A stretch of DNA of 64,000 nucleotides, from the NCBI RefSeq assembly GCF_026712245.1, contig NZ_JAPPUY010000006.1:186001-250000 (forward strand), given 5' to 3'. This stretch comes from Roseateles hydrophilus. Lineage in GTDB: Bacteria > Pseudomonadota > Gammaproteobacteria > Burkholderiales > Burkholderiaceae_C. Made by a program: the position numbers and the translations under genes. Below the pieces are notes generated by a model, which saw nothing but the letters and a program-made list of their open reading frames with translations, ran no database searches and was not told the DNA's origin. Positions 1 through 64,000 of the stretch are shown one piece after another (the stretch's first letter is position 1; every line of letters begins with the position of its first letter).

Positions 1-323
1 CTGCGCCAGTCGGCCGGCGTGAGGCCGCTGCTGGCGAGCTGGTCCACATCGGTGGCCTGGTTCATCGTCACCACGTCGGCTTCCAGGCCGCCGATGACGG
101 CGCCGATCTGCTTGCTGGAGCCGCCGTGGCTCTGGTTCACGGCGACGGTCACGCCCTTGGCCTTCTGGGCGGCGATGAAGGCCGGATTGATCTGCTTGTA
201 CAGCTCGCGGGCCACGTCGTACGAGACGTTCAGCAGCGTCGGGTCGGCGGCCAGCGCAGGCAGCGAGGCGGAGGCCGTCAGCAGGGCGAGGGCGGTGCGG
301 CGGGTCAGCAGGGAGAGGGACAT
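1..323 (-). CDS. Sulfate ABC transporter periplasmic binding protein (N-terminal part)
   Basis: The first 107 residues are present; the gene runs off the left edge. An N-terminal signal peptide with an RR pair followed by a Leu/Ala stretch ends in LPALA. The mature start LLNVSYDVARELY and the segment QSHGGSSKQIGAVIGGLEAD are characteristic of the Sbp/CysP sulfate/thiosulfate binding family, which delivers sulfate to the CysUWA permease. The ATG at 323 follows a purine-rich stretch. The gene is divergent from the histidine kinase and shares its upstream region with it. The choice between Sbp and CysP cannot be made from the fragment. Confidence 0.88.
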   Translation of the reverse strand, partial: MSLSLLTRRTALALLTASASLPALAADPTLLNVSYDVARELYKQINPAFIAAQKAKGVTVAVNQSHGGSSKQIGAVIGGLEADVVTMNQATDVDQLASSGLTPADWR

Positions 324-370
324 GTCGTGACCATCGGTGGAAGGAAAGCCGAGAGGGTGCCCCAAGTCCC

Positions 371-408
371 TTATTCGCCAAACGACAGTTTGCTTATTTC
401 CTTATTCG
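371..408. promoter_or_regulatory. Putative cys-type regulatory region between the divergent genes
   Basis: A 7-bp direct repeat TTATTCG occurs at 371-377 and 402-408, 31 bp apart (about three helical turns). A small inverted repeat CAAAC-gaca-GTTTG lies between them, and the stretch is AT-richer than its surroundings. The position upstream of a sulfate-binding gene suggests a CysB/Cbl-type LysR operator and promoter. The assignment to that regulator is inference. Confidence 0.35.
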
Positions 409-451
409 AAATGCACCAGTCGGTGGCACGTGGTTTGCTGGCCTGTTGCGC

Positions 452-1621
452 ATGCCCTTGCCCGTGCCGCCCACGCTGACCGACCCGCCGCTGGCCTCCG
501 AGGCAGCCCACCGCCGCCTGACGCTGCTGCTGGAAAGCACGGGCGAGGGCATCTTCGGCATCGACATGGCCGGCCGTTGCACCTTTGTGAACCGCGCCGC
601 CTGCGAGCTGCTCGGCTGGCGCACCGACGAGGTGCTGGGGCGCAACATGCACCAGCTCATCCACCACTCGCGCGAAAGCGGTGCGCACTACCCCGAGTGC
701 GACTGCCCCATCTTCAACGCCTTCCGCCGCGGCGACCCTTGCCGCATCGCCGACGAGGTGCTGTGGCGGGCCGACGGCAGCGCCTTCCCGGCGGAGTATT
801 CGAGCTACCCGGTCATCGAGCACGGCGAGGTGCAGGGCGCCGTCGTCACCTTTGTCGACATCTCTGCCCGCCGCCAGGCCGAGGCCGCACTGCGCGCCAG
901 CCACGACGAGCTGGAGCGGCGCGTGGCTGAGCGCACGGCCGAACTGCGCGAGCTGGCGCATCACCTGGAGGCCGCCCGCGAGGCCGAACGCAAGCGCATC
1001 GCCCGTGAGGTGCACGACGAACTCGGCTCGCTGCTGGTGGCGCTGAAGATGGACATGGGCTGGCTGGCGCGGCGCGTGGGCGACGCGGCCCAGCGCGAGG
1101 CCATGCTGGCCAAGTGCGACCGCATGGGCGGGCTGGTGGACACGGCCGTGGACGCGGTCGGCCGCATCATCACGGACCTGCGCCCCAGCATCCTGGACCA
1201 CCAGGGCCTGTGGGCCGCGCTGGAGTGGCAGGCGCAGGAGTTTCAGCGGGCCGGCAGCGACGAGCGCGAGGTCGATGTCCAGATGCATGTTGCCGCCGAC
1301 GTGATGCCGCCAGAAGGTGGCCTGGCCATCGCCGTGTTCCGCATCTTCCAGGAGGTGCTGTCCAACGTCGCCCGGCATGCGCGCGCGCGCCGGGTTCACA
1401 TCCGCATCGACGTGGACGCGCCGCCCGGACCGGTGCTGTATCTGCAGGTGCGTGATGACGGCGTGGGGGCCACGCCCGCGGCGCTCGCCGATGCGCGCAG
1501 CTACGGCGTGCTGGGCATGCGCGAGCGGGCGGCGCATTTCGGCGGCCGCCTAACCATCGAGAGCCGCCCAGGGCGCGGCACGACGGTGCGGTTGGTGATG
1601 CCCTTGGAGACGCTGCAATGA
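452..1621 (+). CDS. Soluble PAS-domain sensor histidine kinase (NarL/UhpB class)
   Basis: The protein has 389 residues and no membrane segments, so it is a cytoplasmic sensor. Residues about 20-140 form a PAS domain (GEGIFGIDMAGRCTFVNRAA). A coiled-coil linker leads into a HisKA_3 dimerisation box with the phospho-acceptor His in EAERKRIAREVHDELGSLL. A HATPase_c domain follows, with an N box (EVLSNVARHARA), DDGVG and GVLGMRERA. The in-frame TTG at 446 is an alternative start; ATG 452 was chosen. The response-regulator gene 85 bp downstream is its evident partner. The ligand is unknown; the C-rich stretch PECDC inside the PAS domain could hint at redox or metal sensing (speculative). Confidence 0.9.
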   Translation: MPLPVPPTLTDPPLASEAAHRRLTLLLESTGEGIFGIDMAGRCTFVNRAACELLGWRTDEVLGRNMHQLIHHSRESGAHYPECDCPIFNAFRRGDPCRIADEVLWRADGSAFPAEYSSYPVIEHGEVQGAVVTFVDISARRQAEAALRASHDELERRVAERTAELRELAHHLEAAREAERKRIAREVHDELGSLLVALKMDMGWLARRVGDAAQREAMLAKCDRMGGLVDTAVDAVGRIITDLRPSILDHQGLWAALEWQAQEFQRAGSDEREVDVQMHVAADVMPPEGGLAIAVFRIFQEVLSNVARHARARRVHIRIDVDAPPGPVLYLQVRDDGVGATPAALADARSYGVLGMRERAAHFGGRLTIESRPGRGTTVRLVMPLETLQ

Positions 1622-1630
1622 CGCGCACCG

Positions 1631-1653
1631 AGCGCCGGGCCGCCCCAAGCCGG
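1631..1653 (+). repeat. Dispersed 23-bp intergenic repeat, copy A
   Basis: The core GCCGGGCCGCCCCAAGCCGG (1634-1653), extended by three bases on the left, is repeated exactly but inverted at 16714-16736. It sits in the 85-bp gap between the kinase and regulator genes, just before a second GC-rich stretch. It looks like a genome-wide intergenic element rather than coding sequence. Confidence 0.6.
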
Positions 1654-1706
1654 GCCGCGCTCCGCTCGGGGGACCGGCCGACGTACTCGTCGGACGAGGG
1701 GAACGC

Positions 1707-2354
1707 ATGATCCGCGTGCTGATCTGCGACGACCACCTCATCGTCCGCCAGGGCATCAAGCAGGTGCTGGCCGAGGCTGAGGACATCCGTGTGGTCGGCG
1801 AGGCCGCCAACGGGCCCGAGGCCATCCAGCAGGTGAGGGCGGCGCCGCCGGACGTCGTGCTGCTGGACATCGCGATGCCGCAGCGCGACGGGCTGGACAT
1901 CCTGAAGGCGCTGAAGTCCGAGTTCCCCCGGCTGCCGGTGCTGATGCTCTCCACCTACCCGGACCGCCAGTACGCCGTGCGCAGCCTCAAGCTGGGCGCC
2001 GCCGGCTACCTGAACAAGAGCGCCGACAGCGAGCAGATGATCGACGCCGTGCGCAGCGTGGCACGCGGCAAGCTGTTCATCACGCCCAGCGTGGCTGAGC
2101 AGCTGGCCGGTGCCATTGGCGCGGGCGGGCGCACGCCGCAGCACGATCAGCCGCTGCACGAGACGCTGTCGCACCGCGAGCACCAGGTCTTCCAACTGCT
2201 GGCTGCCGGCCGCAGCGTGGGTGAAATCGCCGAGCAGTTGGTGTTGTCGCCCAACACCGTGTCCACCTACCGGGCCCGCGTGCTGGAGAAGCTCGGCGTG
2301 CGCAACGACGTGGAGCTGGCGCTGTTTGCGGTGCGTCGGGAGCAGGCGGTCTAG
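1707..2354 (+). CDS. NarL/FixJ-type response regulator
   Basis: The 215-residue protein has a receiver domain (residues 1-120) with acidic pocket CDD at 7-9 and phospho-acceptor D54 in VLLDIAMP. A LuxR-type helix-turn-helix follows (LSHREHQVFQLLAAGRSVGEI, then SPNTVSTYRARVLEKLGV). A GAGGGG ribosome site precedes the ATG. It follows the histidine kinase and is expected to be its phosphorylation target. The adjacent divergent sulfate gene and the downstream hydratase are possible targets, but nothing in the sequence proves this. Confidence 0.92.
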   Translation: MIRVLICDDHLIVRQGIKQVLAEAEDIRVVGEAANGPEAIQQVRAAPPDVVLLDIAMPQRDGLDILKALKSEFPRLPVLMLSTYPDRQYAVRSLKLGAAGYLNKSADSEQMIDAVRSVARGKLFITPSVAEQLAGAIGAGGRTPQHDQPLHETLSHREHQVFQLLAAGRSVGEIAEQLVLSPNTVSTYRARVLEKLGVRNDVELALFAVRREQAV

Positions 2355-2450
2355 CGTCGCTTGCTTGAAAGTAAAACCGCGTTCCGTTTTGGCGCGGTAC
2401 ATTGCCGGCCGCATGAACCACCGCGCCGGCCGGCGCACAGAAAGAACCCC

Positions 2451-3230
2451 ATGAGCGCCACCCAAGCCATCGCCGAAGCCTTCACCACTGCCCGCGCCGC
2501 CGGCCGTTCCCTGGACGCCTACCCCGGCACGCCGCCCGCCACGCTGGCCGAGGCCTACGCCATCCAGGCCGCCGCCATCGCCCACTGGCCCGACGCGGTC
2601 AAGGGCTGGAAGGTGGCCCGTGTGAACCCGGCCTTTGCCGCCCAGTTTCCTGAAGAACGCCTGATCGGCCCGGCCTTCGCGCCCAACGTCCACTTTGTCG
2701 AGGCCGCTGGCACCGCCACCTGCCCGGTGTTCGAGGGTGGCTTTGCGGCCGTGGAGGCCGAGGTCGTCATCGTCGTCGCCGAGGACCAGCCCGCCGGCAA
2801 GGCCGACTGGACGGCCGACACCGTGCGGCCCTTCGTCAAGTCCATGCACATCGGCGTGGAAGTCGCCAGCAGCCCGCTGGCGACGCTGAACGACATCGGC
2901 CCGGGCGCGGTGATCTCCGACTTCGGCAACAACTGGGGCGTCGTTGTCGGCGCCGAGATCGCCAATTGGCAAGCGCTGGAAACGATCGACGTCGAGACCT
3001 TCATCGACGGCGCCTCGGTCGGCACCGGCAAGGTCAACATCAAGGCCGGCCCGCTGGGCGCGCTGGCCTTCACGCTGAACAAGCGGGCTCAGCAGGGCAC
3101 GGTGCTGAAGGCCGGCGACGTGATCTCCACCGGCATGATCACCGGCGTGCACGACATCCGCATCGGCCAGCAGTCGCGGCATGTATTCGCGGGCTGCGGT
3201 GAGGTTCAGGTGCAGATCACCAAGGCCTGA
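2451..3230 (+). CDS. FAH-family hydratase/decarboxylase (MhpD-like, 2-oxopent-4-enoate hydratase type)
   Basis: The 259-residue protein has the length and layout of the MhpD/DmpE/DmpH branch of the fumarylacetoacetate hydrolase superfamily. Recognisable segments are the N-terminal TLAEAYAIQ, GWKVARVNP, the metal-binding acidic stretch around FAAVEAEVVIVVAED and the conserved FGNNWGVVVGAEI. Such enzymes hydrate 2-hydroxypentadienoates or decarboxylate 4-oxalocrotonate in meta-cleavage pathways, but no other pathway gene is nearby, so the substrate is open. An upstream in-frame start at 2361 would add 30 unconserved residues; ATG 2451 is preferred. A strong hairpin terminator follows. Confidence 0.78.
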   Translation: MSATQAIAEAFTTARAAGRSLDAYPGTPPATLAEAYAIQAAAIAHWPDAVKGWKVARVNPAFAAQFPEERLIGPAFAPNVHFVEAAGTATCPVFEGGFAAVEAEVVIVVAEDQPAGKADWTADTVRPFVKSMHIGVEVASSPLATLNDIGPGAVISDFGNNWGVVVGAEIANWQALETIDVETFIDGASVGTGKVNIKAGPLGALAFTLNKRAQQGTVLKAGDVISTGMITGVHDIRIGQQSRHVFAGCGEVQVQITKA

Positions 3231-3239
3231 CGACCTGCA

Positions 3240-3268
3240 GCCAGGCGCAGCCACCCGCTGCGCCTGGC
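3240..3268 (+). terminator. Hairpin terminator after the hydratase gene
   Basis: A perfect 12-bp stem (GCCAGGCGCAGC paired with GCTGCGCCTGGC) with a 5-nt loop starts 10 bp after the stop codon at 3230. The U-run behind it is weak (GUUCGUG). Confidence 0.7.
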
Positions 3269-3350
3269 GTTCGTGAAGACGCTTGCCGCCGCGCAGTCCG
3301 ACGATCAAGAGGGTGGCCGCCTCTGCCGGGCGCCCCCTGAAAGTGCCGCC

Positions 3351-5231
3351 ATGCCCATTGCCTCGCTCCGATTGAAGTTCTGTGCGGCTGTGCTGCTCGC
3401 CGCGTCCGCCACCATGGCTGCAGCGCAGACCAAGTGGCCGATCAACACCTGGGTGTTCACCTCGTTCCAGGGCAATGGCGACGGGCTGCACCTGTCGACC
3501 AGCGAGGACGGCCGCAGCTGGAAGGACCTGGGCAAGGTCTTCGTGAAGCCCTCGGTCGGCAGCGGCCTGATGCGCGACCCCCACATCCTGCGTGGGCCGG
3601 ATGGCATCTTCCGCATGGTCTGGACGACCGGCTGGAAGGACAAGGGCATCGGCTACGCGTCGTCCAGCGACCTGGTGAACTGGTCCCGGCAGCAGTACCT
3701 GCCCCTGCTTGAGAAGGTGCCGGGCACCAACAACGCCTGGGCGCCTGAAACCTTTTTCGACGAGGCCGGGCAACAGTACGTCATCACCTGGTCGTCAGAC
3801 ATCGATGGGCGGTTCAAGGAGACCAAGTCCACGGAGCGGATGAACAACCGCACCTACTTCGTCACGACCAAGAACTTCGATACCTTCAGCGCCCCCCAGG
3901 TGCTGATCGACCCCGGCTTCGACCACATCGACACCACCTTGCTGCGCAGCGGCAAGCGCTACATCGCGGTGTTCAAGGAGGGTGACCGCCAGAAGGCCAA
4001 GGCCTGGGGCGCCATTCGTTGGGCGGTGGCGGATGCCGCCCTCGGGCCTTACCGCCTGATGCCCGAGCCGCTGGTGGCCGGCAAGCGAGTCGAGGGCCCG
4101 ACGCTGGCTGTTGCAGGCGACAAGGTGCGGCTGTATGTCGACCATTACGCCGACGCCCGCTACGGCGCCTTCGAGACCACCGACTGGCAGACCTGGACCG
4201 ATGTGTCCGAGGGCCTCGCCGTGGCCAAGGGCCAGCGCCACGGCACGGTGCTGGCCGTGCCTGCATGGCTGGCCAAGGACCTGGAGAGTGCGCAGCCCTC
4301 AGGCCAGCCGGCAGCGCCCGTGCCTGCGCCCCCGGCCGCACTGGACGGCTACACCGCCGACCCGGCCATCCGCGTGTTTGGCGACACCTACTACATCTAT
4401 CCGACCTCGGACAAACCCAACTGGCAGACGACGGACTTCTCGGTGTGGTCCTCCAAGAACCTGGTCGACTGGAAGAACGAAGGCAAGGTGCTGGACGTCG
4501 CCAACGACCTGAAATGGGCTCGCATCGAGGCCTGGGCGCCGGATGTCATTGAGCGCAACGGCACCTACTTCATGTACTTCTGCGCCCAGGGCAACATCGG
4601 CGTTGCGACCGCTAAGTCGCCGCTGGGCCCCTTCGTCGATGCGCTGGGCAAGCCCCTGCTCGCCAAGGGCATGGGTGTGCAAACCAACACCATCGACCCT
4701 TACCCCTTCATCGATGACGATGGCCAGGCCTACCTCTATTTCGGCAACGGCAAGCTGGGCAACGTCGTCAAGCTCAAGCCCGACATGCTGACGCTGGACG
4801 GCCCGGTGCAGACCATCGCGTTGAAGGAGCACCGTGAAGGCGCCGTCGTGTTCAAGCGCGCGGGCAAGTACTACTTCATGTGGTCCATCGACGACGCCCG
4901 CAGCCCCAACTACCGCGTGGGCTGGGGCACGGCCGATTCGCCGCTCGGGCCGGTGACGTCGCCGCAGGACGGCTTCATCGTGCTGCAGAGGAACGGCAGC
5001 GCCGTGGGAACGGCTCACCACAGCGTCGTCAACGTGCCGGGTACCGACCGCTGGTACGTGGCCTATCACCGCCACGCGCTGCCGGAGGGCGGCGGCTTCC
5101 AGCGGCAGACGGTGCTTGCGAGGATGGAGTTCACGGCGGACGGGGCCATCCGGCCCATGGACCCGATGCGCGTGCCGTTCAAGCCTGGCGACCTGGGCGA
5201 ACCCCTCGTCAACGGGCGCGGCCGGCCTTGA
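3351..5231 (+). CDS. Secreted tandem-domain glycoside hydrolase family 43 protein
   Basis: The 626-residue protein starts with a signal peptide (residues 1-25, ending AAAQ). Two five-bladed-propeller-like GH43 modules follow, joined by a Pro/Ala linker near residue 320 (QPAAPVPAPPAAL). Domain 1 keeps an early Asp (MRDPHILRGPDG), a central IDTTLLRSGKRY and EGPTLAVAGDKVRLY. Domain 2 keeps TADPAIRVFGDTYYIYPTS, TIDPYPFIDDDGQAYLYFG and EGAVVFKRAGKYYFMWS, matching the GH43 base, pKa modulator and acid positions. It likely cleaves arabinose- or xylose-containing plant polysaccharide in the periplasm or outside the cell. ATG 3351 gives a clean signal peptide; the GTG at 3273 would add a non-secretory extension. 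Confidence 0.85.
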   Translation: MPIASLRLKFCAAVLLAASATMAAAQTKWPINTWVFTSFQGNGDGLHLSTSEDGRSWKDLGKVFVKPSVGSGLMRDPHILRGPDGIFRMVWTTGWKDKGIGYASSSDLVNWSRQQYLPLLEKVPGTNNAWAPETFFDEAGQQYVITWSSDIDGRFKETKSTERMNNRTYFVTTKNFDTFSAPQVLIDPGFDHIDTTLLRSGKRYIAVFKEGDRQKAKAWGAIRWAVADAALGPYRLMPEPLVAGKRVEGPTLAVAGDKVRLYVDHYADARYGAFETTDWQTWTDVSEGLAVAKGQRHGTVLAVPAWLAKDLESAQPSGQPAAPVPAPPAALDGYTADPAIRVFGDTYYIYPTSDKPNWQTTDFSVWSSKNLVDWKNEGKVLDVANDLKWARIEAWAPDVIERNGTYFMYFCAQGNIGVATAKSPLGPFVDALGKPLLAKGMGVQTNTIDPYPFIDDDGQAYLYFGNGKLGNVVKLKPDMLTLDGPVQTIALKEHREGAVVFKRAGKYYFMWSIDDARSPNYRVGWGTADSPLGPVTSPQDGFIVLQRNGSAVGTAHHSVVNVPGTDRWYVAYHRHALPEGGGFQRQTVLARMEFTADGAIRPMDPMRVPFKPGDLGEPLVNGRGRP

Positions 5232-5254
5232 GGTGAGCGAGGCCCACCAGCCTG

Positions 5255-5401
5255 CTACCTGCGGAAAGTCTCGACGTAGCGCCTGGCCTCCTGCCCGACG
5301 ACTTCGGCCAGCCCCGGCAGCTTCTCGACCAGCGGTGCCAGGTCTTGCAGCGCTTGCCCAGTGATGCAGCGGGGCGGCCCTCGGCCCCGATCGACTTTCA
5401 A
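5255..5401 (-). CDS. Possible 48-codon small ORF coupled to the preceding gene, or a gene remnant
   Basis: A TTG that overlaps the TGA of the upstream minus-strand gene (TTGA) opens a 48-codon frame. Its second half (ALQDLAPLVEKLPGLAEVVG) has GC-biased third positions like real coding sequence. There is no recognisable domain. It could be a coupled small protein, a frameshifted C-terminal extension of the neighbour, or a decayed fragment. Confidence 0.25.
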   Translation of the reverse strand: MKVDRGRGPPRCITGQALQDLAPLVEKLPGLAEVVGQEARRYVETFRR

Positions 5402-5805
5402 CGCTCGCCGTAGTCTGCACGCCAAGAGGCTGCGCTCAGCGCGCTGATGTCTCGATTGATGGCTGATTGAAGTGCCGATGGGTCAGTCGCCGCAGTTGCG
5501 GTCAGGGCGCGGTGCATGTGCTCTGCCAGCACCGACCCCACCGCATGAATCGCCTCGTGGCGCCGCAGCCCCTGGGCCTGCAGTCGCTGCATGGCCTGCA
5601 CGGTCGGACCGAAGCCGGTGGCGATCTGGTTCTCCACGATTACGTGCAGGGCCGCATGGGCCTTTTGGCCACCAGCCCGCTCCTTGTGCACGCTGTGGAA
5701 GTGAGTGACCGCGTGGAGGCGTTGCGCCTCGGGCAGTGCCAGCCAGCTTGCTACATCGGGTGATGCATCGGGGTTGTAGGTGGTCAGGTGCTTGGCTGGG
5801 GACAT
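5398..5805 (-). CDS. Conserved hypothetical protein, DUF1841-like
   Basis: The 135-residue soluble protein has a central pattern HAALHVIVENQI followed by RRHEAIHAVGSVLAEHMH. This recalls the DUF1841 arrangement of a His-rich helical core ending in a conserved H-A-x-G-x-x-x-A-E helix. No catalytic function is known for that family. It begins with an ATG at 5805 and ends at 5398, facing the GH43 gene. The identification is by eye only. Confidence 0.55.
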   Translation of the reverse strand: MSPAKHLTTYNPDASPDVASWLALPEAQRLHAVTHFHSVHKERAGGQKAHAALHVIVENQIATGFGPTVQAMQRLQAQGLRRHEAIHAVGSVLAEHMHRALTATAATDPSALQSAINRDISALSAASWRADYGER

Positions 5806-5896
5806 GTCGTGCCTCGCCAGGATTCTGCAGAACCGGCTGGGTTCTGACGAGCGCGCGGTTCCAGCCTACAACTGCTCGCGCCGGCTGTGATTCGGG

Positions 5897-5927
5897 GTAG
5901 GTTGGGGTTAAGGAACTGAACCCCAAC
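5897..5927 (+). repeat. Palindromic intergenic repeat, copy 1
   Basis: GTAGGTTGGGGT and GAACCCCAAC arms enclose a short centre. It lies in inverted orientation relative to copies 2 and 3, with a diverged centre (TAAGGAACT). Confidence 0.6.
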
Positions 5928-5948
5928 GATCGGGGCAGGTGTGAGGGT

Positions 5949-5985
5949 GTTGGGGTTCGCCTTGCTCACCCTAACCTACGGGCTG
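5949..5985 (-). repeat. Palindromic intergenic repeat, copy 2
   Basis: GTTGGGGTTCGCC, TTGCTCACCC and TAACCTACGGGCTG run consecutively. It is nearly identical to copy 3, 108 bp further on. On the minus strand it reads GTAGGTTAGGGTGAGC then GAACCCCAAC, a typical dispersed palindrome type. Confidence 0.65.
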
Positions 5986-6056
5986 ACCGCCTGTTCGTGT
6001 ATTTGCTTCTTGGTTTGGGGCGGTGATGGGGACACCAATTTGTGCGTCGGGGCGCC

Positions 6057-6093
6057 GTTGGGGTTCGCCATGCTCACCCCAACCTACGGGCTG
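6057..6093 (-). repeat. Palindromic intergenic repeat, copy 3
   Basis: It is the same 37-bp element as copy 2 with two or three substitutions. It overlaps the 3' end of the HEPN gene and supplies that gene's last codons and stop (TAG at 6086-6084). Confidence 0.65.
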
Positions 6094-6929
6094 GGCTCGG
6101 TGGAGGAGTTAGCGGCCTCTCGCTCGGTAGGACGAAGGTCAACGCTATAGACGTCTCCGACTCGGTAGAGCAAAGACAGAAGAAACTCTCCTGCTGCCCC
6201 GGAGTAGGCATGAAGCATCTTGCGGCTGACCAGCACCGGCTGATTGATCTTCAGTTTTAACCATGGGCAGTCTGAACGGAGTCGCCTGTCAGCGCGGCCG
6301 CTGCGATGGGCTATCGCGTTTCTGATCTGCTGTAACTCAAAGAGAGTTTGGCCACAGCCGTCGGGCAACTGGAACGACAACCCGAACGGTTGCAACAAAG
6401 ACTCAAACCGCGTGGCTCCACGCTTGAGAGGACTTGCGAGTTCTTGTTCTAGCAATTCCACCAGGAACTGCGCTTGCTCCGCCTTCTGAAGCAGCAGGTA
6501 CTCGCCAAGTCTGACGCGCAGTTTTTGGACAGCCGGTACATCCAGTGCATCGCGTCGATGGGTGAGCCAAAGCGCGACGAATCCTTTCACGAAGTGTTCC
6601 ATCCAGCTCCAAAGAGCGACGACAGCAAGTCCGTGCAACACGGGAAAGTCCTTTTCTACCTCTGTGCCTGCGAGTTCCGATTCCTTCTGGGCACGCTCCA
6701 ACTTCTTCACAGAATCTGGGTGATCGGAATTGCCTTCCACATCAGCCAGCACTTTGACGATCTTCGGCATTCCGCGAAGCACGCTGATTCCTCGGGCGCT
6801 GATATCAGTGATCTGCATGAGTAGTTCGTGCGAGTTCAGTGACTCCTTGAAGTGGTCAGTGATCCACTCGGGCAGCTTTCGCGCGTTGGTTCCGGCGGAT
6901 GGGCTCGCTACTTTGCGCTTTGCAGGCAT
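6084..6929 (-). CDS. HEPN-domain protein, putative RNase-like (accessory gene)
   Basis: The 281-residue protein has no signal peptide. Its C-terminal half is helical and contains LQQIRNAIAHRSGRAD, where R203, N204 and H208 form the R-x4-H motif of HEPN domains; these are often metal-independent RNases in toxin or defence systems. An acidic helix WSWMEHFVKGFVALWL (residues 107-122) resembles the first HEPN helix. No nucleotidyltransferase (MNT) antitoxin is adjacent, so a classical HEPN/MNT pair is not supported. Base composition is visibly less GC-rich than the neighbouring genes, which with the flanking palindromes suggests acquired DNA. Confidence 0.6.
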   Translation of the reverse strand: MPAKRKVASPSAGTNARKLPEWITDHFKESLNSHELLMQITDISARGISVLRGMPKIVKVLADVEGNSDHPDSVKKLERAQKESELAGTEVEKDFPVLHGLAVVALWSWMEHFVKGFVALWLTHRRDALDVPAVQKLRVRLGEYLLLQKAEQAQFLVELLEQELASPLKRGATRFESLLQPFGLSFQLPDGCGQTLFELQQIRNAIAHRSGRADRRLRSDCPWLKLKINQPVLVSRKMLHAYSGAAGEFLLSLLYRVGDVYSVDLRPTEREAANSSTEPSP

Positions 6930-7298
6930 TTAAGGCACCTAATGTGTTCTAGGGCGACATCAACCGCTGCTTTAGACAGCCTGCCTGCGCCCTAGAGCGG
7001 CGGCCAGCACGTTTGGCAAGCGCTTGAGTCGGCACAGAAAATCTCCCACAGCTCCGCTGTTCTATACAACACAAAATTTCCAGCAAATGCGACGCGCACT
7101 TACAAGTTCTCCGCCGTGCGTTTTGCTTGCCGTTGGCGGCTGATGATGCCAGGGGCGCTGGCGCTCGCCCCGCTTCTCCCCGCCGCTGAACCTCCAGGTT
7201 TTCCCTCGTAGTTCCACCCCTACAAAAACTCGCCGCCCCCCACGATTCCGCGACGGCGTGTGGGTTCCTAGAGTCGTTCCCATCCTGAGGAGCACTCG
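6930..7298. promoter_or_regulatory. Intergenic region upstream of the cyanate/nitrate uptake operon
   Basis: This 369-bp stretch carries no convincing gene. It holds a 9-bp inverted repeat, TCTAGGGCG at 6948-6956 and CGCCCTAGA at 6988-6996, just upstream of the HEPN gene. Near 7237-7262 a CCCCACG arm pairs imperfectly with CGTGTGGG. It is followed by TTCCTAGAGTCG and then CTGAGGAG, the ribosome site of the gene at 7299. The paired arms before the operon could be a leader hairpin of the NasT/ANTAR or attenuator kind known for nitrogen-assimilation operons; that is inference. Confidence 0.35.
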
Positions 7299-8681
7299 AT
7301 GACCCACGATCCCTACGACGCCGACCGCCCACTGCTGATGCGTTGCGCCTGCGGCCAGCACGCCAGCGCGGCTGACCATGCCGCCGCCGAACTGCGCACC
7401 CGCAGCGAAACCGCCGACTTCGAGGCCGAGTCGGCCAGCTTCGTCGAGGCGTCGCTCGTGAAGGCGCTGTTCCCGCAGGACGCGCTGCGCCGCCGCTTCC
7501 TGAAGGCCGTGGGCCGCAACACGGCGATGGCGGCCATCTCCAGCGTGCTGCCCGTCGCCAGCCTGCAGGCGATGGCGCAGGGCACGACCGGTGCGCTGGA
7601 GAAGAAGGACCTGAAGATCGGCTTCATCCCCATCACCTGCGCGACGCCGCTGATCATGGCGCACCCGCTGGGCTTCTACAGCAAGCAGGGGCTGAATGTG
7701 GAGGTCGTGAAGACGGCGGGCTGGGCGCTGATCCGCGACAAGATGCTGAACAAGGAGTACGACGCCACGCACTTCCTGTCGCCGATGCCGCTGGCCATCA
7801 GCCTGGGCCTCGGCGCGCCGGCCACGGCTATGAATGTGGCCACCATCCAGAACACCAACGGCCAGGCCATCACGCTCAGCGTGAAGCACAAGGACAAGCG
7901 CGACCCCGCGAGCTGGAAGGGCTTCAAGTTCGCGGTGCCCTTCGAGTATTCGATGCACAACTTCCTGCTGCGCTACTACGTGGCGGAAGCGGGGCTGGAC
8001 CCGGACCGCGACATCCAGATCCGCGTGGTGCCGCCGCCCGAGATGGTGGCCAATCTGCGGGCCGGCAACATCGACGGTTTCCTGGGCCCGGACCCGTTCA
8101 ACCAGCGCGCGGTGTTCGAGGAGGTGGGCTTCATCCACCTGCTCACCAAGGAGCTGTGGGACGGACATCCGTGCTGCGCCTTCGGCACCAGCGCCGAGTT
8201 CATCCAGAAGAACCCCAACACCTTCATCGCGCTGTACCGCGCGGTGCTGACGGCCGCGGCGATGGCGCGCCAGGCCAAGAACCGCGAGCTGATCGCCAAG
8301 GTCATCGCGCCGCAGGCCTATCTGAACCAGCCCGAGACCGTCATCGCCCAGGTGCTGACCGGCAAGTTCGCCGATGGCCTGGGCAACGTGAAGGTAGTGC
8401 CCGACCGCGCGGACTTCGACCCCATGCCCTGGCAGAGCATGGCCGTGTGGATGCTCACGCAGATGAAGCGCTGGGGCTATCTGAAGGGCGATGTGAACTA
8501 CAAGCAGATCGCCGAGAAGGTGTTCCTGCTGACCGACGCGCGCAAGCAGATGAAGGCGCTGGACATGGCGGTGCCGGAGGACAAGACCGGCGGCTACGCG
8601 AAGTTCAAGGTCATGGGCAAGGAGTTCGACGCGGCCAAGGCTGATGCCTACGTCAACAGCTTCGCCATCAAGCGAGCTTGA
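7299..8681 (+). CDS. Tat-exported ABC substrate-binding protein, NrtA/CynA family (nitrate/cyanate type)
   Basis: The 460-residue protein has an unusually long N-terminal region. A CACGQHAS motif stands at residues 16-23, and the twin-arginine signal (RRRFLKAVG at 64-72) appears only later, followed by a hydrophobic stretch to about residue 94. The mature part shows the NMT1/NrtA fold signatures KIGFIPITCATPLIMAHPLGFY and VPPPEMVANLRAGNIDGFLGPDPFN. It captures a small anion for the downstream permease and ATPase. The terminal cyanase gene points to cyanate, although nitrate or bicarbonate binders are the same family. The ribosome site CTGAGGAG precedes ATG 7299. Confidence 0.85.
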   Translation: MTHDPYDADRPLLMRCACGQHASAADHAAAELRTRSETADFEAESASFVEASLVKALFPQDALRRRFLKAVGRNTAMAAISSVLPVASLQAMAQGTTGALEKKDLKIGFIPITCATPLIMAHPLGFYSKQGLNVEVVKTAGWALIRDKMLNKEYDATHFLSPMPLAISLGLGAPATAMNVATIQNTNGQAITLSVKHKDKRDPASWKGFKFAVPFEYSMHNFLLRYYVAEAGLDPDRDIQIRVVPPPEMVANLRAGNIDGFLGPDPFNQRAVFEEVGFIHLLTKELWDGHPCCAFGTSAEFIQKNPNTFIALYRAVLTAAAMARQAKNRELIAKVIAPQAYLNQPETVIAQVLTGKFADGLGNVKVVPDRADFDPMPWQSMAVWMLTQMKRWGYLKGDVNYKQIAEKVFLLTDARKQMKALDMAVPEDKTGGYAKFKVMGKEFDAAKADAYVNSFAIKRA

Positions 8682-8682
8682 C

Positions 8683-9552
8683 GTGCAGAAGTCTCTGACC
8701 TTCCGCGCTGGCCTGCTGTCGCTGCTACTGCTGGGCTGCCTGCTGGGCCTGTGGCATCTCGCCACGCTGGGCGGCACACAGGCTGCCGCGCCAGCAGCCA
8801 TGACGCCCGAGCAGATCGAGTACGCCAAGCTGATGGGCAAGCCCATCGACGCCACGCCGGTGGCTGCCAAGAGCGGCTTCCCGACGCTGGCGCAGATGGG
8901 CAGCGTCGCGGTGCGCCACCTGTCCGAACCCTTCTACGACCGCGGCCCCAATGACAAGGGCATCGGTCTGCAGCTGGCCTACTCGCTGGGCCGCGTGGGG
9001 CTGGGATATCTGCTGGCCGCGCTGGTGGCCATTCCGCTGGGCTTCGTCATCGGCATGAGCCCGCTGATCCACCGCGCGCTGGACCCGTTCATCCAGGTCC
9101 TGAAGCCCATCTCGCCGCTGGCGTGGATGCCGCTGGCGCTCTACACGATCAAGGACTCGGCTGCGAGCGGCATCTTTGTCATCTTCATCTGCAGCCTGTG
9201 GCCCATGCTGATCAACACCGCCTTCGGCGTGGCCGGCGTGCGGCGCGAGTGGCTGGACGTGGCGCGCACACTGGAGGTTAGCCCACTGCGCCGCGCCTTC
9301 GAGGTCATCCTGCCGGCGGCGGCGCCCACCATCCTGACGGGCATGCGCATCAGCATGGGCATCGCCTGGCTGGTCATCGTGGCCGCCGAGATGTTGGTCG
9401 GCGGCACAGGCATCGGCTACTTCGTCTGGAACGAGTGGAACAACTTGAGCCTGCCCAACGTGCTGTTGGCCATCCTCGTCATTGGCCTCGTGGGCATGGG
9501 GCTGGATCTCCTTTTCGCTCGTGCCCAGAAAGCGGTGACCTATGCCGACTGA
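8683..9552 (+). CDS. ABC transporter inner-membrane permease (NrtB/CynB-like)
   Basis: The 289-residue membrane protein has a first helix at residues 8-27, a periplasmic loop, then the BPD_transp_1 core. The EAA loop reads EWLDVARTLEVSPLRRAFEVILPAAAPTILTG. GTG 8683, one base after the stop of the binding-protein gene, is taken as start; an ATG at 8644 inside that gene would add 13 residues. It forms the channel for the anion delivered by the 7299 product and overlaps the ATPase gene by 11 bp. Confidence 0.87.
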   Translation: MQKSLTFRAGLLSLLLLGCLLGLWHLATLGGTQAAAPAAMTPEQIEYAKLMGKPIDATPVAAKSGFPTLAQMGSVAVRHLSEPFYDRGPNDKGIGLQLAYSLGRVGLGYLLAALVAIPLGFVIGMSPLIHRALDPFIQVLKPISPLAWMPLALYTIKDSAASGIFVIFICSLWPMLINTAFGVAGVRREWLDVARTLEVSPLRRAFEVILPAAAPTILTGMRISMGIAWLVIVAAEMLVGGTGIGYFVWNEWNNLSLPNVLLAILVIGLVGMGLDLLFARAQKAVTYAD

Positions 9553-10423
9553 ACTCGTCCAAGTCCAAGGCCTGGCCAAGCGCTATGGCGACGCGACCGT
9601 CTTCGACGGCGTCAACTTCACGCTGACCGAGGGTGAGTTCGTCTGCATCATCGGCCACAGCGGCTGCGGCAAGACGACCATCCTCAACGTGCTGGCCGGG
9701 CTGGAGCAGGCCAGCGGCGGCCACGTCTTCATGGCCAACCGCGAGGTGAACGCGCCGGGCCTGGAGCGTGGCGTCGTGTTCCAGGGGCACGCGTTGATGC
9801 CGTGGCTGACGGTGCGCCAGAACATCGCGTTCGCGGTGCGCAGCAAGTGGCCGGGCTGGAGCCGTGCCGAGGTCGATGCGCAGGTGCAGAAGTACGTCGC
9901 GCTCGTCGGCCTGACGCCAGCTCTCGACAAAAAGCCCAGCCAGCTCTCCGGCGGCATGAAGCAGCGCGTGGGCATCGCGCGGGCCTTCGCCATCGAGCCG
10001 CGCATGCTGCTGCTGGACGAGCCCTTTGGCGCGCTGGATGCGCTGACGCGCGGCACCATCCAGGACGAGCTGCTGAAGATCTGCGCCGCCACGCGCCAGA
10101 CCGTCTTCATGATCACGCACGACGTGGACGAGGCGATCCTGCTGGCCGACCGCATCCTGCTGATGGCCAACGGCCCGCAGGCGCGCGTCGCGGAGATCGT
10201 CGTCAACACGATGAGTCGTGACCGCCAGCGCGCCACGCTGCACCACGACCCACAGTACTACCGCATCCGCAACCACCTCGTCGACTTCCTGGTGGAGCGC
10301 AGCGCCACGCTGTCCCATGGCAAGGCACCCGAACACCCGCCCGAAGTGCGGCCAGGCCTGGCGCCGGTCGCTGAAGTCATTCCTCTCGAATCCGTCCCCA
10401 CCTCACTCAGGAGCCACGCATGA
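9542..10423 (+). CDS. ABC transporter ATPase (NrtD/CynD-like)
   Basis: The 293-residue protein contains Walker A GHSGCGKTT, Q-loop VVFQGHALMPW, signature LSGGMKQR, Walker B MLLLDEPFGALD and the switch His in THDVDEA, all intact. The C-terminal extension after residue 250 (Pro- and Glu-rich) is typical of the nitrate/taurine-type importers. It overlaps the permease upstream and cynS downstream (ATGA), so the four genes form one operon. Confidence 0.9.
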   Translation: MPTELVQVQGLAKRYGDATVFDGVNFTLTEGEFVCIIGHSGCGKTTILNVLAGLEQASGGHVFMANREVNAPGLERGVVFQGHALMPWLTVRQNIAFAVRSKWPGWSRAEVDAQVQKYVALVGLTPALDKKPSQLSGGMKQRVGIARAFAIEPRMLLLDEPFGALDALTRGTIQDELLKICAATRQTVFMITHDVDEAILLADRILLMANGPQARVAEIVVNTMSRDRQRATLHHDPQYYRIRNHLVDFLVERSATLSHGKAPEHPPEVRPGLAPVAEVIPLESVPTSLRSHA

Positions 10424-10863
10424 GCCGCCTCGCCGTCACCGAAAAAATCATTGCCACCAAGGTCGCCAAAGGCATCAAGTGGGCCGACGTGGCCGCCGAC
10501 ATCGGCCTCAGCAAGGAGTGGGTCACCGCCGGCTGCCTGGGCCAGATGACCTTCAACGACGAGCAGGCCGCCAAGCTGGCCAAGACCTTCGACCTGACCG
10601 AAGCCGAGGCGCAGTGGCTCAAGGTCGTGCCCTACAAGGGCAGCCTGCCGACCAGCGTGCCCACCGACCCGCTGATCTACCGCTTCTACGAGTTGATCAG
10701 CGTCTACGGCACGACCTTCAAGGAACTGATCCATGAAGAGTTCGGCGACGGCATCATGAGCGCCATCGACTTCAAGATGGACCTGCAGCGCGAGCCCAAC
10801 GCGATGGGTGACCGCGTCAGCATCGTCATGAGCGGCAAGTTCCTGCCCTACAAGACCTACTGA
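10420..10863 (+). CDS. cynS: Cyanate hydratase (cyanase)
   Basis: The 147-residue protein aligns over its whole length with bacterial cyanases. A helical N-terminal domain (TEKIIATKVAKGIKW) precedes the C-terminal cyanate-lyase domain with the catalytic triad R88 and E91 in YRFYELISVYG and S114 in GIMSAIDFKMDLQRE. It converts cyanate and bicarbonate to ammonia and CO2, providing nitrogen and detoxification. The start codon overlaps the ATPase stop. No CynT carbonic anhydrase or CynR regulator is next to it. Confidence 0.97.
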   Translation: MSRLAVTEKIIATKVAKGIKWADVAADIGLSKEWVTAGCLGQMTFNDEQAAKLAKTFDLTEAEAQWLKVVPYKGSLPTSVPTDPLIYRFYELISVYGTTFKELIHEEFGDGIMSAIDFKMDLQREPNAMGDRVSIVMSGKFLPYKTY

Positions 10864-10868
10864 CAGGT

Positions 10869-11582
10869 TCAGCCGGCCAGGCCGGCGTAGACGTGCTGCA
10901 CGTCGTCGTTGTCGTCCATCGCGGCCAGGAAGCTCTCCACCTCTTCCAGCTGTTCCGCCGTCAGGCTGCTGGCGGCCACCGGGTTCTTGGGTCGGTAGCC
11001 CAGCTTGGCGCTCAGCACCGTGAAGCCTTGCGCCGGCAGCGCCCGGCTGACCAGATCCAGGTCGGTCGGGTCGGTCAGGAAGACGGTGACGCCGTCTTCG
11101 TCGGCCGGCAGCAAGTCTTGCGCGCCGGCCTCGATGGCGGCCGCGTCGGCATCCGCGCCGGCCGCGGCGGGCTCGGCCTCGATGAGGCCGACATGATCGA
11201 AGTCCCAGCTCACCGAGCCCGGCGTGCCTTGCTGGCCCTTGCGGAACAGCACGCGCATGTCCGACGCGGCGCGGTTGGTGTTGTCCGTCAGCACCTCCAC
11301 CATCACCGGCACGCGGTGCGGCGCAAAGCCTTCGTAGATGACCTGCTCGAAGTTCACGGTCTCGCCGGTGAGGCCGGCGCCCTTCTTGATGGCGCGGTCC
11401 AGCGTGTCCTTGGGCATGGACACCTTGCGCGCCGCTTCCACGGCCATGCGCAGCTTGGCGTTGTCCTTGGGGTCAGCGCCGCCGCGCGCTGCCAGCATGA
11501 TGTCCTTGGCCAGCTTGCCAAACAGCTTGCCCTTGGCATTGGCCGCGATGTCTTTGTGTTTGGCTTTCCATTGCGCGCCCAT
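10869..11582 (-). CDS. YebC/PmpR/TACO1-family regulatory protein
   Basis: The 237-residue protein starts [19 protein letters not shown] and contains the family hallmarks [46 protein letters not shown] and [12 protein letters not shown]. Members act as transcriptional regulators or as translation factors helping ribosomes through proline stretches. ATG 11582 is chosen; an upstream ATG at 11621 would add 13 unrelated residues. It ends 5 bp from the convergent cynS stop. Confidence 0.93.
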
Positions 11583-11675
11583 GGGGAGTCCTGTGTCGTC
11601 GGGTGGGTGGGCCCGGTGCACAAGGCGTGTCGGGCGGGGGCGTTACTGTAAGTCGCCAGCCGACGCGGCCGGCTG

Positions 11676-11903
11676 TCAGGCTCGGCGGCGCCAGGGTTGC
11701 CACCGGCGTGTGATGGCGAGCGCGAGGCAGTAGGCCCACAACACGGCGATGGCACTCGCCTGTGCGGCCAACGGAAGGGCCGATGTGCCCGGAAAGTAGA
11801 AGCGCGTGAAGCCGTAGAACCAGATGGTTTCCGCCAGCAGCCAGCCGGCCGTCAGCACCGCGCCGACGGTGCCGACAAGTCGCGGCAGGCGGGTCGAGCT
11901 CAA
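11676..11903 (-). CDS. Small two-helix membrane protein coupled to the HtrA-type protease
   Basis: A TTG overlapping the protease TGA (TTGA) opens a 75-residue frame with two hydrophobic segments, LVGTVGAVLTAGWLLAETIW and LAAQASAIAVLWAYCLALAI, and an Arg-rich C-terminus (RRWQPWRRRA). Starting at ATG 11954 instead would overlap the protease by 55 bp. Function is unknown; coupling suggests co-expression with the protease. Confidence 0.5.
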   Translation of the reverse strand: MSSTRLPRLVGTVGAVLTAGWLLAETIWFYGFTRFYFPGTSALPLAAQASAIAVLWAYCLALAITRRWQPWRRRA

Positions 11904-12979
11904 TCCGAACTCCCCAAGGTCGCCACCACTTTTCGCGACTGCCCGCTGCGCCACACCGTCAGCGTCACCCGCTCGCCGATCTGCCGCGTCTCCAGCAGCG
12001 ACAGCATGTCGTCCAGGTCGGCCACGGCCTGGCCGTCCACCGCGGTGATCACGTCGCCCTGCACGATGCGGCCGCTGCGGTCGCGGCCGAAGGCCTTGAG
12101 GCCAGCGGCGGCGGCCGGGCTGCCGTTGCCCACGTCCACCAGCAGCACGCCCTTGGGCGCCCCCAGCGCACGAGAGAGGTTCTCCGGCCCGGCGGTCACG
12201 CCCAGCGCGGGGCGGATGAAGCGCCCATCGCGGATCAGGCGCGGCACGATGCGGTTGACCTCGTCCACCGGGATGGCGAAGCCGATGCCCGCGCTGGCGC
12301 CGCTGGGGCTGTAGATGGAGGTGTTGACGCCGATGAGCCGGCCAGCGGAGTCCAGCAGCGGGCCGCCGGAGTTGCCGGGGTTGATGGCCGCGTCGGTCTG
12401 GATGGCGCCCTTGATCGTGCGCCGCGTGACGGACTCGATCTCGCGGTTCAGCGCCGAGACGATGCCGGTGGTCAGCGTCTGGTCCAGGCCGAAGGGGTTG
12501 CCGATGGCGTAGACCTTCTGGCCCACCTGCAGGTCGCGGCTGGCGCCGACCGCAATCGCCGGCAGCTTGGTCGCAGGCGCTTCGATGCGCAGCACGGCGA
12601 TGTCACGGTCGGGGAAGGCGCCCACCAACTTGGCCGGGTAGCTGCTCTGGTCGTGCAGCGTGACGGTGGCGCGGTCGCCGCCCTGGATGACGTGGAAGTT
12701 GGTGACGATGTGGCCGTCGGCATCCCACACAAAACCGGTGCCGGTGCCGCTGGGCTGCTCGCTGGTGCGTAACGAGAAGAAATCTCTCTGCACTTGTAGC
12801 GTTGTGATGTGCACCACCGACGGGCTTACGCGTTTGAACACACCGATGTTGTTCATCTCCTCGGCGTCCAGCGCGCCGCGGGCGCTCACCGGCCGGGGCT
12901 GGGCGGCCTTGTTCTGGGCCTCGGCAGCGCCGGCGGCGAGCCATACGATGAGCGAGAGTGCGAGCAGACGCAGGAACAT
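11900..12979 (-). CDS. HtrA/DegP-type periplasmic serine protease with one PDZ domain
   Basis: The 359-residue protein has a signal peptide (residues 1-22, ending AEAQ). The trypsin-like triad is complete: H96 in VTNFHVI, D126 in PDRDIAVLRIE and S204 in PGNSGGPLLD. A single PDZ domain follows (about 265-350: GVLLVDVGNGSPAAAAGLK, GDVITAVDGQAV). This is the DegS/MucD-like short form used in envelope protein quality control. ATG 12979 gives the secretory start; the upstream in-frame ATG at 13012 is possible. The gene is divergent from the DUF4124 gene. Confidence 0.9.
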   Translation of the reverse strand: MFLRLLALSLIVWLAAGAAEAQNKAAQPRPVSARGALDAEEMNNIGVFKRVSPSVVHITTLQVQRDFFSLRTSEQPSGTGTGFVWDADGHIVTNFHVIQGGDRATVTLHDQSSYPAKLVGAFPDRDIAVLRIEAPATKLPAIAVGASRDLQVGQKVYAIGNPFGLDQTLTTGIVSALNREIESVTRRTIKGAIQTDAAINPGNSGGPLLDSAGRLIGVNTSIYSPSGASAGIGFAIPVDEVNRIVPRLIRDGRFIRPALGVTAGPENLSRALGAPKGVLLVDVGNGSPAAAAGLKAFGRDRSGRIVQGDVITAVDGQAVADLDDMLSLLETRQIGERVTLTVWRSGQSRKVVATLGSSD

Positions 12980-13037
12980 GGCGCAAGCCGTGGCGGTGTC
13001 GATGCCGCGCATTGTGGTGGCACAGGAAGGGTTGCAC

Positions 13038-13649
13038 ATGAGGCGAGCGTTATGGGGGCTGGGGCTGGGTCTGGCGATGTCGGCGGCGTCGGCCCAGCAG
13101 GTGTGGCGCTGCGAGGTGGATGGCAAGGTCAACTTCAGTGACAAGCCCTGCCCGCAGGCCGGCAAGCCGGTGGCCGAGCGCAGCCTGCGGCCCAATGTGG
13201 TGGACGCGATCAAGCCGGAGCTGGTGGACGCGGCCATGGGCCGGGGCGCGGCGTCCGCGCCGGCCGCCGCGCCCACGCCGGGCAATGCCTGCCCGGGTGA
13301 CGGCGAACTGCGCGGCATGGAGACGCGCGCGGGTTCCACCACGCTGGGCGAGCCCGAGCGCCAGTTCCTGCAGGACGAGCTGCGCCGCGCCCGCCAGTGC
13401 CGCGCGGGGCAGGGCCGCTACCGCGACGCCGACTGGGACATCAGCCGCGAGGCGCAGGCCGCGCAGACGCAGTTCAGCGACCGCGTGCGCCTGGCCGCCC
13501 GCGAGCGCGCCGAGGCCATGCACAGCGCGGCCGACCCGGTGGAGGGCGACCGCATCGCGCGCCGTCGCCTGGCCGAGGAGCGCGCGGCGCAGCGCCAGCA
13601 GCAGCAACAGCAGCGGGCCCAGAATGCGGCCTCCGTGCCCTCCCGCTGA
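13038..13649 (+). CDS. Secreted DUF4124-domain protein
   Basis: The 203-residue protein has a short signal peptide (to about residue 19, SAASAQ), then the DUF4124 pattern QVWRCEVDGKVNFSDKPCPQ (residues 20-40) common in beta-proteobacteria. The rest is Ala/Arg/Gln-rich and probably helical, with a Q7 run near the end. The function of the domain is unknown. ATG 13038 lies 58 bp from the divergent protease start. Confidence 0.8.
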   Translation: MRRALWGLGLGLAMSAASAQQVWRCEVDGKVNFSDKPCPQAGKPVAERSLRPNVVDAIKPELVDAAMGRGAASAPAAAPTPGNACPGDGELRGMETRAGSTTLGEPERQFLQDELRRARQCRAGQGRYRDADWDISREAQAAQTQFSDRVRLAARERAEAMHSAADPVEGDRIARRRLAEERAAQRQQQQQQRAQNAASVPSR

Positions 13650-13653
13650 GCCC

Positions 13654-14370
13654 TTGCTGCCGGCCGACCTCGACTTGACTGCCTCCCGTTCCGACCGCCT
13701 CGACGCCCTGCGCGGCGCTGCCATCGTGTGGATGGCGGCGTTCCACTTCGGCTTCGACCTGAACCACTTCGGCTGGATTCGCCAGGATTTCTACCGCGAC
13801 CCCGTCTGGACCTGGCAGCGCACCGCCATCGTCAGCCTGTTCCTGTTCTGCGCGGGCGGCGGCCAGGCGCTGGCCGTGGCCGCGGGGCAGGGCGCGGCGC
13901 GCTTCTGGCGGCGCTGGGGCCAGGTGGCGGGCTGCGCGCTGCTGGTGTCGGCCGGTTCGTGGGTCATGTTCCCGAACAGCTGGATCAGCTTTGGCGTGCT
14001 GCACGGCATGGCGGTGATGCTGGTGCTGCTGCGGCTGGGCCTGGCGCGCTTGCCGGATGGCGTGCTGCTGGGCGTCGCGCTGCTGGCCCTGGCAGCGCCG
14101 CAGCTGGTGGCGCAGCGCTGGTTCGATACCCGCTGGACGAACTGGGTGGGGCTGGTGACGCGCAAGCCCATCACCGAGGACTACGTGCCCGTGCTGCCGT
14201 GGCTGGGCGTGATGCTGCTGGGCTTCGTCGTGACGCGCCGCTGGCCGGGGCTGTGGGCGGGCGCTGCGCCGCGCCCGCTGGCCGTGCTGGGGCGCTGGTC
14301 GCTGAGCTTCTACATGGTCCACCAGCCCGTGCTGATCGGGCTGTTGCTGGCCGTCCAGTTCCTGCGTTGA
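13654..14370 (+). CDS. Multi-pass membrane protein, DUF1624 / heparan-alpha-glucosaminide N-acetyltransferase-like
   Basis: About 238 residues with roughly seven hydrophobic segments. The start SRSDRLDALRGAAIVWMAAFHFGFDLNHFGW matches the DUF1624/YeiB-type pattern R-x-x-x-x-D-x-x-R-G, with the His/Phe/Asp helix thought to handle acyl-CoA. The C-terminal helix LGRWSLSFYMVHQPVLIG is also typical. No ATG is available; TTG at 13654 (or 13675) is the likely start, 5 bp after the DUF4124 stop. A role in acetyl transfer to glycans is inferred only from the family. Confidence 0.72.
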   Translation: MLPADLDLTASRSDRLDALRGAAIVWMAAFHFGFDLNHFGWIRQDFYRDPVWTWQRTAIVSLFLFCAGGGQALAVAAGQGAARFWRRWGQVAGCALLVSAGSWVMFPNSWISFGVLHGMAVMLVLLRLGLARLPDGVLLGVALLALAAPQLVAQRWFDTRWTNWVGLVTRKPITEDYVPVLPWLGVMLLGFVVTRRWPGLWAGAAPRPLAVLGRWSLSFYMVHQPVLIGLLLAVQFLR

Positions 14371-14385
14371 GGAGACCTGTCCATC

Positions 14386-15180
14386 ATGAAGAACAAGCTG
14401 CTTGCGGCCGCCCTGGGCCTGCTGCTGTCCGCTGCCGCCAGTGCGGCGCCCTTCACCTGGCCCGGCGGCGCGAAAGCGGCCGTCAGCCTGGGCTATGACG
14501 ACGCGCTGGACAGCCAGCTGGATCACGTCATCCCGGCGCTGAACCAGCGCGGCCTGCGCGCCAGCTTCTACATCCCCATCAACGGGCCCACGTTGCCCGC
14601 GCGCCAGCACGAGTGGAAGGCCGCCGCGGCGGCCGGGCACGAGCTGGGCAACCACAGCCTGTTCCACAGCTGTTCGGCCAATGGGCCCGGCCGCACCTGG
14701 GTGCAGCCGCACCGCGACCTGGAGCGCCAGACGGCGGCGCAGGTGCAGGAGCAGGTCATCGCGGCCAACACCTGGCTGCAGTCGCTGGACGGCCGCACGC
14801 GCCGCACGTTCACGCCGCCGTGCTTCGACCTGACGGCCGGCGGGCAGGACTTCGCCAAGGCGCTGCAGCCGCACTTCGTCGCCTTCCGCGCCGCGCCGCC
14901 CGCGCTGACGACCGATACCGCGCAGCTGGACCCTTATGCGATGCCGGCCTACTTCGTCGAAGGCTGGACGGGCGAGCAGTTGATCGCCCTGGTCGAGAAG
15001 GCGGCGGCGCAGGGCGCGATGGTGTCGCTGCTGTTCCACGGCGTGGGCGCCGAGCACCTGAGCGTGACGCGCGAGGCGCACGATGCGCTGCTGGACCATC
15101 TGGCGAAGAACAAAGCGCGCTTTTGGACCGACTCGATGGTCAACATCATGGAAAACCTGCGCAAGCAGGCGGGCCGCTGA
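14386..15180 (+). CDS. Secreted polysaccharide deacetylase (NodB-like)
   Basis: The 264-residue protein has a signal peptide ending SAASAA (about residue 21). The NodB core has a metal/base Asp pair in SLGYDDAL and the metal-binding H-x-x-x-x-H in [10 protein letters not shown]. It ends in a C-terminal HGVG motif ([13 protein letters not shown]). It likely removes acetyl groups from peptidoglycan or another polysaccharide in the envelope. GAGGAG precedes the ATG. The gene follows the acyltransferase-like membrane protein by 15 bp and may be co-transcribed. Confidence 0.87.
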
Positions 15181-15190
15181 CAATACGGGC

Positions 15191-15943
15191 ATGAGTTCGC
15201 CCAAGTCCGTCCTGTTCGGCTTTCACGCCGTCACCGTCCGCCTCAAGACCCAGCCGGGTTCCGTTGCCGAGGTCCACTTCGACCCCGCGCGGCGTGATCA
15301 GCGCATGCGCGCCTTCATCGAGCGTGCCAAGGAGGCCGGCGCGAAGCTGGTGGAGAGCAGCGACGAGCGGCTCAGCCAGCTGGCCGGCAGCCCGCGCCAC
15401 CAGGGCGTCGTCGCCCGCGTGGCGGCCATCGCGCAGCCGCATTCGCTGGACGACGTGCTGGACGCCGTGGAAGACCCGCCGCTGGTGCTGGTGCTCGACG
15501 GCGTGACCGACCCGCACAACCTCGGTGCCTGCCTGCGCGTGGCCGATGGCGCCGGGGCGCATGCCGTCGTCGCGCCCAAGGACCGCGCCGTGGGCCTGAA
15601 CGCTACGGTGGCCAAGGTGGCCAGCGGTGCGGCCGAGACGGTGCCCTACCTGATGGTCACCAACCTGGCACGCACCTTGAATGAGCTGAAGGAACGCGAC
15701 ATCTGGGTCGTCGGCACGTCGGACCAGGCCGAGCGCTCGATCTATGACCTCGACCTGAAGCGCCCCATTGCCTTCGTGCTGGGCGCCGAAGGCGAGGGCA
15801 TGCGGCAGCTGACGGCCAAGACCTGCGACGAGCTGGTGCGCATCCCGATGGCCGGCGCCGTCGAGAGCCTGAACGTGTCGGTGGCGTCGGGCGTGTGCCT
15901 GTACGAGGTGCTGCGCCAGCGGACTGCGTCGGGCAGTCGATAA
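15191..15943 (+). CDS. rlmB: 23S rRNA (guanosine-2'-O-)-methyltransferase RlmB
   Basis: The 250-residue SPOUT/TrmH enzyme has an N-terminal substrate-binding domain ([18 protein letters not shown]). The three TrmH motifs are [31 protein letters not shown] and [22 protein letters not shown]. It methylates G2251 of 23S rRNA. ATG 15191 lies 10 bp after the deacetylase stop; the longer frame upstream is not conserved. Confidence 0.93.
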
Positions 15944-15977
15944 TTCTGACTGTTTAGAAAAACTGGGAGTTCCCGCC

Positions 15978-16604
15978 ATGGCCGTCATCGAAGTCAAGCA
16001 CCCGCTCGTCAAGCACAAGATCGGCTTGATGCGCGAGGCGGACATCTCGACGAAGAAGTTCCGCGAGCTGACGGGCGAGATCGCACGGCTGCTGGCTTAC
16101 GAGGCCACGGCGGACTTCCCGACCGAGAAGGTCACGATCAACTGCTGGAGCGGCCCGGCCGAGTGCGACCAGATCGCCGGCAAGAAGGTCACCGTGGTGC
16201 CCATCCTGCGCGCGGGCCTGGGGATGCTGGACGGCGTGCTGGACATCCTGCCCAACGCCAAGGTGTCCGTCGTCGGCCTGGCGCGCGACCACGAGACGCT
16301 GAAGCCGGTCAACTACTTCGACAAGTTCGTCGGCAGCCTGGAAGCCCGCACGGCGCTCATCATCGACCCCATGCTGGCCACGGCCGGCAGCATGATCGCC
16401 ACCGTCGACCTGCTGAAGGCGCGCGGCTGCAAGGATGTGCGCGCGCTGGTGCTGGTGGCCGCGCCCGAGGGCGTGAAGGCGCTGCAGGAAGCCCACCCCG
16501 ATGTGCGCTGCTGGACGGCCGCCATTGACAGCCACCTCAACGACGTCGGCTACATCATTCCGGGCTTGGGCGACGCCGGGGACAAGATTTTTGGCACGAC
16601 ATGA
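15978..16604 (+). CDS. upp: Uracil phosphoribosyltransferase
   Basis: The 208-residue protein shows the Upp signatures [31 protein letters not shown], the PRPP-binding [10 protein letters not shown] and the C-terminal uracil-binding [16 protein letters not shown]. It converts uracil and PRPP to UMP in pyrimidine salvage. A GGGAG ribosome site precedes the ATG. Confidence 0.97.
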
Positions 16605-16614
16605 GGCCCCCCGC

Positions 16615-16648
16615 TCAGCCTCGCGCCGCTGAACGCGGGCGAGGCTGA
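16615..16648 (+). terminator. Inverted repeat after upp, probable terminator
   Basis: TCAGCCTCGC and GCGAGGCTGA form a 10-bp stem with a 14-nt loop, starting 11 bp after the upp stop. There is no U-tract; a second short C5/G5 palindrome follows at about 16653-16665. Confidence 0.45.
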
Positions 16649-16713
16649 TCAGCCCCCCGAGGGGGCGGCGATGCTCGCGGGGCGTGCCCCGCTCGCACAT
16701 CGCCCCAGGCGGG

Positions 16714-16736
16714 CCGGCTTGGGGCGGCCCGGCGCT
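16714..16736 (-). repeat. Dispersed 23-bp intergenic repeat, copy B
   Basis: It is an exact inverted copy of 1631-1653, located between convergent upp and the class III aminotransferase gene. Confidence 0.6.
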
Positions 16737-16752
16737 TGGCCCGCAAATGCGG

Positions 16753-17934
16753 TCAGCGCAGCACGTCTTTGAGTGCCTGGCGCAGCAGCGCCAGCCCGTC
16801 CGCCAGCTCGGCTTCGCTGACATTCAGCGCCGGCATCAGCCGGATGAGGTGAGGGCGGGGCGCGTTGAGCAGCAGGCCGACGGGTTCCAGCGCCTGGGCG
16901 GCGGCGACGACCGCGGGGGCCACGTCCGCAGGCAGCACCAGCGCCCGCAGCAGGCCCAGGCCGCGTTCACCGATCAGACCGAACTCCCGCGCCAGCGACT
17001 TCAGGCCCGCTGACAGCTGCTCGGCGCGCGCCCGCACGCCGGCCAGGAACTCGGGGCGGCACACGGCGTTGACAACGGCCAGGCCCACGGCGGCCATCAG
17101 CGGGTTGCCGGCGAAGGTGCCGCCCTGGTCGCCGGGCTCGAAGCAGTTGAATTCTTCCTTGCACAGCAGTGCCGCCAGCGGCACGCCGCCGCCCAGGCCC
17201 TTGGCCAGCGTCATCACGTCGGGTTCGATGCCGTAGTGCTCGTACGCAAAGGCGTGGCCGCAGCGGCCGATGCCGGTCTGCACCTCGTCGGCGATCAGCA
17301 GCACGCCGCGCTCGGCGGTCAGCGCGCGCAACTCGCGCACGAAGCCCGGGTCAGCGACGACAACGCCGGCCTCGCCCTGCACCAGCTCGATCATGACGGC
17401 CGCCGTGCGCGGCGTCAGCGCGCGCTCCACCGACGCGATGTCGTTCAGTCGTGCCTTCGCAAAGCCCGCCGGCATGGGCGCGTAGATATCGCCCCAGCCC
17501 GGCTTGCCCGACGCGCTCATCATGGCCAGCGTGCGGCCATGGAAGGCCTGCTCGAAGCCGACGATCTCGTGCGCGCCGCTGCGCCGGCGGCTGCCCCAGC
17601 GGCGTGCCAGCTTCACCGCACCCTCGTTGGCCTCCGCGCCCGAACTGGCCAGGAACACGCGGTCGAAGCAGCTGATCGCGACCAGCCGCCCGGCCAGGTC
17701 CAGCAGCGGGCGGTTGTAGTACGCCGGGCTGGGGTTCAACAGCCGCTGCGACTGGGCCAGCAGCGCCTGGGTGATCAGCGCCGGGCTGTGGCCCAGGCTG
17801 TTGACGGCCCAGCCCTGGATGAGGTCGAGGTAGCGCTTGCCGCCCTCGTCGATCAGCCAGGCGCCGTGCCCGTCGGCAAAGACGGTGGGCGGCCGTTGCG
17901 TGATGGTGATCAGGTCTTGTCCGGGGTCGCTCAT
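16753..17934 (-). CDS. Class III aminotransferase, acetylornithine transaminase (ArgD) type
   Basis: The 393-residue PLP enzyme has the substrate/PLP motif SSGAEANEGAVKLARRWG, the Asp-containing LIADEVQTGIGRCG and the Schiff-base Lys in VMTLAKGLGGGVPLAALL. A GNPLMAAVGLAVV stretch and a C-terminal RLMPALNVSEAEL are typical of ArgD-like enzymes in arginine synthesis. A role in another omega-amino acid pathway cannot be excluded, because it overlaps (ATGA) with the DJ-1-like gene upstream rather than with arg genes. Confidence 0.82.
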   Translation of the reverse strand: MSDPGQDLITITQRPPTVFADGHGAWLIDEGGKRYLDLIQGWAVNSLGHSPALITQALLAQSQRLLNPSPAYYNRPLLDLAGRLVAISCFDRVFLASSGAEANEGAVKLARRWGSRRRSGAHEIVGFEQAFHGRTLAMMSASGKPGWGDIYAPMPAGFAKARLNDIASVERALTPRTAAVMIELVQGEAGVVVADPGFVRELRALTAERGVLLIADEVQTGIGRCGHAFAYEHYGIEPDVMTLAKGLGGGVPLAALLCKEEFNCFEPGDQGGTFAGNPLMAAVGLAVVNAVCRPEFLAGVRARAEQLSAGLKSLAREFGLIGERGLGLLRALVLPADVAPAVVAAAQALEPVGLLLNAPRPHLIRLMPALNVSEAELADGLALLRQALKDVLR

Positions 17935-18533
17935 GGGGTGTCCTTCCAGTCGTGGTCCATCTGCCGCGCAGTGAGCGCGGCCAGTTCGTGGCCGTGCAGG
18001 CGCCGCACCAGGTGCAGGCACATGTCGATGCCCGCGGTGATGCCCGCCGACGTGAGCACCGCGCCTTCGTCCACCCAGCGCACGCCAGCCCGCACCTGCA
18101 CGGCCGGGCGCAGTGCCTGCAGCGCTGCGAGGTCTTCCCAGTGCGTGGTGGCGGCCAGGCCGTCCAGCACGCCGGCCTGGGCCAGCATCAGTGCGCCAGT
18201 GCAGACCGACGCCAGTACGGGCGCCGACCGCCGCTGCGCGGCGATCCAGGCCAGCGTCTGCGGCTGCTGCAACTCGGCATCGACCACGCCGCCGGGCACG
18301 ATGGCGGCGTGCAGTGGCGGATGGTCGTGCAGCCCATGGTCGGGCTGCACGCGCAGTCCGGCGCGAGCCCGCACCGGCGCGGCGTCGCGCGCCACGGTGC
18401 TGACCGTGAACAGCGGGGCGGTGCCGGCCGGCTGGCTGCGGCCATGCACCCGCGCGGCGGTGGTGAACACCTCGTAGGGGCCGGCCATGTCCAGCAGCTC
18501 CATGTCGTCGAAAACCAATATGCCGATGTGCAT
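17931..18533 (-). CDS. DJ-1/PfpI-family protein (isonitrile hydratase-like)
   Basis: The 200-residue class I glutamine-amidotransferase-like protein starts MHIGILVFDDMELLDMAGPY. The nucleophile elbow SVCTGALMLAQAGVLDG contains the Cys, followed by TTHW and TSAGITAGIDMCLHLV. Without the AraC domain it resembles InhA-type isonitrile hydratases or stand-alone GlxA N-domains. ATG 18533 is the conserved start. The gene is divergent from a paralogous GlxA-type regulator and overlaps the aminotransferase by 4 bp. Confidence 0.8.
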   Translation of the reverse strand: MHIGILVFDDMELLDMAGPYEVFTTAARVHGRSQPAGTAPLFTVSTVARDAAPVRARAGLRVQPDHGLHDHPPLHAAIVPGGVVDAELQQPQTLAWIAAQRRSAPVLASVCTGALMLAQAGVLDGLAATTHWEDLAALQALRPAVQVRAGVRWVDEGAVLTSAGITAGIDMCLHLVRRLHGHELAALTARQMDHDWKDTP

Positions 18534-18639
18534 CGTGGGGCGGCCTCCTTGCGCCAACGTGATCGCCAGGCCGGCAGTGTGCGGCGCTGCTTGCATGGCC
18601 GCCATGACGCAGTTCCCACCTTTTCTGCCAAGATGCGGC

Positions 18640-19599
18640 ATGGCTTGTCGCATCACCTTCGTGCTGTTCCCCGGCTTTCAGCAGCTGGACCTGGCCGGCC
18701 CCATGGCCGTGTTCGAGGTGGCTCGCCTCGCGCGGCCCGGCAGCTATGACTGGCGGCTGGTGGCGAGCGCGCCGCCGGCTGCGCACAGCTCGGCCGGTGT
18801 GGCCTGGCCGGTGCAGGGCCTGCCGCGTCAGCTGGGCAGTGCGGACCTGGTGATGGTGATCGGCGGCGACGGCGTGGATGCCGCGTGTGCTGACACCCGG
18901 CTCATCCGCTGGCTGCAGCGCGCGGGCGGCTCGGGCGCGCGCATCGCCAGCATCTGCAGCGGCAGCCTGGTGCTGGCGGCGGCCGGGCTGCTGGACGAGC
19001 GCACGGCCACCACGCATTGGTCGCGCGAGCGGCAGTTCGCGACCGACTACCCGGCGGTGCGGTTGCAGCCCGATCGCATCTATGTGCGCGAGCCTCCGGT
19101 GCGCGGCCGCCTGCCAGAGGTGTGGACCAGCGCCGGCATGACCGCCGGCATCGACCTGTGCCTCGCGCTGCTGGCCCACGACCACGGCGAGGACCTGGCC
19201 CGCGAGGCGGCGCGCCAGCTGGTGGTGGAGCGGCGCCGGCCGGGCGGGCAGTCGCAGTTCTCGCCGCTGCTGGAGCTGCAGCGCCCGGAAGGCCGCTTCG
19301 CCGCGCTGCTGGACGAGGTGCGCCGCGACCTGCGACCAGACCATGGCGTGGAGGCGCTGGCGGCCCGCGCCTGCATGAGCCCGCGTCACTTCGCGCGCAG
19401 CTTCCGCGCCGAGACGGGGGCGACACCGGCCGAGGTGGTGGAGCGGCTGCGCGTGGAGGCCGCGCGTGCGGCGCTGGAGGGCGGGGCGGCGTCGGTGCAG
19501 CGGGTAGCGCTGGACTGCGGCTTCGGCAATACCGAGCGCATGCGCCGCGCTTTCGTGCGCCGCCTGGGTCGGCCGCCGGCGGCCTTCCGCCGCGGCTGA
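18640..19599 (+). CDS. GlxA-family AraC-type transcriptional regulator
   Basis: The 319-residue protein has an N-terminal DJ-1-like domain (ITFVLFPGFQQLDLAGPMAV; SICSGSLVLAAAGLLDERT; TSAGMTAGIDLCLALL) and a C-terminal AraC double helix-turn-helix (GVEALAARACMSPRHFARSF; VQRVALDCGFGNTERMRRAF). It lies 106 bp from the divergent DJ-1-like gene, whose domain is a paralogue of its own N-terminus, so it probably regulates that gene and the aminotransferase. Confidence 0.88.
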   Translation: MACRITFVLFPGFQQLDLAGPMAVFEVARLARPGSYDWRLVASAPPAAHSSAGVAWPVQGLPRQLGSADLVMVIGGDGVDAACADTRLIRWLQRAGGSGARIASICSGSLVLAAAGLLDERTATTHWSRERQFATDYPAVRLQPDRIYVREPPVRGRLPEVWTSAGMTAGIDLCLALLAHDHGEDLAREAARQLVVERRRPGGQSQFSPLLELQRPEGRFAALLDEVRRDLRPDHGVEALAARACMSPRHFARSFRAETGATPAEVVERLRVEAARAALEGGAASVQRVALDCGFGNTERMRRAFVRRLGRPPAAFRRG

Positions 19600-19602
19600 G
19601 GC

Positions 19603-20130
19603 TTACACCCAGCCCAGCGCCCCCAGCACGCCGCCGCCCAGCACCAGCCACACCAGCGCCAGGCGCGTCTTCAGCGTCAGGCTGATGGTGGCGGCCATCA
19701 GCGCCAGCGCGCCCCAGCGGTGGCTGTCGTCGCGCGCGAAGGGCAGGGCCAGCAGCCAGCCGGTGGCGAACACCAGGCCCAGCGTCAGCGGCATCAGCCC
19801 GGCCGAGAACGCCCGCAGCGCCAGGTGGCCGCGGTTGGCGCGCATCCAGCGCGTGGCGGCCAGCGTCAGCACGGTGGACGGCAGCAGGATGCCGGCCATG
19901 GCCGCGGCCGCCCCCTGCAACCCGGCGACGTTGAAGCCCAGCACCGCCACGAACAGCACATTGGGACCGGGCGCCGCCTGGGCCAGCGCGATCGACGAGG
20001 TGAAGCCGGCCTCGGTCAGCCAGCCGGTGCGGTCGACCAGGAAGCGGTGCATCTCCGGCACGGTGGAGATGGCGCCGCCGATGGACAGCAGCGACAGTGT
20101 CAGGAAGTGCAGGAACAGCTCGGTCAGCAT
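19603..20130 (-). CDS. Chromate transporter family, second half-size subunit
   Basis: The 175-residue membrane protein is a single CHR domain. The N-terminal signature is LSIGGAISTVPEMHRFLV and the conserved motif is ALAQAAPGPNVLFVAVLGFNVAG; about five hydrophobic segments follow. It pairs with the gene at 20138, 7 bp upstream, as a split (short-chain) chromate transporter; some members export chromate while others have unknown anion substrates. Confidence 0.85.
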   Translation of the reverse strand: MLTELFLHFLTLSLLSIGGAISTVPEMHRFLVDRTGWLTEAGFTSSIALAQAAPGPNVLFVAVLGFNVAGLQGAAAAMAGILLPSTVLTLAATRWMRANRGHLALRAFSAGLMPLTLGLVFATGWLLALPFARDDSHRWGALALMAATISLTLKTRLALVWLVLGGGVLGALGWV

Positions 20131-20137
20131 GGCGCGC

Positions 20138-20689
20138 TCAGCGGGGCAGGCGCCACCAGGCCAGCGCCATGCCCGCGCCACCCAGCAGCGCCAGCACGGT
20201 CACCAGCGGCCAGCGCAGCAGCGCGATCAGCACGAAGGCCAGCGCGGCCAGTGTGAAGGCCAGCGGCCGGCCCAGCGGGCTGGTCGTGAGCGCCGGCAGC
20301 ATCTTGATGCCGGTGGCGACGATGAGGCCGGCCGCCACCGCCCCCATGCCGCGCAGCGCGTCCAGCGCCACCGGATGGGCGCCCAGCTGCTGGAAGCCAG
20401 CGGCCAGCCCCAGCACGAGCAGTCCCGGCACGGCCAGCATGCCCGCCAGCGCTGCCACCGCGCCGCGCAGGCCGAAGAAGCGGTCGCCCACCATCATGGA
20501 CAGGTTCACCACGTTGGGCCCGGGCAGCACCTGCGCAATGGCCAGCGTCTCCACGAACTCCTCGGTGCTGAGCCAGCCCAGGCGCTCCACCAGCTCCCGC
20601 TGGGCAACCGCCAGCACACCGCCGAAGCCCTGCAGCGCCAGCCGCGTGAACGCGATGAAGAGATGGGCCGGCGAAGTCGGGCGGTTCAA
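20138..20689 (-). CDS. Chromate transporter family, first half-size subunit
   Basis: The 183-residue CHR-domain membrane protein carries the motif LQGFGGVLAVAQRELVERLG and LAIAQVLPGPNVVNLSMMVG. The only sensible start is a TTG overlapping the TGA of the dehydrogenase gene (TTGA), giving translational coupling. It is followed by the second half gene. Confidence 0.8.
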   Translation of the reverse strand: MNRPTSPAHLFIAFTRLALQGFGGVLAVAQRELVERLGWLSTEEFVETLAIAQVLPGPNVVNLSMMVGDRFFGLRGAVAALAGMLAVPGLLVLGLAAGFQQLGAHPVALDALRGMGAVAAGLIVATGIKMLPALTTSPLGRPLAFTLAALAFVLIALLRWPLVTVLALLGGAGMALAWWRLPR

Positions 20690-21693
20690 CGCAGGACTTT
20701 CAGCGCCTCGGGGTTGACGATGTTCGTGGGCGCGGCGTTGATGAAGTTCAGCACGTTGTCGAAGGCCGCGTCGAAGTACATCTCGTAGCTGTCCTGCTCC
20801 ACATAGCCGATGTGCGGCGTGCAGACGGCGTTCTCCAGCCGCAGCAGCGGGTGGCCCTGCAGGATGGGCTCGGTCTCGAACACGTCGATGGCGGCCATGC
20901 CCGGCCGGCCGCGGTTTAGCGCCGACACCAGCGCGCCCTCGGTCAGCAGCTCGGCGCGCGAGGTGTTGACGAACAGCGCCGTGGGCTTCATGCGGCTCAG
21001 GTCCTCGGTGGTGACGATGGCGCGCGTGGCGTCGCACAGCCGCAGGTGCACGGACAGCACGTCCGACTCGGCGAACACCGCCTCGCGGCTGGGCGCGGCG
21101 CGGTAGCCGTCGGCCTCGGCGCGCAGCCGCGAGCTCTCGCTGCCCCACACCACCACGTTCATGCCGAAGGCCCGGCCGTAGCCGGCCACCAGCTGGCCGA
21201 CCTTGCCATAGCCCCAGACGCCCAGCGTCTTGCCGCGCAGCACCATGCCGACGCCGAAGTTGGGCGGCATGGACGCGGCCTTGAGCCCGGCCTGTTGCCA
21301 GGCGCCATGCTTGAGGTTGCCGATGTACTGTGGCAGCCGGCGCATGGCCGCCATGATGAGCGCCCAGGTCAGCTCGGCCGGCGCCACCGGGTTGCCCCCG
21401 CCCTCGGCCACTGCGATGCCCAGCCGCGTGCAGGCTTCCACGTCGATGTGGCTGCCGACCCGGCCGGTCTGCGAGATCAGCTTGAGCCGTGGCAGCTTCT
21501 CCAGCAACTGGCGCGGGAAGGCGGTGCGCTCGCGGATCAGCACCAGCACCTCGGCGTCGCGCAGCCGCACCGACAGTTGGCCGATGCCCTTGACGGTGTT
21601 CGTGAAGACCTTGGCGTTGAGGTGGTCCAGCTTGGCCGCGCAGCGCAGCTTGCGCACGGCGTCCTGGTAGTCGTCGAGGATGATGACGTTCAT
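20686..21693 (-). CDS. D-2-hydroxyacid dehydrogenase family protein
   Basis: About 335 residues. The NAD-binding GVWGYGKVGQLVAGYGRAFG and catalytic residues Arg (FVNTSRAELL), Glu (VFETEP) and His (TPHIGYVEQDSYEMYF) are all present, as in phosphoglycerate/glyoxylate dehydrogenases. The substrate is unknown. ATG 21693 (MNVIILDDYQD) is preferred over ATG 21705. The two chromate-transporter halves are coupled downstream. Confidence 0.85.
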   Translation of the reverse strand: MNVIILDDYQDAVRKLRCAAKLDHLNAKVFTNTVKGIGQLSVRLRDAEVLVLIRERTAFPRQLLEKLPRLKLISQTGRVGSHIDVEACTRLGIAVAEGGGNPVAPAELTWALIMAAMRRLPQYIGNLKHGAWQQAGLKAASMPPNFGVGMVLRGKTLGVWGYGKVGQLVAGYGRAFGMNVVVWGSESSRLRAEADGYRAAPSREAVFAESDVLSVHLRLCDATRAIVTTEDLSRMKPTALFVNTSRAELLTEGALVSALNRGRPGMAAIDVFETEPILQGHPLLRLENAVCTPHIGYVEQDSYEMYFDAAFDNVLNFINAAPTNIVNPEALKVLR

Positions 21694-21775
21694 AGCTCGG
21701 GCCATTGTGCCGCGTGCTACGCGGTGTCATGACGGCAGCGCTAGCATCGACCGATCGTTGAACGGAGACCCCGCG

Positions 21776-22285
21776 ATGACCCAGATTTCCATGCACGGCG
21801 CCAGCGCGCCGGTGTTCGCCCGCATGCTGGACAACATGCTGGCCTGGCTGGATGCCGCCCGCGCCCACGCCGAGGCCAAGAAGTTCTCGACCGACGTCTA
21901 CCTGACGCTGCGTCTGGCGCCGGACATGCTGCCCTTCCCCAAGCAGATCCAGATCGCCAGCGATGCCGCCAAGGGCTGCGTGGCGCGGCTGGCCGGCGTG
22001 GAGCTGCCGCGCTACGAGGACACCGAGGCCACGCTCGACGAGCTGGCCGAACGCATCCGCAAGACGCGTGACTTCGTGCGCTCGGTGCCGGCGGCGGCCT
22101 TCGACGGCAGCGAGGCGCGCGAGATCAGCATCCCGCGTCGCGTGGGTGAGCCGCTGAAGTTCGACGGCCTCAGCTACCTCAACCATTTCGCGCTGCCCAA
22201 CTTCTATTTCCACGCGACAACCACCTATGCGCTGCTGCGCCATGCCGGCGTGCCGCTGGGCAAGGGCGACTACCTGGGCGCCTGA
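21776..22285 (+). CDS. DUF1993 domain protein
   Basis: The 169-residue soluble helical protein begins with the DUF1993 pattern (MLDNMLAWLDAARAHAEAKK) and has RLAPDMLPFPKQIQIASDAAKG and the C-terminal NHFALPNFYFHATTTYALLR. Related to DinB-like four-helix bundles; no activity is established. Confidence 0.85.
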   Translation: MTQISMHGASAPVFARMLDNMLAWLDAARAHAEAKKFSTDVYLTLRLAPDMLPFPKQIQIASDAAKGCVARLAGVELPRYEDTEATLDELAERIRKTRDFVRSVPAAAFDGSEAREISIPRRVGEPLKFDGLSYLNHFALPNFYFHATTTYALLRHAGVPLGKGDYLGA

Positions 22286-22459
22286 GCGCGCTGGCGGGTC
22301 TCCCGCGGCGGCAGCTGGCGGCGAAAAGTGCGCAGGCGACCCGCCAATTGAGCGGATCTGAACGCCGTTGACGGCGCAGAATCGAGGCCAACTGACACCG
22401 GTGGGCATCCCGCCGCCGGTGTGTCGCGTCCGCACGAGCCCTTGCCACCCATCCATACC

Positions 22460-24322
22460 ATGGACATCGCCAGTCCCAGCATGCTGACCCTGAGCGTCCC
22501 GCAGGCGCTTCAGGCCGATTGGGCGCAGCTGATGGACGACGTGAAGGCACGCCGCCTGGCGCTGCCGGCGCTGATGACGCGCGCCGCCGAGCTGCAGGCC
22601 CAGGGCCACGGCGAGCTGGCCGGCGAGCTGTACCGTGCGTGGGTCGACCACGACGACAGCCCGCTGCGGCTGGCGGCGCTCTACAACCTCGGCACCGTCT
22701 GGTCGGGGCTGGGCCGGCACCAGGACGCCGAGCAGGTCTACCGCGAGGCGCTGGCGATCAAGCCCGACTTCCTGCAGGCCCGCGTGAACCTGGGCCACCA
22801 GCTGGAGAACCAGGGCCGCAAGGACGAGGCGCTGCAGACCTGGCAGGAAGCCGCCGACAGCACGACGACCGCCGAGTTCATGGGCTCCTCGGCCCACGGG
22901 CTGCGCCTGCACGCGCTGAAGAACATGGCCCGGCTGCTGGAGCAGGAGCGGCGCTTCCCCGAGGCGGAAGCCCTGATGCGCCGGTCGCTGGCGCTGCAGG
23001 CCGATCAGCCCGATGTGCTGCAGCACTATGTGCACATCCGCCAGAAGCAGTGCGCCTGGCCCGTCTACGAGCCGGTGGGCGAGGTCACGACCAACCAGCT
23101 TCTGTGCAACACCTCGCTGCTGGCCATGCTGAGCTACAGCGACGACCCGGCGCTGCAGCTGATGACGGCCCAGCGCTTCGTCCACGAGAAGGTGGCCAAG
23201 ATCAGCGCGCCACCGCTGCACAGCCGCGTCAAGCGCGAGGGGCGGGTGCGCATCGGCTATCTCTCCGGCGACCTGCGCATGCACGCCGTGGGTTTTCTGA
23301 CGCCGGAGATCTTCGAGCTGCACGATCGCTCGCGCTTCGAGGTGTTCGCCTTCTGCTGGAGTGGCGACGACGGCAGCGCCCAGCAAGCGCGCATCCGCCG
23401 CGCGATGGACCATGTGATCCCGCTGCAGGGGCGCAGCGATGAGCAGGCAGCTGAGCTGATCGCATCCTGCGGCATCGACGTGCTGGTGGACCTGCAGGGC
23501 CTGACCAACGGCGCCCGCCCCGACATCCTGGCCCGCCGGCCGGCGCCGGTGCAGGTCGGCTACCTGGGCCTGCCGGCCACGTCGGCGCTGCCGGGGGTGG
23601 ACTGGATCATCGCGGATCGCTACGTGATGCCCCCCGAGTACCTACCGTACTGCACCGAGCGGCCGATCTACCTGAAGCACTGCTACCAGTCCAGTGACCG
23701 ACAGCGCCCGGTGGGCCCCACGCCCACGCGTGCCCAGGTCGGGCTGCCGGACGAGGGCTTCGTGTTCTGCTCGTTCAACAACAACCACAAGTACACGCAG
23801 CCCATGTTCGAGGCCTGGATGCGCATCCTGGCCGCCGTCCCGGGCTCGCTGCTGTGGCTGCTGGCCGACAACGACAAGGCCCGCCAGAACATGCTGGCCC
23901 AGGCCGAGCGCATGGGCGTGGCGGCCGAGCGCTTGTTCTTCGCGCCGCGCGCGGCGCCGCCGGATTACCTGGCCCGCTTCCAGCTGGCCGACCTGGTGCT
24001 GGACACCTTCCCGTTCAATGCCGGCACCACCGCGAACGACTGCCTGTGGATGGGCACGCCCATCCTCTCCCTGAGTGGCCGCAGCTACATCTCGCGCATG
24101 GCCGGCAGCCTGCTGACGGCCGTGGGCCTGCCCGAGCTGGCGGTGAACTCGCTGGCCGAGTACGAACGCATGGCCATCACCATCGGCCGCCAGCCGGCGC
24201 GGGCGCAGTCCTACAAGCGCTACTTGGCCGAGCACGGCCGTTCGTCCCCGCTGTTCGACATGCCGGCGCTGGTGCGCGACATGGAAGACCAGTTCGAGCA
24301 ACTGGCGCTGGCGCGCCGCTGA
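22460..24322 (+). CDS. TPR and GT41 (OGT/SPINDLY-type) glycosyltransferase
   Basis: The 620-residue protein has N-terminal tetratricopeptide helices (about residues 60-200: LYNLGTVWSGLGRHQDAEQVYREAL). The Glyco_transf_41 catalytic region follows: VRIGYLSGDLRMHAVGFLTPE with the conserved His, VDLQGLTNGARPDILARR, QVGYLGLPATSALPG, CSFNNNHKYTQPMFEAWMRI and DTFPFNAGTTANDCLWMGTP. The family transfers GlcNAc, glucose or related sugars to Ser, Thr or Asn of cytoplasmic proteins. It stands directly before a type I secretion operon (20 bp), suggesting it glycosylates the exported protein before secretion. ATG 22460 was chosen; a GTG at 22421 is possible. Confidence 0.85.
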   Translation: MDIASPSMLTLSVPQALQADWAQLMDDVKARRLALPALMTRAAELQAQGHGELAGELYRAWVDHDDSPLRLAALYNLGTVWSGLGRHQDAEQVYREALAIKPDFLQARVNLGHQLENQGRKDEALQTWQEAADSTTTAEFMGSSAHGLRLHALKNMARLLEQERRFPEAEALMRRSLALQADQPDVLQHYVHIRQKQCAWPVYEPVGEVTTNQLLCNTSLLAMLSYSDDPALQLMTAQRFVHEKVAKISAPPLHSRVKREGRVRIGYLSGDLRMHAVGFLTPEIFELHDRSRFEVFAFCWSGDDGSAQQARIRRAMDHVIPLQGRSDEQAAELIASCGIDVLVDLQGLTNGARPDILARRPAPVQVGYLGLPATSALPGVDWIIADRYVMPPEYLPYCTERPIYLKHCYQSSDRQRPVGPTPTRAQVGLPDEGFVFCSFNNNHKYTQPMFEAWMRILAAVPGSLLWLLADNDKARQNMLAQAERMGVAAERLFFAPRAAPPDYLARFQLADLVLDTFPFNAGTTANDCLWMGTPILSLSGRSYISRMAGSLLTAVGLPELAVNSLAEYERMAITIGRQPARAQSYKRYLAEHGRSSPLFDMPALVRDMEDQFEQLALARR

Positions 24323-24342
24323 GCTGACCCGGAGACGCCCAG

Positions 24343-26676
24343 GTGCCGCAACGTCGCGACGACTTCTTCGACCCGCCTGGTGAGGCGGGGCGTTCGTACG
24401 CGCATCTGTCGGAAGTGCCGCCCGCGCCGCCGCGCCGGCCCGAGGCCGAGGACGCCCCGGGCGCCGCCGCTGACCTGGGCGACCCGTTGCTGCACGCGCT
24501 GGTCTGGCTGACTCAGCACCATGGCCGGCCGCGTTCGGCAGCTTCGCTGCGCGCTGACGGTGCGGTGGACGGCTCGCTGGCGCCCGAGCAGGCCGTGCGG
24601 CTGATGCGTGAGGCCGGCTACGAGGCCGCCATGCAGCGCCGCCCGCTGGGGCAGATCAACGGGCTGATGTTGCCGGCCGTGCTGCTGCTCAAGGGCGGCG
24701 ACGCCTGCCTGCTGGTGCGCCAGCTCGCCGAGGGCGCGGACCGCTTCGAGGTCGTTTTCCCTGGCGCCGATGCCAAGGCCTGCGAGGCCACGCTGGGCGA
24801 GCTGGAAGGCGAGTACAGCGGCTTCTGCCTGCTGGTCAGCCCGGCCGAGAAGCCGCGCTCGCAGGCCCGCGCCCACCAGCACCTGATCCAGCTCGACGCC
24901 ACCGATCACTGGCTCTGGGGCACGCTCAAGCGCTTCATGCCCTACTACCGCGGCGCCTTGCTCGCGGCCTTCCTCAGCAATGTGCTGATGCTGGGCACGG
25001 GCATGGTGACGGCGGTGATCTACGACAAGGTCATCCCGCATCACGACGCCATGGCCACGCTGTGGACGCTGGTGATCGGCGGCGCGCTGTGCGTGGCCTT
25101 CGACCTGTTCGCCAAGCACCTGCGGGCCGACCTGATCGACCTGGCCGGCCGCAAGGCCGACCTCATCATCGGCTCGCGGCTGTTCAAGCACATCCTGTCC
25201 ATCCGCATGGAGCACCGGCCGGCGTCGGCCGGCTCCTGTGCGCACTACATGGGCCAGGTGGAGACGGTGCGCGACTTCTTCGCGTCGGCGTCGATGTCGG
25301 TCATCAGCGATGTGCCGTTCATCTTCATCTTCATCGGCATGGTGTTCGTCGTGGGCGGCCCGCTGGGCTGGGTGGTCACGCTGACGGTGCCGCTGATGCT
25401 GATCATGATCCTGGTGCTGCAGCAGCTGGTGCGGCGCTCGGTGCGCGTGGGCATGGCCGAGCATGCCGAGCTGCAGGGCAACCTCGTCGAGGCGCTGGAG
25501 GGGCTGGAGGACGTCAAGACCTCGGGCGCGGCGCCGCAGTTCCAGCATCGCTACGAGCTCAGCAATGCCGTGGCGGCCGACTCCGGCCACCGCATGCGCA
25601 GCATGCACGGGCTCATCAACCACCTGACGCAGTCCATGCACCAGGTCACCACGCTGGTGATGTTGCTGGTGGGCGTCTACCTGATCCGCGACGGCGCGCT
25701 CAGCCAGGGCGCGCTGATCGGCTCCATCATGTTCACCATGCGCGCGCTGGCGCCACTGGGTGCGCTGGTGGGGCTGGTGACGCGCTACCAGGGCGCACGC
25801 GCCGCCATGCAGAGCCTGGACGCGCTGATGAGCACGCCCACCGAGCGCCAGGCCGGCCAGGCCTATGTGCCGCTGACCCAGGTGACGGGCCGCGTCGGGC
25901 TGAACGACGTGGGCTTCAGCTACCCGCCGCCGGCCCCCGGCCAGATCGCGCCCAAGGTGTTGAACAGCGTGTCGCTGCGCATCGAGGCCGGTGAGCGCAT
26001 CGCCATCCTGGGTCGCATCGGCAGTGGCAAGTCCACGGTGCTGCGCCTGCTGGCGGGGCTGTACCAGCCCACCGAGGGCCTGGTGGAGGTGGAGGGCATC
26101 GACCTGCGCCAGGTCGACCCGGCCGAGTACCGCGCCCATGTGGGCTTTGTGTCGCAGGAGCCGCGGCTGTTCCACGGCTCGCTGCGTGACAACGTGCTGA
26201 TGGGCCGCGGCGACGTGGACGCGGCGCGCCTGGTGGAAGTCGCCAAGCTGACCGGGCTGGACCGGCTGGTGGCTGCCCACCCCCAGGGCTGGGACCTGCA
26301 GGTGGGCGAGATGGGCGCCTTGCTGTCCGGTGGCCAGCGGCAGCTGGTGGCGCTGGCGCGGGCGCTGGTCAACAAACCCAAGATCCTGCTGATGGATGAG
26401 CCCACCAGCTCCATGGACGCGCAGTCCGAGACCAGCTTCCTGCGCCAGCTCAAGCAGGCCTCGGAGGGTGTCACGCTGGTGGCGGTGACGCACCGGCCGG
26501 CGGTGCTGGAGCTGGTCAGCCGCGTCGTGGTGATGGACAACGGCAAGGTCGTGCTGGACGGCCCGCGCGACAAGGTGCTGGCGGCGCTGTCCGGCGTGCG
26601 CCCGGCGGCCGAGCAGCAGCCGCAGGTGCACATGCACCCGAGCGCCCAGCCGGTGCAGCGCCAGGCTTCCGTCTAG
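24343..26676 (+). CDS. Type I secretion ABC exporter with degenerate C39 domain (HlyB/LapB-like)
   Basis: The 777-residue protein, starting at GTG 24343, has a peptidase-C39-like domain (about 45-165) without the catalytic Cys, then an ABC_membrane region (about 195-480). The nucleotide-binding domain has Walker A GRIGSGKST, signature LLSGGQRQLVALARAL, Walker B ILLMDEPTSSMD and switch VTHR. The inactive C39-like domain is typical of exporters of unfolded RTX-type or Lap-type giant substrates with C-terminal signals. The adaptor and outer-membrane genes follow directly; the likely client is the giant protein at 46600-55719. Confidence 0.9.
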   Translation: MPQRRDDFFDPPGEAGRSYAHLSEVPPAPPRRPEAEDAPGAAADLGDPLLHALVWLTQHHGRPRSAASLRADGAVDGSLAPEQAVRLMREAGYEAAMQRRPLGQINGLMLPAVLLLKGGDACLLVRQLAEGADRFEVVFPGADAKACEATLGELEGEYSGFCLLVSPAEKPRSQARAHQHLIQLDATDHWLWGTLKRFMPYYRGALLAAFLSNVLMLGTGMVTAVIYDKVIPHHDAMATLWTLVIGGALCVAFDLFAKHLRADLIDLAGRKADLIIGSRLFKHILSIRMEHRPASAGSCAHYMGQVETVRDFFASASMSVISDVPFIFIFIGMVFVVGGPLGWVVTLTVPLMLIMILVLQQLVRRSVRVGMAEHAELQGNLVEALEGLEDVKTSGAAPQFQHRYELSNAVAADSGHRMRSMHGLINHLTQSMHQVTTLVMLLVGVYLIRDGALSQGALIGSIMFTMRALAPLGALVGLVTRYQGARAAMQSLDALMSTPTERQAGQAYVPLTQVTGRVGLNDVGFSYPPPAPGQIAPKVLNSVSLRIEAGERIAILGRIGSGKSTVLRLLAGLYQPTEGLVEVEGIDLRQVDPAEYRAHVGFVSQEPRLFHGSLRDNVLMGRGDVDAARLVEVAKLTGLDRLVAAHPQGWDLQVGEMGALLSGGQRQLVALARALVNKPKILLMDEPTSSMDAQSETSFLRQLKQASEGVTLVAVTHRPAVLELVSRVVVMDNGKVVLDGPRDKVLAALSGVRPAAEQQPQVHMHPSAQPVQRQASV

Positions 26677-26693
26677 GCGGTTGAGAGTCGCTG

Positions 26694-27902
26694 ATGGCGG
26701 GAGGCAGTCAACGAGACGGCATGTTCACCAGCGCGCTGGCCAGCGCGCTCGCCGACGAGCCGCTGCCGCGCTCGATGTGGGCGCTCTACCTGCTGGCGGC
26801 TGCCCTGGTGGCGGCCATCGCCTGGGCCAGCATCGCGGAGGTGGACCAGGTCAGCCGCGTGCAGGGCCGCGTGGTGCCCGAGGCGCGCGAGCAGGTCATC
26901 GCCAGCCTGGACAGCGGCCTGCTGGCAGAACTCAAGGTGCGCGAGGGCGAGGAGGTGCAGGCCGGCCAGGAGCTGGCGCGGCTGGACCCGACCCGCGTGG
27001 AAGCCCAGGAGAACGAGGGCGTGCTGCGCCGCACGGCGATGCGGGTGGCGATCGCGCGACTGCGGGCCGAGGCCTATGGCAGCAAGTTCGAGTTGCCGGC
27101 AGACCTGCCGACGACCTCCGAGGCCGTGGCGCTTGAGCGGCAGGCCTTCGAGGCCCGGCAGCGCCTGCTGGACGAGGCCGTGTCCAGCCTGGACCGCAGC
27201 GTCGGCCTGCTGGCTCGCGAGCTGAAGGTGGCGCAGGACCTGTCGGCCAAGGGGCTGATGTCCGAGGTGGAGGTCATGCGCGTGAACCGCCAGATCAACG
27301 ACCTGCGCCAGCAGCGCCAGGAGCGGGTGAGCCGCTTCCGCCAGGAAGCCAGCCAGGAGCTGACGCGCCAGGAAAACGAACTGGCCGCGCTGGAGGAGCA
27401 GCAGGTGGTGCGCCAGGACGCGATGAAGCGCACGGTGCTGCGCTCGCCGGTGCACGGCATCGTCAAGAACATCCGCATCACGACGCTGGGCGGCGTGGTC
27501 ACCAGCGGGGCGCCCATCATGGAGATCGTGCCGCTGGGCCCCACGGTGCTGATCGAGGCGCGCATCCCGCCCAGCGAGGTGGGCTTCATCCAGATCGGCC
27601 AGCGCGCCATCATGAAGATCACCGGCTATGACTACAACGTGCACGGCGGGCTGGAGGGCAAGATCGAGGTCATCAGCGCCGACACGCTGGGCGACAACGA
27701 CAAGCCGAACGCAGCCGGCGACGCGCGCTACTACCGCGCCCTGCTGCGCGCCGAGCGCAACAACCTGCAGCGCAACGGCCAGCCGCTGCCGGTCATTCCG
27801 GGCATGAGCGCCACGGTCGAGATCAAGACCGGCGAGCGCACCGTGCTGAGCTACCTGCTGCGGCCGCTGATGCGCTCGCAGGAAGCGCTGCGCGAGCGCT
27901 GA
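26694..27902 (+). CDS. HlyD-family membrane fusion protein of the type I secretion system
   Basis: The 402-residue protein has a short cytoplasmic tail, one inner-membrane helix (about 27-47), a lipoyl half motif (VIASLDSGLLAELKVREGEEVQAGQELARLD), a long coiled-coil hairpin (about 120-260) and the second lipoyl/beta-barrel part (RSPVHGIVKNIRITTLGGVV; RIPPSEVGFIQIGQRAIMKI). It bridges the ABC exporter at 24343 and the TolC-like channel at 28015. It starts 17 bp after the exporter stop. Confidence 0.92.
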   Translation: MAGGSQRDGMFTSALASALADEPLPRSMWALYLLAAALVAAIAWASIAEVDQVSRVQGRVVPEAREQVIASLDSGLLAELKVREGEEVQAGQELARLDPTRVEAQENEGVLRRTAMRVAIARLRAEAYGSKFELPADLPTTSEAVALERQAFEARQRLLDEAVSSLDRSVGLLARELKVAQDLSAKGLMSEVEVMRVNRQINDLRQQRQERVSRFRQEASQELTRQENELAALEEQQVVRQDAMKRTVLRSPVHGIVKNIRITTLGGVVTSGAPIMEIVPLGPTVLIEARIPPSEVGFIQIGQRAIMKITGYDYNVHGGLEGKIEVISADTLGDNDKPNAAGDARYYRALLRAERNNLQRNGQPLPVIPGMSATVEIKTGERTVLSYLLRPLMRSQEALRER

Positions 27903-28014
27903 GGCGGCCGCCGCCCGGCGCGAAGTAGCCCGGCGCAGCCCCGCTTCTCGCGGCTTCAGCGCCGCACCGCGCATGGTCTAGTGAGGGCTGACGTCTCATT
28001 GCCGTATCCGACCC

Positions 28015-29355
28015 ATGCCCGCCTTCCACCGCCTCCTGCTGCTGGCCCTGGCCTGCGGCATCGCTGCGCCCGTCGCCGCGCAGGTGCGCTGTGTCGACGA
28101 CGATGCGACGGTCGTCAGTGATCGCGCCAAGGGCGTGGACCTGTCCATCTCGTCCACCGACCCGCGCGGCCAGCTGGTCTCGCTGGTGGAGACCGCGCTG
28201 CAGCGCAGCGAGCAGATCGGCTCGGCCACGCTGCTGGCGCAGGCGGCGCGTGAGGACTGGGTGCAGGCCAGCGAGGCCTACCGGCCCAGCGTCAACGCCA
28301 CCGTCAGCGGCGCCGCGGCCGGCCAGCATGCCGGCGGCCAGCACCGCCAGCAACTGCAGTCCCAACTGTCGCTGGGCTTCAGCATGCCGTTGTGGGATGC
28401 CGGCCGCGCGGCCTACACCAGCGCCTGGCGCGGGCAACTGGCCGAAGCCTCGCGCCAGGGCCTGTTCAGCGCCGAGCAGCAGATCGCGATCCAGGTCGTC
28501 AACCATTCGCTGGACCGCGGCCGGCTGCTGCTGCAGGCCCAGATCTACCGCCAGTACATGCGCCGCATGGCCTGCCTGGTCGAGGCGCTGGAGGGCATCG
28601 TCAAGGTCGACAAGGGCCGGGCCAGCGAGCTGATCCAGGCGCAGAAAAGCCAGATGACGGCCGAGCTGTCCATGGAGCAAACGGTCAGTGCGCTGCGCTC
28701 CACCGAGTTCCGCCTCAAGCGCCTGGTCGGCGACGAGCTGCCGCCCAGCGCCAGCTATGCCACCGTGCTGAACCAGCTGCCCGACATCGAGTCGCTCAAG
28801 CTCGCGGCGGCGCAGTCGCCCGACATGCTCTCGCTGCAGGCCAACTCGCGGGCGCAGCGCCGCTACGCCGAAAGCGTCAGCGCGCAGAGCAAGCCGCAGG
28901 TCAACCTGGGTGGGGCGACGGTCGCCACTGCCACCAACCGCGGCACCAAGGCCGGCGAATGGAATGCCGGCGTGAGCCTGACCGTGCCCTTGCTGCAGCC
29001 TGGCCAGAACGCCGCCGAGCAGGCCGCCGCCAAGCGCGCCGCGGCCGCCGAAGCGCAGGTGCGCGACGCGCTCAACGCCAAGGTCTACCAGATGAGCGAC
29101 CTGCACGGCTCTGCCGAGGCGGCGCTGGAACGCTCGCGCCGCATCGTCGAGATCCTGCGCAGCAGCGAACGCCTGCGTGCCGCGACGCTGGTGCAGTGGC
29201 AGCAGATGGGGCGGCGCTCGCTGTTCGACGTGATGGGCGCCGAGGCCGACTACTATTCCCTGCGCGTGGCCCAGCTCAGCACGCTGTTCGAGGCCCAGCA
29301 GGCGCTGGCCATGCTGTGGTCTCTGGGGCCGGGTGTGATGGCGGCGCTGCGTTGA
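28015..29355 (+). CDS. TolC-family outer-membrane channel of the type I secretion system
   Basis: The 446-residue protein has a signal peptide (to about residue 23, PVAAQ) and two OEP domain repeats with long helices: LVSLVETALQRSEQIGSATL (start of repeat 1) and LKLAAAQSPDMLSLQANSRA (start of repeat 2). Conserved SLTVPLLQPGQ and SMPLWDAGR segments are also present. It provides the outer-membrane exit duct. A 112-bp gap separates it from the HlyD gene. Confidence 0.9.
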   Translation: MPAFHRLLLLALACGIAAPVAAQVRCVDDDATVVSDRAKGVDLSISSTDPRGQLVSLVETALQRSEQIGSATLLAQAAREDWVQASEAYRPSVNATVSGAAAGQHAGGQHRQQLQSQLSLGFSMPLWDAGRAAYTSAWRGQLAEASRQGLFSAEQQIAIQVVNHSLDRGRLLLQAQIYRQYMRRMACLVEALEGIVKVDKGRASELIQAQKSQMTAELSMEQTVSALRSTEFRLKRLVGDELPPSASYATVLNQLPDIESLKLAAAQSPDMLSLQANSRAQRRYAESVSAQSKPQVNLGGATVATATNRGTKAGEWNAGVSLTVPLLQPGQNAAEQAAAKRAAAAEAQVRDALNAKVYQMSDLHGSAEAALERSRRIVEILRSSERLRAATLVQWQQMGRRSLFDVMGAEADYYSLRVAQLSTLFEAQQALAMLWSLGPGVMAALR

Positions 29356-29470
29356 GGACGCTCGCCGCGACGGCGGGTGCGCAGAAGATGGCAGCTTGTG
29401 GGGGAACGGTGTTGCGGCCAGTGAGCCATGAAAGCCGGCGCGCGGCGCCGCAGCGCTGCGAGGGCACGCG

Positions 29471-31162
29471 ATGGCCGGGCTGATTGCCGTCACCCACCGG
29501 CTGGACCTGCCCAGCGCCGCCGCGCTGCGCGAGCAGCAGCAGGCCGAGCTGCTGGTGGCCGACCCCTTGCTGTGCGGCCGCGTGATCAGCCATCCGCTGC
29601 CCGAGCCGCAGGTCTTCACGCGCGTCGATGCGGCCGTGGCCCGCGGCGCGCTGGCCGAGGCGCTGACGCGGGCGCGGGCGCTGGGCCAGGCGCTGGCGCC
29701 GTGGCTGGCGCAGCTGGTGCCGGGCAGCCGCCAGGTGCCCTGGTCCACGCATCGCTACCAGCAGCTGTTCTGGACGGCGCTGGGCTACCGCGGCGTGTGG
29801 CAGCAGGTGCTGGCGGCGCACGAGCCCGAACGCTGGCATGTGATCCTGCCGCGCCAGCCGCACCGGTACGGCGGCCATTCCTTCGTGCCGGGGCTGATGC
29901 TGCTGGAGCAGCTGGTCGCGCGCGGCAAGCCGCACGCGGCCTACCTGGTCGACGTGCCGTCGCTGGACGGCGGGCAACTGCCCGACCTGCGGCAGTTGCC
30001 AGCGGATGTGCAGCTGCTGGCCCATCTGCCAACCTGCTTCCATGACGCCGCTCACTTCAGCGAGGAGATCCTCGCCAGCGGGCTGCGCTGTGGCCTGCTC
30101 AGCGCCGAGGTGTACGACGTGCCGCTGGAGGGCCTGCCCGCCACCGGCCTGGTGGACGCCCGCGAGGTGCGCGGCCTGCTGCCGCCCGAGCGGCTGGCGG
30201 CGCTGGACGCACTGGCCGGGCCGGTCTGCGACGTGCTGCGCGAGCACCTGCAGCCGGTCATCACGCACAAGGGCTTTCGCGACACGCAGGTCACCGCGCT
30301 GTGGCAGGCGCTGGAGGCCCAGGCGCTGCTGTGCTTTTGGCTGGCGCAGCACTTCGCCGGCCGCCTGCCGCGCCGCCTGCTGCTCTCCAACCACGACGCC
30401 ACCATCCACGGCGCGCTGCTGAGCTTTGCGGCCAGTCACGCCATCCCGGTCACGCTGGTGCCGCATTCCAAGGTGTTCAACCAGCCGGTGTTCAACATCG
30501 ACGGGCTGGACGCGCTGTGCCTGCACCACGGCCTGCAGGACGGGCCCTGCCTGGACTTCGGCGGCCGCCAGCTGCCGGCCGGGCGGCTGGCTTACCCGGG
30601 CGGCTGGCCCGAGCCGCCGCCGCCGCCCGCTGCGCTGAAGACGGTGGGCGTGGTGCTCAACGGGCTGAGCGCCAACGGCGTGAGCCTGCTGAGCTTCGAG
30701 GACTATGCCGCTGGCCTGGCCGAGTTGCTGGCCGGCTGCCGGGCACTGGGCCTGCAGCCGCGCCTGCGTGCCCGCCTGGCCGAGACGCCGCTGCAGATGC
30801 TGGCGCAGCGCCTGGCGCTGCCGCTGGAGCCGCTGCTGGCCGACACCCAGGGCTCGCTGGTGGACTTCGCGGCCGGCTGCGACCTGCTGCTGGGCTACGA
30901 CATGCCGACATCCGGCCTGCACGAGGTGCTGCGCGCGGGCGTGGGCGTCCTGCAGGCTGAGATCCGGCCGCTGGCCAGCGACGAGTGGAAGATCGTCGAC
31001 CGCGCCGTGGCGCCGCGCATGCATCCGGTTGAGCTGATGGACCGGCTGCGCGTGATGGCCGCCAACCCGGCCTGCCTGCATGAGTTCCTGCGCACGCAGC
31101 AGCAGCGCGCACGCGACGCCCAGGCCGGCGCCCGGCCGCTGCGCGACTGGCTGGTCGGCTGA
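29471..31162 (+). CDS. Putative glycosyltransferase-like surface-carbohydrate protein
   Basis: The 563-residue soluble protein lacks a signal peptide. It has a GT-B-like appearance: an N-terminal alpha/beta half, then a C-terminal half with LLLSNHDATIHGALLSFAAS, VTLVPHSKVFN, VGVVLNGLSANG and LLGYDMPTSGLHEVLRAGVG. The last resembles the donor-site region of capsule-type glycosyltransferases, where a Ser/Thr-Gly loop is followed by E-x-x-x-x-G-x-G. No precise family can be named. It is last in the operon with GT41 and the type I secretion genes and faces the nonulosonic-acid operon. A sugar-transfer role is inference. Confidence 0.5.
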   Translation: MAGLIAVTHRLDLPSAAALREQQQAELLVADPLLCGRVISHPLPEPQVFTRVDAAVARGALAEALTRARALGQALAPWLAQLVPGSRQVPWSTHRYQQLFWTALGYRGVWQQVLAAHEPERWHVILPRQPHRYGGHSFVPGLMLLEQLVARGKPHAAYLVDVPSLDGGQLPDLRQLPADVQLLAHLPTCFHDAAHFSEEILASGLRCGLLSAEVYDVPLEGLPATGLVDAREVRGLLPPERLAALDALAGPVCDVLREHLQPVITHKGFRDTQVTALWQALEAQALLCFWLAQHFAGRLPRRLLLSNHDATIHGALLSFAASHAIPVTLVPHSKVFNQPVFNIDGLDALCLHHGLQDGPCLDFGGRQLPAGRLAYPGGWPEPPPPPAALKTVGVVLNGLSANGVSLLSFEDYAAGLAELLAGCRALGLQPRLRARLAETPLQMLAQRLALPLEPLLADTQGSLVDFAAGCDLLLGYDMPTSGLHEVLRAGVGVLQAEIRPLASDEWKIVDRAVAPRMHPVELMDRLRVMAANPACLHEFLRTQQQRARDAQAGARPLRDWLVG

Positions 31163-31176
31163 GCTGCCGCTCAGCC
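31157..31176. terminator. Bidirectional terminator spanning two convergent stop codons
   Basis: An 8-bp stem GGCTGAGC/GCTCAGCC with loop TGCC contains the TGA of the plus-strand gene in its left arm and the TGA (as TCA) of the minus-strand gene in its right arm. There is no long U-tract on either side. Confidence 0.6.
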
Positions 31177-33147
31177 CGGTGTCAACGTCAGGTCGAAGTC
31201 CCGCAGCGTGCCACCCGGCCGCGTCGTGTCGTCCAGCTCGGCAAGCGAGAACTTGATGCGCGTGAACGGCGTGGGGCTGGTGTCCTGGTGCGTCAGCATG
31301 GGCGCGGCGGCGCAGCGCGCCGGGTCCCATTGCAGCGTCAGCACCGGGCCGCGTGCGTCGGTCAGCCGCAGCCGGCCGTCGGTGGCGCCGAAGGCCGCCG
31401 TGCTGGACACCAGCGTGGACGCGGCCACCGCATGGCTGGCTGGCCGGTCCAGCGTGAAGTGCTCCTCGGCGCCGCCCTGGCGGCAGTGCAGCGTCAGCGG
31501 CTCGGCCAGGTGCTCGTGCAGCAGCGTCAGCACGCCCACGCGCAGGCTGCCCAGCGGCCGCTCGACGCCCTCGAAGTGATAGCCCAGCCGCAGCGCAGCC
31601 GTCTGCAGCGAGACCGCCAGGCGCTTCTCCAGCACGCCGCCCGCGAACGGCAGCCGGGCGCGCAGCAGCAGCTCGCCGTCGAGCAGCGCGGCCTCGGGCT
31701 GTACCCATTCCAGGTCGGTCAGCCGCGCCCGGTTGACGGGTGACTCCAGCAGCACGCCGCCGGAGTAGAAGTCTGCGCCCAGCTCGATGCTGTCGAAATG
31801 CCCCTGGGCCAGCGTGCCGATCACCGAGCGCCAGCCCTGGGCCGCAAAGGCCAGCGACTGCAGCGTCAGGCCGCGGCGCTGGTTCAGCGTCAGTGCCGTG
31901 TGGGCCGTGCGCAGCGTCAGCAGGATGCCGGAGTCGTCGCTGCCCAGCGTCACGCCGGCCGGGGGCGTGAAGGCGGCCAGCGGCTGCCAGTTGATGGTCG
32001 CTTCGGCGGCTGGCGCCTCGTGCCGGCCCAGGCGTTGCAGCAAGGCCTGGCGGCGCTCCTGGGCCTGCGCCCAGCGCGGCTCGGTGATGTGGGTGCGCAG
32101 GTCGCTGGCCCACAGTTCGCACAGCGTGCGCCAGTCCTCGGGCACTGCGTTGCCGGCGGCCAGCAGCGCCGCGCACAGGCGGTGGCAGTCGCTGTTCAGC
32201 GCGAGGTCGTCTCGGCCCGTCACCGCCCAGCGGTTGATGTTGTACTTGGCCTGTTTCTTGACCGGGATGGGGTGGGCCACGGACGACAGCACACGGGCCT
32301 GGCGCGGCAGGCTGGCCTGCACTGCCGCCAGCGCAGCCGACGGGCTGAGCCACTGCAGGCCCAGGTCGGCCTCCAGCCGGTCGCACAGCTGGGCGAGCTT
32401 GTCCCATTCGCTGTCGCCCGTCAGCACGGCCTCGGTGGTGAAGCGGCCGGGCCGGAAGTCGAAGATCTCGGCGTCGTTGCAGTAGATCGGCAGCACCGTG
32501 CCGTCGCGCTCGGCGCGGCGCGCGACATAGGCGAGGTACTCGGCCATGGGCTTGTCGCCATGCACGACGCGTTGCAGGCTCTGGAACAGGATGGAGTCGC
32601 CCCACAGCACCGGCAGCGCCGTGGCCTGCGCCGGCTCGCCGCAGCCCAGCGCGTGGGTGGGCGTGGCGCTTAGCGGCGCACCGGCCAGGCCCAGCGCCAG
32701 CCGCACGTTGTCGCGGTCCATCACCAGGCCCTGATAGCCTGCCTCGGCATAGATGTCCACCATGCCGGTGGAATAGGCCATCTCGTTGACCAGCACGATG
32801 GCGGGCGTCACGTCCAGCAGCTCGCGGTAGGCCTGCAGGCCCAGGCGCTGGTTCCAGCGGTTGGCCTCGGGCGCGGCCAGCGGGCCGATCATCTGTGTCC
32901 AGCCGCTGCCGACGAGTTCGCAGCGGCCGGCCTTCAGCAGCGCGGCGAACTTGGTCACCCAGGCCGGGTCCAGCGCGGCGATCTGCGTCAGCGTCCAGCC
33001 GGTCAGCTCGATGCCCACGGGCAGCGTCCGCGTCTCGGCCAGCCGCAGCAGCGGCCAGTAACACTTCTCGATGACCTGCGGCCGCAGCTCTGTCTTGATG
33101 GACGAGAACGCCAGGTTCAGGTGGAACAGCAGATAGCCTTGGGGCAT
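31171..33147 (-). CDS. Glycoside hydrolase family 57-like protein
   Basis: The 658-residue soluble protein starts PQGYLLFHLNLAFSSI. It shows GH57/GH38-like N-terminal barrel features: PVGIELTGWTLTQI, CELVGSGWTQMIGPL and NEMAYSTGMVDIYAEAGYQG. The C-terminal half is beta-rich. Known GH57 enzymes are amylases, branching enzymes or galactosidases, but relatives of this kind occur in surface-sugar loci with no defined reaction. The start lies 2 bp after the PseG-like stop, so it is the last gene of the nonulosonic-acid operon. Confidence 0.6.
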   Translation of the reverse strand: MPQGYLLFHLNLAFSSIKTELRPQVIEKCYWPLLRLAETRTLPVGIELTGWTLTQIAALDPAWVTKFAALLKAGRCELVGSGWTQMIGPLAAPEANRWNQRLGLQAYRELLDVTPAIVLVNEMAYSTGMVDIYAEAGYQGLVMDRDNVRLALGLAGAPLSATPTHALGCGEPAQATALPVLWGDSILFQSLQRVVHGDKPMAEYLAYVARRAERDGTVLPIYCNDAEIFDFRPGRFTTEAVLTGDSEWDKLAQLCDRLEADLGLQWLSPSAALAAVQASLPRQARVLSSVAHPIPVKKQAKYNINRWAVTGRDDLALNSDCHRLCAALLAAGNAVPEDWRTLCELWASDLRTHITEPRWAQAQERRQALLQRLGRHEAPAAEATINWQPLAAFTPPAGVTLGSDDSGILLTLRTAHTALTLNQRRGLTLQSLAFAAQGWRSVIGTLAQGHFDSIELGADFYSGGVLLESPVNRARLTDLEWVQPEAALLDGELLLRARLPFAGGVLEKRLAVSLQTAALRLGYHFEGVERPLGSLRVGVLTLLHEHLAEPLTLHCRQGGAEEHFTLDRPASHAVAASTLVSSTAAFGATDGRLRLTDARGPVLTLQWDPARCAAAPMLTHQDTSPTPFTRIKFSLAELDDTTRPGGTLRDFDLTLTPG

Positions 33148-33149
33148 GG

Positions 33150-34145
33150 TCAGGGCAGCAGGTCCTGGAGGGCGCGAGCCAGCCGCTCGCCGCCGGGAGT
33201 ATGGAGCTGGCGGCGCGCGTTGCGCGACAGCGCGGCGGCGCGTGCCGGGTCTTGCATCAGCGCGGCGAGCTGACGGGTGGCGTCGTGCTCGTCGCAGGCC
33301 ACGAGGGCGATGTCCAGCGCGGCGATGCCGGCGAGCTCGGCGTCGTCCTTGCGACCGTAAGGCGAGAACACGACGGTGGGCACGCCGCGCTGCAGCAGCT
33401 CGAAGCAGCTGACGCCGAAGACCGTGACGGCGAAATCGGCCGCAGCCATCAGCGGGCCGAGCCCGGCCGGTGCGTGGTGCTCGACGACGGCGGCCAGGCG
33501 CGGCGCAGCGGGCAGCGCGGGCGCTGCGGAGAACGGCCCCGTGACCCAGTGCAGGCGGGCATCGGCCGGCAGCGCGGCGTCCAGCGCGGCGGGCCAGTGG
33601 CGGCCCAGGCCGGTGGCGTCGCTGCCGCCGGTGAGCGCCAGCACGTTGCGGCCGGGCGGGCGCGGGGGTGTGGCGGGGAGCGGGTCCAGCAGCAGGCAGT
33701 CCCACCCGAACAGAATGGGCGCGCCGTCGGCCAGGCCGGCGGGCGGCTCGAAGCGGTAGGCCGGCAGGAAGATCAGGTCCAGCAGCGGCCGCCAGGCCAG
33801 CAGGCCGTCGATGGCCACGATGCGCCGGCCGGCGGCGCGCCAGTCGCGCAGGTGCTGGGCCAGCCCGGGCGGCACGCGCTGCGGCTGCAGGTCCAGCAGC
33901 AGCACGTCGATGGCCTCGGCCTGGCAGTGCGCGTCCAGCGCGGCGCCGAGGTCGGCATCGGCCGGCAGGAAGCGGTGCGGGAACGCGGCCAGGTCATCCC
34001 GCGCGAGCGGCTCGCCCTGCACCAGCAGTTGCACGCTTGCGCCCAGACTGCGCCGCAAGGCGCGTGCGGCCACCAGGCAGCGCGTCAGGTGGCCCAGCCC
34101 CACGCCCGGTCCGGCGTGGCAGGCCAGCAGCAGCCGGGCGGCCAC
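33150..34145 (-). CDS. PseG-like nucleotide-sugar hydrolase / GT-B-fold protein
   Basis: The 331-residue protein has an N-terminal nucleotide-sugar loop region (HAGPGVGLGHLTRCLVAARA) similar to PseG and SpsG, which release UDP from UDP-diacetamido-trideoxyhexose before the NeuB step. The C-terminal FGVSCFELLQRGVPTVVFSP matches the donor-binding motif. GTG 34145 directly follows the TGA of the NeuB gene (TGAGTG). The PseG function fits the operon; a glycosyltransferase role is the alternative. Confidence 0.65.
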   Translation of the reverse strand: MAARLLLACHAGPGVGLGHLTRCLVAARALRRSLGASVQLLVQGEPLARDDLAAFPHRFLPADADLGAALDAHCQAEAIDVLLLDLQPQRVPPGLAQHLRDWRAAGRRIVAIDGLLAWRPLLDLIFLPAYRFEPPAGLADGAPILFGWDCLLLDPLPATPPRPPGRNVLALTGGSDATGLGRHWPAALDAALPADARLHWVTGPFSAAPALPAAPRLAAVVEHHAPAGLGPLMAAADFAVTVFGVSCFELLQRGVPTVVFSPYGRKDDAELAGIAALDIALVACDEHDATRQLAALMQDPARAAALSRNARRQLHTPGGERLARALQDLLP

Positions 34146-35003
34146 TCAGGCGGGCTGCCAGGTCTGGCGCAGCACCTTGAACGGGCGCAGGCCGTCCGAC
34201 GGGTCGGCGCGCCACAGGCGGTCGGGCAGCTCCGACGGCACCGGCGCCTTGACGCCGTCGCCATCCGCGCCCAGTGCGTGGGCGACGTCGGTGATGACGC
34301 GGCCGATCTGTTCCGGCAGCCAGCAGTGGCCGGCGGCGTACTCCTCGCCCTGGCGGTCCAGGTCGATGTGGAACTCGACGACGCGGGCGTCGTAGCGGTG
34401 GATAGCGCGGTGGATGACGCCGGGCTCGACGGTGTGGTCCGACCAGCCCACCTCGCAGCCGGTGGCCTGGCGCAGGGTGTCGATGGCGGCGAGGTTGGCG
34501 TCCTGGTAGGGCGTGGGGTAGGCCGAGGTGCAGTGCAGCAGCGTGGGCGCGGCGCAGCCGTTGCGCTTGAGCACGTCGACGGCATGCAGGATTTCGTCCA
34601 TGGTCGCCATGCCGGTGGACAGCACGACCGGCTTGCCCGTGGCCGCGCAGGCGGCCAGCAGCTCGTCCCACAGCAGCTCGTAGGAGGCGATCTTGTAGAA
34701 GTCCACGTGCGGCTCCAGCTCCGCCACCGCCTCCAGATAGAAGGGCGTGCAGGAGAACTCGATGCCGCAGTCGCGCGAGCGCTGGGCCAGCAGCGGCAGG
34801 AACTCCAGCGGCAGCTCCCACTGGCGGCGGCGGCGGTGGGTCTCGGACTTGGCGAGGATCTCCGGGGCGAACAGCTGGTCGATGCGGAACAGCTGGAACT
34901 TGACCGCCTCGCAGCCCGCCTGGGCCGAGGCCTCGATGAAGCGGTAGCAGCGCTCGATGTCGCGGCTGTGGTTGCTAGAGACTTCGGCGATGAACTTGAC
35001 CAT
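34146..35003 (-). CDS. NeuB-family nonulosonic acid synthase lacking the SAF domain
   Basis: The 285-residue TIM-barrel protein has clear NeuB motifs: FIAEVSSNHSRD, AVKFQLFRIDQLFAPE, GIEFSCTPF, YKIASYELLWDEL, KPVVLSTGMATMDEI, LLHCTSAYPTPYQDANL and GWSDHT. The family condenses phosphoenolpyruvate with a hexosamine to form sialic, legionaminic or pseudaminic acid. Unlike the usual 335-350-residue enzymes it ends about where the C-terminal SAF/antifreeze-like domain should begin. The usual E-K-H-F segment reads EFHIDLDRQG here. ATG 35003 (after GGAAG) is preferred over GTG 35006. Confidence 0.8.
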   Translation of the reverse strand: MVKFIAEVSSNHSRDIERCYRFIEASAQAGCEAVKFQLFRIDQLFAPEILAKSETHRRRRQWELPLEFLPLLAQRSRDCGIEFSCTPFYLEAVAELEPHVDFYKIASYELLWDELLAACAATGKPVVLSTGMATMDEILHAVDVLKRNGCAAPTLLHCTSAYPTPYQDANLAAIDTLRQATGCEVGWSDHTVEPGVIHRAIHRYDARVVEFHIDLDRQGEEYAAGHCWLPEQIGRVITDVAHALGADGDGVKAPVPSELPDRLWRADPSDGLRPFKVLRQTWQPA

Positions 35004-35034
35004 CACGCTTCCTTGATGTGCGAGCGTCAGGCGC

Positions 35035-36279
35035 TCAGTGCTGCACCTGCAGGCGGCCAGCCTCGCGCTGCAGCGCGACGACGGCGGAGCCGTTGGCCAG
35101 GCTGAGGTCGGCGGCCTCCAGGATGCCGGTCACGCGCTCGGACTCGGCCAGCGTCGGCAGGTGCATGCCCGCGCTGGCGCCGCCGCCGGCCAGGGCCAGC
35201 TCCACGAAGGCGCGCACGCTCTGGTAGCCGTACTTGGTTTCCAGGTTCCAGCCGCCCGTCAGCGCGCGCGACAGGTTGAAGAAATGCGGGTTGGGCGCCT
35301 GCATGCCCGGGCCGGCCAGCACGCGGCGGGTGCCGCGGTAGCGCTGGTCGGAGAACACATGGCCGTTCTCGGTCAGCAGGTGCATTTCCTGGTAGGTCAT
35401 GGACTCAGTCTGCGACGGGTCGGCCCAGCCGGCCACGTGGTAGCTGACGAACTCGTGGCCGTCGGTCGCGCGCCAGCGGATCTGGGTCTGGATGGTGTCG
35501 GCCACCTCCAGCCCGTGGTGCTCGCGGATGAAGCCGAACTGCTGCGTCGCGCGCACGTCCAGCGGCTCGGCGCCCGTCAGGAAGCCGGTCATGTGGATGT
35601 AGTGCGAGCCCAGGTAATGGTTGATGTTGCAGCGCGGGTTGCGCTGTAGCCAACGGCCGTAGATCTCGATCATGTCGCGGCGCTGGCTCATCAGCGACGA
35701 CACATGGTGCACGCGGCCGTAGAGGCCCTGGCGCAGGTCGTCCAGCAGCAGCAGGTTGGCCTCGTCGTAGACCTTGTGATAGTCCACCATCGCGAGCAGA
35801 TCGTCGGGCAGGTGGTCCAGCACGCGGTGCAGGTCTGCCAGCCGGGTGACGGCGGGTTTGACGATGAGGAAGGGGATGTTGCGCGCGGCGCAGGCCAGCA
35901 TGACCTCCGCGTGCAGTTCGTCGGGCACGGCGATGACGGCCGCGCAGGGGCGCGGCATCTCGTCCAGCGCGCGCAGGTAGGCGCCGCTGTCCATTTGGCC
36001 CGGGCCGGGGTAGGCCTCGAAGCTGGCGTCGATGCCGGGGTCGGTGCCCCAGTGCGCGATGCGTTCGCGGATGGTCTGCAGCTTGTCGCCGTTCTGGCCG
36101 CACAGCGCGATGCGCCCCACCCAGCCGCGCTCGCGCAGGTGCAGGGCGCTGGGCAGCAGCACGCCGAAGTCCTTGTCGGTGGCCTTGCGGCCGGACAGCG
36201 TGGTCTGGCCGGTCATGTAGTGGCCGCTGCCGATCAACACGAGGTTGAGCGGCTGGCCATCGTGTTCGATGCGTTTCAT
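35035..36279 (-). CDS. Gfo/Idh/MocA-family sugar oxidoreductase
   Basis: The 414-residue protein has an N-terminal Rossmann segment (LNLVLIGSGHYMTGQ), a conserved KPAVTRLADL (equivalent of the EKP motif) and a C-terminal alpha/beta domain with YDEANLLLLDDLRQGLYGRVHHV and NINHYLGSHYIHMTGFLTG. Family members oxidise or reduce hydroxyl or keto groups of (nucleotide-)sugars using NAD(P). The GSGHYM replacement of the usual GxGxxG pattern is noteworthy. It overlaps the ATP-grasp gene upstream by ATGA. Confidence 0.75.
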   Translation of the reverse strand: MKRIEHDGQPLNLVLIGSGHYMTGQTTLSGRKATDKDFGVLLPSALHLRERGWVGRIALCGQNGDKLQTIRERIAHWGTDPGIDASFEAYPGPGQMDSGAYLRALDEMPRPCAAVIAVPDELHAEVMLACAARNIPFLIVKPAVTRLADLHRVLDHLPDDLLAMVDYHKVYDEANLLLLDDLRQGLYGRVHHVSSLMSQRRDMIEIYGRWLQRNPRCNINHYLGSHYIHMTGFLTGAEPLDVRATQQFGFIREHHGLEVADTIQTQIRWRATDGHEFVSYHVAGWADPSQTESMTYQEMHLLTENGHVFSDQRYRGTRRVLAGPGMQAPNPHFFNLSRALTGGWNLETKYGYQSVRAFVELALAGGGASAGMHLPTLAESERVTGILEAADLSLANGSAVVALQREAGRLQVQH

Positions 36280-37487
36280 GCGGTCTCCAGCACCACGTCG
36301 ATGGCGGCGATCGCGGCCTCGGCGCGCGCGATGGCTTCCTCGCGCGTGGCGGCCGTGCAGATCACCTGCGCGTGGCGCTGTGCGTGGTTCTGCGCCTTGT
36401 GCAGGCGGGTGCCCGGGGTGGGAAAGAAGGTGTTGAACATCTGCACGCCGGGCATGGCGCGCACGGCGTCGAAGTTGCCGGCGGCGCGGAACACCGCGTC
36501 GCCCTGCGGGATCCAGTAGCGCTGCGCGCAGCCCAGCTGATGGCGGGGCGTCAGCGCGTCGATGTCGGGCGCGTCGCCCACGGCCATCTGCAGCAGCGGC
36601 TTGATGGCGTTGACGCCGGTGGCAGCCGGGATGCTGCCGGCGCCAAACCAGCCGCCGGACGTGCGGCAGGCCATCTCGATGACATGCGGCCGGCCCTCGT
36701 GCAGGATGAGGTCGCCCTTGGCGGCGCCGAAGTCGATGCCCAGCGCGGCAATGGTGCGCTCAACCAGCGCCAGCACGGCGTCCTGGTCGGCCTGCGGCAG
36801 CCGGCTCGGGAAGTTGATGCCGTTCTCGATGAAGTAGGGCGCGTAGAAGTCCTCGCGCTCGTAGTTGCGGTCGGCGAACGCGAAGGTGTGGATGCGCCCG
36901 CCGTGCACCACCGACTCGGTGGAGATCTGCGGGCCGCGCAGCACGCGCTCCACCAGCACCTCGGGGTTGCCGGTGTAGCGCATCGCGTCGTCGTAAGCCG
37001 GCAGCAGCTGGGCCTCGGTGTCGACGCGGCACACGCCGCGCGAGCCGGCGTTGTCCACCGGCTTGAGCACCAGCGGGAAGCCGAACTCGCGCGCCACCCG
37101 TTGCAGTTCGCCCGCCGACTTCACGGCCGCGAAACCGGCCACCGGGATGCCGGCGCGCTGCAGGGCCTCGATGCGCGCATGCTTGTCGGTGCAGCGGTGC
37201 GCCGTCTCGGGCGCCAGCCCCGGCAGACCCAGTTCGCGGGCCACGGCGGCCACCACCTCGGGGATCTCGACCGCATGGCAGAACACGCCGTCAATGCGCT
37301 CCGCGCGCGCGATGGGCAGCAGCGCCGCGACATCCCGGATGTCGCAGACCCGGCCCACGTCGGCCAGTGCCAGCCCGGGGGCGGAGGCGGAGCCGTCGCA
37401 GGCGACGGTGCGGTAGCCCAGCGCTCGGGCTTGCTCGATGGCGAGGGCCTGTTCCTGGCCGGCGCCGAGCAGAAGAATCGTCTTCAC
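36276..37487 (-). CDS. ATP-grasp enzyme (carboxylate-amine ligase type)
   Basis: The 403-residue protein starts at GTG 37487 (overlapping GTGA with the methyltransferase gene). It begins TILLLGAGQEQALAIEQARA, the pre-ATP-grasp fold. The ATP-grasp domain follows: FPLVLKPVDNAGSRGVCRV, VLVERVLRGPQISTESVV and DLILHEGRPHVIEMACRTSGG. Such enzymes join a carboxylate to an amine via an acyl phosphate. In a nonulosonic-acid operon it could add an amino-acid or other acyl group to a sugar amine; this role is inference. ATP-grasp genes also occur in peptide or nucleotide pathways. Confidence 0.72.
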   Translation of the reverse strand: MKTILLLGAGQEQALAIEQARALGYRTVACDGSASAPGLALADVGRVCDIRDVAALLPIARAERIDGVFCHAVEIPEVVAAVARELGLPGLAPETAHRCTDKHARIEALQRAGIPVAGFAAVKSAGELQRVAREFGFPLVLKPVDNAGSRGVCRVDTEAQLLPAYDDAMRYTGNPEVLVERVLRGPQISTESVVHGGRIHTFAFADRNYEREDFYAPYFIENGINFPSRLPQADQDAVLALVERTIAALGIDFGAAKGDLILHEGRPHVIEMACRTSGGWFGAGSIPAATGVNAIKPLLQMAVGDAPDIDALTPRHQLGCAQRYWIPQGDAVFRAAGNFDAVRAMPGVQMFNTFFPTPGTRLHKAQNHAQRHAQVICTAATREEAIARAEAAIAAIDVVLETA

Positions 37488-38491
37488 GTTGAGGGGTGTT
37501 CCTGAGGTTGGGGCGTCTCGGCCGGCGGGCGCATTCTCTGGCACTTCTTGCGGGCAAACAGGACGACCTCGCGCCCGATGCCGCAGTCGGCGAACGCCTT
37601 GTACAGACGGGCTTTGAGCTCGCCCGCGCCGCCGCCCAGCAGCGCCTGCTCCAGCTGCTTGCGCTGGCCATGCACCTGGCGGCCCAGCGTGTCGTTGCCG
37701 ATGTAGTTCTGGCCCATCAGCAGGAACAGGTCGATGGGGAAGGTGGACTCGACATGCAGCACCTCGAAGCCGCAGCGCGCGACGAGCGCGGACAGCGAGG
37801 CGTGGTCGAAGTAGTTCAGGTGATGCGGCGGGGCGACCCACCAGGGCTTGAAGCCCTGCTGTTCGCGCAGCAGCTGTTGCACCGGGTTGAAGTCGTTGGG
37901 CACGACGGTGCACAGCACGCCGTCGTCATCCAGCAGGCGGTGCGCCAGGCCCAGCATGCCGGCCGGGTCGGGCAGGTGTTCCAGCACCTCGCCGAGGTTC
38001 AGCGCGTCGTAGCGGCCCAGCGCGCCCACGCTGTGCTCATCCAGGAAGCCTTCCTGCACGTCCAGGCCGAGGCTGTCGCGGCTGTGCGCGGCGGCCTGTG
38101 CCGAGGGCTCGATGCCGCGCACCTGCCAGCCGCGCTCGCGGCCGTTGAGCAGGAACAGGCCCGGGCCCGAGCCCACGTCCAGCAGGCGGCGCCGCGTGGC
38201 GGGCAGCCAGCCTTCCAGGCGCTGGTAGCGCTCGGCGTAGACGGCGTCCCACCAGGGCTTGTCCTGCAGGTAGTGCTCGATGTAGGCGGGCTTCTCCTGC
38301 GTGTAGTAGTCGTGGGCGTAGACCTCGCGCAGCTGCTCCGGCGTGGGCAGGGGCAGCACGTGCTTGAAGCCGCAGCAGGCGCAGTCCACGACACTGAAGT
38401 CGCCGACGGTCTCGTGCACCGGGCCGGCGTGCACGCGGCCGGCAGCGTCCTGCCAGGACTGCTGCACGGCTTGAGGGCTGTGCGCGTTCAT
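37484..38491 (-). CDS. Class I SAM-dependent methyltransferase with N-terminal CxxC motif
   Basis: The 335-residue protein carries a CACCGFKHVLPLPTPEQL motif (residues 37-54), then a methyltransf_23-type core: RRLLDVGSGPGLFLLNGRERGW and YDALNLGEVLEHLPDP. It ends in a Lys/Arg-rich tail. This layout resembles the methyltransferases found in surface-polysaccharide loci. It probably methylates a sugar or acyl side chain made in this operon. It is 4 bp from the aminotransferase gene upstream. Confidence 0.8.
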   Translation of the reverse strand: MNAHSPQAVQQSWQDAAGRVHAGPVHETVGDFSVVDCACCGFKHVLPLPTPEQLREVYAHDYYTQEKPAYIEHYLQDKPWWDAVYAERYQRLEGWLPATRRRLLDVGSGPGLFLLNGRERGWQVRGIEPSAQAAAHSRDSLGLDVQEGFLDEHSVGALGRYDALNLGEVLEHLPDPAGMLGLAHRLLDDDGVLCTVVPNDFNPVQQLLREQQGFKPWWVAPPHHLNYFDHASLSALVARCGFEVLHVESTFPIDLFLLMGQNYIGNDTLGRQVHGQRKQLEQALLGGGAGELKARLYKAFADCGIGREVVLFARKKCQRMRPPAETPQPQEHPST

Positions 38492-38495
38492 GGCG

Positions 38496-39824
38496 TCACT
38501 CCTTGGTCAGGCGCTGGAAGCCGGCGTGGTGCGGCGGCGTCTCCAGCAGGGCGTCGGCGGGCAGCGCGGCCAGCCGTGCGAACACCTCGTCGCAGGCCTG
38601 GGCGTAAGCGCTCATCTCGGTGTCGCCGTGGGCCAGCGAGGCCTTGAACTGCCGGAAGCCCAGGAAGCCGCGCTGCAGCATCTCGATGGTGAAGCGGGTG
38701 TTCAGGGCCACGGCCTGCGGATGCTGGAAGCCGAAGGCCGCCAGCGTGGGCAGGCCGGACACATTGATGGCCAGGCCGGCCTTGGCGGCCGCGGCGGCCC
38801 AGATGGCCTTGGTCTGGTTGCCCAGGGCGATGAGCCGCTCTTCGGCGCGTTCGCGCCGGTACTTGCGCAACGTCGCCAGCGCGGCCGTGGGCCCGACGCG
38901 GTCGGTCCAGTTGGTGCTGGAGATGAAGGTGGTCTGCGCGGCCTGCATGACGCGCTCCGTGCCCAGCACGGCGGCCATCGCGTAGCCGTTGGCCATGGAC
39001 TTGGCGAACACCGCGATGTCGGGATTGATGCCATAGCGGCGGTGGATGCCGCCGGCGCACATGCGGTAGCCGCTGGTGATCTCGTCGAACACGAGCACGG
39101 CGCCGATCTCGTCCGCGATCTCGCGCAGCTTGCGCAGGTACTCGCCCGGCGCCTCCTCGCCGCGCGCGGGCTCGATGACGATGGCGGCGATCTGCTTTTC
39201 CTTGCCCTTGATCGTGTCGCGCAGCGAATCGATGTCGTTGAAGTGGAAGGGGATGGCTGTGCCGGCCAGGCCGCGCGGCACCCCGTTGGGCTGCAGGCCC
39301 GGCATGAGCTGGCCGTCCAGGCCGTCGGTCTCGCCGAGGTTGGCGGCCAGGTACCAGTCGTTCCAGCCGTGGTAGCCGCTGAACAGCACGATGTCGCGTC
39401 GGGTCTGCGCGCGCGCGATGCGCACGGCCATGCTCATGGCCTCGCCGCCGCTGCGCGCGTAGCGCACCATGCCGGCCCAGGGATGCAGCTCGATCAGCGC
39501 CTCGGCCAGTTCCACTTCCTCGGGGCAGTTCAGCGAGCTGTTGACGCCGCTGCGGATGGCCGTCACAACGGCGTCGTCCACCTCGTCGTCGGCATAGCCG
39601 AGGATGCAGGCACCGACGGCCATGATGGACATGTCGATGAACTCGCGGCCGTCCAGGTCCCACACGCGGCAGCCCTTGGCCTTGCTGTAGTAGGACGGCC
39701 AGACGTCGGGCGCGAACATCTCGGGCCGCTTGGACAGCAGCTGCGTGCCGCCCGGGATCATTTCCTTGGCGTGGCGGTACAGCGCCGCGCCGCGGCTGTG
39801 CTTCAGGTCGTCAAGGCTGAGCAT
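38496..39824 (-). CDS. Glutamate-1-semialdehyde aminomutase-like class III aminotransferase
   Basis: The 442-residue PLP enzyme has IPGGTQLLSKRPEMF, SGGEAMSMAVRIARA, VLVFDEITSGYRMCAGG and the PLP Lys in FAKSMANGYAMAAVLG. It differs from HemL of tetrapyrrole synthesis in context and in its long N-terminus; such homologues occur in sps/leg-type sugar loci. It probably sets an amine on a sugar or on a three-carbon precursor. The gene overlaps the cytidylyltransferase gene upstream by 14 bp. Confidence 0.8.
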   Translation of the reverse strand: MLSLDDLKHSRGAALYRHAKEMIPGGTQLLSKRPEMFAPDVWPSYYSKAKGCRVWDLDGREFIDMSIMAVGACILGYADDEVDDAVVTAIRSGVNSSLNCPEEVELAEALIELHPWAGMVRYARSGGEAMSMAVRIARAQTRRDIVLFSGYHGWNDWYLAANLGETDGLDGQLMPGLQPNGVPRGLAGTAIPFHFNDIDSLRDTIKGKEKQIAAIVIEPARGEEAPGEYLRKLREIADEIGAVLVFDEITSGYRMCAGGIHRRYGINPDIAVFAKSMANGYAMAAVLGTERVMQAAQTTFISSTNWTDRVGPTAALATLRKYRRERAEERLIALGNQTKAIWAAAAAKAGLAINVSGLPTLAAFGFQHPQAVALNTRFTIEMLQRGFLGFRQFKASLAHGDTEMSAYAQACDEVFARLAALPADALLETPPHHAGFQRLTKE

Positions 39825-40581
39825 GGTGGTGGAGCTTGTCGGCTTGCAGGGATTTCAGGTAGCCCGCATTGCGGGTGATGTCGGCGTTCAGGCTCATGAG
39901 GCCGGGCTCGCGTGCCAGCAGCGCCAGCACGTCGGCCGCGCCGAAGGGCGGGGCGCCGTCGCGGTACAGGCGCGAGAACACGGCCTGCAGGAATTCGTAG
40001 TCGCGCGGCTCGTCCAGCGTCCAGCGGTGGTGAGCCAGGCCGGTGAACTTGCGCACGGCGCCGTTCTTGAACCACTCCGGGTGGTGCTCGATGTAGGGGC
40101 CGACATGTTCGCGCTCGGACGGCAGCTGCGCCTCGCGGTGCGCGCGGGCGATGGCGCTGGCCGCGAACACGGTGCAGTCCAGCCCGTCGGGGAACTCGCC
40201 GGCCAGACCGCAGAAGTCGTAGCCGCCGGTGATGAAGGCGTCCACCACCTCGTCGACGATGGCAGGATCCAGCGCCGGGCAGTCGGCGGTGATGCGCACG
40301 ATGGCGTCGGCCTGGTGGGCCTGGGCGGCCTGGTGGTAGCGATCCAGCACGTCGTGCAGGCTGCCGCGCCAGCAGGCCACGCCGGCTGCTTTGCACCACG
40401 CCTGGATGGCGTCGTCGCTGGCGTCGGTGGACGTGGCCACGACGACCGCGTTCACGCGGCGGGCATGCCGAACCCGCTCCACCACGTGGGCCAGCACGGG
40501 CCGGCCGGCCAGCGGCATCAGCACCTTGCCGGGCAAGCGCGTGGAACTCATGCGGGCCTGGATGATGGCAACGACGTTCAT
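39811..40581 (-). CDS. SpsF/PseF-like cytidylyltransferase
   Basis: The 256-residue protein has the nucleotidyltransferase P-loop AIIQARMSSTRLPGKVLMPLAGRP, followed by RGSLHDVLDRYHQAA and ITADCPALDPAIVDEVVDAF. This is the SpsF/CTP_transf_3 type, distinct from classical NeuA. It should activate the 9-carbon sugar acid as its CMP derivative for transfer. The ATG at 40581 lies after a 112-bp gap containing a hairpin, the only sizeable gap within the operon. Confidence 0.8.
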   Translation of the reverse strand: MNVVAIIQARMSSTRLPGKVLMPLAGRPVLAHVVERVRHARRVNAVVVATSTDASDDAIQAWCKAAGVACWRGSLHDVLDRYHQAAQAHQADAIVRITADCPALDPAIVDEVVDAFITGGYDFCGLAGEFPDGLDCTVFAASAIARAHREAQLPSEREHVGPYIEHHPEWFKNGAVRKFTGLAHHRWTLDEPRDYEFLQAVFSRLYRDGAPPFGAADVLALLAREPGLMSLNADITRNAGYLKSLQADKLHHHAQP

Positions 40582-40645
40582 GGCAGACACACAGTGGCGG
40601 GAAGGCCAGTATGTCCGCGCTCGCCAGGGCAGGCGCCGGGATTTG

Positions 40646-40663
40646 ACGGCGAAAGCTCGCCGT
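40646..40663. other. Hairpin between the aldo/keto reductase and cytidylyltransferase genes
   Basis: ACGGCGA and TCGCCGT form a perfect 7-bp stem with a 4-nt loop. A run of four T follows on the plus strand only. It may be a partial terminator, attenuator or processing site splitting the long minus-strand operon. Confidence 0.35.
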
Positions 40664-40693
40664 TTTGCTGCGATGCAGCGCCGTACGGGTGGA

Positions 40694-41548
40694 TCAGCCC
40701 GCTGGCCAGCGGCGCGGGTCCCAGGCGTCGGGCTCGGGGCTGGCCACTTCGGGCCAGTGCAGCGGCCGGCTGCGGGCCCAGGCGCCGGCAATCTCCTGGA
40801 ACTGGGCGACGGTCTCCACACCGACGACGCAGGCCGCCACGCCGGGCAGGCCTTGCGCCACACCGAGTGCCGCCTCCACCGGCGCGAGGCCGGCGGCATC
40901 GCAGTGCTGGCGCCAGCGGGCCAGCGCGGGGGCGGCGGCGGGAACGCGCTGGGCGCCGCGCTCGGGCGCTAGCAGCAGGCCCTGCAGGAAGGCCGAGCGC
41001 AGGTGCAGCTCAATGCCGCTGAAGTCGTGACCCGCGGTCAGGCGCTGGTCCAGCGCGTTGCCGGGCAGCTGGGCCAGCTCGACATCCAGCCGTTGGCGCA
41101 GCCGCTGCAGTTCCTCGGGCGCGTAGCCGGATACGCCCAGTTTCAGCGGCCGCCCGGCCTGGCGCAGCGCTGCGCGGGCCGCGGCCCACAGCGCATCGCC
41201 GCCTTCGGCCTCCAGGTCGGCGACGCTGTGGAAGAGCAGGCCATCCAGCCGGTCACCCAGGCGGGCGATGGAGCGCTGCACGCTGGCCCGCACCGCGTCC
41301 GCGCGCTCGGCGGCCGGGATGGCACCCAGCGGCGCGATCTTGCTGATGATGCGAAACGGGTGCGGCCCGCACAGCGCGGCCAGCCGCGCCTCGATGTCGC
41401 CGTAGGCGGCAGCCGTGTCCAGGCAGCGCACGCCGGCCTGCCAGGCGGCGTCCAGGATGGCGGCGGCCGTGTCGGGCGCCACCATGTGGCCGCTGCCCAC
41501 GGCGCCATAGGCCAGGCCGAACTGGACGGTGCCGAGTGCGAGCTGCAT
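40694..41548 (-). CDS. Aldo/keto reductase family protein
   Basis: The 284-residue TIM-barrel protein begins LALGTVQFGLAYG. It has the catalytic Asp/Tyr region GVRCLDTAAAYGDIE, then RIISKIAPLG (Lys) and LLFHSVADL (His), as well as KLGVSGYAPEELQRL. Aldo/keto reductases of this subtype accompany pseB/pseC and sps genes and are thought to act on sugar intermediates. It starts 1 bp after the pseC stop. Confidence 0.8.
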   Translation of the reverse strand: MQLALGTVQFGLAYGAVGSGHMVAPDTAAAILDAAWQAGVRCLDTAAAYGDIEARLAALCGPHPFRIISKIAPLGAIPAAERADAVRASVQRSIARLGDRLDGLLFHSVADLEAEGGDALWAAARAALRQAGRPLKLGVSGYAPEELQRLRQRLDVELAQLPGNALDQRLTAGHDFSGIELHLRSAFLQGLLLAPERGAQRVPAAAPALARWRQHCDAAGLAPVEAALGVAQGLPGVAACVVGVETVAQFQEIAGAWARSRPLHWPEVASPEPDAWDPRRWPAG

Positions 41549-41549
41549 G

Positions 41550-42710
41550 TCAGCCGGCCAGCAGTTCGCGCAGGGCGGCGACGACGCGATCCTGGTCGGC
41601 GTCGGTCATGGCCGGGAACAGCGGCAGCGAGATGGTGCGGGCGTAGTAGTCCTCGGCCGCCGGAAAGTCGCCCCGCTTGAAGCCCAGCGCCTGGTAGTAG
41701 GGCTGGGTGTGGATGGGGATGTAGTGCACCTGCACGCCGATGCCGCGCGCGCGCAGGCCTTCGAACACGGCCAGGCGGCGTGTCGCGTCGTGCAGCTCGA
41801 CGGCGTAGAGATGCCAGGCCGATTGCGCGCCGTCGCGCCGCGGCGGCAGGGTCAGTGGCAGCTCGCGCAGGATGCGGTCGTAGCGCTGAGCCAGCGCCTC
41901 GCGGCGGGCCTGCATGTCGGGCAGGCGGCGCAGCTGCGAGCGGCCGAGCGCGGCCTGCAGCTCGGTCATGCGGTAGTTGTAGCCCAGCGTCTGCTGCTCG
42001 TAGCGCCACGGGCCGTCTGCCGGGGTGAGCATCTGGGCGGGGTCACGCACCATGCCGTGCGAGCGCAGCCGGTCCATCGTGCGGGCCAGCGCCGCGTTGC
42101 GGGTGCAGACCATGCCGCCCTCGGCCGTGGTCACCACCTTGACGGCGTGGAAGCTGAACACGCTGATGTCGGCCCAGTCCGAGCCCATGGGCCGACCGTG
42201 CAGCGTGGCGCCGGTGGCATGGGAGCCGTCCTGCAGCAGCTGGAAGCCGTAGCTATCCGCCAGCGCACGCAGCGCCGGCCAGTCGCAGGGCAGGCCGGCG
42301 AAGTCGACCGGGATGACGACCTGCGGCAGCGTGCCAGCGGCAGCGGCGGCCTCCAGCTTGGCGGCGAGGCCGGCCGTGCTGATCTGGCGCGTGGCGGGGT
42401 CGATGTCGACGAAGTCCACCTCGGCGCCGCAGTAGCGCGCGCAGTTGGCGGAGGCGAGGAAGCTGTTGGTGCAGGTCCAGACCCGGCTGCCCGGGCCCAC
42501 GCCCAGCGCCAGGCAGGCGATGTGCAGCGCCTGCGTCGCGTTGCCGACCGCCAGCGCATGCGGCAGCTGGTGGACGGCGGCGAACTCGGCCTCGAAGGCC
42601 GGCAACTGCTGGCCCTGGGTCAGGAAGTCCGAGCGCAGCACGGCCGTGACGGCGGCGATGTCGTCGTCATCGATGTGCTGGCGGCTGTAGGGCAGGGGGC
42701 GCAGGCTCAT
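41550..42710 (-). CDS. pseC: PseC-type UDP-4-amino-4,6-dideoxy-sugar aminotransferase
   Basis: The 386-residue DegT/DnrJ/EryC1 PLP enzyme has SRQHIDDDDIAAVTAVLRSD, GNATQALHIACLALG, LLQDGSHATGATLHGRPMG and the PLP Lys in FHAVKVVTTAEGGM. PseC aminates the 4-keto sugar made by PseB (UDP-4-keto-6-deoxy-L-AltNAc). The C-terminal YIPIHTQPYYQALGF is typical of this subgroup. It lies 1 bp after the pseB stop. Confidence 0.9.
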   Translation of the reverse strand: MSLRPLPYSRQHIDDDDIAAVTAVLRSDFLTQGQQLPAFEAEFAAVHQLPHALAVGNATQALHIACLALGVGPGSRVWTCTNSFLASANCARYCGAEVDFVDIDPATRQISTAGLAAKLEAAAAAGTLPQVVIPVDFAGLPCDWPALRALADSYGFQLLQDGSHATGATLHGRPMGSDWADISVFSFHAVKVVTTAEGGMVCTRNAALARTMDRLRSHGMVRDPAQMLTPADGPWRYEQQTLGYNYRMTELQAALGRSQLRRLPDMQARREALAQRYDRILRELPLTLPPRRDGAQSAWHLYAVELHDATRRLAVFEGLRARGIGVQVHYIPIHTQPYYQALGFKRGDFPAAEDYYARTISLPLFPAMTDADQDRVVAALRELLAG

Positions 42711-42711
42711 G

Positions 42712-43713
42712 TCAGAGGCGCGCTTCGGGCATGTGCGTGCGGATCAGCTCGCGCAGCTGCTCCACGCTGAGGAACTCGCTGTTGCTGCCGCTGTCGTAGG
42801 CAAAGCCGGCGGGCACGCGGCTGGCGCGGGTGGTGCGGCAGTAGTCGTCGATATCGCTGCCGGCGGGCAGGATGGCGTAGTAGTCGCCCAGGTCCACGGT
42901 CTGGTAGCTGTCACCGGCGGTGATCATTTCCTCGTGGATTTTCTCGCCGGGGCGCACGCCGACGATCTCCTGGCGGCACTCCGGCGCCACGGCCTGTGCG
43001 ACGTCGGTGATGCGGTAGGACGGGATCTTGGGCACGAAGATCTCGCCGCCCTGCGCGTGCTGCAGCGCCCACAGCACCATCTCCACGCCGTCCTGCAGCG
43101 AGATGTTGAAGCGGGTCATCTGCGGGTCGGTGATCGGCAGCACGCCGCTGCCGCGCTTGTCCAGGAAGAAGGGGATGACCGAGCCGCGGCTGCCCATCAC
43201 GTTGCCGTAGCGCACCACCGAGTAGCGCGTCGGGCGCGAGCCGCGGATGTTGTTGGCCGCGATGAACAGCTTGTCCGAGCACAGCTTGGTGGCGCCGTAC
43301 AGGTTGATGGGTGCGGCGGCCTTGTCGGTGGACAGCGCCACGACGCGCTCCACCTCGTTGTCCATGCAGCCCTCGATGAGGTTCTGCGCCCCGAGGATGT
43401 TGGTCTTGATGCACTCGAAGGGGTTGTACTCGGCGGCCGGCACCTGCTTGAGCGCGGCGGCGTGGATGACGATGTCCACACCTTCCAGCGCGCGGCGCAC
43501 GCGCGGCGCGTCGCGCACATCGCCGAGGAAGTAACGGATGGCAGGGTAGGCGCGTTCGCCAAAGCGCTGCGACATCTCGAATTGCTTGAGCTCGTCGCGC
43601 GAGAACACCACGACACGGCGCACGTCCGGGTAGCGCTGGAACACCGTGTCGACAAAGGCCTTGCCGAACGAGCCTGTGGCGCCAGTGATGAGGATGGACT
43701 TGCCGTTGAGCAT
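42712..43713 (-). CDS. pseB: PseB-type UDP-GlcNAc 4,6-dehydratase (C5-inverting)
   Basis: The 333-residue SDR protein has the NAD loop ITGATGSFGKAF and the PseB/FlaA1 segment VVFSRDELKQFEMSQRF. Catalytic ALSTDKAAAPINLYGATKL has D-K and Y-x-x-x-K, and YGNVMGSRGSVIPFF and GVRPGEKIHEEMI follow. It is the first step of pseudaminic-type sugar synthesis and the first gene of the minus-strand operon. ATG 43713 removes an unconserved upstream extension. Confidence 0.93.
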   Translation of the reverse strand: MLNGKSILITGATGSFGKAFVDTVFQRYPDVRRVVVFSRDELKQFEMSQRFGERAYPAIRYFLGDVRDAPRVRRALEGVDIVIHAAALKQVPAAEYNPFECIKTNILGAQNLIEGCMDNEVERVVALSTDKAAAPINLYGATKLCSDKLFIAANNIRGSRPTRYSVVRYGNVMGSRGSVIPFFLDKRGSGVLPITDPQMTRFNISLQDGVEMVLWALQHAQGGEIFVPKIPSYRITDVAQAVAPECRQEIVGVRPGEKIHEEMITAGDSYQTVDLGDYYAILPAGSDIDDYCRTTRASRVPAGFAYDSGSNSEFLSVEQLRELIRTHMPEARL

Positions 43714-43949
43714 GGTGACGGGCCTGACGAGGTTGCGTGGCGGAACCGGGAGGTCCGGCGACGAAAGGGCGAAAGCTTGCAAAAGCCACTGTCCCAGGAC
43801 TTGAGGGTGCAAATCCGGTGAAAAGCGGCCGGCGGACGATGCATTTTGCGGCCGCCGCGCACCACCTCCGGGTGCAAGGCCTGACCAGCCAGGGGAAGCC
43901 CGGCGATCTCCGCGCTTCGGTCAGCGTCATGACCTGTTAGCGTGCCGGC
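43714..43949. promoter_or_regulatory. Divergent promoter region for the pseB operon and the WxcM-like gene
   Basis: The 236-bp gap separates two divergent operons and must hold both promoters. It contains GGCGAAAGCTTGCAAAAGCC around 43770, whose GGCGAAAGCT core recurs in the hairpin at 40646-40663. No confident -35/-10 or sigma-54 site was found. Confidence 0.4.
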
Positions 43950-44894
43950 ATGACGACAGATGCTCCCTTCATCCACGCCCAGGCCCTGGTGGAGAGCCCG
44001 CACATCGGCGCGGGCAGCCGCGTCTGGGCATTCGCCCACATCCTGCCTGGCGCCCGCATCGGGCGCGACGCCAACATCTGCGACCACGTCTTCATCGAGA
44101 ACGCGGTGCAGCTCGGCGACCGGGTGACGGTCAAGTGCGGCGTGCAGCTGTGGGATGGCGTGCAGGTGGACGATGACGTCTTCATCGGTCCCAACGTCAC
44201 CTTCTCCAACGACCCCTTCCCGCGCAGCAAGCAGCGCCCCGAGCAGCCGCTGCGGACCTGGGTGCGCAAGGGCGCGAGCATCGGCGCCAACGCCACCATC
44301 CGGCCGGGGCTGACGATAGGCGCGGGCGCCATGGTGCAGGACGGCGCCGTCGTGACGCGCGATGTGCCGCCCCATGCCATCGTGGCCGGCAATCCGGCGC
44401 ACGTGGTGGGCTATGTGGACACCGGCACCCGGCCTGCCGAGCCGGCCCGGCGCGTGAACGCCGATGACCTGACGCTGCAGGTGCCCGGCGCGGCGCTGGT
44501 GAAGCTGCCCAAGGTCATCGACATGCGTGGCTCGCTGACAGTCGGCCAGGTGGACGCGCAGCTGCCCTTTGTGCCGCAGCGCTTCTTCCTCGTCTACGAC
44601 GTGCCCAGCCGCGAGGTGCGGGGCGAGCATGCGCACAAGGCCTGTCACCAGTTCCTGGTCTGTGTGAAGGGCAGTCTCAGCGTGGTGCTGGACGACGGCG
44701 AGCACCGCGACGAGGTGCTGCTGGACAGCCCGCTGCTGGGCTTGCACATTCCGCCCATGGTCTGGGGCATCCAGTACCGCTTCAGCGCCGATGCGGTGCT
44801 GCTGGTGCTGGCCTCGGACCCCTACGACCCGGCCGACTACATCCGCAGCTACGACGACTACCTCGCCGCCGTCGCCGCTCACGGCCATGGCTGA
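43950..44894 (+). CDS. WxcM-like fusion: hexapeptide acyltransferase plus FdtA-type sugar ketoisomerase
   Basis: The 314-residue protein has an N-terminal left-handed beta-helix acyltransferase (about 5-150; repeats such as GARIGRDANICDHVFIENAV, and VFIGPNVTFSNDPFPRSKQR) fused to a cupin (about 175-305) with RGEHAHKACHQFLVCVKGSL, the FdtA/QdtA/WxcM signature. FdtA-type enzymes convert dTDP-4-keto-6-deoxyglucose to the 3-keto isomer; the acyltransferase acetylates the 3-amino sugar later. The fusion therefore joins the first and last steps of a Fuc3NAc/Qui3NAc pathway. The stop overlaps the next gene's start. Confidence 0.87.
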   Translation: MTTDAPFIHAQALVESPHIGAGSRVWAFAHILPGARIGRDANICDHVFIENAVQLGDRVTVKCGVQLWDGVQVDDDVFIGPNVTFSNDPFPRSKQRPEQPLRTWVRKGASIGANATIRPGLTIGAGAMVQDGAVVTRDVPPHAIVAGNPAHVVGYVDTGTRPAEPARRVNADDLTLQVPGAALVKLPKVIDMRGSLTVGQVDAQLPFVPQRFFLVYDVPSREVRGEHAHKACHQFLVCVKGSLSVVLDDGEHRDEVLLDSPLLGLHIPPMVWGIQYRFSADAVLLVLASDPYDPADYIRSYDDYLAAVAAHGHG

Positions 44895-45993
44895 CGCGCC
44901 CATCCCCTTCCTGGACCTGCAGCCGGTCTACCGCGCGGCGCAAGCCGCCATCGACGCGGCGCTGCTGCGCGTGGCCGGCAGCGGCTGGTTCCTGCTGGGC
45001 GAGGAGCTCAAGGCGTTTGAGCGCGCGTATGCCGCAAGCGTTGGCACGGCCGATTGCGCGGGTGTGGCCAACGGGCTGGATGCGCTGGCGCTGGCGCTGG
45101 AGGCACTGGGCGTGGGGCCGGGCGACGAGGTCATCGTGCCGTCCAACACCTACATCGCGACCTGGCTGGCCGTCAGCCAGTGTGGCGCGACGCCGGTGCC
45201 GGTGGAGCCTGATCCGCACACCTACAACCTCGACCCGGCGCGCCTTGCCGCCGCCATCACGCCGCGCACCAAGGCCTTGCTGCCGGTGCACCTGTACGGC
45301 CTGCCGGCCGACATGGACGCCATCAACGCGGTGGCCGTGCGGCACGGCCTGAAGGTGCTGGACGACTGCGCCCAGGCGCATGCAGCCGTCTACCAGGGCC
45401 GCGCGGTGGGCAGCCTGGCGGATTTGTCGGCCTGGAGCTTCTACCCCGGCAAGAACCTTGGCGCGATGGGCGACGGCGGCGGCATCACCGGTGACGACGC
45501 CGCGCTGATGGCGCAGGTGCGCATGCTGCGCAACTACGGCTCCCAGGTGAAGTACCACAACGAGGTCAAGGGCCGGAACTCGCGGCTGGACGAGATCCAG
45601 GCCGCCGTGCTGGCGGCCAAGCTGCCGCTGCTGCAGGCCCAGACCGAGGAGCGCCGCCGACTCGCCGCGATGCTGCTGGACGGCCTGCACGGCGCGCCGC
45701 TGCAGCTGCCCGTGGTGCCGGCCGGGCTGGCGCCGGCCTGGCACCTGTTCGTCGTGCAACACGAGGCGCGCGACCGGCTGCAGGCCGAGTTGGCGAAGCA
45801 GGGCATTGGCACGCTGATCCACTACCCGGTGCCGCCGCATCGGCAGCCGGCCTACGCGGAGCTGGGCTACGGTGACGGTGATTTCCCGATCAGCGAGGCC
45901 ATGCACCGCCGCGTGCTGAGCCTGCCGCTGTGGCCGGGCATGACGGATGAGCAGGTGGCGCGGGTGATCCGCGCGGTGCGCGCGGCCGCCTAG
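44887..45993 (+). CDS. DegT/DnrJ/EryC1 sugar aminotransferase, FdtB/QdtB-like
   Basis: The 368-residue PLP enzyme has [61 protein letters not shown] and the PLP Lys in [14 protein letters not shown]. It is the type that aminates the 3-keto sugar made by FdtA. ATG 44887 overlaps the previous stop by 8 bp. Its TAG lies in CTAG, which on the other strand also forms the stop of the convergent acyltransferase. No rmlA/rmlB is in the window. Confidence 0.88.
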
Positions 45994-46490
45994 TCGGGTG
46001 CCTCGTCGCGCGGCGGCACCGGTCCGCGGGAGCGTGCCGGGTTGCCCACCCACAGCTCGCCCGCGGGCACGTCCCTGGTGACCACGCTGCCGGCGCCGAT
46101 CAGCGCGCCGGCACCGATGCGCACGCCGCCCAGGATGGTGGCATTCGCGCCGATGGATGCGCCGCGCTCGATGACCGTCTGCTGAAACGCCGCCGGGCGC
46201 TGGCGCGAGCGCGGCACGCGGTCGTTCGTGAAGGTGGCGTTGGGGCCGATGAACACGTCGTCCTCGACGCGCAGGCCGTCCCACAGCTGCACGCCGGACT
46301 TCAGCGTCACGCGGTCGCCCACGACGACATCGTTCTCCACCAGCACCTGGGCGTTGATGTTGCAGTCGGCGCCGATGCGGGCGCCGGGCAGGATGACGCA
46401 GAACTGCCAGACGCGGGTGCGCGGCCCGAGATGCGGGCTCTGCACGTCGGCCAGCGGGTGGATCTGGGGGGCGTCGGGATCGTGGCTCAT
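45990..46490 (-). CDS. Left-handed beta-helix acyltransferase (paralogue of the WxcM-like N-domain)
   Basis: The 166-residue hexapeptide-repeat protein has [58 protein letters not shown] and [18 protein letters not shown]. It is close along its length to the acyltransferase half of the 43950 gene, including GVQLWDG and VFIGPN. It likely N-acetylates an amino sugar. ATG 46490 is chosen over upstream starts. It needs its own promoter because a strong terminator lies upstream. Confidence 0.82.
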
Positions 46491-46543
46491 GGCTGATGGG
46501 GCGGTGTGCGTTCGCATCATCGGGCAGGCCGAGGGTTGCCGTG

Positions 46544-46575
46544 ACAAGAAAGAAGGGCGCCCATGTGGGCGCCCT
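46544..46575 (-). terminator. Strong rho-independent terminator of the giant repeat gene
   Basis: On the minus strand AGGGCGCCCA and TGGGCGCCCT form a 10-bp stem with a 2-nt nominal loop, followed immediately by TTCTTTCTTG. It lies 25 bp after the stop of the giant gene. Confidence 0.88.
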
Positions 46576-46599
46576 CCGGGCCGGGTCAGCGAGCGCTGA

Positions 46600-49500
46600 T
46601 CAGATCAGCGGCGGCTGCCGGTTCAGCTCGTCCTCGTCCTGCGGCCGCGGCTTGACGAGCAGCGGCTCGACCTGCGGGACGGGGCTGGTGACCAGCGTGT
46701 CCGTCGGCGTGTCGCCCGGCAGCGTCAGCTCGCTGGGCGCGGCCAGCACATCGCTGAGCTGCAGCTGCACCGTGGTCGCATCGCTCGTCACCGGCCCGCT
46801 GGTGCTGCTGCCGGCGCTGGCGTCTCGGGTGAACCACACGTCCGCCATCTCGTGGGTGGCCCCGTCGGTGGTCTGGTAGCTGCCCACCAAGCCGATCAGG
46901 TTGCCGTTGTCCAGCGCCGTGGAGGTCTGCGACTGCAGGCTCAGGCTGGCGATGCCCAGGTCGGCCAGCGACTTCAGCTCGCCGCTGTCGGTGACGCCGT
47001 CGGTGTCGGCGTCCACCCAGATCTGCAGTTGGCTGTAGTTGATGTCGCTGGCGTCGAGCTTGCCGTCCTGGTTGCCGTCCAGCGCGGCCATCGCGGCGTA
47101 GCCATCCTTGGCGCGGCTGCCGTCGGCCAGCACAGTGCCTTCGCCGAACAGCTCCTTGCCGTCGTTGATGACGCCGTCGCCGTTGATGTCACGCACCAGC
47201 AGGCCGTCGCCGCCGCCCACCCAGCCCCACTGTTGCCAGACGCCGCGTCCCAGCAGGTCGTAGCTGACGCCCTCGGCCGCCGCGACCGTTTCGACGCCGT
47301 CGCCGTCCAGGTCCAGGATGATGGGCGAGACCTGCGCGGGAATCAGCGCATTGAGCTGTTCGCTGGTCATGGCTTGCACAGCCTCGCTGGTGAACGCTCC
47401 GGCCTGGGCCATGGACAGCTGGCCGAGGTCGGCCGCATCCAGGCCGACCACCTGCTCGCTGGTGATGGCGTGCAGCTGTTCGGTGCTCAGCGCGGTGACC
47501 TGCGCGGAATTCAGCGCCTTCAGGTCCTCGCTGGCCAGGGCAACGATGTGCTCGGTACCCAGGCCACGCAGAGCCGAGGTGCTGAACGACGCGATGTCCA
47601 CGCTGTCGAAGGCAGCGATCTCGGAGGTTTGCAGCGCACTCAGCTGGTCCGACATCAGCGAGTTCAGCTGGGCCGTGCTCATGGCGGTCAGCTGGGCCGA
47701 CTCGAAGCCGGCGAACTGCTCGCTGGTCAGGCTGCGCAGCTGCAGCGTGCTGAACGCCGAGATGTCAGCCGTTTCGAACACGCGGATCTGCGCGGTCTCC
47801 AGCCCATCGAGCTGCTGCGTCGTGAAGGACGCGATCTGTGCGCTGCCCAGGGCCACGATCTGGTCGGTGCCGAAGGCGCCGATCTCGTCCGAGCCCAGGC
47901 CGCGCAGGGCTGCCGTGGTCAGGTTGGCAATGTCCTGGGTTTCCAGTGCAGCGATCTGCTCAGTGCTCATCACCTCCATCTGGGCCGAGCTCAGCACCTT
48001 GAACTGGTCGGTCGTCAGCGCGCGCAGGTCCGCCGTTTCCATGCCGGCCACCTGGGTGGTCGTGAGGTTGGCCACCTGGTTGGTCGTCATGGACGCGATC
48101 TGATCCGTGCCCAGCGCGTTGAACTGTTCGGTGCTCAGCGCGCGGATCTGGGCCGTGGTCAGGGCACGCAGGTCGTCGGTTTCCAGCGCTGCCGCCTGTT
48201 CGGTGCTCAGGCCACGCAGCTGTTGCGTGGTCAGCGACTGGATCTGGGCCGTGCCGAACGCGCGGATCTGGTCGGAGCCGAAGGCATCGATGGTCTCGGA
48301 AGCCAGCCCGCGCAGCGCAGCCGTGGTGAGCACGGCCAGGTCGGCGGTCTCGATGGCCACCAGCTGTTCGCTGGTCAGCGCACCGACCTGGGCCGAGCTC
48401 AGCACCTTGAACTGGTCGGTGGTCAGCGCACGCAGGTCGGCCGTCTCCAGGTCAGAGACCTGGGCCGTCGTCAGGTTGGCGATCTGGCCGGTGGTCATCG
48501 CGGCGAACTGGTCGGTGCCCAGCGCGTTGAGCTGCTCGGTGCCCAGCGAGCGGATCTGCGCGGTGGTCATGGCGCGCAGGTCGTCGGTTTCCAGCGCGGC
48601 CATCTGCTCAGTGCTGATGCCCTTGAGCTGCTGCGTCGTCAGCGACTGGACCTGCGCCGTGCCGAGCGCGCGGATCTGGTCGGAGCCGAAGGCGTCGATG
48701 GTCTCGGACGTGAGGCCTTGCAGGGCGGCCGTGGTCAGCACGGCGAGGTCGGCCGTCTCGATGGCGGCCAGCTGCTCGCTGGTCAGCGCGCCCACCTGGG
48801 CGGAGCTGAGCACCTTGAACTGGTCAGTGGTCAGCGCGCGCAGGTCCGATGTCTCCAGGTCGGACACCTGGGCCGTCGTCAGGTTGGCCACTTGCACGGT
48901 GGTCAGCGACGCGAACTGGTCGGTGCCCAGCGCGTTGAGTTGTTCGCTGGACAGCGCACGCAGCTGCGTGGTCGTCAGCGCGCGCAGGTCGTCGGTCTCC
49001 AGCGCAGCGGTCTGCTCGGAGCTCAGGCCCTTGAGCTGCTGCGTGGTCAGCGACTGGATCTGGGCCGTGCCGAAGGCGCGGATCTGGTCGGAGCCGAAGG
49101 CGTCGATGGTCTCGGAGGCCAGGCCGCGCAGTGCGGCGGTGGTCAGCACGGCCAGATCGGCGGTCTCGATGGCGGCCAGCTGCTCGCTGGTCAGCGCGCC
49201 CACCTGGGCGGAACTGAGCACCTTGAACTGGTCGGTGGTCAGCGCACGCAGGTCAGCGGTCTCCAGCTTGGCGACCTGGGCCGTTGTCAGGTTGGACACC
49301 TGCACCGTGGTCATGGACGCGAACTGATCCGTGCCCAGCGCGTTGAGCTGCTCGGTGGCCAGGGCACGCAGTTGCGTGGTGGTCAGCGCGCGCAGGTCGT
49401 CGGTCTCCAGCGCGGCCATCTGCTCGGTGCTCAGGCCCTTGAGCTGCTGCGTGGTCAGCGACTGGACCTGCGCCGTGCCGAGCGCGCGGATCTGGTCGGA

Positions 49501-52500
49501 GCCGAAGGCGTCGATGTTCTCCGACGTGAGGCCACGCAGCGCCGCGGTGGTCAGCACAGCCAGGTCGGCGGTCTCGATGGCGGCCAGCTGTTCGCTGGTC
49601 ATCGCCGCGGTCTGGGCGGAGCTGAGGGCCTTGAACTGGTCGGTCGTCAGCGCGCGCAGGTCGGATGTTTCCATCGCGGCGACCTGGCCGGTCGTCAGGT
49701 TGGCCACCTGCACCGTCGTCATCGCGGCGAACTGGTCGGTGCCCAGCGCGTTGAGCTGCTCGGTGGCCAGGGCACGCAGTTGCGTGGTGGTCAGCGCGCG
49801 CAGGTCGTCGGTCTCCAGCGCGGCCATCTGCTCGGTGCTGATGCCCTTGAGCTGCTGCGTTGTCAGCGACTGGATCTGCGCCGTGCCCAGCGCACGGATC
49901 TGGTCGGAGCCGAAAGCGTCGATGGTCTCGGACGCGATGCCGCGCAGCGCCGCGGTGGTCAGCACGGCGAGGTCGGCCGTCTCGATGGCGGCGAGCTGTT
50001 CGCTGGTCATGGCCGCCATCTGCGCGGAGCTGAGGGCCTTGAACTGGTCGGTCGTCAGCGCGCGCAGGTCGGCCGTCTCCAGGTCAGAGACCTGGGCCGT
50101 CGTCAGGTTGGCCACCTGGGCGGTGGTCATGGCCGCGAACTGGTCGGTGCCCAGGGCGTTGAGCTGTTCGCTGGACAGCACGCGGATCTGCGCGGTGGTC
50201 AGCGCGCGCAGGTCGTCGGTTTCCAGCGCAGCCACCTGCTCGGAGCTCAGGCCCTTGAGCTGTTGGGTGGTCAGCGACTGGATCTGGGCGGTGCCGAAGG
50301 CACGGATCTGGTCGGAGCCGAAGGCATCAATGTTCTCCGACGTCAGGCCCCGCAGCGCCGCGGTGGTCAGCACCGACAGATCGACGGTCTCGATCGCGGC
50401 CAGCTGTTCGCTGGACAACGCGCCCACCTGGGCGGAGCTCAGCACCTTGAAGTGATCGCTGCTCAGTGCACGCAGATCGGCCGTCTCCAGCTTGCCGACC
50501 TGAGTCGTCGTCAGGTTGGCAACCTGGCCAGTCGTCAGCGACGCGATCTGGTCGGTGCCCAGCGCATTGAGCTGCTCGGTCGACAGGCTGCGCAGCTGCG
50601 CCGTGGTCAGCGCGCGCAGGTCGTCGGTCTCCAGGGCCGCCATCTGCTCGGTGCTCAGGCCGCGCAGCTGCTGCGTGGTCAGCGACTGGATCTGCGCGGT
50701 GCCCAGCGCCTGGATCTGGTCGGAGCCGAAGGCGTCGATGGTCTCGGACGCAATACCGCGCAGCGCGGCCGTCGTCAGCACGGCCAGGTCGGCGGTCTCG
50801 ATGGCGGCCAGCTGCTCGCTGGTCATCGCCGCCATCTGGGCGGAGCTGAGCGCCTTGAACTGGTCGGTGGTCAGCGCGCGCAGGTCGGTGGTCTCCAGGT
50901 CAGAGACCTGGGCCGTCGTCAGATTGGCCACCTGCACAGTGGTCAGTGACGCGAACTGGTCGGTGCCCAGCGCATTGAGTTGCTCGCTGGACAGCGCACG
51001 GATCTGCGTGGTGGTCAGCGCGCGCAGGTCGTCGGTCTCCATCGCCGCCATCTGCTCAGAGCTGAGGCCCTTGAGCTGCTGGGTGGTGAGCGACTGGATC
51101 TGCGCCGTGCCCAGTGCGCGGATCTGGTCAGAGCCGAAGGCGTCGATGGTCTCGGACGCGATGCCGCGCAGCGCGGCGGTCGTCATCACCGCGAGGTCTG
51201 CGGTTTCGATGGCGGCCAGCTGCTCGCTGGCCAGGGCGCCCACCTGGGCCGAGCTCAGCGCCTTGAACTGGTCGGTGCTCAGCGCGCGCAGGTCGGACGT
51301 CTCCAGCTTGCCGACCTGGGCCGTGGTCAGGTTGGCCACCTGGCCGGTGGTCAGCGACGCGAACTGGTCGGTGCCCAGCGCGTTGAGCTGCTCGCTGCTC
51401 AGCCCGCGCAGTTGCGCGGTCGTCAGCGCACGCAGGTCATCCGTCTCCATCGCGGCCATCTGCTCGGTGCTGATGCCCTTGAGTTGCTGCGTCGTCAGTG
51501 ACTGGATCTGGGCCGTGCCCAGCGCGCGGATCTGGTCGGAGCCGAAGGCGTCGATGTTCTCGGACGTGATGCCGCGCAGCGCGGCCGTCGTCAGCACCGC
51601 CAGGTCGGCGGTCTCGATGGCAGCCAGCTGCTCGCTGGTCATCGCCGCCATCTGCGCCGAGCTGAAGGACTTGAACTGGTCGGTCGTCAGCGCGCGCAGG
51701 TCGGCCGTCTCCATCGCGGCCACCTGGGCCGTCGTCAGGCTGCTGATCTGGGCCGTGGTGGGCGTGGCGAACTGCTCGGTGGTCAGCGCGTTGAGCTGAT
51801 CGGTGGCCAGGCCGCGGACCTGGCTGGTGCTGAGCGCACGCAGGTCATCCGTCTCCATGGCCGCCATCTGCTCGGTGGAGAGGCCCTTGATCTGCTGGGT
51901 CGTGAGCGATTGGATTTGCCCCGTGCTCAGCGCACGGATCTGGTCGGAGCCGAAGGCGTCGATGCTCTCGGACGCGATGCCGCGCAGCGCCGCGGTGGTC
52001 ATCACCGCGAGGTCGGCGGTCTCGATGGCCGCCAGCTGTTCGCTGGCCAGCGCGCCCACCTGGGCGGAACTCAGCACCTTGAACTGGTCGGTGCTGAGCG
52101 CGCGCAGGTCGGACGTCTCCAGCTTGCCGACCTGGGTCGTCGTCAGGTTGGCCACCTGGCCGGTGGTCAGCGACGAGAACTGGTCGGTGCCCAGCGCGTT
52201 GAGTTGGTCGGTGGACAGGCTGCGCAGCTGTGCGGTGGTCAGCGCACGCAGGTCGTCCGTCTCCATCGCGGCCATCTGCTCGGTGCTGAGGCCCTTGAGT
52301 TGCTGCGTGGTCAGCGACTGGATCTGGGCCGTGCCGAACGCGCGGATCTGGTCAGACCCGAAGGCGTCGATGTTCTCCGACGCGATGCCGCGCAGCGCGG
52401 CGGTGGTCAGCACCGCGAGGTCAGCGGTCTCGATGGCGGCCAGCTGCTCGCTGGTCATCGCGGCCAGCTGTGCCGAGCTGAAGGACTTGAACTGGTCGGT

Positions 52501-55500
52501 CGTCAGCGCACGCAGGTCGGCCGTTTCCAGCGCGGCCACCTGGGCCGTGGTCAGGCTGCTGATCTGGATGGTGGTGGGCGTGGCGAACTGCTCGGTGGTC
52601 AGCGCGTTGAGCTGATCGGTCGCCAGGCCGCGGACCTGGGTCGTGCTCAGGGCGCGCAGATCCTCGGACTCCATCGCGGCCATCTGCTCGGTCGAGAGGC
52701 CCTTGATCTGTTGCGTGGTGAGTGCCTGGATCTGGGCCGTGCCCAGCGCACGGATCTGGTCGGAGCCGAAGGCGTCGATGGTCTCGGACGTGATGCCGCG
52801 CAGCGCGGCCGTGGTCAGCACGGCGAGGTCGGCGGTCTCGATGGCGGCGAGCTGCTCACTGGTCATCACCGCCGTCTGGGCGGAGCTGAGCGCCTTGAAC
52901 TGGTCGGTGGTCAGCGCGCGCAGGTCGGCTGTTTCGAGGTCGGAGACCTGGGCTGTCGTCAGGTTGGCCACCTGCGCCGTGGTGAGCGAGGCGAACTGGT
53001 CGGTGCCGAGTGCATTGAGCTGTTCGGTGCTCAATGCGCGGATCTGCGCGGTCGTCATGGCGCGCAGGTCGTCTGTTTCCAGCGCGGCCATCTGCTCGGT
53101 AGAGAGGCCCTTGAGCTGCTGGGTCGTCAGTGCCTGGATCTGGGCCGTGCCGAGCGCGCGGATCTGGTCGGAGCCGAAGGCGTCGATGGTCTCCGAGGTG
53201 AGGCCGCGCAGCGCCGCCGTGGTCAGCACGGCGAGGTCAGCCGTCTCGATGGCGGCCAGCTGCTCGCTGGTCATCGCGCCCACCTGCGAAGAACTCAGAA
53301 CCTTGAACTGGTCGGTCGTCAGCGCGCGCAGATCGGCGGTTTCCATGCCGGCGACCTGGGCCGTGGTCAGGTTGGCCACCTGGCCCGTGGTCATGGCGGC
53401 GATCTGGTCGGTGCCCAGCGCGTTCAGCTGCTCGCTGCCCAGCGCACGGATCTGCGCCGTGGTGAGCGCGCGCAGGTCGTCGGTCTCCAGCGCAGCCATC
53501 TGCTCGGTGGCCAGGCCCTTGAGTTGCTGCGTCGTCAGCGACTGGACCTGGGCCGTGCCCAGGGCGCGGATCTGGTCAGAGCCGAACGCGTCGATGCTCT
53601 CGGAGGCGATGCCGCGCAGCGCGGCGGTCGACATCGCCGCGAGGTCGGCAGTTTCGATGGCGGCCAGCTGCTCGCTGGTCATGGCGCCCACCTGGGCCGA
53701 GCTCAGCACCTTGAACTGGTCGCTGCTGAGCGCGCGCAGGTCGGACGTCTCCAGCTTGGCGACTTGGGCCGTCGTCAGGTTGGCCACCTGGCCGGTGGTC
53801 AGCGATGCGAACTGGTCGGTGCCCAGCGCGTTGAGCTGTTCGGTGGACAGGGCGCGGATCTGCGCCGTGGTCATGGCACGCAGGTCGTCCGTCTCGAGCG
53901 CGGCCATCTGCTCGGTGCTCAGGCCACGCAACTGCTGGGTGGTGAGCGCCAGGATCTGGGACGTGCCGAGCGCGCGGATCTGATCGGAGCCGAAGGCGTC
54001 GATGGTTTCCGACGCGATGCCGCGCAGGGCGGCCGTGGTCATCACGGCCAGGTCAGCGGTTTCGATCGCGGCCAGCTGCTCGCTGGTCATCGCGCCCACC
54101 TGCGACGAGCTCAGAGCCTTGAACTGATCGGTGGTCAGCGCGCGCAGGTCGGCCGTTTCCATGCCGGCCACCTGGGCCGTGGTCAGGTTGGCGACCTGGC
54201 CTGTGGTCATCGCAGCGATCTGGTCGGTGCCCAGCGCGTTCAGCTGCTCGCTGCCCAGCGCACGGATCTGTGCCGTGGTGAGCGCGCGCAGGTCGTCGGT
54301 CTCCAGCGCGGCCATCTGCTCGGTGGCCAGGCCCTTGAGTTGCTGCGTCGTCAGCGACTGGATCTGGGCCGTGCCGAGCGCGCGGATCTGGTCAGACCCG
54401 AAGGCGTCGATGCTCTCCGACGCGATGCCACGCAGGGCGGCCGTGGTCATCACGGCCAGGTCGGCGGTCTCGATGGCGGCCAGCTGCTCGCTGGCCATGG
54501 CGGCCATCTGGGCGGAGCTGAGTGCCTTGAACTGGTCGGTCGTCAGCGCGCGCAGGTCGGCCGTTTCCAGGTCAGACACCTGGGCGGTGGTCAGGTTGGC
54601 CACCTGGCCCGTGGTCATCGCGGCGAACTGGTCGGTGCCCAGCGCGTTGAGCTGCTCGCTGCCCAGCGCACGGATCTGCGCCGTGGTCAGCGCGCGCAGG
54701 TCGTCGGTCTCCAGGGCCGCCATCTGCTCGGTGGCCAGGCCCTTGAGTTGCTGCGTGGTCAGCGACTGGATCTGGGCCGTGCCCAGCGCGCGGATCTGGT
54801 CGGAGCCGAAGGCGTCGATGGTCTCGGAAGCCAGGCCGCGCAGCGCGGCAGTCGTCATCACGGCGAGGTCAGCCGTTTCGATGGCGGCGAGTTGCTCGCT
54901 CGTCATCGCGCCCACTTGGGCCGAGCTCAGCACCTTGAACTGATCGGTGCTCAGCGCCCGCAGGTCCGCCGTCTCGAGCTTGGCAAGCTGGCCGGTCGTC
55001 AGGTTGGCGACCTGACCGGTCGTCAGCGCGGCGAATTGATCCGTGCCCAGCGCGTTGAGCTGGTCGGTGGACAACCCGCGCAGCTGGGCCGTCGTCAGCG
55101 CGCGCAGGTCGTCGGTCTCCATGGCCGCCATCTGCTCGGTGCTCAGGCCGCGCAGCTGCTGCGTGGTCAGCGACTGGATCTGGGCCGTGCCGAGAGCGCG
55201 GATCTGGTCGGACCCGAAGGCGTCAATCGTCTCGGACGCCAGGCCGCGCAGGGCGGCCGTGCTCAATGCGTTGAGGTCGGCGGTCTCGATGGCCGCCAGC
55301 TGTTCAGAGGCGAGCGCGGCGATCTGGCGCGAAGTGATCACGCGGAAGGCGTCGGAGGTCAGCGCGCGCAGATCCGCCGTCTCGATGGCGGCGAACTGCT
55401 GGGTGCTGAGGCTGCTGACCTGGGTCGTTGTCAGCGCCGCCATCTGCTCCGTGACCAGGGACTTCACGTCCTCCGACACCATGCCCTGCAGTGCCGCCGT

Positions 55501-55719
55501 CGTCAGCCGGGAGATGTCTTCCGTCTCGAAGAACGCAAACTGTTCCGAGCTCAGCGACCGGATCGCGAAACTGGACAGCGTGGACACCTGCGCAGTGGTC
55601 AGGGCCCGGATCTGGTTGGACTCGAAGGCCGCCCAATCTTCCGAGTTCAACTCGCGCAGAGTCGCCGAGGTCAGGCCAGAGATCTGTTCGCTGGTGAGGC
55701 TGCTGATGATGGACGACAT
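46600..55719 (-). CDS. Giant Ser/Thr-rich octapeptide-repeat protein with EF-hand-type calcium-binding tail
   Basis: This 3,039-residue protein has no N-terminal signal peptide. Residues 6-2797 are 349 consecutive octads in one register, consensus x-x-[LMIF]-x-[ST]-x-[QDE]-[LIVMF], for example RALTTAQI or NALGTDQF. Most of them are organised as eighteen 17-octad (136-residue) units. From about 2798 comes [13 protein letters not shown], then EF-hand-like loops [23 protein letters not shown] and [12 protein letters not shown], and a Pro-rich C-terminus with [15 protein letters not shown], reminiscent of type I secretion targets. There are no RTX GGxGxDxxx repeats. It is probably a cell-surface or released adhesin/matrix protein exported by the type I system at 24343-29355. 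ATG 55719 follows GAGGTAGAGAG. Confidence 0.85.
47947..55290 (-). repeat. Tandem array of eighteen 408-bp units inside the giant gene
   Basis: The sequence encoding A-A-I-E-T recurs at exactly 408-bp spacing: anchors at 48349, 48757, 49165, 49573, 49981, 50389, 50797 and so on to 55285. That is 17 identical intervals, hence 18 units. Copies are highly similar at DNA level; partly degenerate units continue toward the 3' end of the gene, down to about 47320. Confidence 0.92.
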
Positions 55720-56139
55720 GTTCTCTCTACCTCAGGTTGGCGCGGCTGGGCGTGCTGACGGATCGGGCCTGTGCCGATGTCCGCGCCGTCCGCTGCTCTT
55801 GAACGAGCAGCTGGCGACGCGCGGGATTACACCGGGGCAGTGTGAAGAAGGCATAACCTGAACGGGTTTTCGGCAGACCGGCTGGCATCTTTAACTTGTG
55901 GACGAACACGGAACAGCCCGCCCCTCGGGGTGGCGCGCTTGTACCGTCGGAGTTCGGCCATGTCTCGCCAGATGGCTGCACGGAAATCCTTCAGACGTTA
56001 ATTTGTCAATGGAATGCTAGGACTCTTCCATATCGGCATTGATCTGAACAGCTTGAGCTTAGTTGTCCTGTTTTTCGCTATCGGCTGGCCCGTTAGGCGC
56101 TCCAATCGCGTCGCCAAAGGGATAACTTGAGCATCCTCC
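55720..56139. promoter_or_regulatory. 420-bp lower-GC divergent region upstream of the giant gene
   Basis: No gene is convincing here. The centre (about 55980-56080) is markedly AT-richer than the rest of the window. A perfect TTGACA lies on the minus strand at 56009-56004, with no clear -10 box, and would give a leader of roughly 260 nt for the giant gene. An inverted repeat TGCTC-ttgaac-GAGCA lies at about 55794-55809 inside that leader. The plus-strand glycosyltransferase gene at 56140 must also be started from here. Confidence 0.4.
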
Positions 56140-57096
56140 ATGCACGTCACGACGCTGATCCCGGCCTACAAAACCAAATACCTCATCGAGCTCATGACGG
56201 GCTTGATCACGCAGACGCATGCGCCAAGCCGGGTCATCGTGTCAGACGACAGCCCGGCGGGTGAGTTCGGTGCGTTGCTGCGCTCGCCCGCCATGGCGCT
56301 GGCCATGCAGAAGCTGCCCATCGAGATTCACACCGGGCCGCGGGCGGGGGCGTATGAGAATTTCAAACATCTCATCAAGTTGTGGGACGGCAGCACCGAG
56401 TTCTGTCACCTGCTGCTGGATGACGACCTGCTCTATCCGGACTTCTACATGCGCCACATGATGGTGCACGCCACCGGGCGACACCCCTGCAGCATCAGCG
56501 CGCGCTGGAACACCAACGAGCGCGGGCAGCCGGTGGAGGGCATGCCTATCCCCAAGGCGGTGTGGCTGTCCAACGACCGCAGCCTGCTGCTGGATGCGAC
56601 CGTGCTGTTCGTCACCACGGTGCCGGACTGCCAGAACTGGCTGGGCGAGTTCTCCAACTGTGTGATGCGCAAGGAGGTGGCCGACTTGCTGCACGAGCCC
56701 TCGTTCGGCGGGGTTTCCTATGCCGGACTGTGGGACTTGGGCATCTTTCTGGCAGCCAGCCTGATCAATCCCGTCGTCTACATCCAGGACAGGCTGGGCG
56801 GCTTCCGGGCGGGCGGGGAAGGGCACTCAGCCCAGATGCTGGGCAAGCACATGAAGGCGGCCCACCTGGCCTACGCCGCGCTGGCGCTGGGGGCGTCGCG
56901 CATTGGCCGGCTGGGCGCTGACCAGGCGCGTCGCACTTACGCCGGCCTGCTGGCGCCGCTGCAGCAGCGCTACGGCCAGGAGGGCGACGTGGCGCCCTTC
57001 ATCGACGTCCTGCGCCGGCTCAGCCAGGGCGATGCGGCGGCCGAAGGCGAGTTCCTCGCGCACTGGCAGGTCTTCCTGGCCAGCCACAAGTTCTGA
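56140..57096 (+). CDS. Family 2-type glycosyltransferase
   Basis: The 318-residue soluble protein starts MHVTTLIPAYKTKYLIELM. It has the GT-A features VIVSDDSPAGEF and the metal-binding HLLLDDDLLYPDFYMRHMM, followed by a helical C-terminal region. It lies divergent from the giant gene and 8-11 bp before the glycosyltransferase/methyltransferase fusion gene. Acceptor and donor are unknown; glycosylation of the giant or of a surface polysaccharide is plausible. Confidence 0.75.
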   Translation: MHVTTLIPAYKTKYLIELMTGLITQTHAPSRVIVSDDSPAGEFGALLRSPAMALAMQKLPIEIHTGPRAGAYENFKHLIKLWDGSTEFCHLLLDDDLLYPDFYMRHMMVHATGRHPCSISARWNTNERGQPVEGMPIPKAVWLSNDRSLLLDATVLFVTTVPDCQNWLGEFSNCVMRKEVADLLHEPSFGGVSYAGLWDLGIFLAASLINPVVYIQDRLGGFRAGGEGHSAQMLGKHMKAAHLAYAALALGASRIGRLGADQARRTYAGLLAPLQQRYGQEGDVAPFIDVLRRLSQGDAAAEGEFLAHWQVFLASHKF

Positions 57097-57107
57097 GGAG
57101 TGCCGTG

Positions 57108-58508
57108 ATGGACGCCCGCCAGATTCCCATCGTCGTCGTCTCGTACAACAGCCCGGCACTGATCGAGCAGCTGCTGGCGTCGCTGCGGCGCTTCTATCCC
57201 AACCCCGTGCACGTCGTGGACGGCTCCGGCGACGAGCATGTGCCCGCCATCCGCGCGGCGGTCGCGCCCTTCGACGGCGTCAGCCTGCACGTGCAGGGCT
57301 ACAACATCCACCACGGGCCCGGCATGGCCTGGGCGGTGGAGCACCTGCCGCTGGGGCCGGTGGCGCTGTTCCTGGACAGTGACATCGTCGTGCTGCGCGA
57401 CGGCTTCATCGAGGCCTTGCTGGCGGAGCTGCAGCCGCAGCACTACGGCGTGGGCGGTGTGGCCTACGTCAACCGCGAGGGCTTCGACATTCCCTACGCC
57501 TACGGCGCCGTGCCTTACCTGCACCCGCCCTGCATGCTGTGCAACATCGAGGTGATGAAGCGCTGGCCGCTGCCCATCAAGCATGGCGCCCCGATGGTGG
57601 CGCCCATGCTGGCGCTGCATGACGCCGGGCAGTCCGGCCTGCTGCGCCATCTGGACTGGACGCTCAACGACGTGACGCCCGGCACGGCCAAGGTCTACAT
57701 CGATCATGTCGGTCGCGGCACGGTCCTCAACACCCAGGGCTATCACCTGGATGAATGGATGGCCGAGGTGCGGGCCCGCCAGGCAGGGGCGCCACCGGCG
57801 CCCGAGGTTGCGGCAGCGCCGCCGCCCGCCGCGCCGGCCGCGCTGGAGCCGCCGGGGTTCAACCCCACGGTGCTGGCGCTCATTCCGTCGGGCGCGCGTC
57901 GCATCGTGGAGGTGGGCTGCAGCACCGGCGGCCTGGCGCAGGCGCTCAAGGCGCAGCGGCCCGATGTGCATTTCATTGGTCTGGAGCTGGACGCAAAGGC
58001 CGCCGAGCTGGCCCGCCAGCGTTGCGACGAGGTGCTGCAGCTGGACATCGAAAGCGCCGGCCCCGAGTTCTTCGCCCGCCTCCAAGGCCAGGACTGCTGG
58101 GTGTTCGGCGACGTGCTGGAACACCTGCGCGACCCCTGGCGCGTGCTGGCCGAGGTGGCTCGCGTGCTGGCACCTGGCGGCTGCGTGGTGGCCAGCGTGC
58201 CCAATGCCCAGCACTGGAGCGTACAGGCGCGGCTCAACATGGGCTTCTTCCAATATGAGGCCACCGGCATGATGGACCGCACGCACCTGCGCTGGTTCAC
58301 CCGCCAGACGCTGTTGCAGCTGTTCGACGGCGCCGGCCTGCAGGTGGACCGTTGCCAGCCCTGCATGGTGGTGGAGCCGCCCATGCGTGAGCGCGCGCTG
58401 GCCGGCGTGCGGCAGATGGCGACGGCGCTGGGGCGCGACCCGGAAGAGGCTGCGCGCGACGCCATGCCCTTCCAGTACGCGCTGCGCGCCCAGCGCCGTG
58501 CCGACTGA
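57108..58508 (+). CDS. Glycosyltransferase-methyltransferase fusion protein
   Basis: The 466-residue two-domain protein has residues 1-225 GT2-like (IPIVVVSYNSPALIEQLLAS; VALFLDSDIVVLRDGFIEAL with D-x-D). A Pro/Ala linker (about 227-250) leads to a class I methyltransferase (RIVEVGCSTGGLAQALKA; DCWVFGDVLEHLRDPWRVLA; ASVPNAQHWSVQARL). This suggests a sugar is transferred and methylated, or a chain is capped, by one protein. ATG 57108 follows GAGGAG; a GTG at 57105 is in frame. It is co-directional with the 56140 gene. Confidence 0.82.
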   Translation: MDARQIPIVVVSYNSPALIEQLLASLRRFYPNPVHVVDGSGDEHVPAIRAAVAPFDGVSLHVQGYNIHHGPGMAWAVEHLPLGPVALFLDSDIVVLRDGFIEALLAELQPQHYGVGGVAYVNREGFDIPYAYGAVPYLHPPCMLCNIEVMKRWPLPIKHGAPMVAPMLALHDAGQSGLLRHLDWTLNDVTPGTAKVYIDHVGRGTVLNTQGYHLDEWMAEVRARQAGAPPAPEVAAAPPPAAPAALEPPGFNPTVLALIPSGARRIVEVGCSTGGLAQALKAQRPDVHFIGLELDAKAAELARQRCDEVLQLDIESAGPEFFARLQGQDCWVFGDVLEHLRDPWRVLAEVARVLAPGGCVVASVPNAQHWSVQARLNMGFFQYEATGMMDRTHLRWFTRQTLLQLFDGAGLQVDRCQPCMVVEPPMRERALAGVRQMATALGRDPEEAARDAMPFQYALRAQRRAD

Positions 58509-58735
58509 GCGTTTCTCTGGCGCGCGAAGCCGGCCTTGCGTGATGGCGGCTTCTGCGCCCAGGCGTGCGCCGGTAGTCTGCGCAGCAGCAAAACTTGCGC
58601 GTGCCGCGCTGGGCTGACCGGCCCGTGGCACACCGGAAGGCGGGGTGGCCACAAGCGGCTTCGCGGGTTCGGTCGCAAGGCTTTGCCTGGCCGATCAGCC
58701 CTCAGAATGGCCGCCTTCGCCGCGACTGCCGACCG

Positions 58736-60070
58736 ATGCGCCACGCCCTGCTGATCCTTGCCTTGCCCCTGCTGCCCACGCTGGCGTTCGCCTGGGGCAA
58801 CCACAGCCCGATGTGCTACCGGGCCTTCGAGCGCATGCCCGAGGTTGCCCAGGCGCAGCCGGTGCGGGCAGAGCCGCTGGTGGATTTCCTGCGAGTGCAG
58901 GAGCCGGCCATCGCACAGCTGCTGGACGCCCAGGAGGCCTGGGCACTTGAACACCTGCCGGGCCATGCGCCGCGCCCCGAGGCCTTGCGCTTCGTGCCCG
59001 ACCCCGCCCGCAGCGACGACGATCGGCGCGCCGCCTTCCTGCGCGCGGTGCGGCTGTCATCGGACAGCCGGCTGACGCTGTACCTGCAGGAAGACCCGCG
59101 CCAGCCCGAGCCGCAGCGGCCGCCGCTGAGTGCGGCCACCGTCAGTGCCGTGCCCAACAGCAAGGGGGCGACGCAGCGCTTCGTTGCGCTGCAGCCTGGG
59201 GAGCCCGTCGCGCCGCTGGCCGTGCTGGCCTCGGCCTGCGACGAGCCCGACTACGGTCACGACCTGAACCTGTTTGACGACAACCCGGGCAGCCCGGCTG
59301 CGCCGTCCTACGGCTTTGGCCGGCAGCCCTTTGGCAACCCGTCCGTGGCCATCGGCTCGCAGGCGCCGTTCCACATGGGCTTTTTTCATCAGGGCGCGGT
59401 GTTCAACACGCTGGCGCCCAGCTTTGCGCGCACCTTCACCGAGTTGCGCGTGCAGCAGTACGGCGGCCTGGCCGTGCTGGCCTGGCAGACCGGCCATGCC
59501 TACTGGGGCTGGCGTTTCGCGGGGCTGGCGCTGCACCACGTGCAGGACCTGACGCAGCCCTATCACGCCAGCGCCGCGCCCGGGGCCAGCCTGCCGTACA
59601 TGATGTGGGTCAACCTCAAGGCCCAGCTGGGCGCGCCCGCCGACCGGCAGGGCTTGGTCGTGTTGCAGAGCAACCGGCACTTCGTGCTGGAGCAGTTCCA
59701 GACCCGCTGGATCATGGCCGCTGCCCGCCGGCAGCAGGACGGCCCGCTGGAGCAGGCGCTGCGTGATGGGCTGCTGGACGGGCACTACCCGCCGTGGAGC
59801 CCGGCCTATGTGCGCGCGGTGGTGGCGGCCGAGGCGCATGCGGCCGGGCCAGTGACGGATGCCGCCGTGGTGGTCGGCGCGCCGGCGAAATTTGTCTCCG
59901 ACCCCAATTTCGACTTTGCGGCCAACGAGGAGCAGCTGGGGCCGGAGCTGGCGCGCGACATGCAAGGCCAGCGCGATGCGCTGCAGCAGCAGGTCGCGAC
60001 GCTGCTGGGCCGCTTCGGCGCGCACAGCCGCAACGCCTTGCGCGGGCTGTTGCGCCAGGCCGGGCCGTGA
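58736..60070 (+). CDS. Secreted zinc-dependent phospholipase C / P1 nuclease-like protein
   Basis: The 444-residue protein has a signal peptide (MRHALLILALPLLPTLAFA) so that the mature protein starts WGNHSPMCYRAFE. An N-terminal Trp/His is a hallmark of the zinc phospholipase C and S1/P1 nuclease fold. The central LALHHVQDLTQPYHA matches the metal-binding spacing H-x3-D-x5-H. It is larger than B. cereus phospholipase C. The activity (phospholipid or nucleic acid) is open. The frame extends upstream to 58595 without a better start. Confidence 0.7.
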   Translation: MRHALLILALPLLPTLAFAWGNHSPMCYRAFERMPEVAQAQPVRAEPLVDFLRVQEPAIAQLLDAQEAWALEHLPGHAPRPEALRFVPDPARSDDDRRAAFLRAVRLSSDSRLTLYLQEDPRQPEPQRPPLSAATVSAVPNSKGATQRFVALQPGEPVAPLAVLASACDEPDYGHDLNLFDDNPGSPAAPSYGFGRQPFGNPSVAIGSQAPFHMGFFHQGAVFNTLAPSFARTFTELRVQQYGGLAVLAWQTGHAYWGWRFAGLALHHVQDLTQPYHASAAPGASLPYMMWVNLKAQLGAPADRQGLVVLQSNRHFVLEQFQTRWIMAAARRQQDGPLEQALRDGLLDGHYPPWSPAYVRAVVAAEAHAAGPVTDAAVVVGAPAKFVSDPNFDFAANEEQLGPELARDMQGQRDALQQQVATLLGRFGAHSRNALRGLLRQAGP

Positions 60071-60085
60071 GCCCGGCCCAGGGGA

Positions 60086-60730
60086 TCAGCCGCGGCCGAT
60101 GGTCGGTGCGGCCTTGAATGGGATGGTGCCGCGCTCGAACACGATGACGCTGTCGTAGAACGAGATGCCGAAGGTGTGGCGGGCGAAGAAGTCGGATTCG
60201 ATCTGGCCGCGCGAGTGGTCGGCGTTGAGCTTGTCCACCAGCGATTTGCTGACGTTGACGAAGGAGTCCGGCTGGTCCAGCCCGCCGCCGTACTCGGGCC
60301 AGTAGCAGGTGTGCAGGTCTTCCGCGATGTACAGGCCGTTCTTGGCGATGCGCGGGTACAGGAACTCGAAGGACTTCAACAGGTGCTGCATGCGGTGGCT
60401 GCCGTCGTCGATGACGATGTCGAAGGTGCCGAACTCGTCGATCAGCGACTGCAGGAACTTCGGGTCGGACTGATCGCCGATGCGCACGTGGATGCCCGGC
60501 TCCTCATGCTGCTTGCACTCCGGGTTGATGTCGATGCCGACGATGGTGGCCATGGGGCCGAGGAAGCGCTGCCACATCTGCAGCGAGCCGCCCTTGAACA
60601 CGCCGATCTCCAGCACCGTGATGGTCCGGTTGCGGAACGGCGCCAGGTGCCGTTCGTAGATCGGGAAGTAGTGCACCCACTTGTGGATCAGCTTCTGGTC
60701 GTTGGTCTTGAAGTCTTGCCAGAGGTTCAT
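60086..60730 (-). CDS. SAM-dependent methyltransferase (cephalosporin hydroxylase/TylF-like type)
   Basis: The 214-residue protein has ITVLEIGVFKGGSLQMWQRF, IVGIDINPECKQ and DIVIDDGSHRMQHLLKSFEFL, the pattern of methyltransf_24 / CmcI-like enzymes in glycan and natural-product loci. The conserved Asp/His of IDDGSH likely bind metal. It is the last gene of a minus-strand trio with 60749 and 61274. Confidence 0.8.
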   Translation of the reverse strand: MNLWQDFKTNDQKLIHKWVHYFPIYERHLAPFRNRTITVLEIGVFKGGSLQMWQRFLGPMATIVGIDINPECKQHEEPGIHVRIGDQSDPKFLQSLIDEFGTFDIVIDDGSHRMQHLLKSFEFLYPRIAKNGLYIAEDLHTCYWPEYGGGLDQPDSFVNVSKSLVDKLNADHSRGQIESDFFARHTFGISFYDSVIVFERGTIPFKAAPTIGRG

Positions 60731-60748
60731 GCGGCGTCTTCCTGGTGG

Positions 60749-61246
60749 TCAAGGGGTGAGGGGGCGGCGCAGCTCGGAGAACAGCACGTGGGCGCGCTGC
60801 TCCTGCTTCACCATGTCGAAACGGCCCTGGAAGCCGTAGATGCGCGCGGTCGGGTCGGGCCCGGCGAAGTACATCGGGAAGGTCTCGGCCGTGATGATGT
60901 TGACGTGCGTCGGGTCCTGCCAGGCCTGTGGGTGCGGGAAGCTGGGCGTGGCCGACAGGAACACGCCACCGGGCTTGAGCTTGCGGTGGATCTCGCTCAT
61001 CAGGCGCACGAACGGGAAGATCGTGCGGCCGTCCACGTACAGCACGCGCGGCATGTGCTCGATGAAGTGGAAGGCGGTGATGAAGTCGAACTCCTCGTCC
61101 GGGCCGGGGATGGGCTGGACGAACAGGTCGGCCGAGCGGATGCGCGGGTTGTCGAGCTGGCGGATGTCCAGCCCGTACACCTCGTCGGCGTTGTAGGGGT
61201 TCTGCGGGTTGGGGCCGCAGCCGAGATCCAGCGTGGTGGTGGGCAT
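60749..61246 (-). CDS. Small methyltransferase-like protein
   Basis: The 165-residue protein is a compact class I methyltransferase fold: TTLDLGCGPNPQNPYNADEVYG (motif I), FDFITAFHFIEHMPRV and RKLKPGGVFLSATPSF. It is shorter than usual, so it may be a minimal enzyme needing a partner. It lies between the glycosyltransferase and the CmcI-like methyltransferase genes on the same strand. Confidence 0.72.
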   Translation of the reverse strand: MPTTTLDLGCGPNPQNPYNADEVYGLDIRQLDNPRIRSADLFVQPIPGPDEEFDFITAFHFIEHMPRVLYVDGRTIFPFVRLMSEIHRKLKPGGVFLSATPSFPHPQAWQDPTHVNIITAETFPMYFAGPDPTARIYGFQGRFDMVKQEQRAHVLFSELRRPLTP

Positions 61247-61273
61247 CGGGTCGGGGTGCTCAGGGGTGGCGGG

Positions 61274-62182
61274 TCAGGCGGCTGGCGCCAGGAACTGTCG
61301 GGCGCCATCGAGGAAGTAGGGCAGCAGGTCAGGCCGTTCCTCGGACAGGCCGTTGCCCAGCGTGCGGAACAGCTGTTGGCGGTGGAACTCGTGGATCTGC
61401 GCCCGCGCCTGCTGGAAGGCGTCGGCCGGGCTCAGCGCGCGCAGCGCACCGATGTAGCTGTCGAAGAAGGTGAACTGCTGCCAGCGCGCCGCCAGCGTGC
61501 TGTAGCCGGCAATGCCCGAGGGCAGGTTGTGGCCGGTGCGCACCGGCTCGGCCGGGTGGTACAGACAGGGCGCGCCCAGCAGCAGCAGCGCCAGGCTGAA
61601 GCAGGCCTGCGGGTAGACGTTGTCGCGCCGGTTGGCCACGGGCTCGATCAGCGGCAGCAGGCGCTGGGCCCAGGCGCGGTTCAGCGTGACGCCGGGCAGA
61701 TGGTTGCAGCAGTTGCGGTAGTCGTGCGGCGCGATGGGGCCGACGGCCTCGCGGCCCCGGTACAGGCTGCCGTCCGCGTGGCGGAACACCGGTGTCACCC
61801 ATGCGGGCGGGGTCTGTGCCTCGGCCAGGTCCAGCGCGAGGCGCAGCACCTCGTCGGCCTGCAGCCAGTCGTCGTCGGTGCTCACCAGCAGGTAGTCGCC
61901 CGGGCAGTGGCGGATCAGGTGGAAGAAGTTGCCGCAAAAGCCGGCCCGCTGCTCGTTCTTCATGACCCGCAGCCAGTCACCGCTCCGGGCGCAGGGCAGG
62001 GCGCGCACAGCCTCGAATGCGCCGTCCGGCGAGTCATCGTCGATGACCAGCACGTTGATGCGCTCGCGGTGTGCCGGCGTGCAGGCTGCGTCCAGGCGCG
62101 ACAGCACCTCGAGCAACGCGTCCTTGCGGTTGTAGCTCGGGATGCCGATGGTGATGCGCGGGGGCGTCATGGGTGCAGTCAT
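61274..62182 (-). CDS. Family 2 glycosyltransferase
   Basis: The 302-residue protein begins PRITIGIPSYNRKDALLEVLSRL. It has NVLVIDDDSPDGAFEAV and the metal-binding DYLLVSTDDDWLQADEVLRLAL, a GT-A fold like SpsA-type transferases. It is the first gene of the minus-strand trio; an internal ATG at 62170 is an alternative start. The acceptor is unknown. Confidence 0.82.
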   Translation of the reverse strand: MTAPMTPPRITIGIPSYNRKDALLEVLSRLDAACTPAHRERINVLVIDDDSPDGAFEAVRALPCARSGDWLRVMKNEQRAGFCGNFFHLIRHCPGDYLLVSTDDDWLQADEVLRLALDLAEAQTPPAWVTPVFRHADGSLYRGREAVGPIAPHDYRNCCNHLPGVTLNRAWAQRLLPLIEPVANRRDNVYPQACFSLALLLLGAPCLYHPAEPVRTGHNLPSGIAGYSTLAARWQQFTFFDSYIGALRALSPADAFQQARAQIHEFHRQQLFRTLGNGLSEERPDLLPYFLDGARQFLAPAA

Positions 62183-62357
62183 CCTAGGGCCTGGCCTGGC
62201 CCGGCATCATGCGAACAAGCGCCTTGGGGCCGGTCAGTTGTGCGCGGTCGCTGCCTGTGTGTGCTCGGGATTGAAATTCGTTGATTGCGAAGCCTTGGTC
62301 TGTTTCTGGCGCAGAATTGGACGATTCACGAAGGCTATGCTTCAGCGGGAGACGACC

Positions 62358-63251
62358 ATGCGCCACGACCTCACCACCCTCAATCTCGTGCTGGCCATCG
62401 AGCAGACGCGCTCGATCACCCGCGGCGCGGCCCAGGAACATCTGGCGCTGGCTGCGGCGAGCAAGCGTTTGTCAGACCTGGAAAGCCGCCTCGGCGTGCA
62501 GCTCTTCGAGCGGCGCGCCCGTGGCGTGGAGCCGACCGAGGCCGGCCGGGCGCTGGTGCGCCACATCCGCTCGCTGCACGCATCGCTCTACGCGCTCGAG
62601 ACCGAGGTCATGGAGTTCTCGCGCGGCATCAAGGGCCATCTGCGCATCGCGTCCAACACCAGCGCGATTGCCGAGTGCCTGCCGCCCTACCTGGTCGAGT
62701 TCTCCCAGGCCCATGCGCAGATCCGCATCAGCCTGGAAGACCTGACCAGCGCAGAGGTGCAGGCCGCCGTCGCCGAAGGGCGCGCGGATGTCGGCATCTT
62801 CACCGCGCCCGTGCTGGACAACCGCGTGCAGACCTGGGTGTTCGCCCGCAGCCGGCTGGCTGCGCTGGTGCCGCTGAAGCACCCGCTGAGCAACCGCGAG
62901 ACGGTCAGCTTCGACGATCTGCTCGCCTACGACCTCATCGGCCTGCATGCCGGCGCCAGCGCGCAGGAGCTGATGCGCGAGCAGGCGGCCGCGCGCGGCC
63001 AGACGCTGAACGCGCGCCTGCAGGTGCGTGGCTTCGACGGTATCGCCCAATTGGTGGAGTCCGGCCTGGGTGTGGCCGTGCTGCCCGAGCAACCTGCCGA
63101 ACGCTTCACACGCGTCTTCGGTGTCCGCGCGCTGCGGCTGGAAGAACCCTGGGCCGAGCGCGATTACTACCTGGGTGTGTTGCGCCAACAGCGCTTGCCC
63201 ACCGTGGTGCAACGCTTCGTCGACACCCTCATCCCCCGAGACAAGCAATGA
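62358..63251 (+). CDS. LysR-type transcriptional regulator next to leuC
   Basis: The 297-residue protein has an N-terminal winged helix ([33 protein letters not shown] in overlapping segments) and a LysR substrate-binding domain ([36 protein letters not shown]). GGGAG precedes ATG 62358. Its TGA overlaps the ATG of leuC (ATGA), so it is co-transcribed with the leucine gene and is likely involved in its control. Confidence 0.9.
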
Positions 63252-64000
63252 CTTCCCGTACCCTCTACGACAAGCTCTGGGACGAGCATGTCGTGCACTC
63301 CGAACCGGATGGCACGGCGCTGCTCTACATCGACCGTCACCTCGTCCATGAAGTGACCAGCCCACAGGCCTTCGAAGGCCTGGATCTGGCCGGCCGCAAG
63401 GTCTGGCGCCTCGCCGCCAATCTGGCGGTCAGCGACCACAACGTGCCGACGACCGACCGCAGCGAGGGCATTGCCGACCCGGTGTCGCGCCTGCAGGTGG
63501 ACACGCTGGACGCCAACTGCGACCGCTTCGGCATCACGCAGTTCAAGATGAGCGACAAGCGCCAGGGCATCGTGCACGTGATCGGCCCGGAGCAGGGCGC
63601 CACGCTGCCCGGCATGACGGTGGTCTGCGGTGACAGCCACACCTCCACGCACGGCGCCTTCGGCGCGCTGGCGCACGGCATCGGCACCAGCGAGGTGGAG
63701 CACGTGCTCGCCACGCAGACGCTGTCGGCCAAGAAGGCCAAGAACCTGCTCGTCAAGGTCGAGGGCCAGTGCGCCAAGGGCGTGGGCGCCAAGGACATCG
63801 TGCTGGCCATCATCGGCCGCATCGGCACGGCCGGCGGCACGGGTTACACCATCGAGTTCGCCGGCACGGCCATCCGCGCGCTGAGCATGGAAGGCCGCAT
63901 GACGGTCTGCAACATGGCCATCGAAGCTGGCGCCCGCGCCGGCCTCATCGCCGTGGACGACACGACCATCAACTACGTCAAGGGCCGCCCGTTCTCGCCG
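63248..64000 (+). CDS. leuC: 3-isopropylmalate dehydratase large subunit (5' part)
   Basis: The first 251 codons are present; the gene continues beyond the right edge. [54 protein letters not shown] and [13 protein letters not shown] are diagnostic of LeuC. The three Cys ligands of the 4Fe-4S cluster lie in the missing part. It isomerises 2- to 3-isopropylmalate with LeuD in leucine synthesis. Confidence 0.97.

What the first reader, a model, noticed from the sequence alone, without database searches (positions are those of the whole stretch)
46600..55719. A 3,039-residue protein made of 349 octapeptides in a single unbroken register
Residues 6-2797 (2,792 residues = 349 x 8) repeat x-x-hydrophobic-x-[ST]-x-[QDE]-hydrophobic. 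Register checks at the first octad (residue 6), the IET anchors at 144 and 2456 and the last octad ending at 2797 all agree. The chain has about two Thr/Ser per octad and no Cys in the units read. I cannot assign this octad to a repeat family I can name; it could be a new solenoid with one short turn per octad.
Basis: partly seen in the sequence, partly recalled or inferred. Interest (0 to 1): 0.9.

Follow-up and report, generated by a model that had tools for sequence, protein, structure and literature searches.

The report
Giant exported helical-repeat protein, probably glycosylated
A bacterium carries one enormous protein built from 349 copies of an eight-residue unit, probably a long rod of tiny helices that is pushed out of the cell and decorated with sugars; the repeat family already has a name but, as far as I could find, no known job.

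Summary
The octad protein is real: 3,039 aa, minus strand, 349 octads in one register. Its repeat is a described Pfam family (PF20080, ALTTAQ repeat, 2,537 bits), so "no family I can name" is corrected; two literature searches found no paper naming the motif or accession. AlphaFold2 predicts one 4-6-residue helix per octad; a solved chain named HeliScrew4 has a closely similar octad (E 4e-16).

The finding overlooked the C-terminus. [quoted passage not shown] In 90 of 90 octad-linked SPM sequences examined this residue is Thr or Ser; the main Ca2+ ligands stay.

The window also holds an OGT-like GT41 glycosyltransferase gene beside a type I secretion operon. In the genus its transporter occurs in all 15 octad-positive and 1 of 5 octad-negative genomes. 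Five octad genomes without GT41 have few Ser/Thr at the helix start; eleven with it have more.

Best reading: a T1SS-exported, O-glycosylated alpha-solenoid surface rod with a non-cleaving Ca2+ cap. Fold is predicted; export, glycosylation and surface role are inferred.

The parts
46600..55719 (-). Octad-repeat (ALTTAQ) protein gene, 3,039 aa plus stop
   Evidence: only gene with PF20080 matches in this genome: all 83 matches lie in this one ORF
47329..55704 (-). 349 octads, residues 6-2797
47881..55224 (-). 18 units of 136 residues (17 octads each), counted from each DAFGSDQI, residues 166-2613
47323..47328 (-). Ser2798-Pro2799, at the place of the scissile Asp414-Pro415 of FrpC
   Evidence: no Asp-Pro anywhere in the protein
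46822..47325 (-). SPM-like Ca2+-binding domain, residues 2799-2966
   Evidence: phmmer 6sjw E 8.1e-41; AF2 model matches 6sjx, Foldseek E 9.3e-16, TM 0.76 by target
46603..46821 (-). Low-confidence (probably disordered) tail, residues 2967-3039, ending QPPLI; putative T1SS signal
   Evidence: pLDDT under 50 for the last 66 residues; similar tails in relatives
46552..46577 (-). Terminator-like hairpin just behind the stop codon
   Evidence: 1 found, 0.0 expected from shuffles
22421..24322 (+). TPR-GT41 (OGT/SPINDLY-like) glycosyltransferase
   Evidence: PF13844 E 2.3e-74; PDB matches human OGT 2.4e-85 and XcOGT 2.3e-77
24343..26676 (+). Type I secretion ABC transporter, LssB type
   Evidence: TIGR03375 761.5 bits, cut-off 693.1
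26694..27902 (+). Type I secretion adaptor, HlyD family
   Evidence: TIGR01843 309.6 bits, cut-off 208.65
28015..29355 (+). Outer-membrane efflux protein (TolC-like)
   Evidence: PF02321 72.7 bits; TIGR01844 only 67.4 bits, below its cut-off 225
43950..45993 (+). Amino-sugar genes between the two: FdtA plus acetyltransferase protein, DegT/PseC-like aminotransferase
   Evidence: homologues near octad/T1SS genes in six other genomes
45990..46547 (-). Hexapeptide acetyltransferase next to the repeat gene
56140..58508 (+). GT2-like protein (318 aa, below cut-off) and GT2-methyltransferase fusion, divergent from the repeat gene

Best explanation
A giant surface protein. A T1SS exports it C-terminus first; its last 73 residues are the signal; the SPM-like domain binds Ca2+ outside and folds, acting as a folding cap in place of RTX repeats. 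It does not cut itself, because the Asp of the Asp-Pro site is Ser. The 349 octads fold as a chain of N-capped mini-helices, a long alpha-solenoid rod. Before export a GT41 enzyme made with the T1SS puts sugars on Ser/Thr at the start of the mini-helices, so the rod carries regularly spaced O-glycans; the nearby amino-sugar genes may supply or extend them. The product is a glycosylated rod at the cell surface (adhesin, sheath or coat). Shown: sequence architecture, gene linkage, site substitutions. Predicted: fold. Inferred: export, glycosylation, surface role.
For: Fold: AF2; Foldseek finds mesothelin, a solenoid of short helices, E 1.6e-5 (PMC10035497 passages); similar solved octad chain. 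SPM. T1SS: no signal peptide-like stretch; ABC orthologue in 15 of 15 octad-positive and 1 of 5 octad-negative genomes of the genus, the same 16 genomes have the GT41 orthologue within 130 bases of it. Named genomes: GT41 orthologue (59% or more) within 330 bases of the ABC match in 17 of 20, octad/SPM gene on the same contig within 27 kb of the ABC in 12 of 20. Two other families with distant T1SS genes (27-30% identity) have GT41, T1SS and octads side by side: L177 in G391, L179-L180 in G064. Same 398-genome draw: 19 of 28 octad genomes have GT41 against 51 of 370 others. Ser/Thr test: pos 5 plus pos 6 Ser/Thr per octad 0.76-1.79 in 11 genomes with GT41, 0-0.48 in 5 without; pos 4 is similar in both. 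His and Lys motifs of GT41 present in 15 of 15 aligned copies (their catalytic role in OGT is recalled).
Against: 16 of the 19 joint genomes are one family; by genus the association is 5 of 12 against 31 of 201, p 0.034. In 7 of 20 named genomes the ABC is on another contig and Duganella has no such ABC at the cut-off. In the window the two loci are 20 kb apart. Five GT41-negative genomes come from few genera; G411 (0.23) and G370 (0.30) nearly meet at position 5, G391 has little at position 6. TolC-like protein is below the NCBIfam cut-off. AF2 models vary (88 to 43). No RTX nonapeptides. No anchor found.
Confidence: 0.5

Rival explanations
1. Same T1SS-exported alpha-solenoid, but not glycosylated by this GT41; GT41 acts on another surface protein or polysaccharide and the Ser/Thr at the helix start are only good capping residues.
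For: Ser/Thr at helix starts are structurally favourable (general knowledge); GT41 also occurs in 51 of 370 genomes without octads; the window holds a large nonulosonate/amino-sugar cluster that could serve LPS or flagella.
Against: GT41 sits beside the T1SS in all 16 genomes of the genus that have both and directly beside the octad gene in G391 and Duganella G426, where the matched T1SS is distant or not found; five GT41-negative octad genomes have few Ser/Thr at positions 5-6, three of them mostly Pro.
Confidence: 0.27
2. It is an S-layer or sheath subunit rather than a free rod: the solenoids pack side by side into a coat bound to surface polysaccharide through the Ca2+ domain.
For: T1SS export and Ca2+ domain resemble the logic of the Caulobacter S-layer (recalled, not tested); one gene per genome here, several in some relatives; neighbouring polysaccharide genes; Leptothrix among the hosts.
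Against: No lattice evidence; repeat number varies widely between relatives; the one search for S-layer with Roseateles found no paper.
Confidence: 0.15
3. A functional clip-and-link protein like FrpC that cuts itself and cross-links to a partner.
For: Clear SPM homology and conserved Ca2+ ligands and Pro.
Against: The published chemistry needs the Asp side chain (PMC7078468, passages); this protein has Ser there and no Asp-Pro at all; Thr/Ser in 90 of 90 octad-linked sequences.
Confidence: 0.04
4. A leucine-rich-repeat or beta-solenoid (for example ice-binding) protein.
For: phmmer gives LRR chains at E 8e-5 to 9e-6; Pfam LRR_EndoS and other families also pass their cut-offs on the whole protein; Thr-Thr arrays.
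Against: AF2 shows helices only, no strand; the octad is shorter than an LRR and PF20080 scores over 20 times higher than LRR_EndoS (2,536.7 against 110.4 bits); the InaZ-type octad is recalled to be Gly/Tyr-rich, and there is no Tyr in the octads.
Confidence: 0.04

Closest known systems
Pfam PF20080 ALTTAQ repeat
   Same: The repeat itself; 102 stretches pass
   Different: Nothing known of role in the papers I could search; this report adds a domain architecture and gene context
FrpC/ApxIVA self-processing module (PDB 6sjw, 6sjx; PMC7078468)
   Same: Fold, EF-hand-like Ca2+ loops, Pro at the start, T1SS-type context
   Different: Ser/Thr instead of the scissile Asp, no Asp-Pro, no RTX nonapeptides, octads instead of the Frp N-terminal part
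HMW1/HMW1C adhesin with its own GT41 (PMC3012730, PMC3983070, PMC2877744; search listing and start of abstracts only)
   Same: A GT41 enzyme made for one large exported surface protein
   Different: HMW1 is a two-partner-secreted protein modified on Asn; here T1SS and, if right, O-linkage by an OGT/SPY-like enzyme
HeliScrew4 (PDB 9zem)
   Same: Octad of the form A-A-L-[TS]-P-[ED]-[QK]-h, E 4e-16
   Different: 120 residues, mostly Pro where the window has Ser/Thr; by its name and sequence presumably designed (I saw only the name and sequence, no title or paper)
Mesothelin (8cx3, 7ued; PMC10035497 passages)
   Same: Solenoid of short helices, extracellular; best Foldseek hit
   Different: TM 0.33 and rmsd about 10; ARM/HEAT repeats of 27-37 residues; no sequence relation shown

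Membership tests
PF20080 ALTTAQ repeat | Score above the curated cut-off (26.4 bits) | tested here: met
   2,536.7 bits, 102 stretches. Six other families also pass on the whole protein (CAAP1, LRR_EndoS, EF-hand_11, Phage_TAC_7, Rio2_N, DUF4351) with 0-2 stretches each; I read these as repeat-composition artefacts
FrpC-type SPM (clip-and-link) | Homologous Ca2+-binding fold | tested here: met
   D462, E474, D499, N501, D503, D510, D521, E532 equivalents 90 of 90; first site (D419, D421, D423) more variable
FrpC-type SPM (clip-and-link) | Scissile Asp-Pro | tested here: not met
   Ser2798-Pro2799; Thr 61, Ser 29 of 90 octad-linked; 14 Asp and 8 Ser of 22 with a readable S/D-P site without octads, plus 2 others
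FrpC-type SPM (clip-and-link) | Self-cleavage on Ca2+ | not testable with these tools
   needs purified protein
T1SS substrate | No N-terminal signal peptide, C-terminal signal | tested here: inconclusive
   No hydrophobic N-terminal stretch; conserved tail type; signal function not testable
T1SS substrate | Cognate T1SS | tested here: met
   Linkage; cognate status itself is inferred
RTX protein | GGxGxDxxx nonapeptides | tested here: not met
   0 matches to GGxGxD
GT41 protein O-glycosyltransferase (OGT) | TPR plus GT41 catalytic domain with His and Lys motifs | tested here: met
   activity and sugar donor not testable
Mesothelin family / ARM-HEAT | Same global fold | tested here: not met
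   TM 0.33, rmsd about 10
LRR | Beta strand in each repeat | tested here: not met
   All-helical prediction

The most novel reading that the evidence does not exclude
A bacterial 'mucin rod': a rigid alpha-solenoid of up to several hundred mini-helices, each with an O-glycan at its start, made by a dedicated OGT-like enzyme and exported by T1SS; the SPM fold has been recruited as a Ca2+ cap, with a strictly conserved Thr/Ser-Pro plus an Asp (98 of 98 Ser/Thr-Pro sequences, but 3 of 14 Asp-Pro ones) whose role is new, structural or catalytic.
Probability: 0.33. Interest if true: 0.82.

Novelty: new variant of a known kind. Interest (0 to 1): 0.6.

Why it matters
If right, it gives a role to a named but apparently unstudied repeat family, shows a T1SS and OGT-like glycosylation pairing that recurs in several bacterial families, and offers a natural counterpart of a recently solved octad chain. 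It also shows a calcium-triggered self-cutting domain in a large group of proteins that have lost the cutting residue, which bears on how the domain is annotated and searched for as a protein-ligation tool. All this is directly testable in an environmental laboratory strain.

Tried and rejected
Rejected: LRR, caspase-inhibitor, EF-hand_11, phage tail chaperone and similar Pfam hits of the whole protein and the NCBIfam FMN reductase and DarE hits (far below cut-offs): composition of a repeat. Rejected: plus-strand ORFs over the same stretch. Rejected: clip-and-link activity, for lack of Asp-Pro. I considered the loss of FrpC D478 as further evidence against cleavage, but that position is not conserved in the Asp-Pro group either, so I do not use it. 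Literature: ALTTAQ, HeliScrew, octapeptide repeat with solenoid, short-helix design terms, T1SS with giant adhesin and glycosyltransferase, PF20080, S-layer with Roseateles gave nothing on this protein; the library holds open-licence PMC papers only. Rfam and tRNA scans of the window were empty. No promoter-like site in 55650-56160. Foldseek did not list 9zem; its library ends at releases of 2026-04-08 and I do not know the release date of 9zem.

Some named genomes are the same as genomes of the genus search (equal contig lengths), so these sets overlap. The octad statistics and one search use my own run filter; Burkholderiales loci contain overlapping wrong-register runs. The GT41-negative status of G213, G216, G293 and G411 is at E 1e-30, that of G075 at E 1e-60 only, with 6 octads.

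Full report
What is there. The finding's ORF is on the minus strand, 55719 down to 46600, 3,039 aa. A 17-octad, 136-residue unit repeats 18 times. Between units the third codon position is the most varied (0.88, 0.93, 0.70 identity), as expected for a protein kept by selection. A terminator-like hairpin lies just behind the stop. In this genome all 83 PF20080 matches lie in this one ORF.

Family and fold. The repeat is Pfam PF20080, 2,536.7 bits, 102 stretches. AlphaFold2 on 272 residues with 17 windows of the same protein as alignment gives pLDDT 88.3, pTM 0.75, all helix, each octad a helix of 4-6 residues and a short turn; the five models score 88.3, 86.4, 66.9, 58.8 and 43.1, so the local fold is better supported than the global shape. 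Foldseek's best solved matches are mesothelin chains (E 1.6e-5, probability 1.00) but with TM 0.33 and rmsd about 10, so this is likeness of short-helix solenoids, not membership. By sequence the best solved match of the repeats is 9zem 'HeliScrew4' (E 4.2e-16). LRR chains also appear weakly (E about 1e-5); the all-helical model speaks against LRR. If about three octads make one turn with about 1 nm rise, 349 octads would make a rod of the order of 100 nm; this is my estimate, not a result.

The C-terminus. Residues 2799-2966 match the FrpC self-processing module (E 8.1e-41), and a second AF2 model (pLDDT 72.3, tail under 50) matches 6sjx with Foldseek E 9.3e-16 and TM 0.76 by target length. 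In FrpC Ca2+ triggers cleavage of Asp414-Pro415, the Asp side chain attacking its own carbonyl to give an anhydride (PMC7078468; abstract, first part of Results and passages read). Here the site is Ser2798-Pro2799 and no Asp-Pro exists in the protein. Among 89 sites in 74 of 78 named loci the residue is Thr 61 times and Ser 28 times; in 90 distinct octad-linked sequences Thr 61, Ser 29. SPM-like domains without octads have Asp in 14, Ser in 8 and something else or no residue in 2, so Ser-Pro is not unique to octad proteins. The chief Ca2+ ligands are kept: eight positions are 90 of 90. The equivalent of D579 is Asp in all 98 Ser/Thr-Pro sequences but in 3 of 14 Asp-Pro ones, an unexplained link. 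I read the domain as a Ca2+ folding cap that stands where RTX repeats stand in other T1SS substrates; strict GGxGxD repeats are absent. A tail of 73 residues follows, acidic and ending in PLI; relatives end alike (PLI, PLL, VLI, WI and similar).

Relatives. The named scan gave 78 loci, nearly all betaproteobacterial records such as Roseateles, Paucibacter, Mitsuaria, Aquabacterium, Ideonella, Leptothrix, Rubrivivax, Duganella and Derxia, with one labelled only Proteobacteria. In 398 genomes of the phylum 28 have PF20080 matches (25 above its cut-off), patchily. Caulobacter vibrioides is the one of 14 control genomes that has it.

Secretion and sugar genes. 22421-29355 encodes TPR-GT41, a T1SS ABC transporter of LssB type and an HlyD adaptor, both above NCBIfam cut-offs, and a TolC-like protein that is above the Pfam but below the NCBIfam cut-off. 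In the genus 15 of 20 genomes have octads; the ABC orthologue (63% identity or more) is in these 15 and in G019, an 83% complete genome of 750 contigs, and not in G001, G005, G011, G015. The GT41 orthologue is in the same 16, within 130 bases of the ABC match. In 11 of the 15 the listed ABC and octad matches are on one contig; in G014 and G016 the listed ones are on different contigs; for G010 and G018 no octad position was listed. In 20 named genomes that I chose from the 78 loci, the GT41 orthologue lies within 330 bases of the ABC match in 17, and the octad/SPM gene lies on the ABC's contig within 27 kb in 12; in 7 it is on another contig; Duganella has no ABC at E 1e-90 but has GT41 about 0.5 kb from an SPM gene. 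In G391 and G064, of other families, octad genes, GT41 and T1SS genes of only 27-30% identity stand together, so the trio is not just one inherited operon. FdtA and DegT-type amino-sugar genes recur nearby in L018, L020, L022, L024, L029 and L190 of the 35 loci searched.

Is it glycosylated? In the same 398 genomes GT41 (E 1e-60) is in 19 of 28 octad genomes and 51 of 370 others (odds 13); 16 of the 19 belong to one family, and by genus it is 5 of 12 against 31 of 201, p 0.034. A test inside the octads: 5 octad genomes without GT41 have Ser/Thr at position 5 in 0-23% and at position 6 in 0-25% of octads (Pro at position 5 in 22-61%); 11 with GT41 have 30-86% and 8-93%, sum 0.76 or more per octad; position 4, the likely N-cap, is Ser/Thr-rich in both. 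The window has 346 of 349 at position 5. The groups are few and related, and G370 and G411 lie close at position 5. Copies of GT41 keep the His and Lys motifs in 15 of 15 rows. A precedent for a GT41 serving one exported adhesin is HMW1C (listing and abstract starts only), there on Asn and with two-partner secretion.

Verdict. Observation confirmed; family known; context and the Ser/Thr-Pro SPM are the new part. Joint confidence 0.5: fold and T1SS export are the stronger steps, glycosylation and surface role the weaker.

Noticed in passing
33150-43812: Cluster with NeuB, a cytidylyltransferase, PseB-like, DegT, class III aminotransferase, ATP-grasp and GFO/IDH genes: a nonulosonic-acid type pathway. 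CMP transferase scores are below cut-offs.
   Followed up: partly
29471-31162: 563-aa protein behind the T1SS operon without Pfam or NCBIfam match; found again only in L191 (48%) among 35 loci.
   Followed up: partly
58595-60070: 491-aa protein without Pfam family, 76-77% identical copies in L019 and L032 near octad genes.
   Followed up: partly
L023:16643-18001 and L024:1-3903 (G003): A second octad gene behind the first, with more Pro at the helix start and its own SPM.
   Followed up: no
L031 (G006), L018 (G012): Octad genes split into several overlapping ORFs in different frames; frame errors or decay. Not mended.
   Followed up: no
7299-10863: NMT1-like binding protein, permease, ATPase and cyanase in a row: a cyanate or nitrate type uptake operon.
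   Followed up: no
SPM position equivalent to FrpC D579: Asp in 98 of 98 Ser/Thr-Pro sequences but 3 of 14 Asp-Pro ones; unexplained.
   Followed up: no
G108, G060, G124 and other genomes of family f47: Several GT41 genes per genome (up to 22 matches in G060) in genomes with many octad proteins.
   Followed up: no
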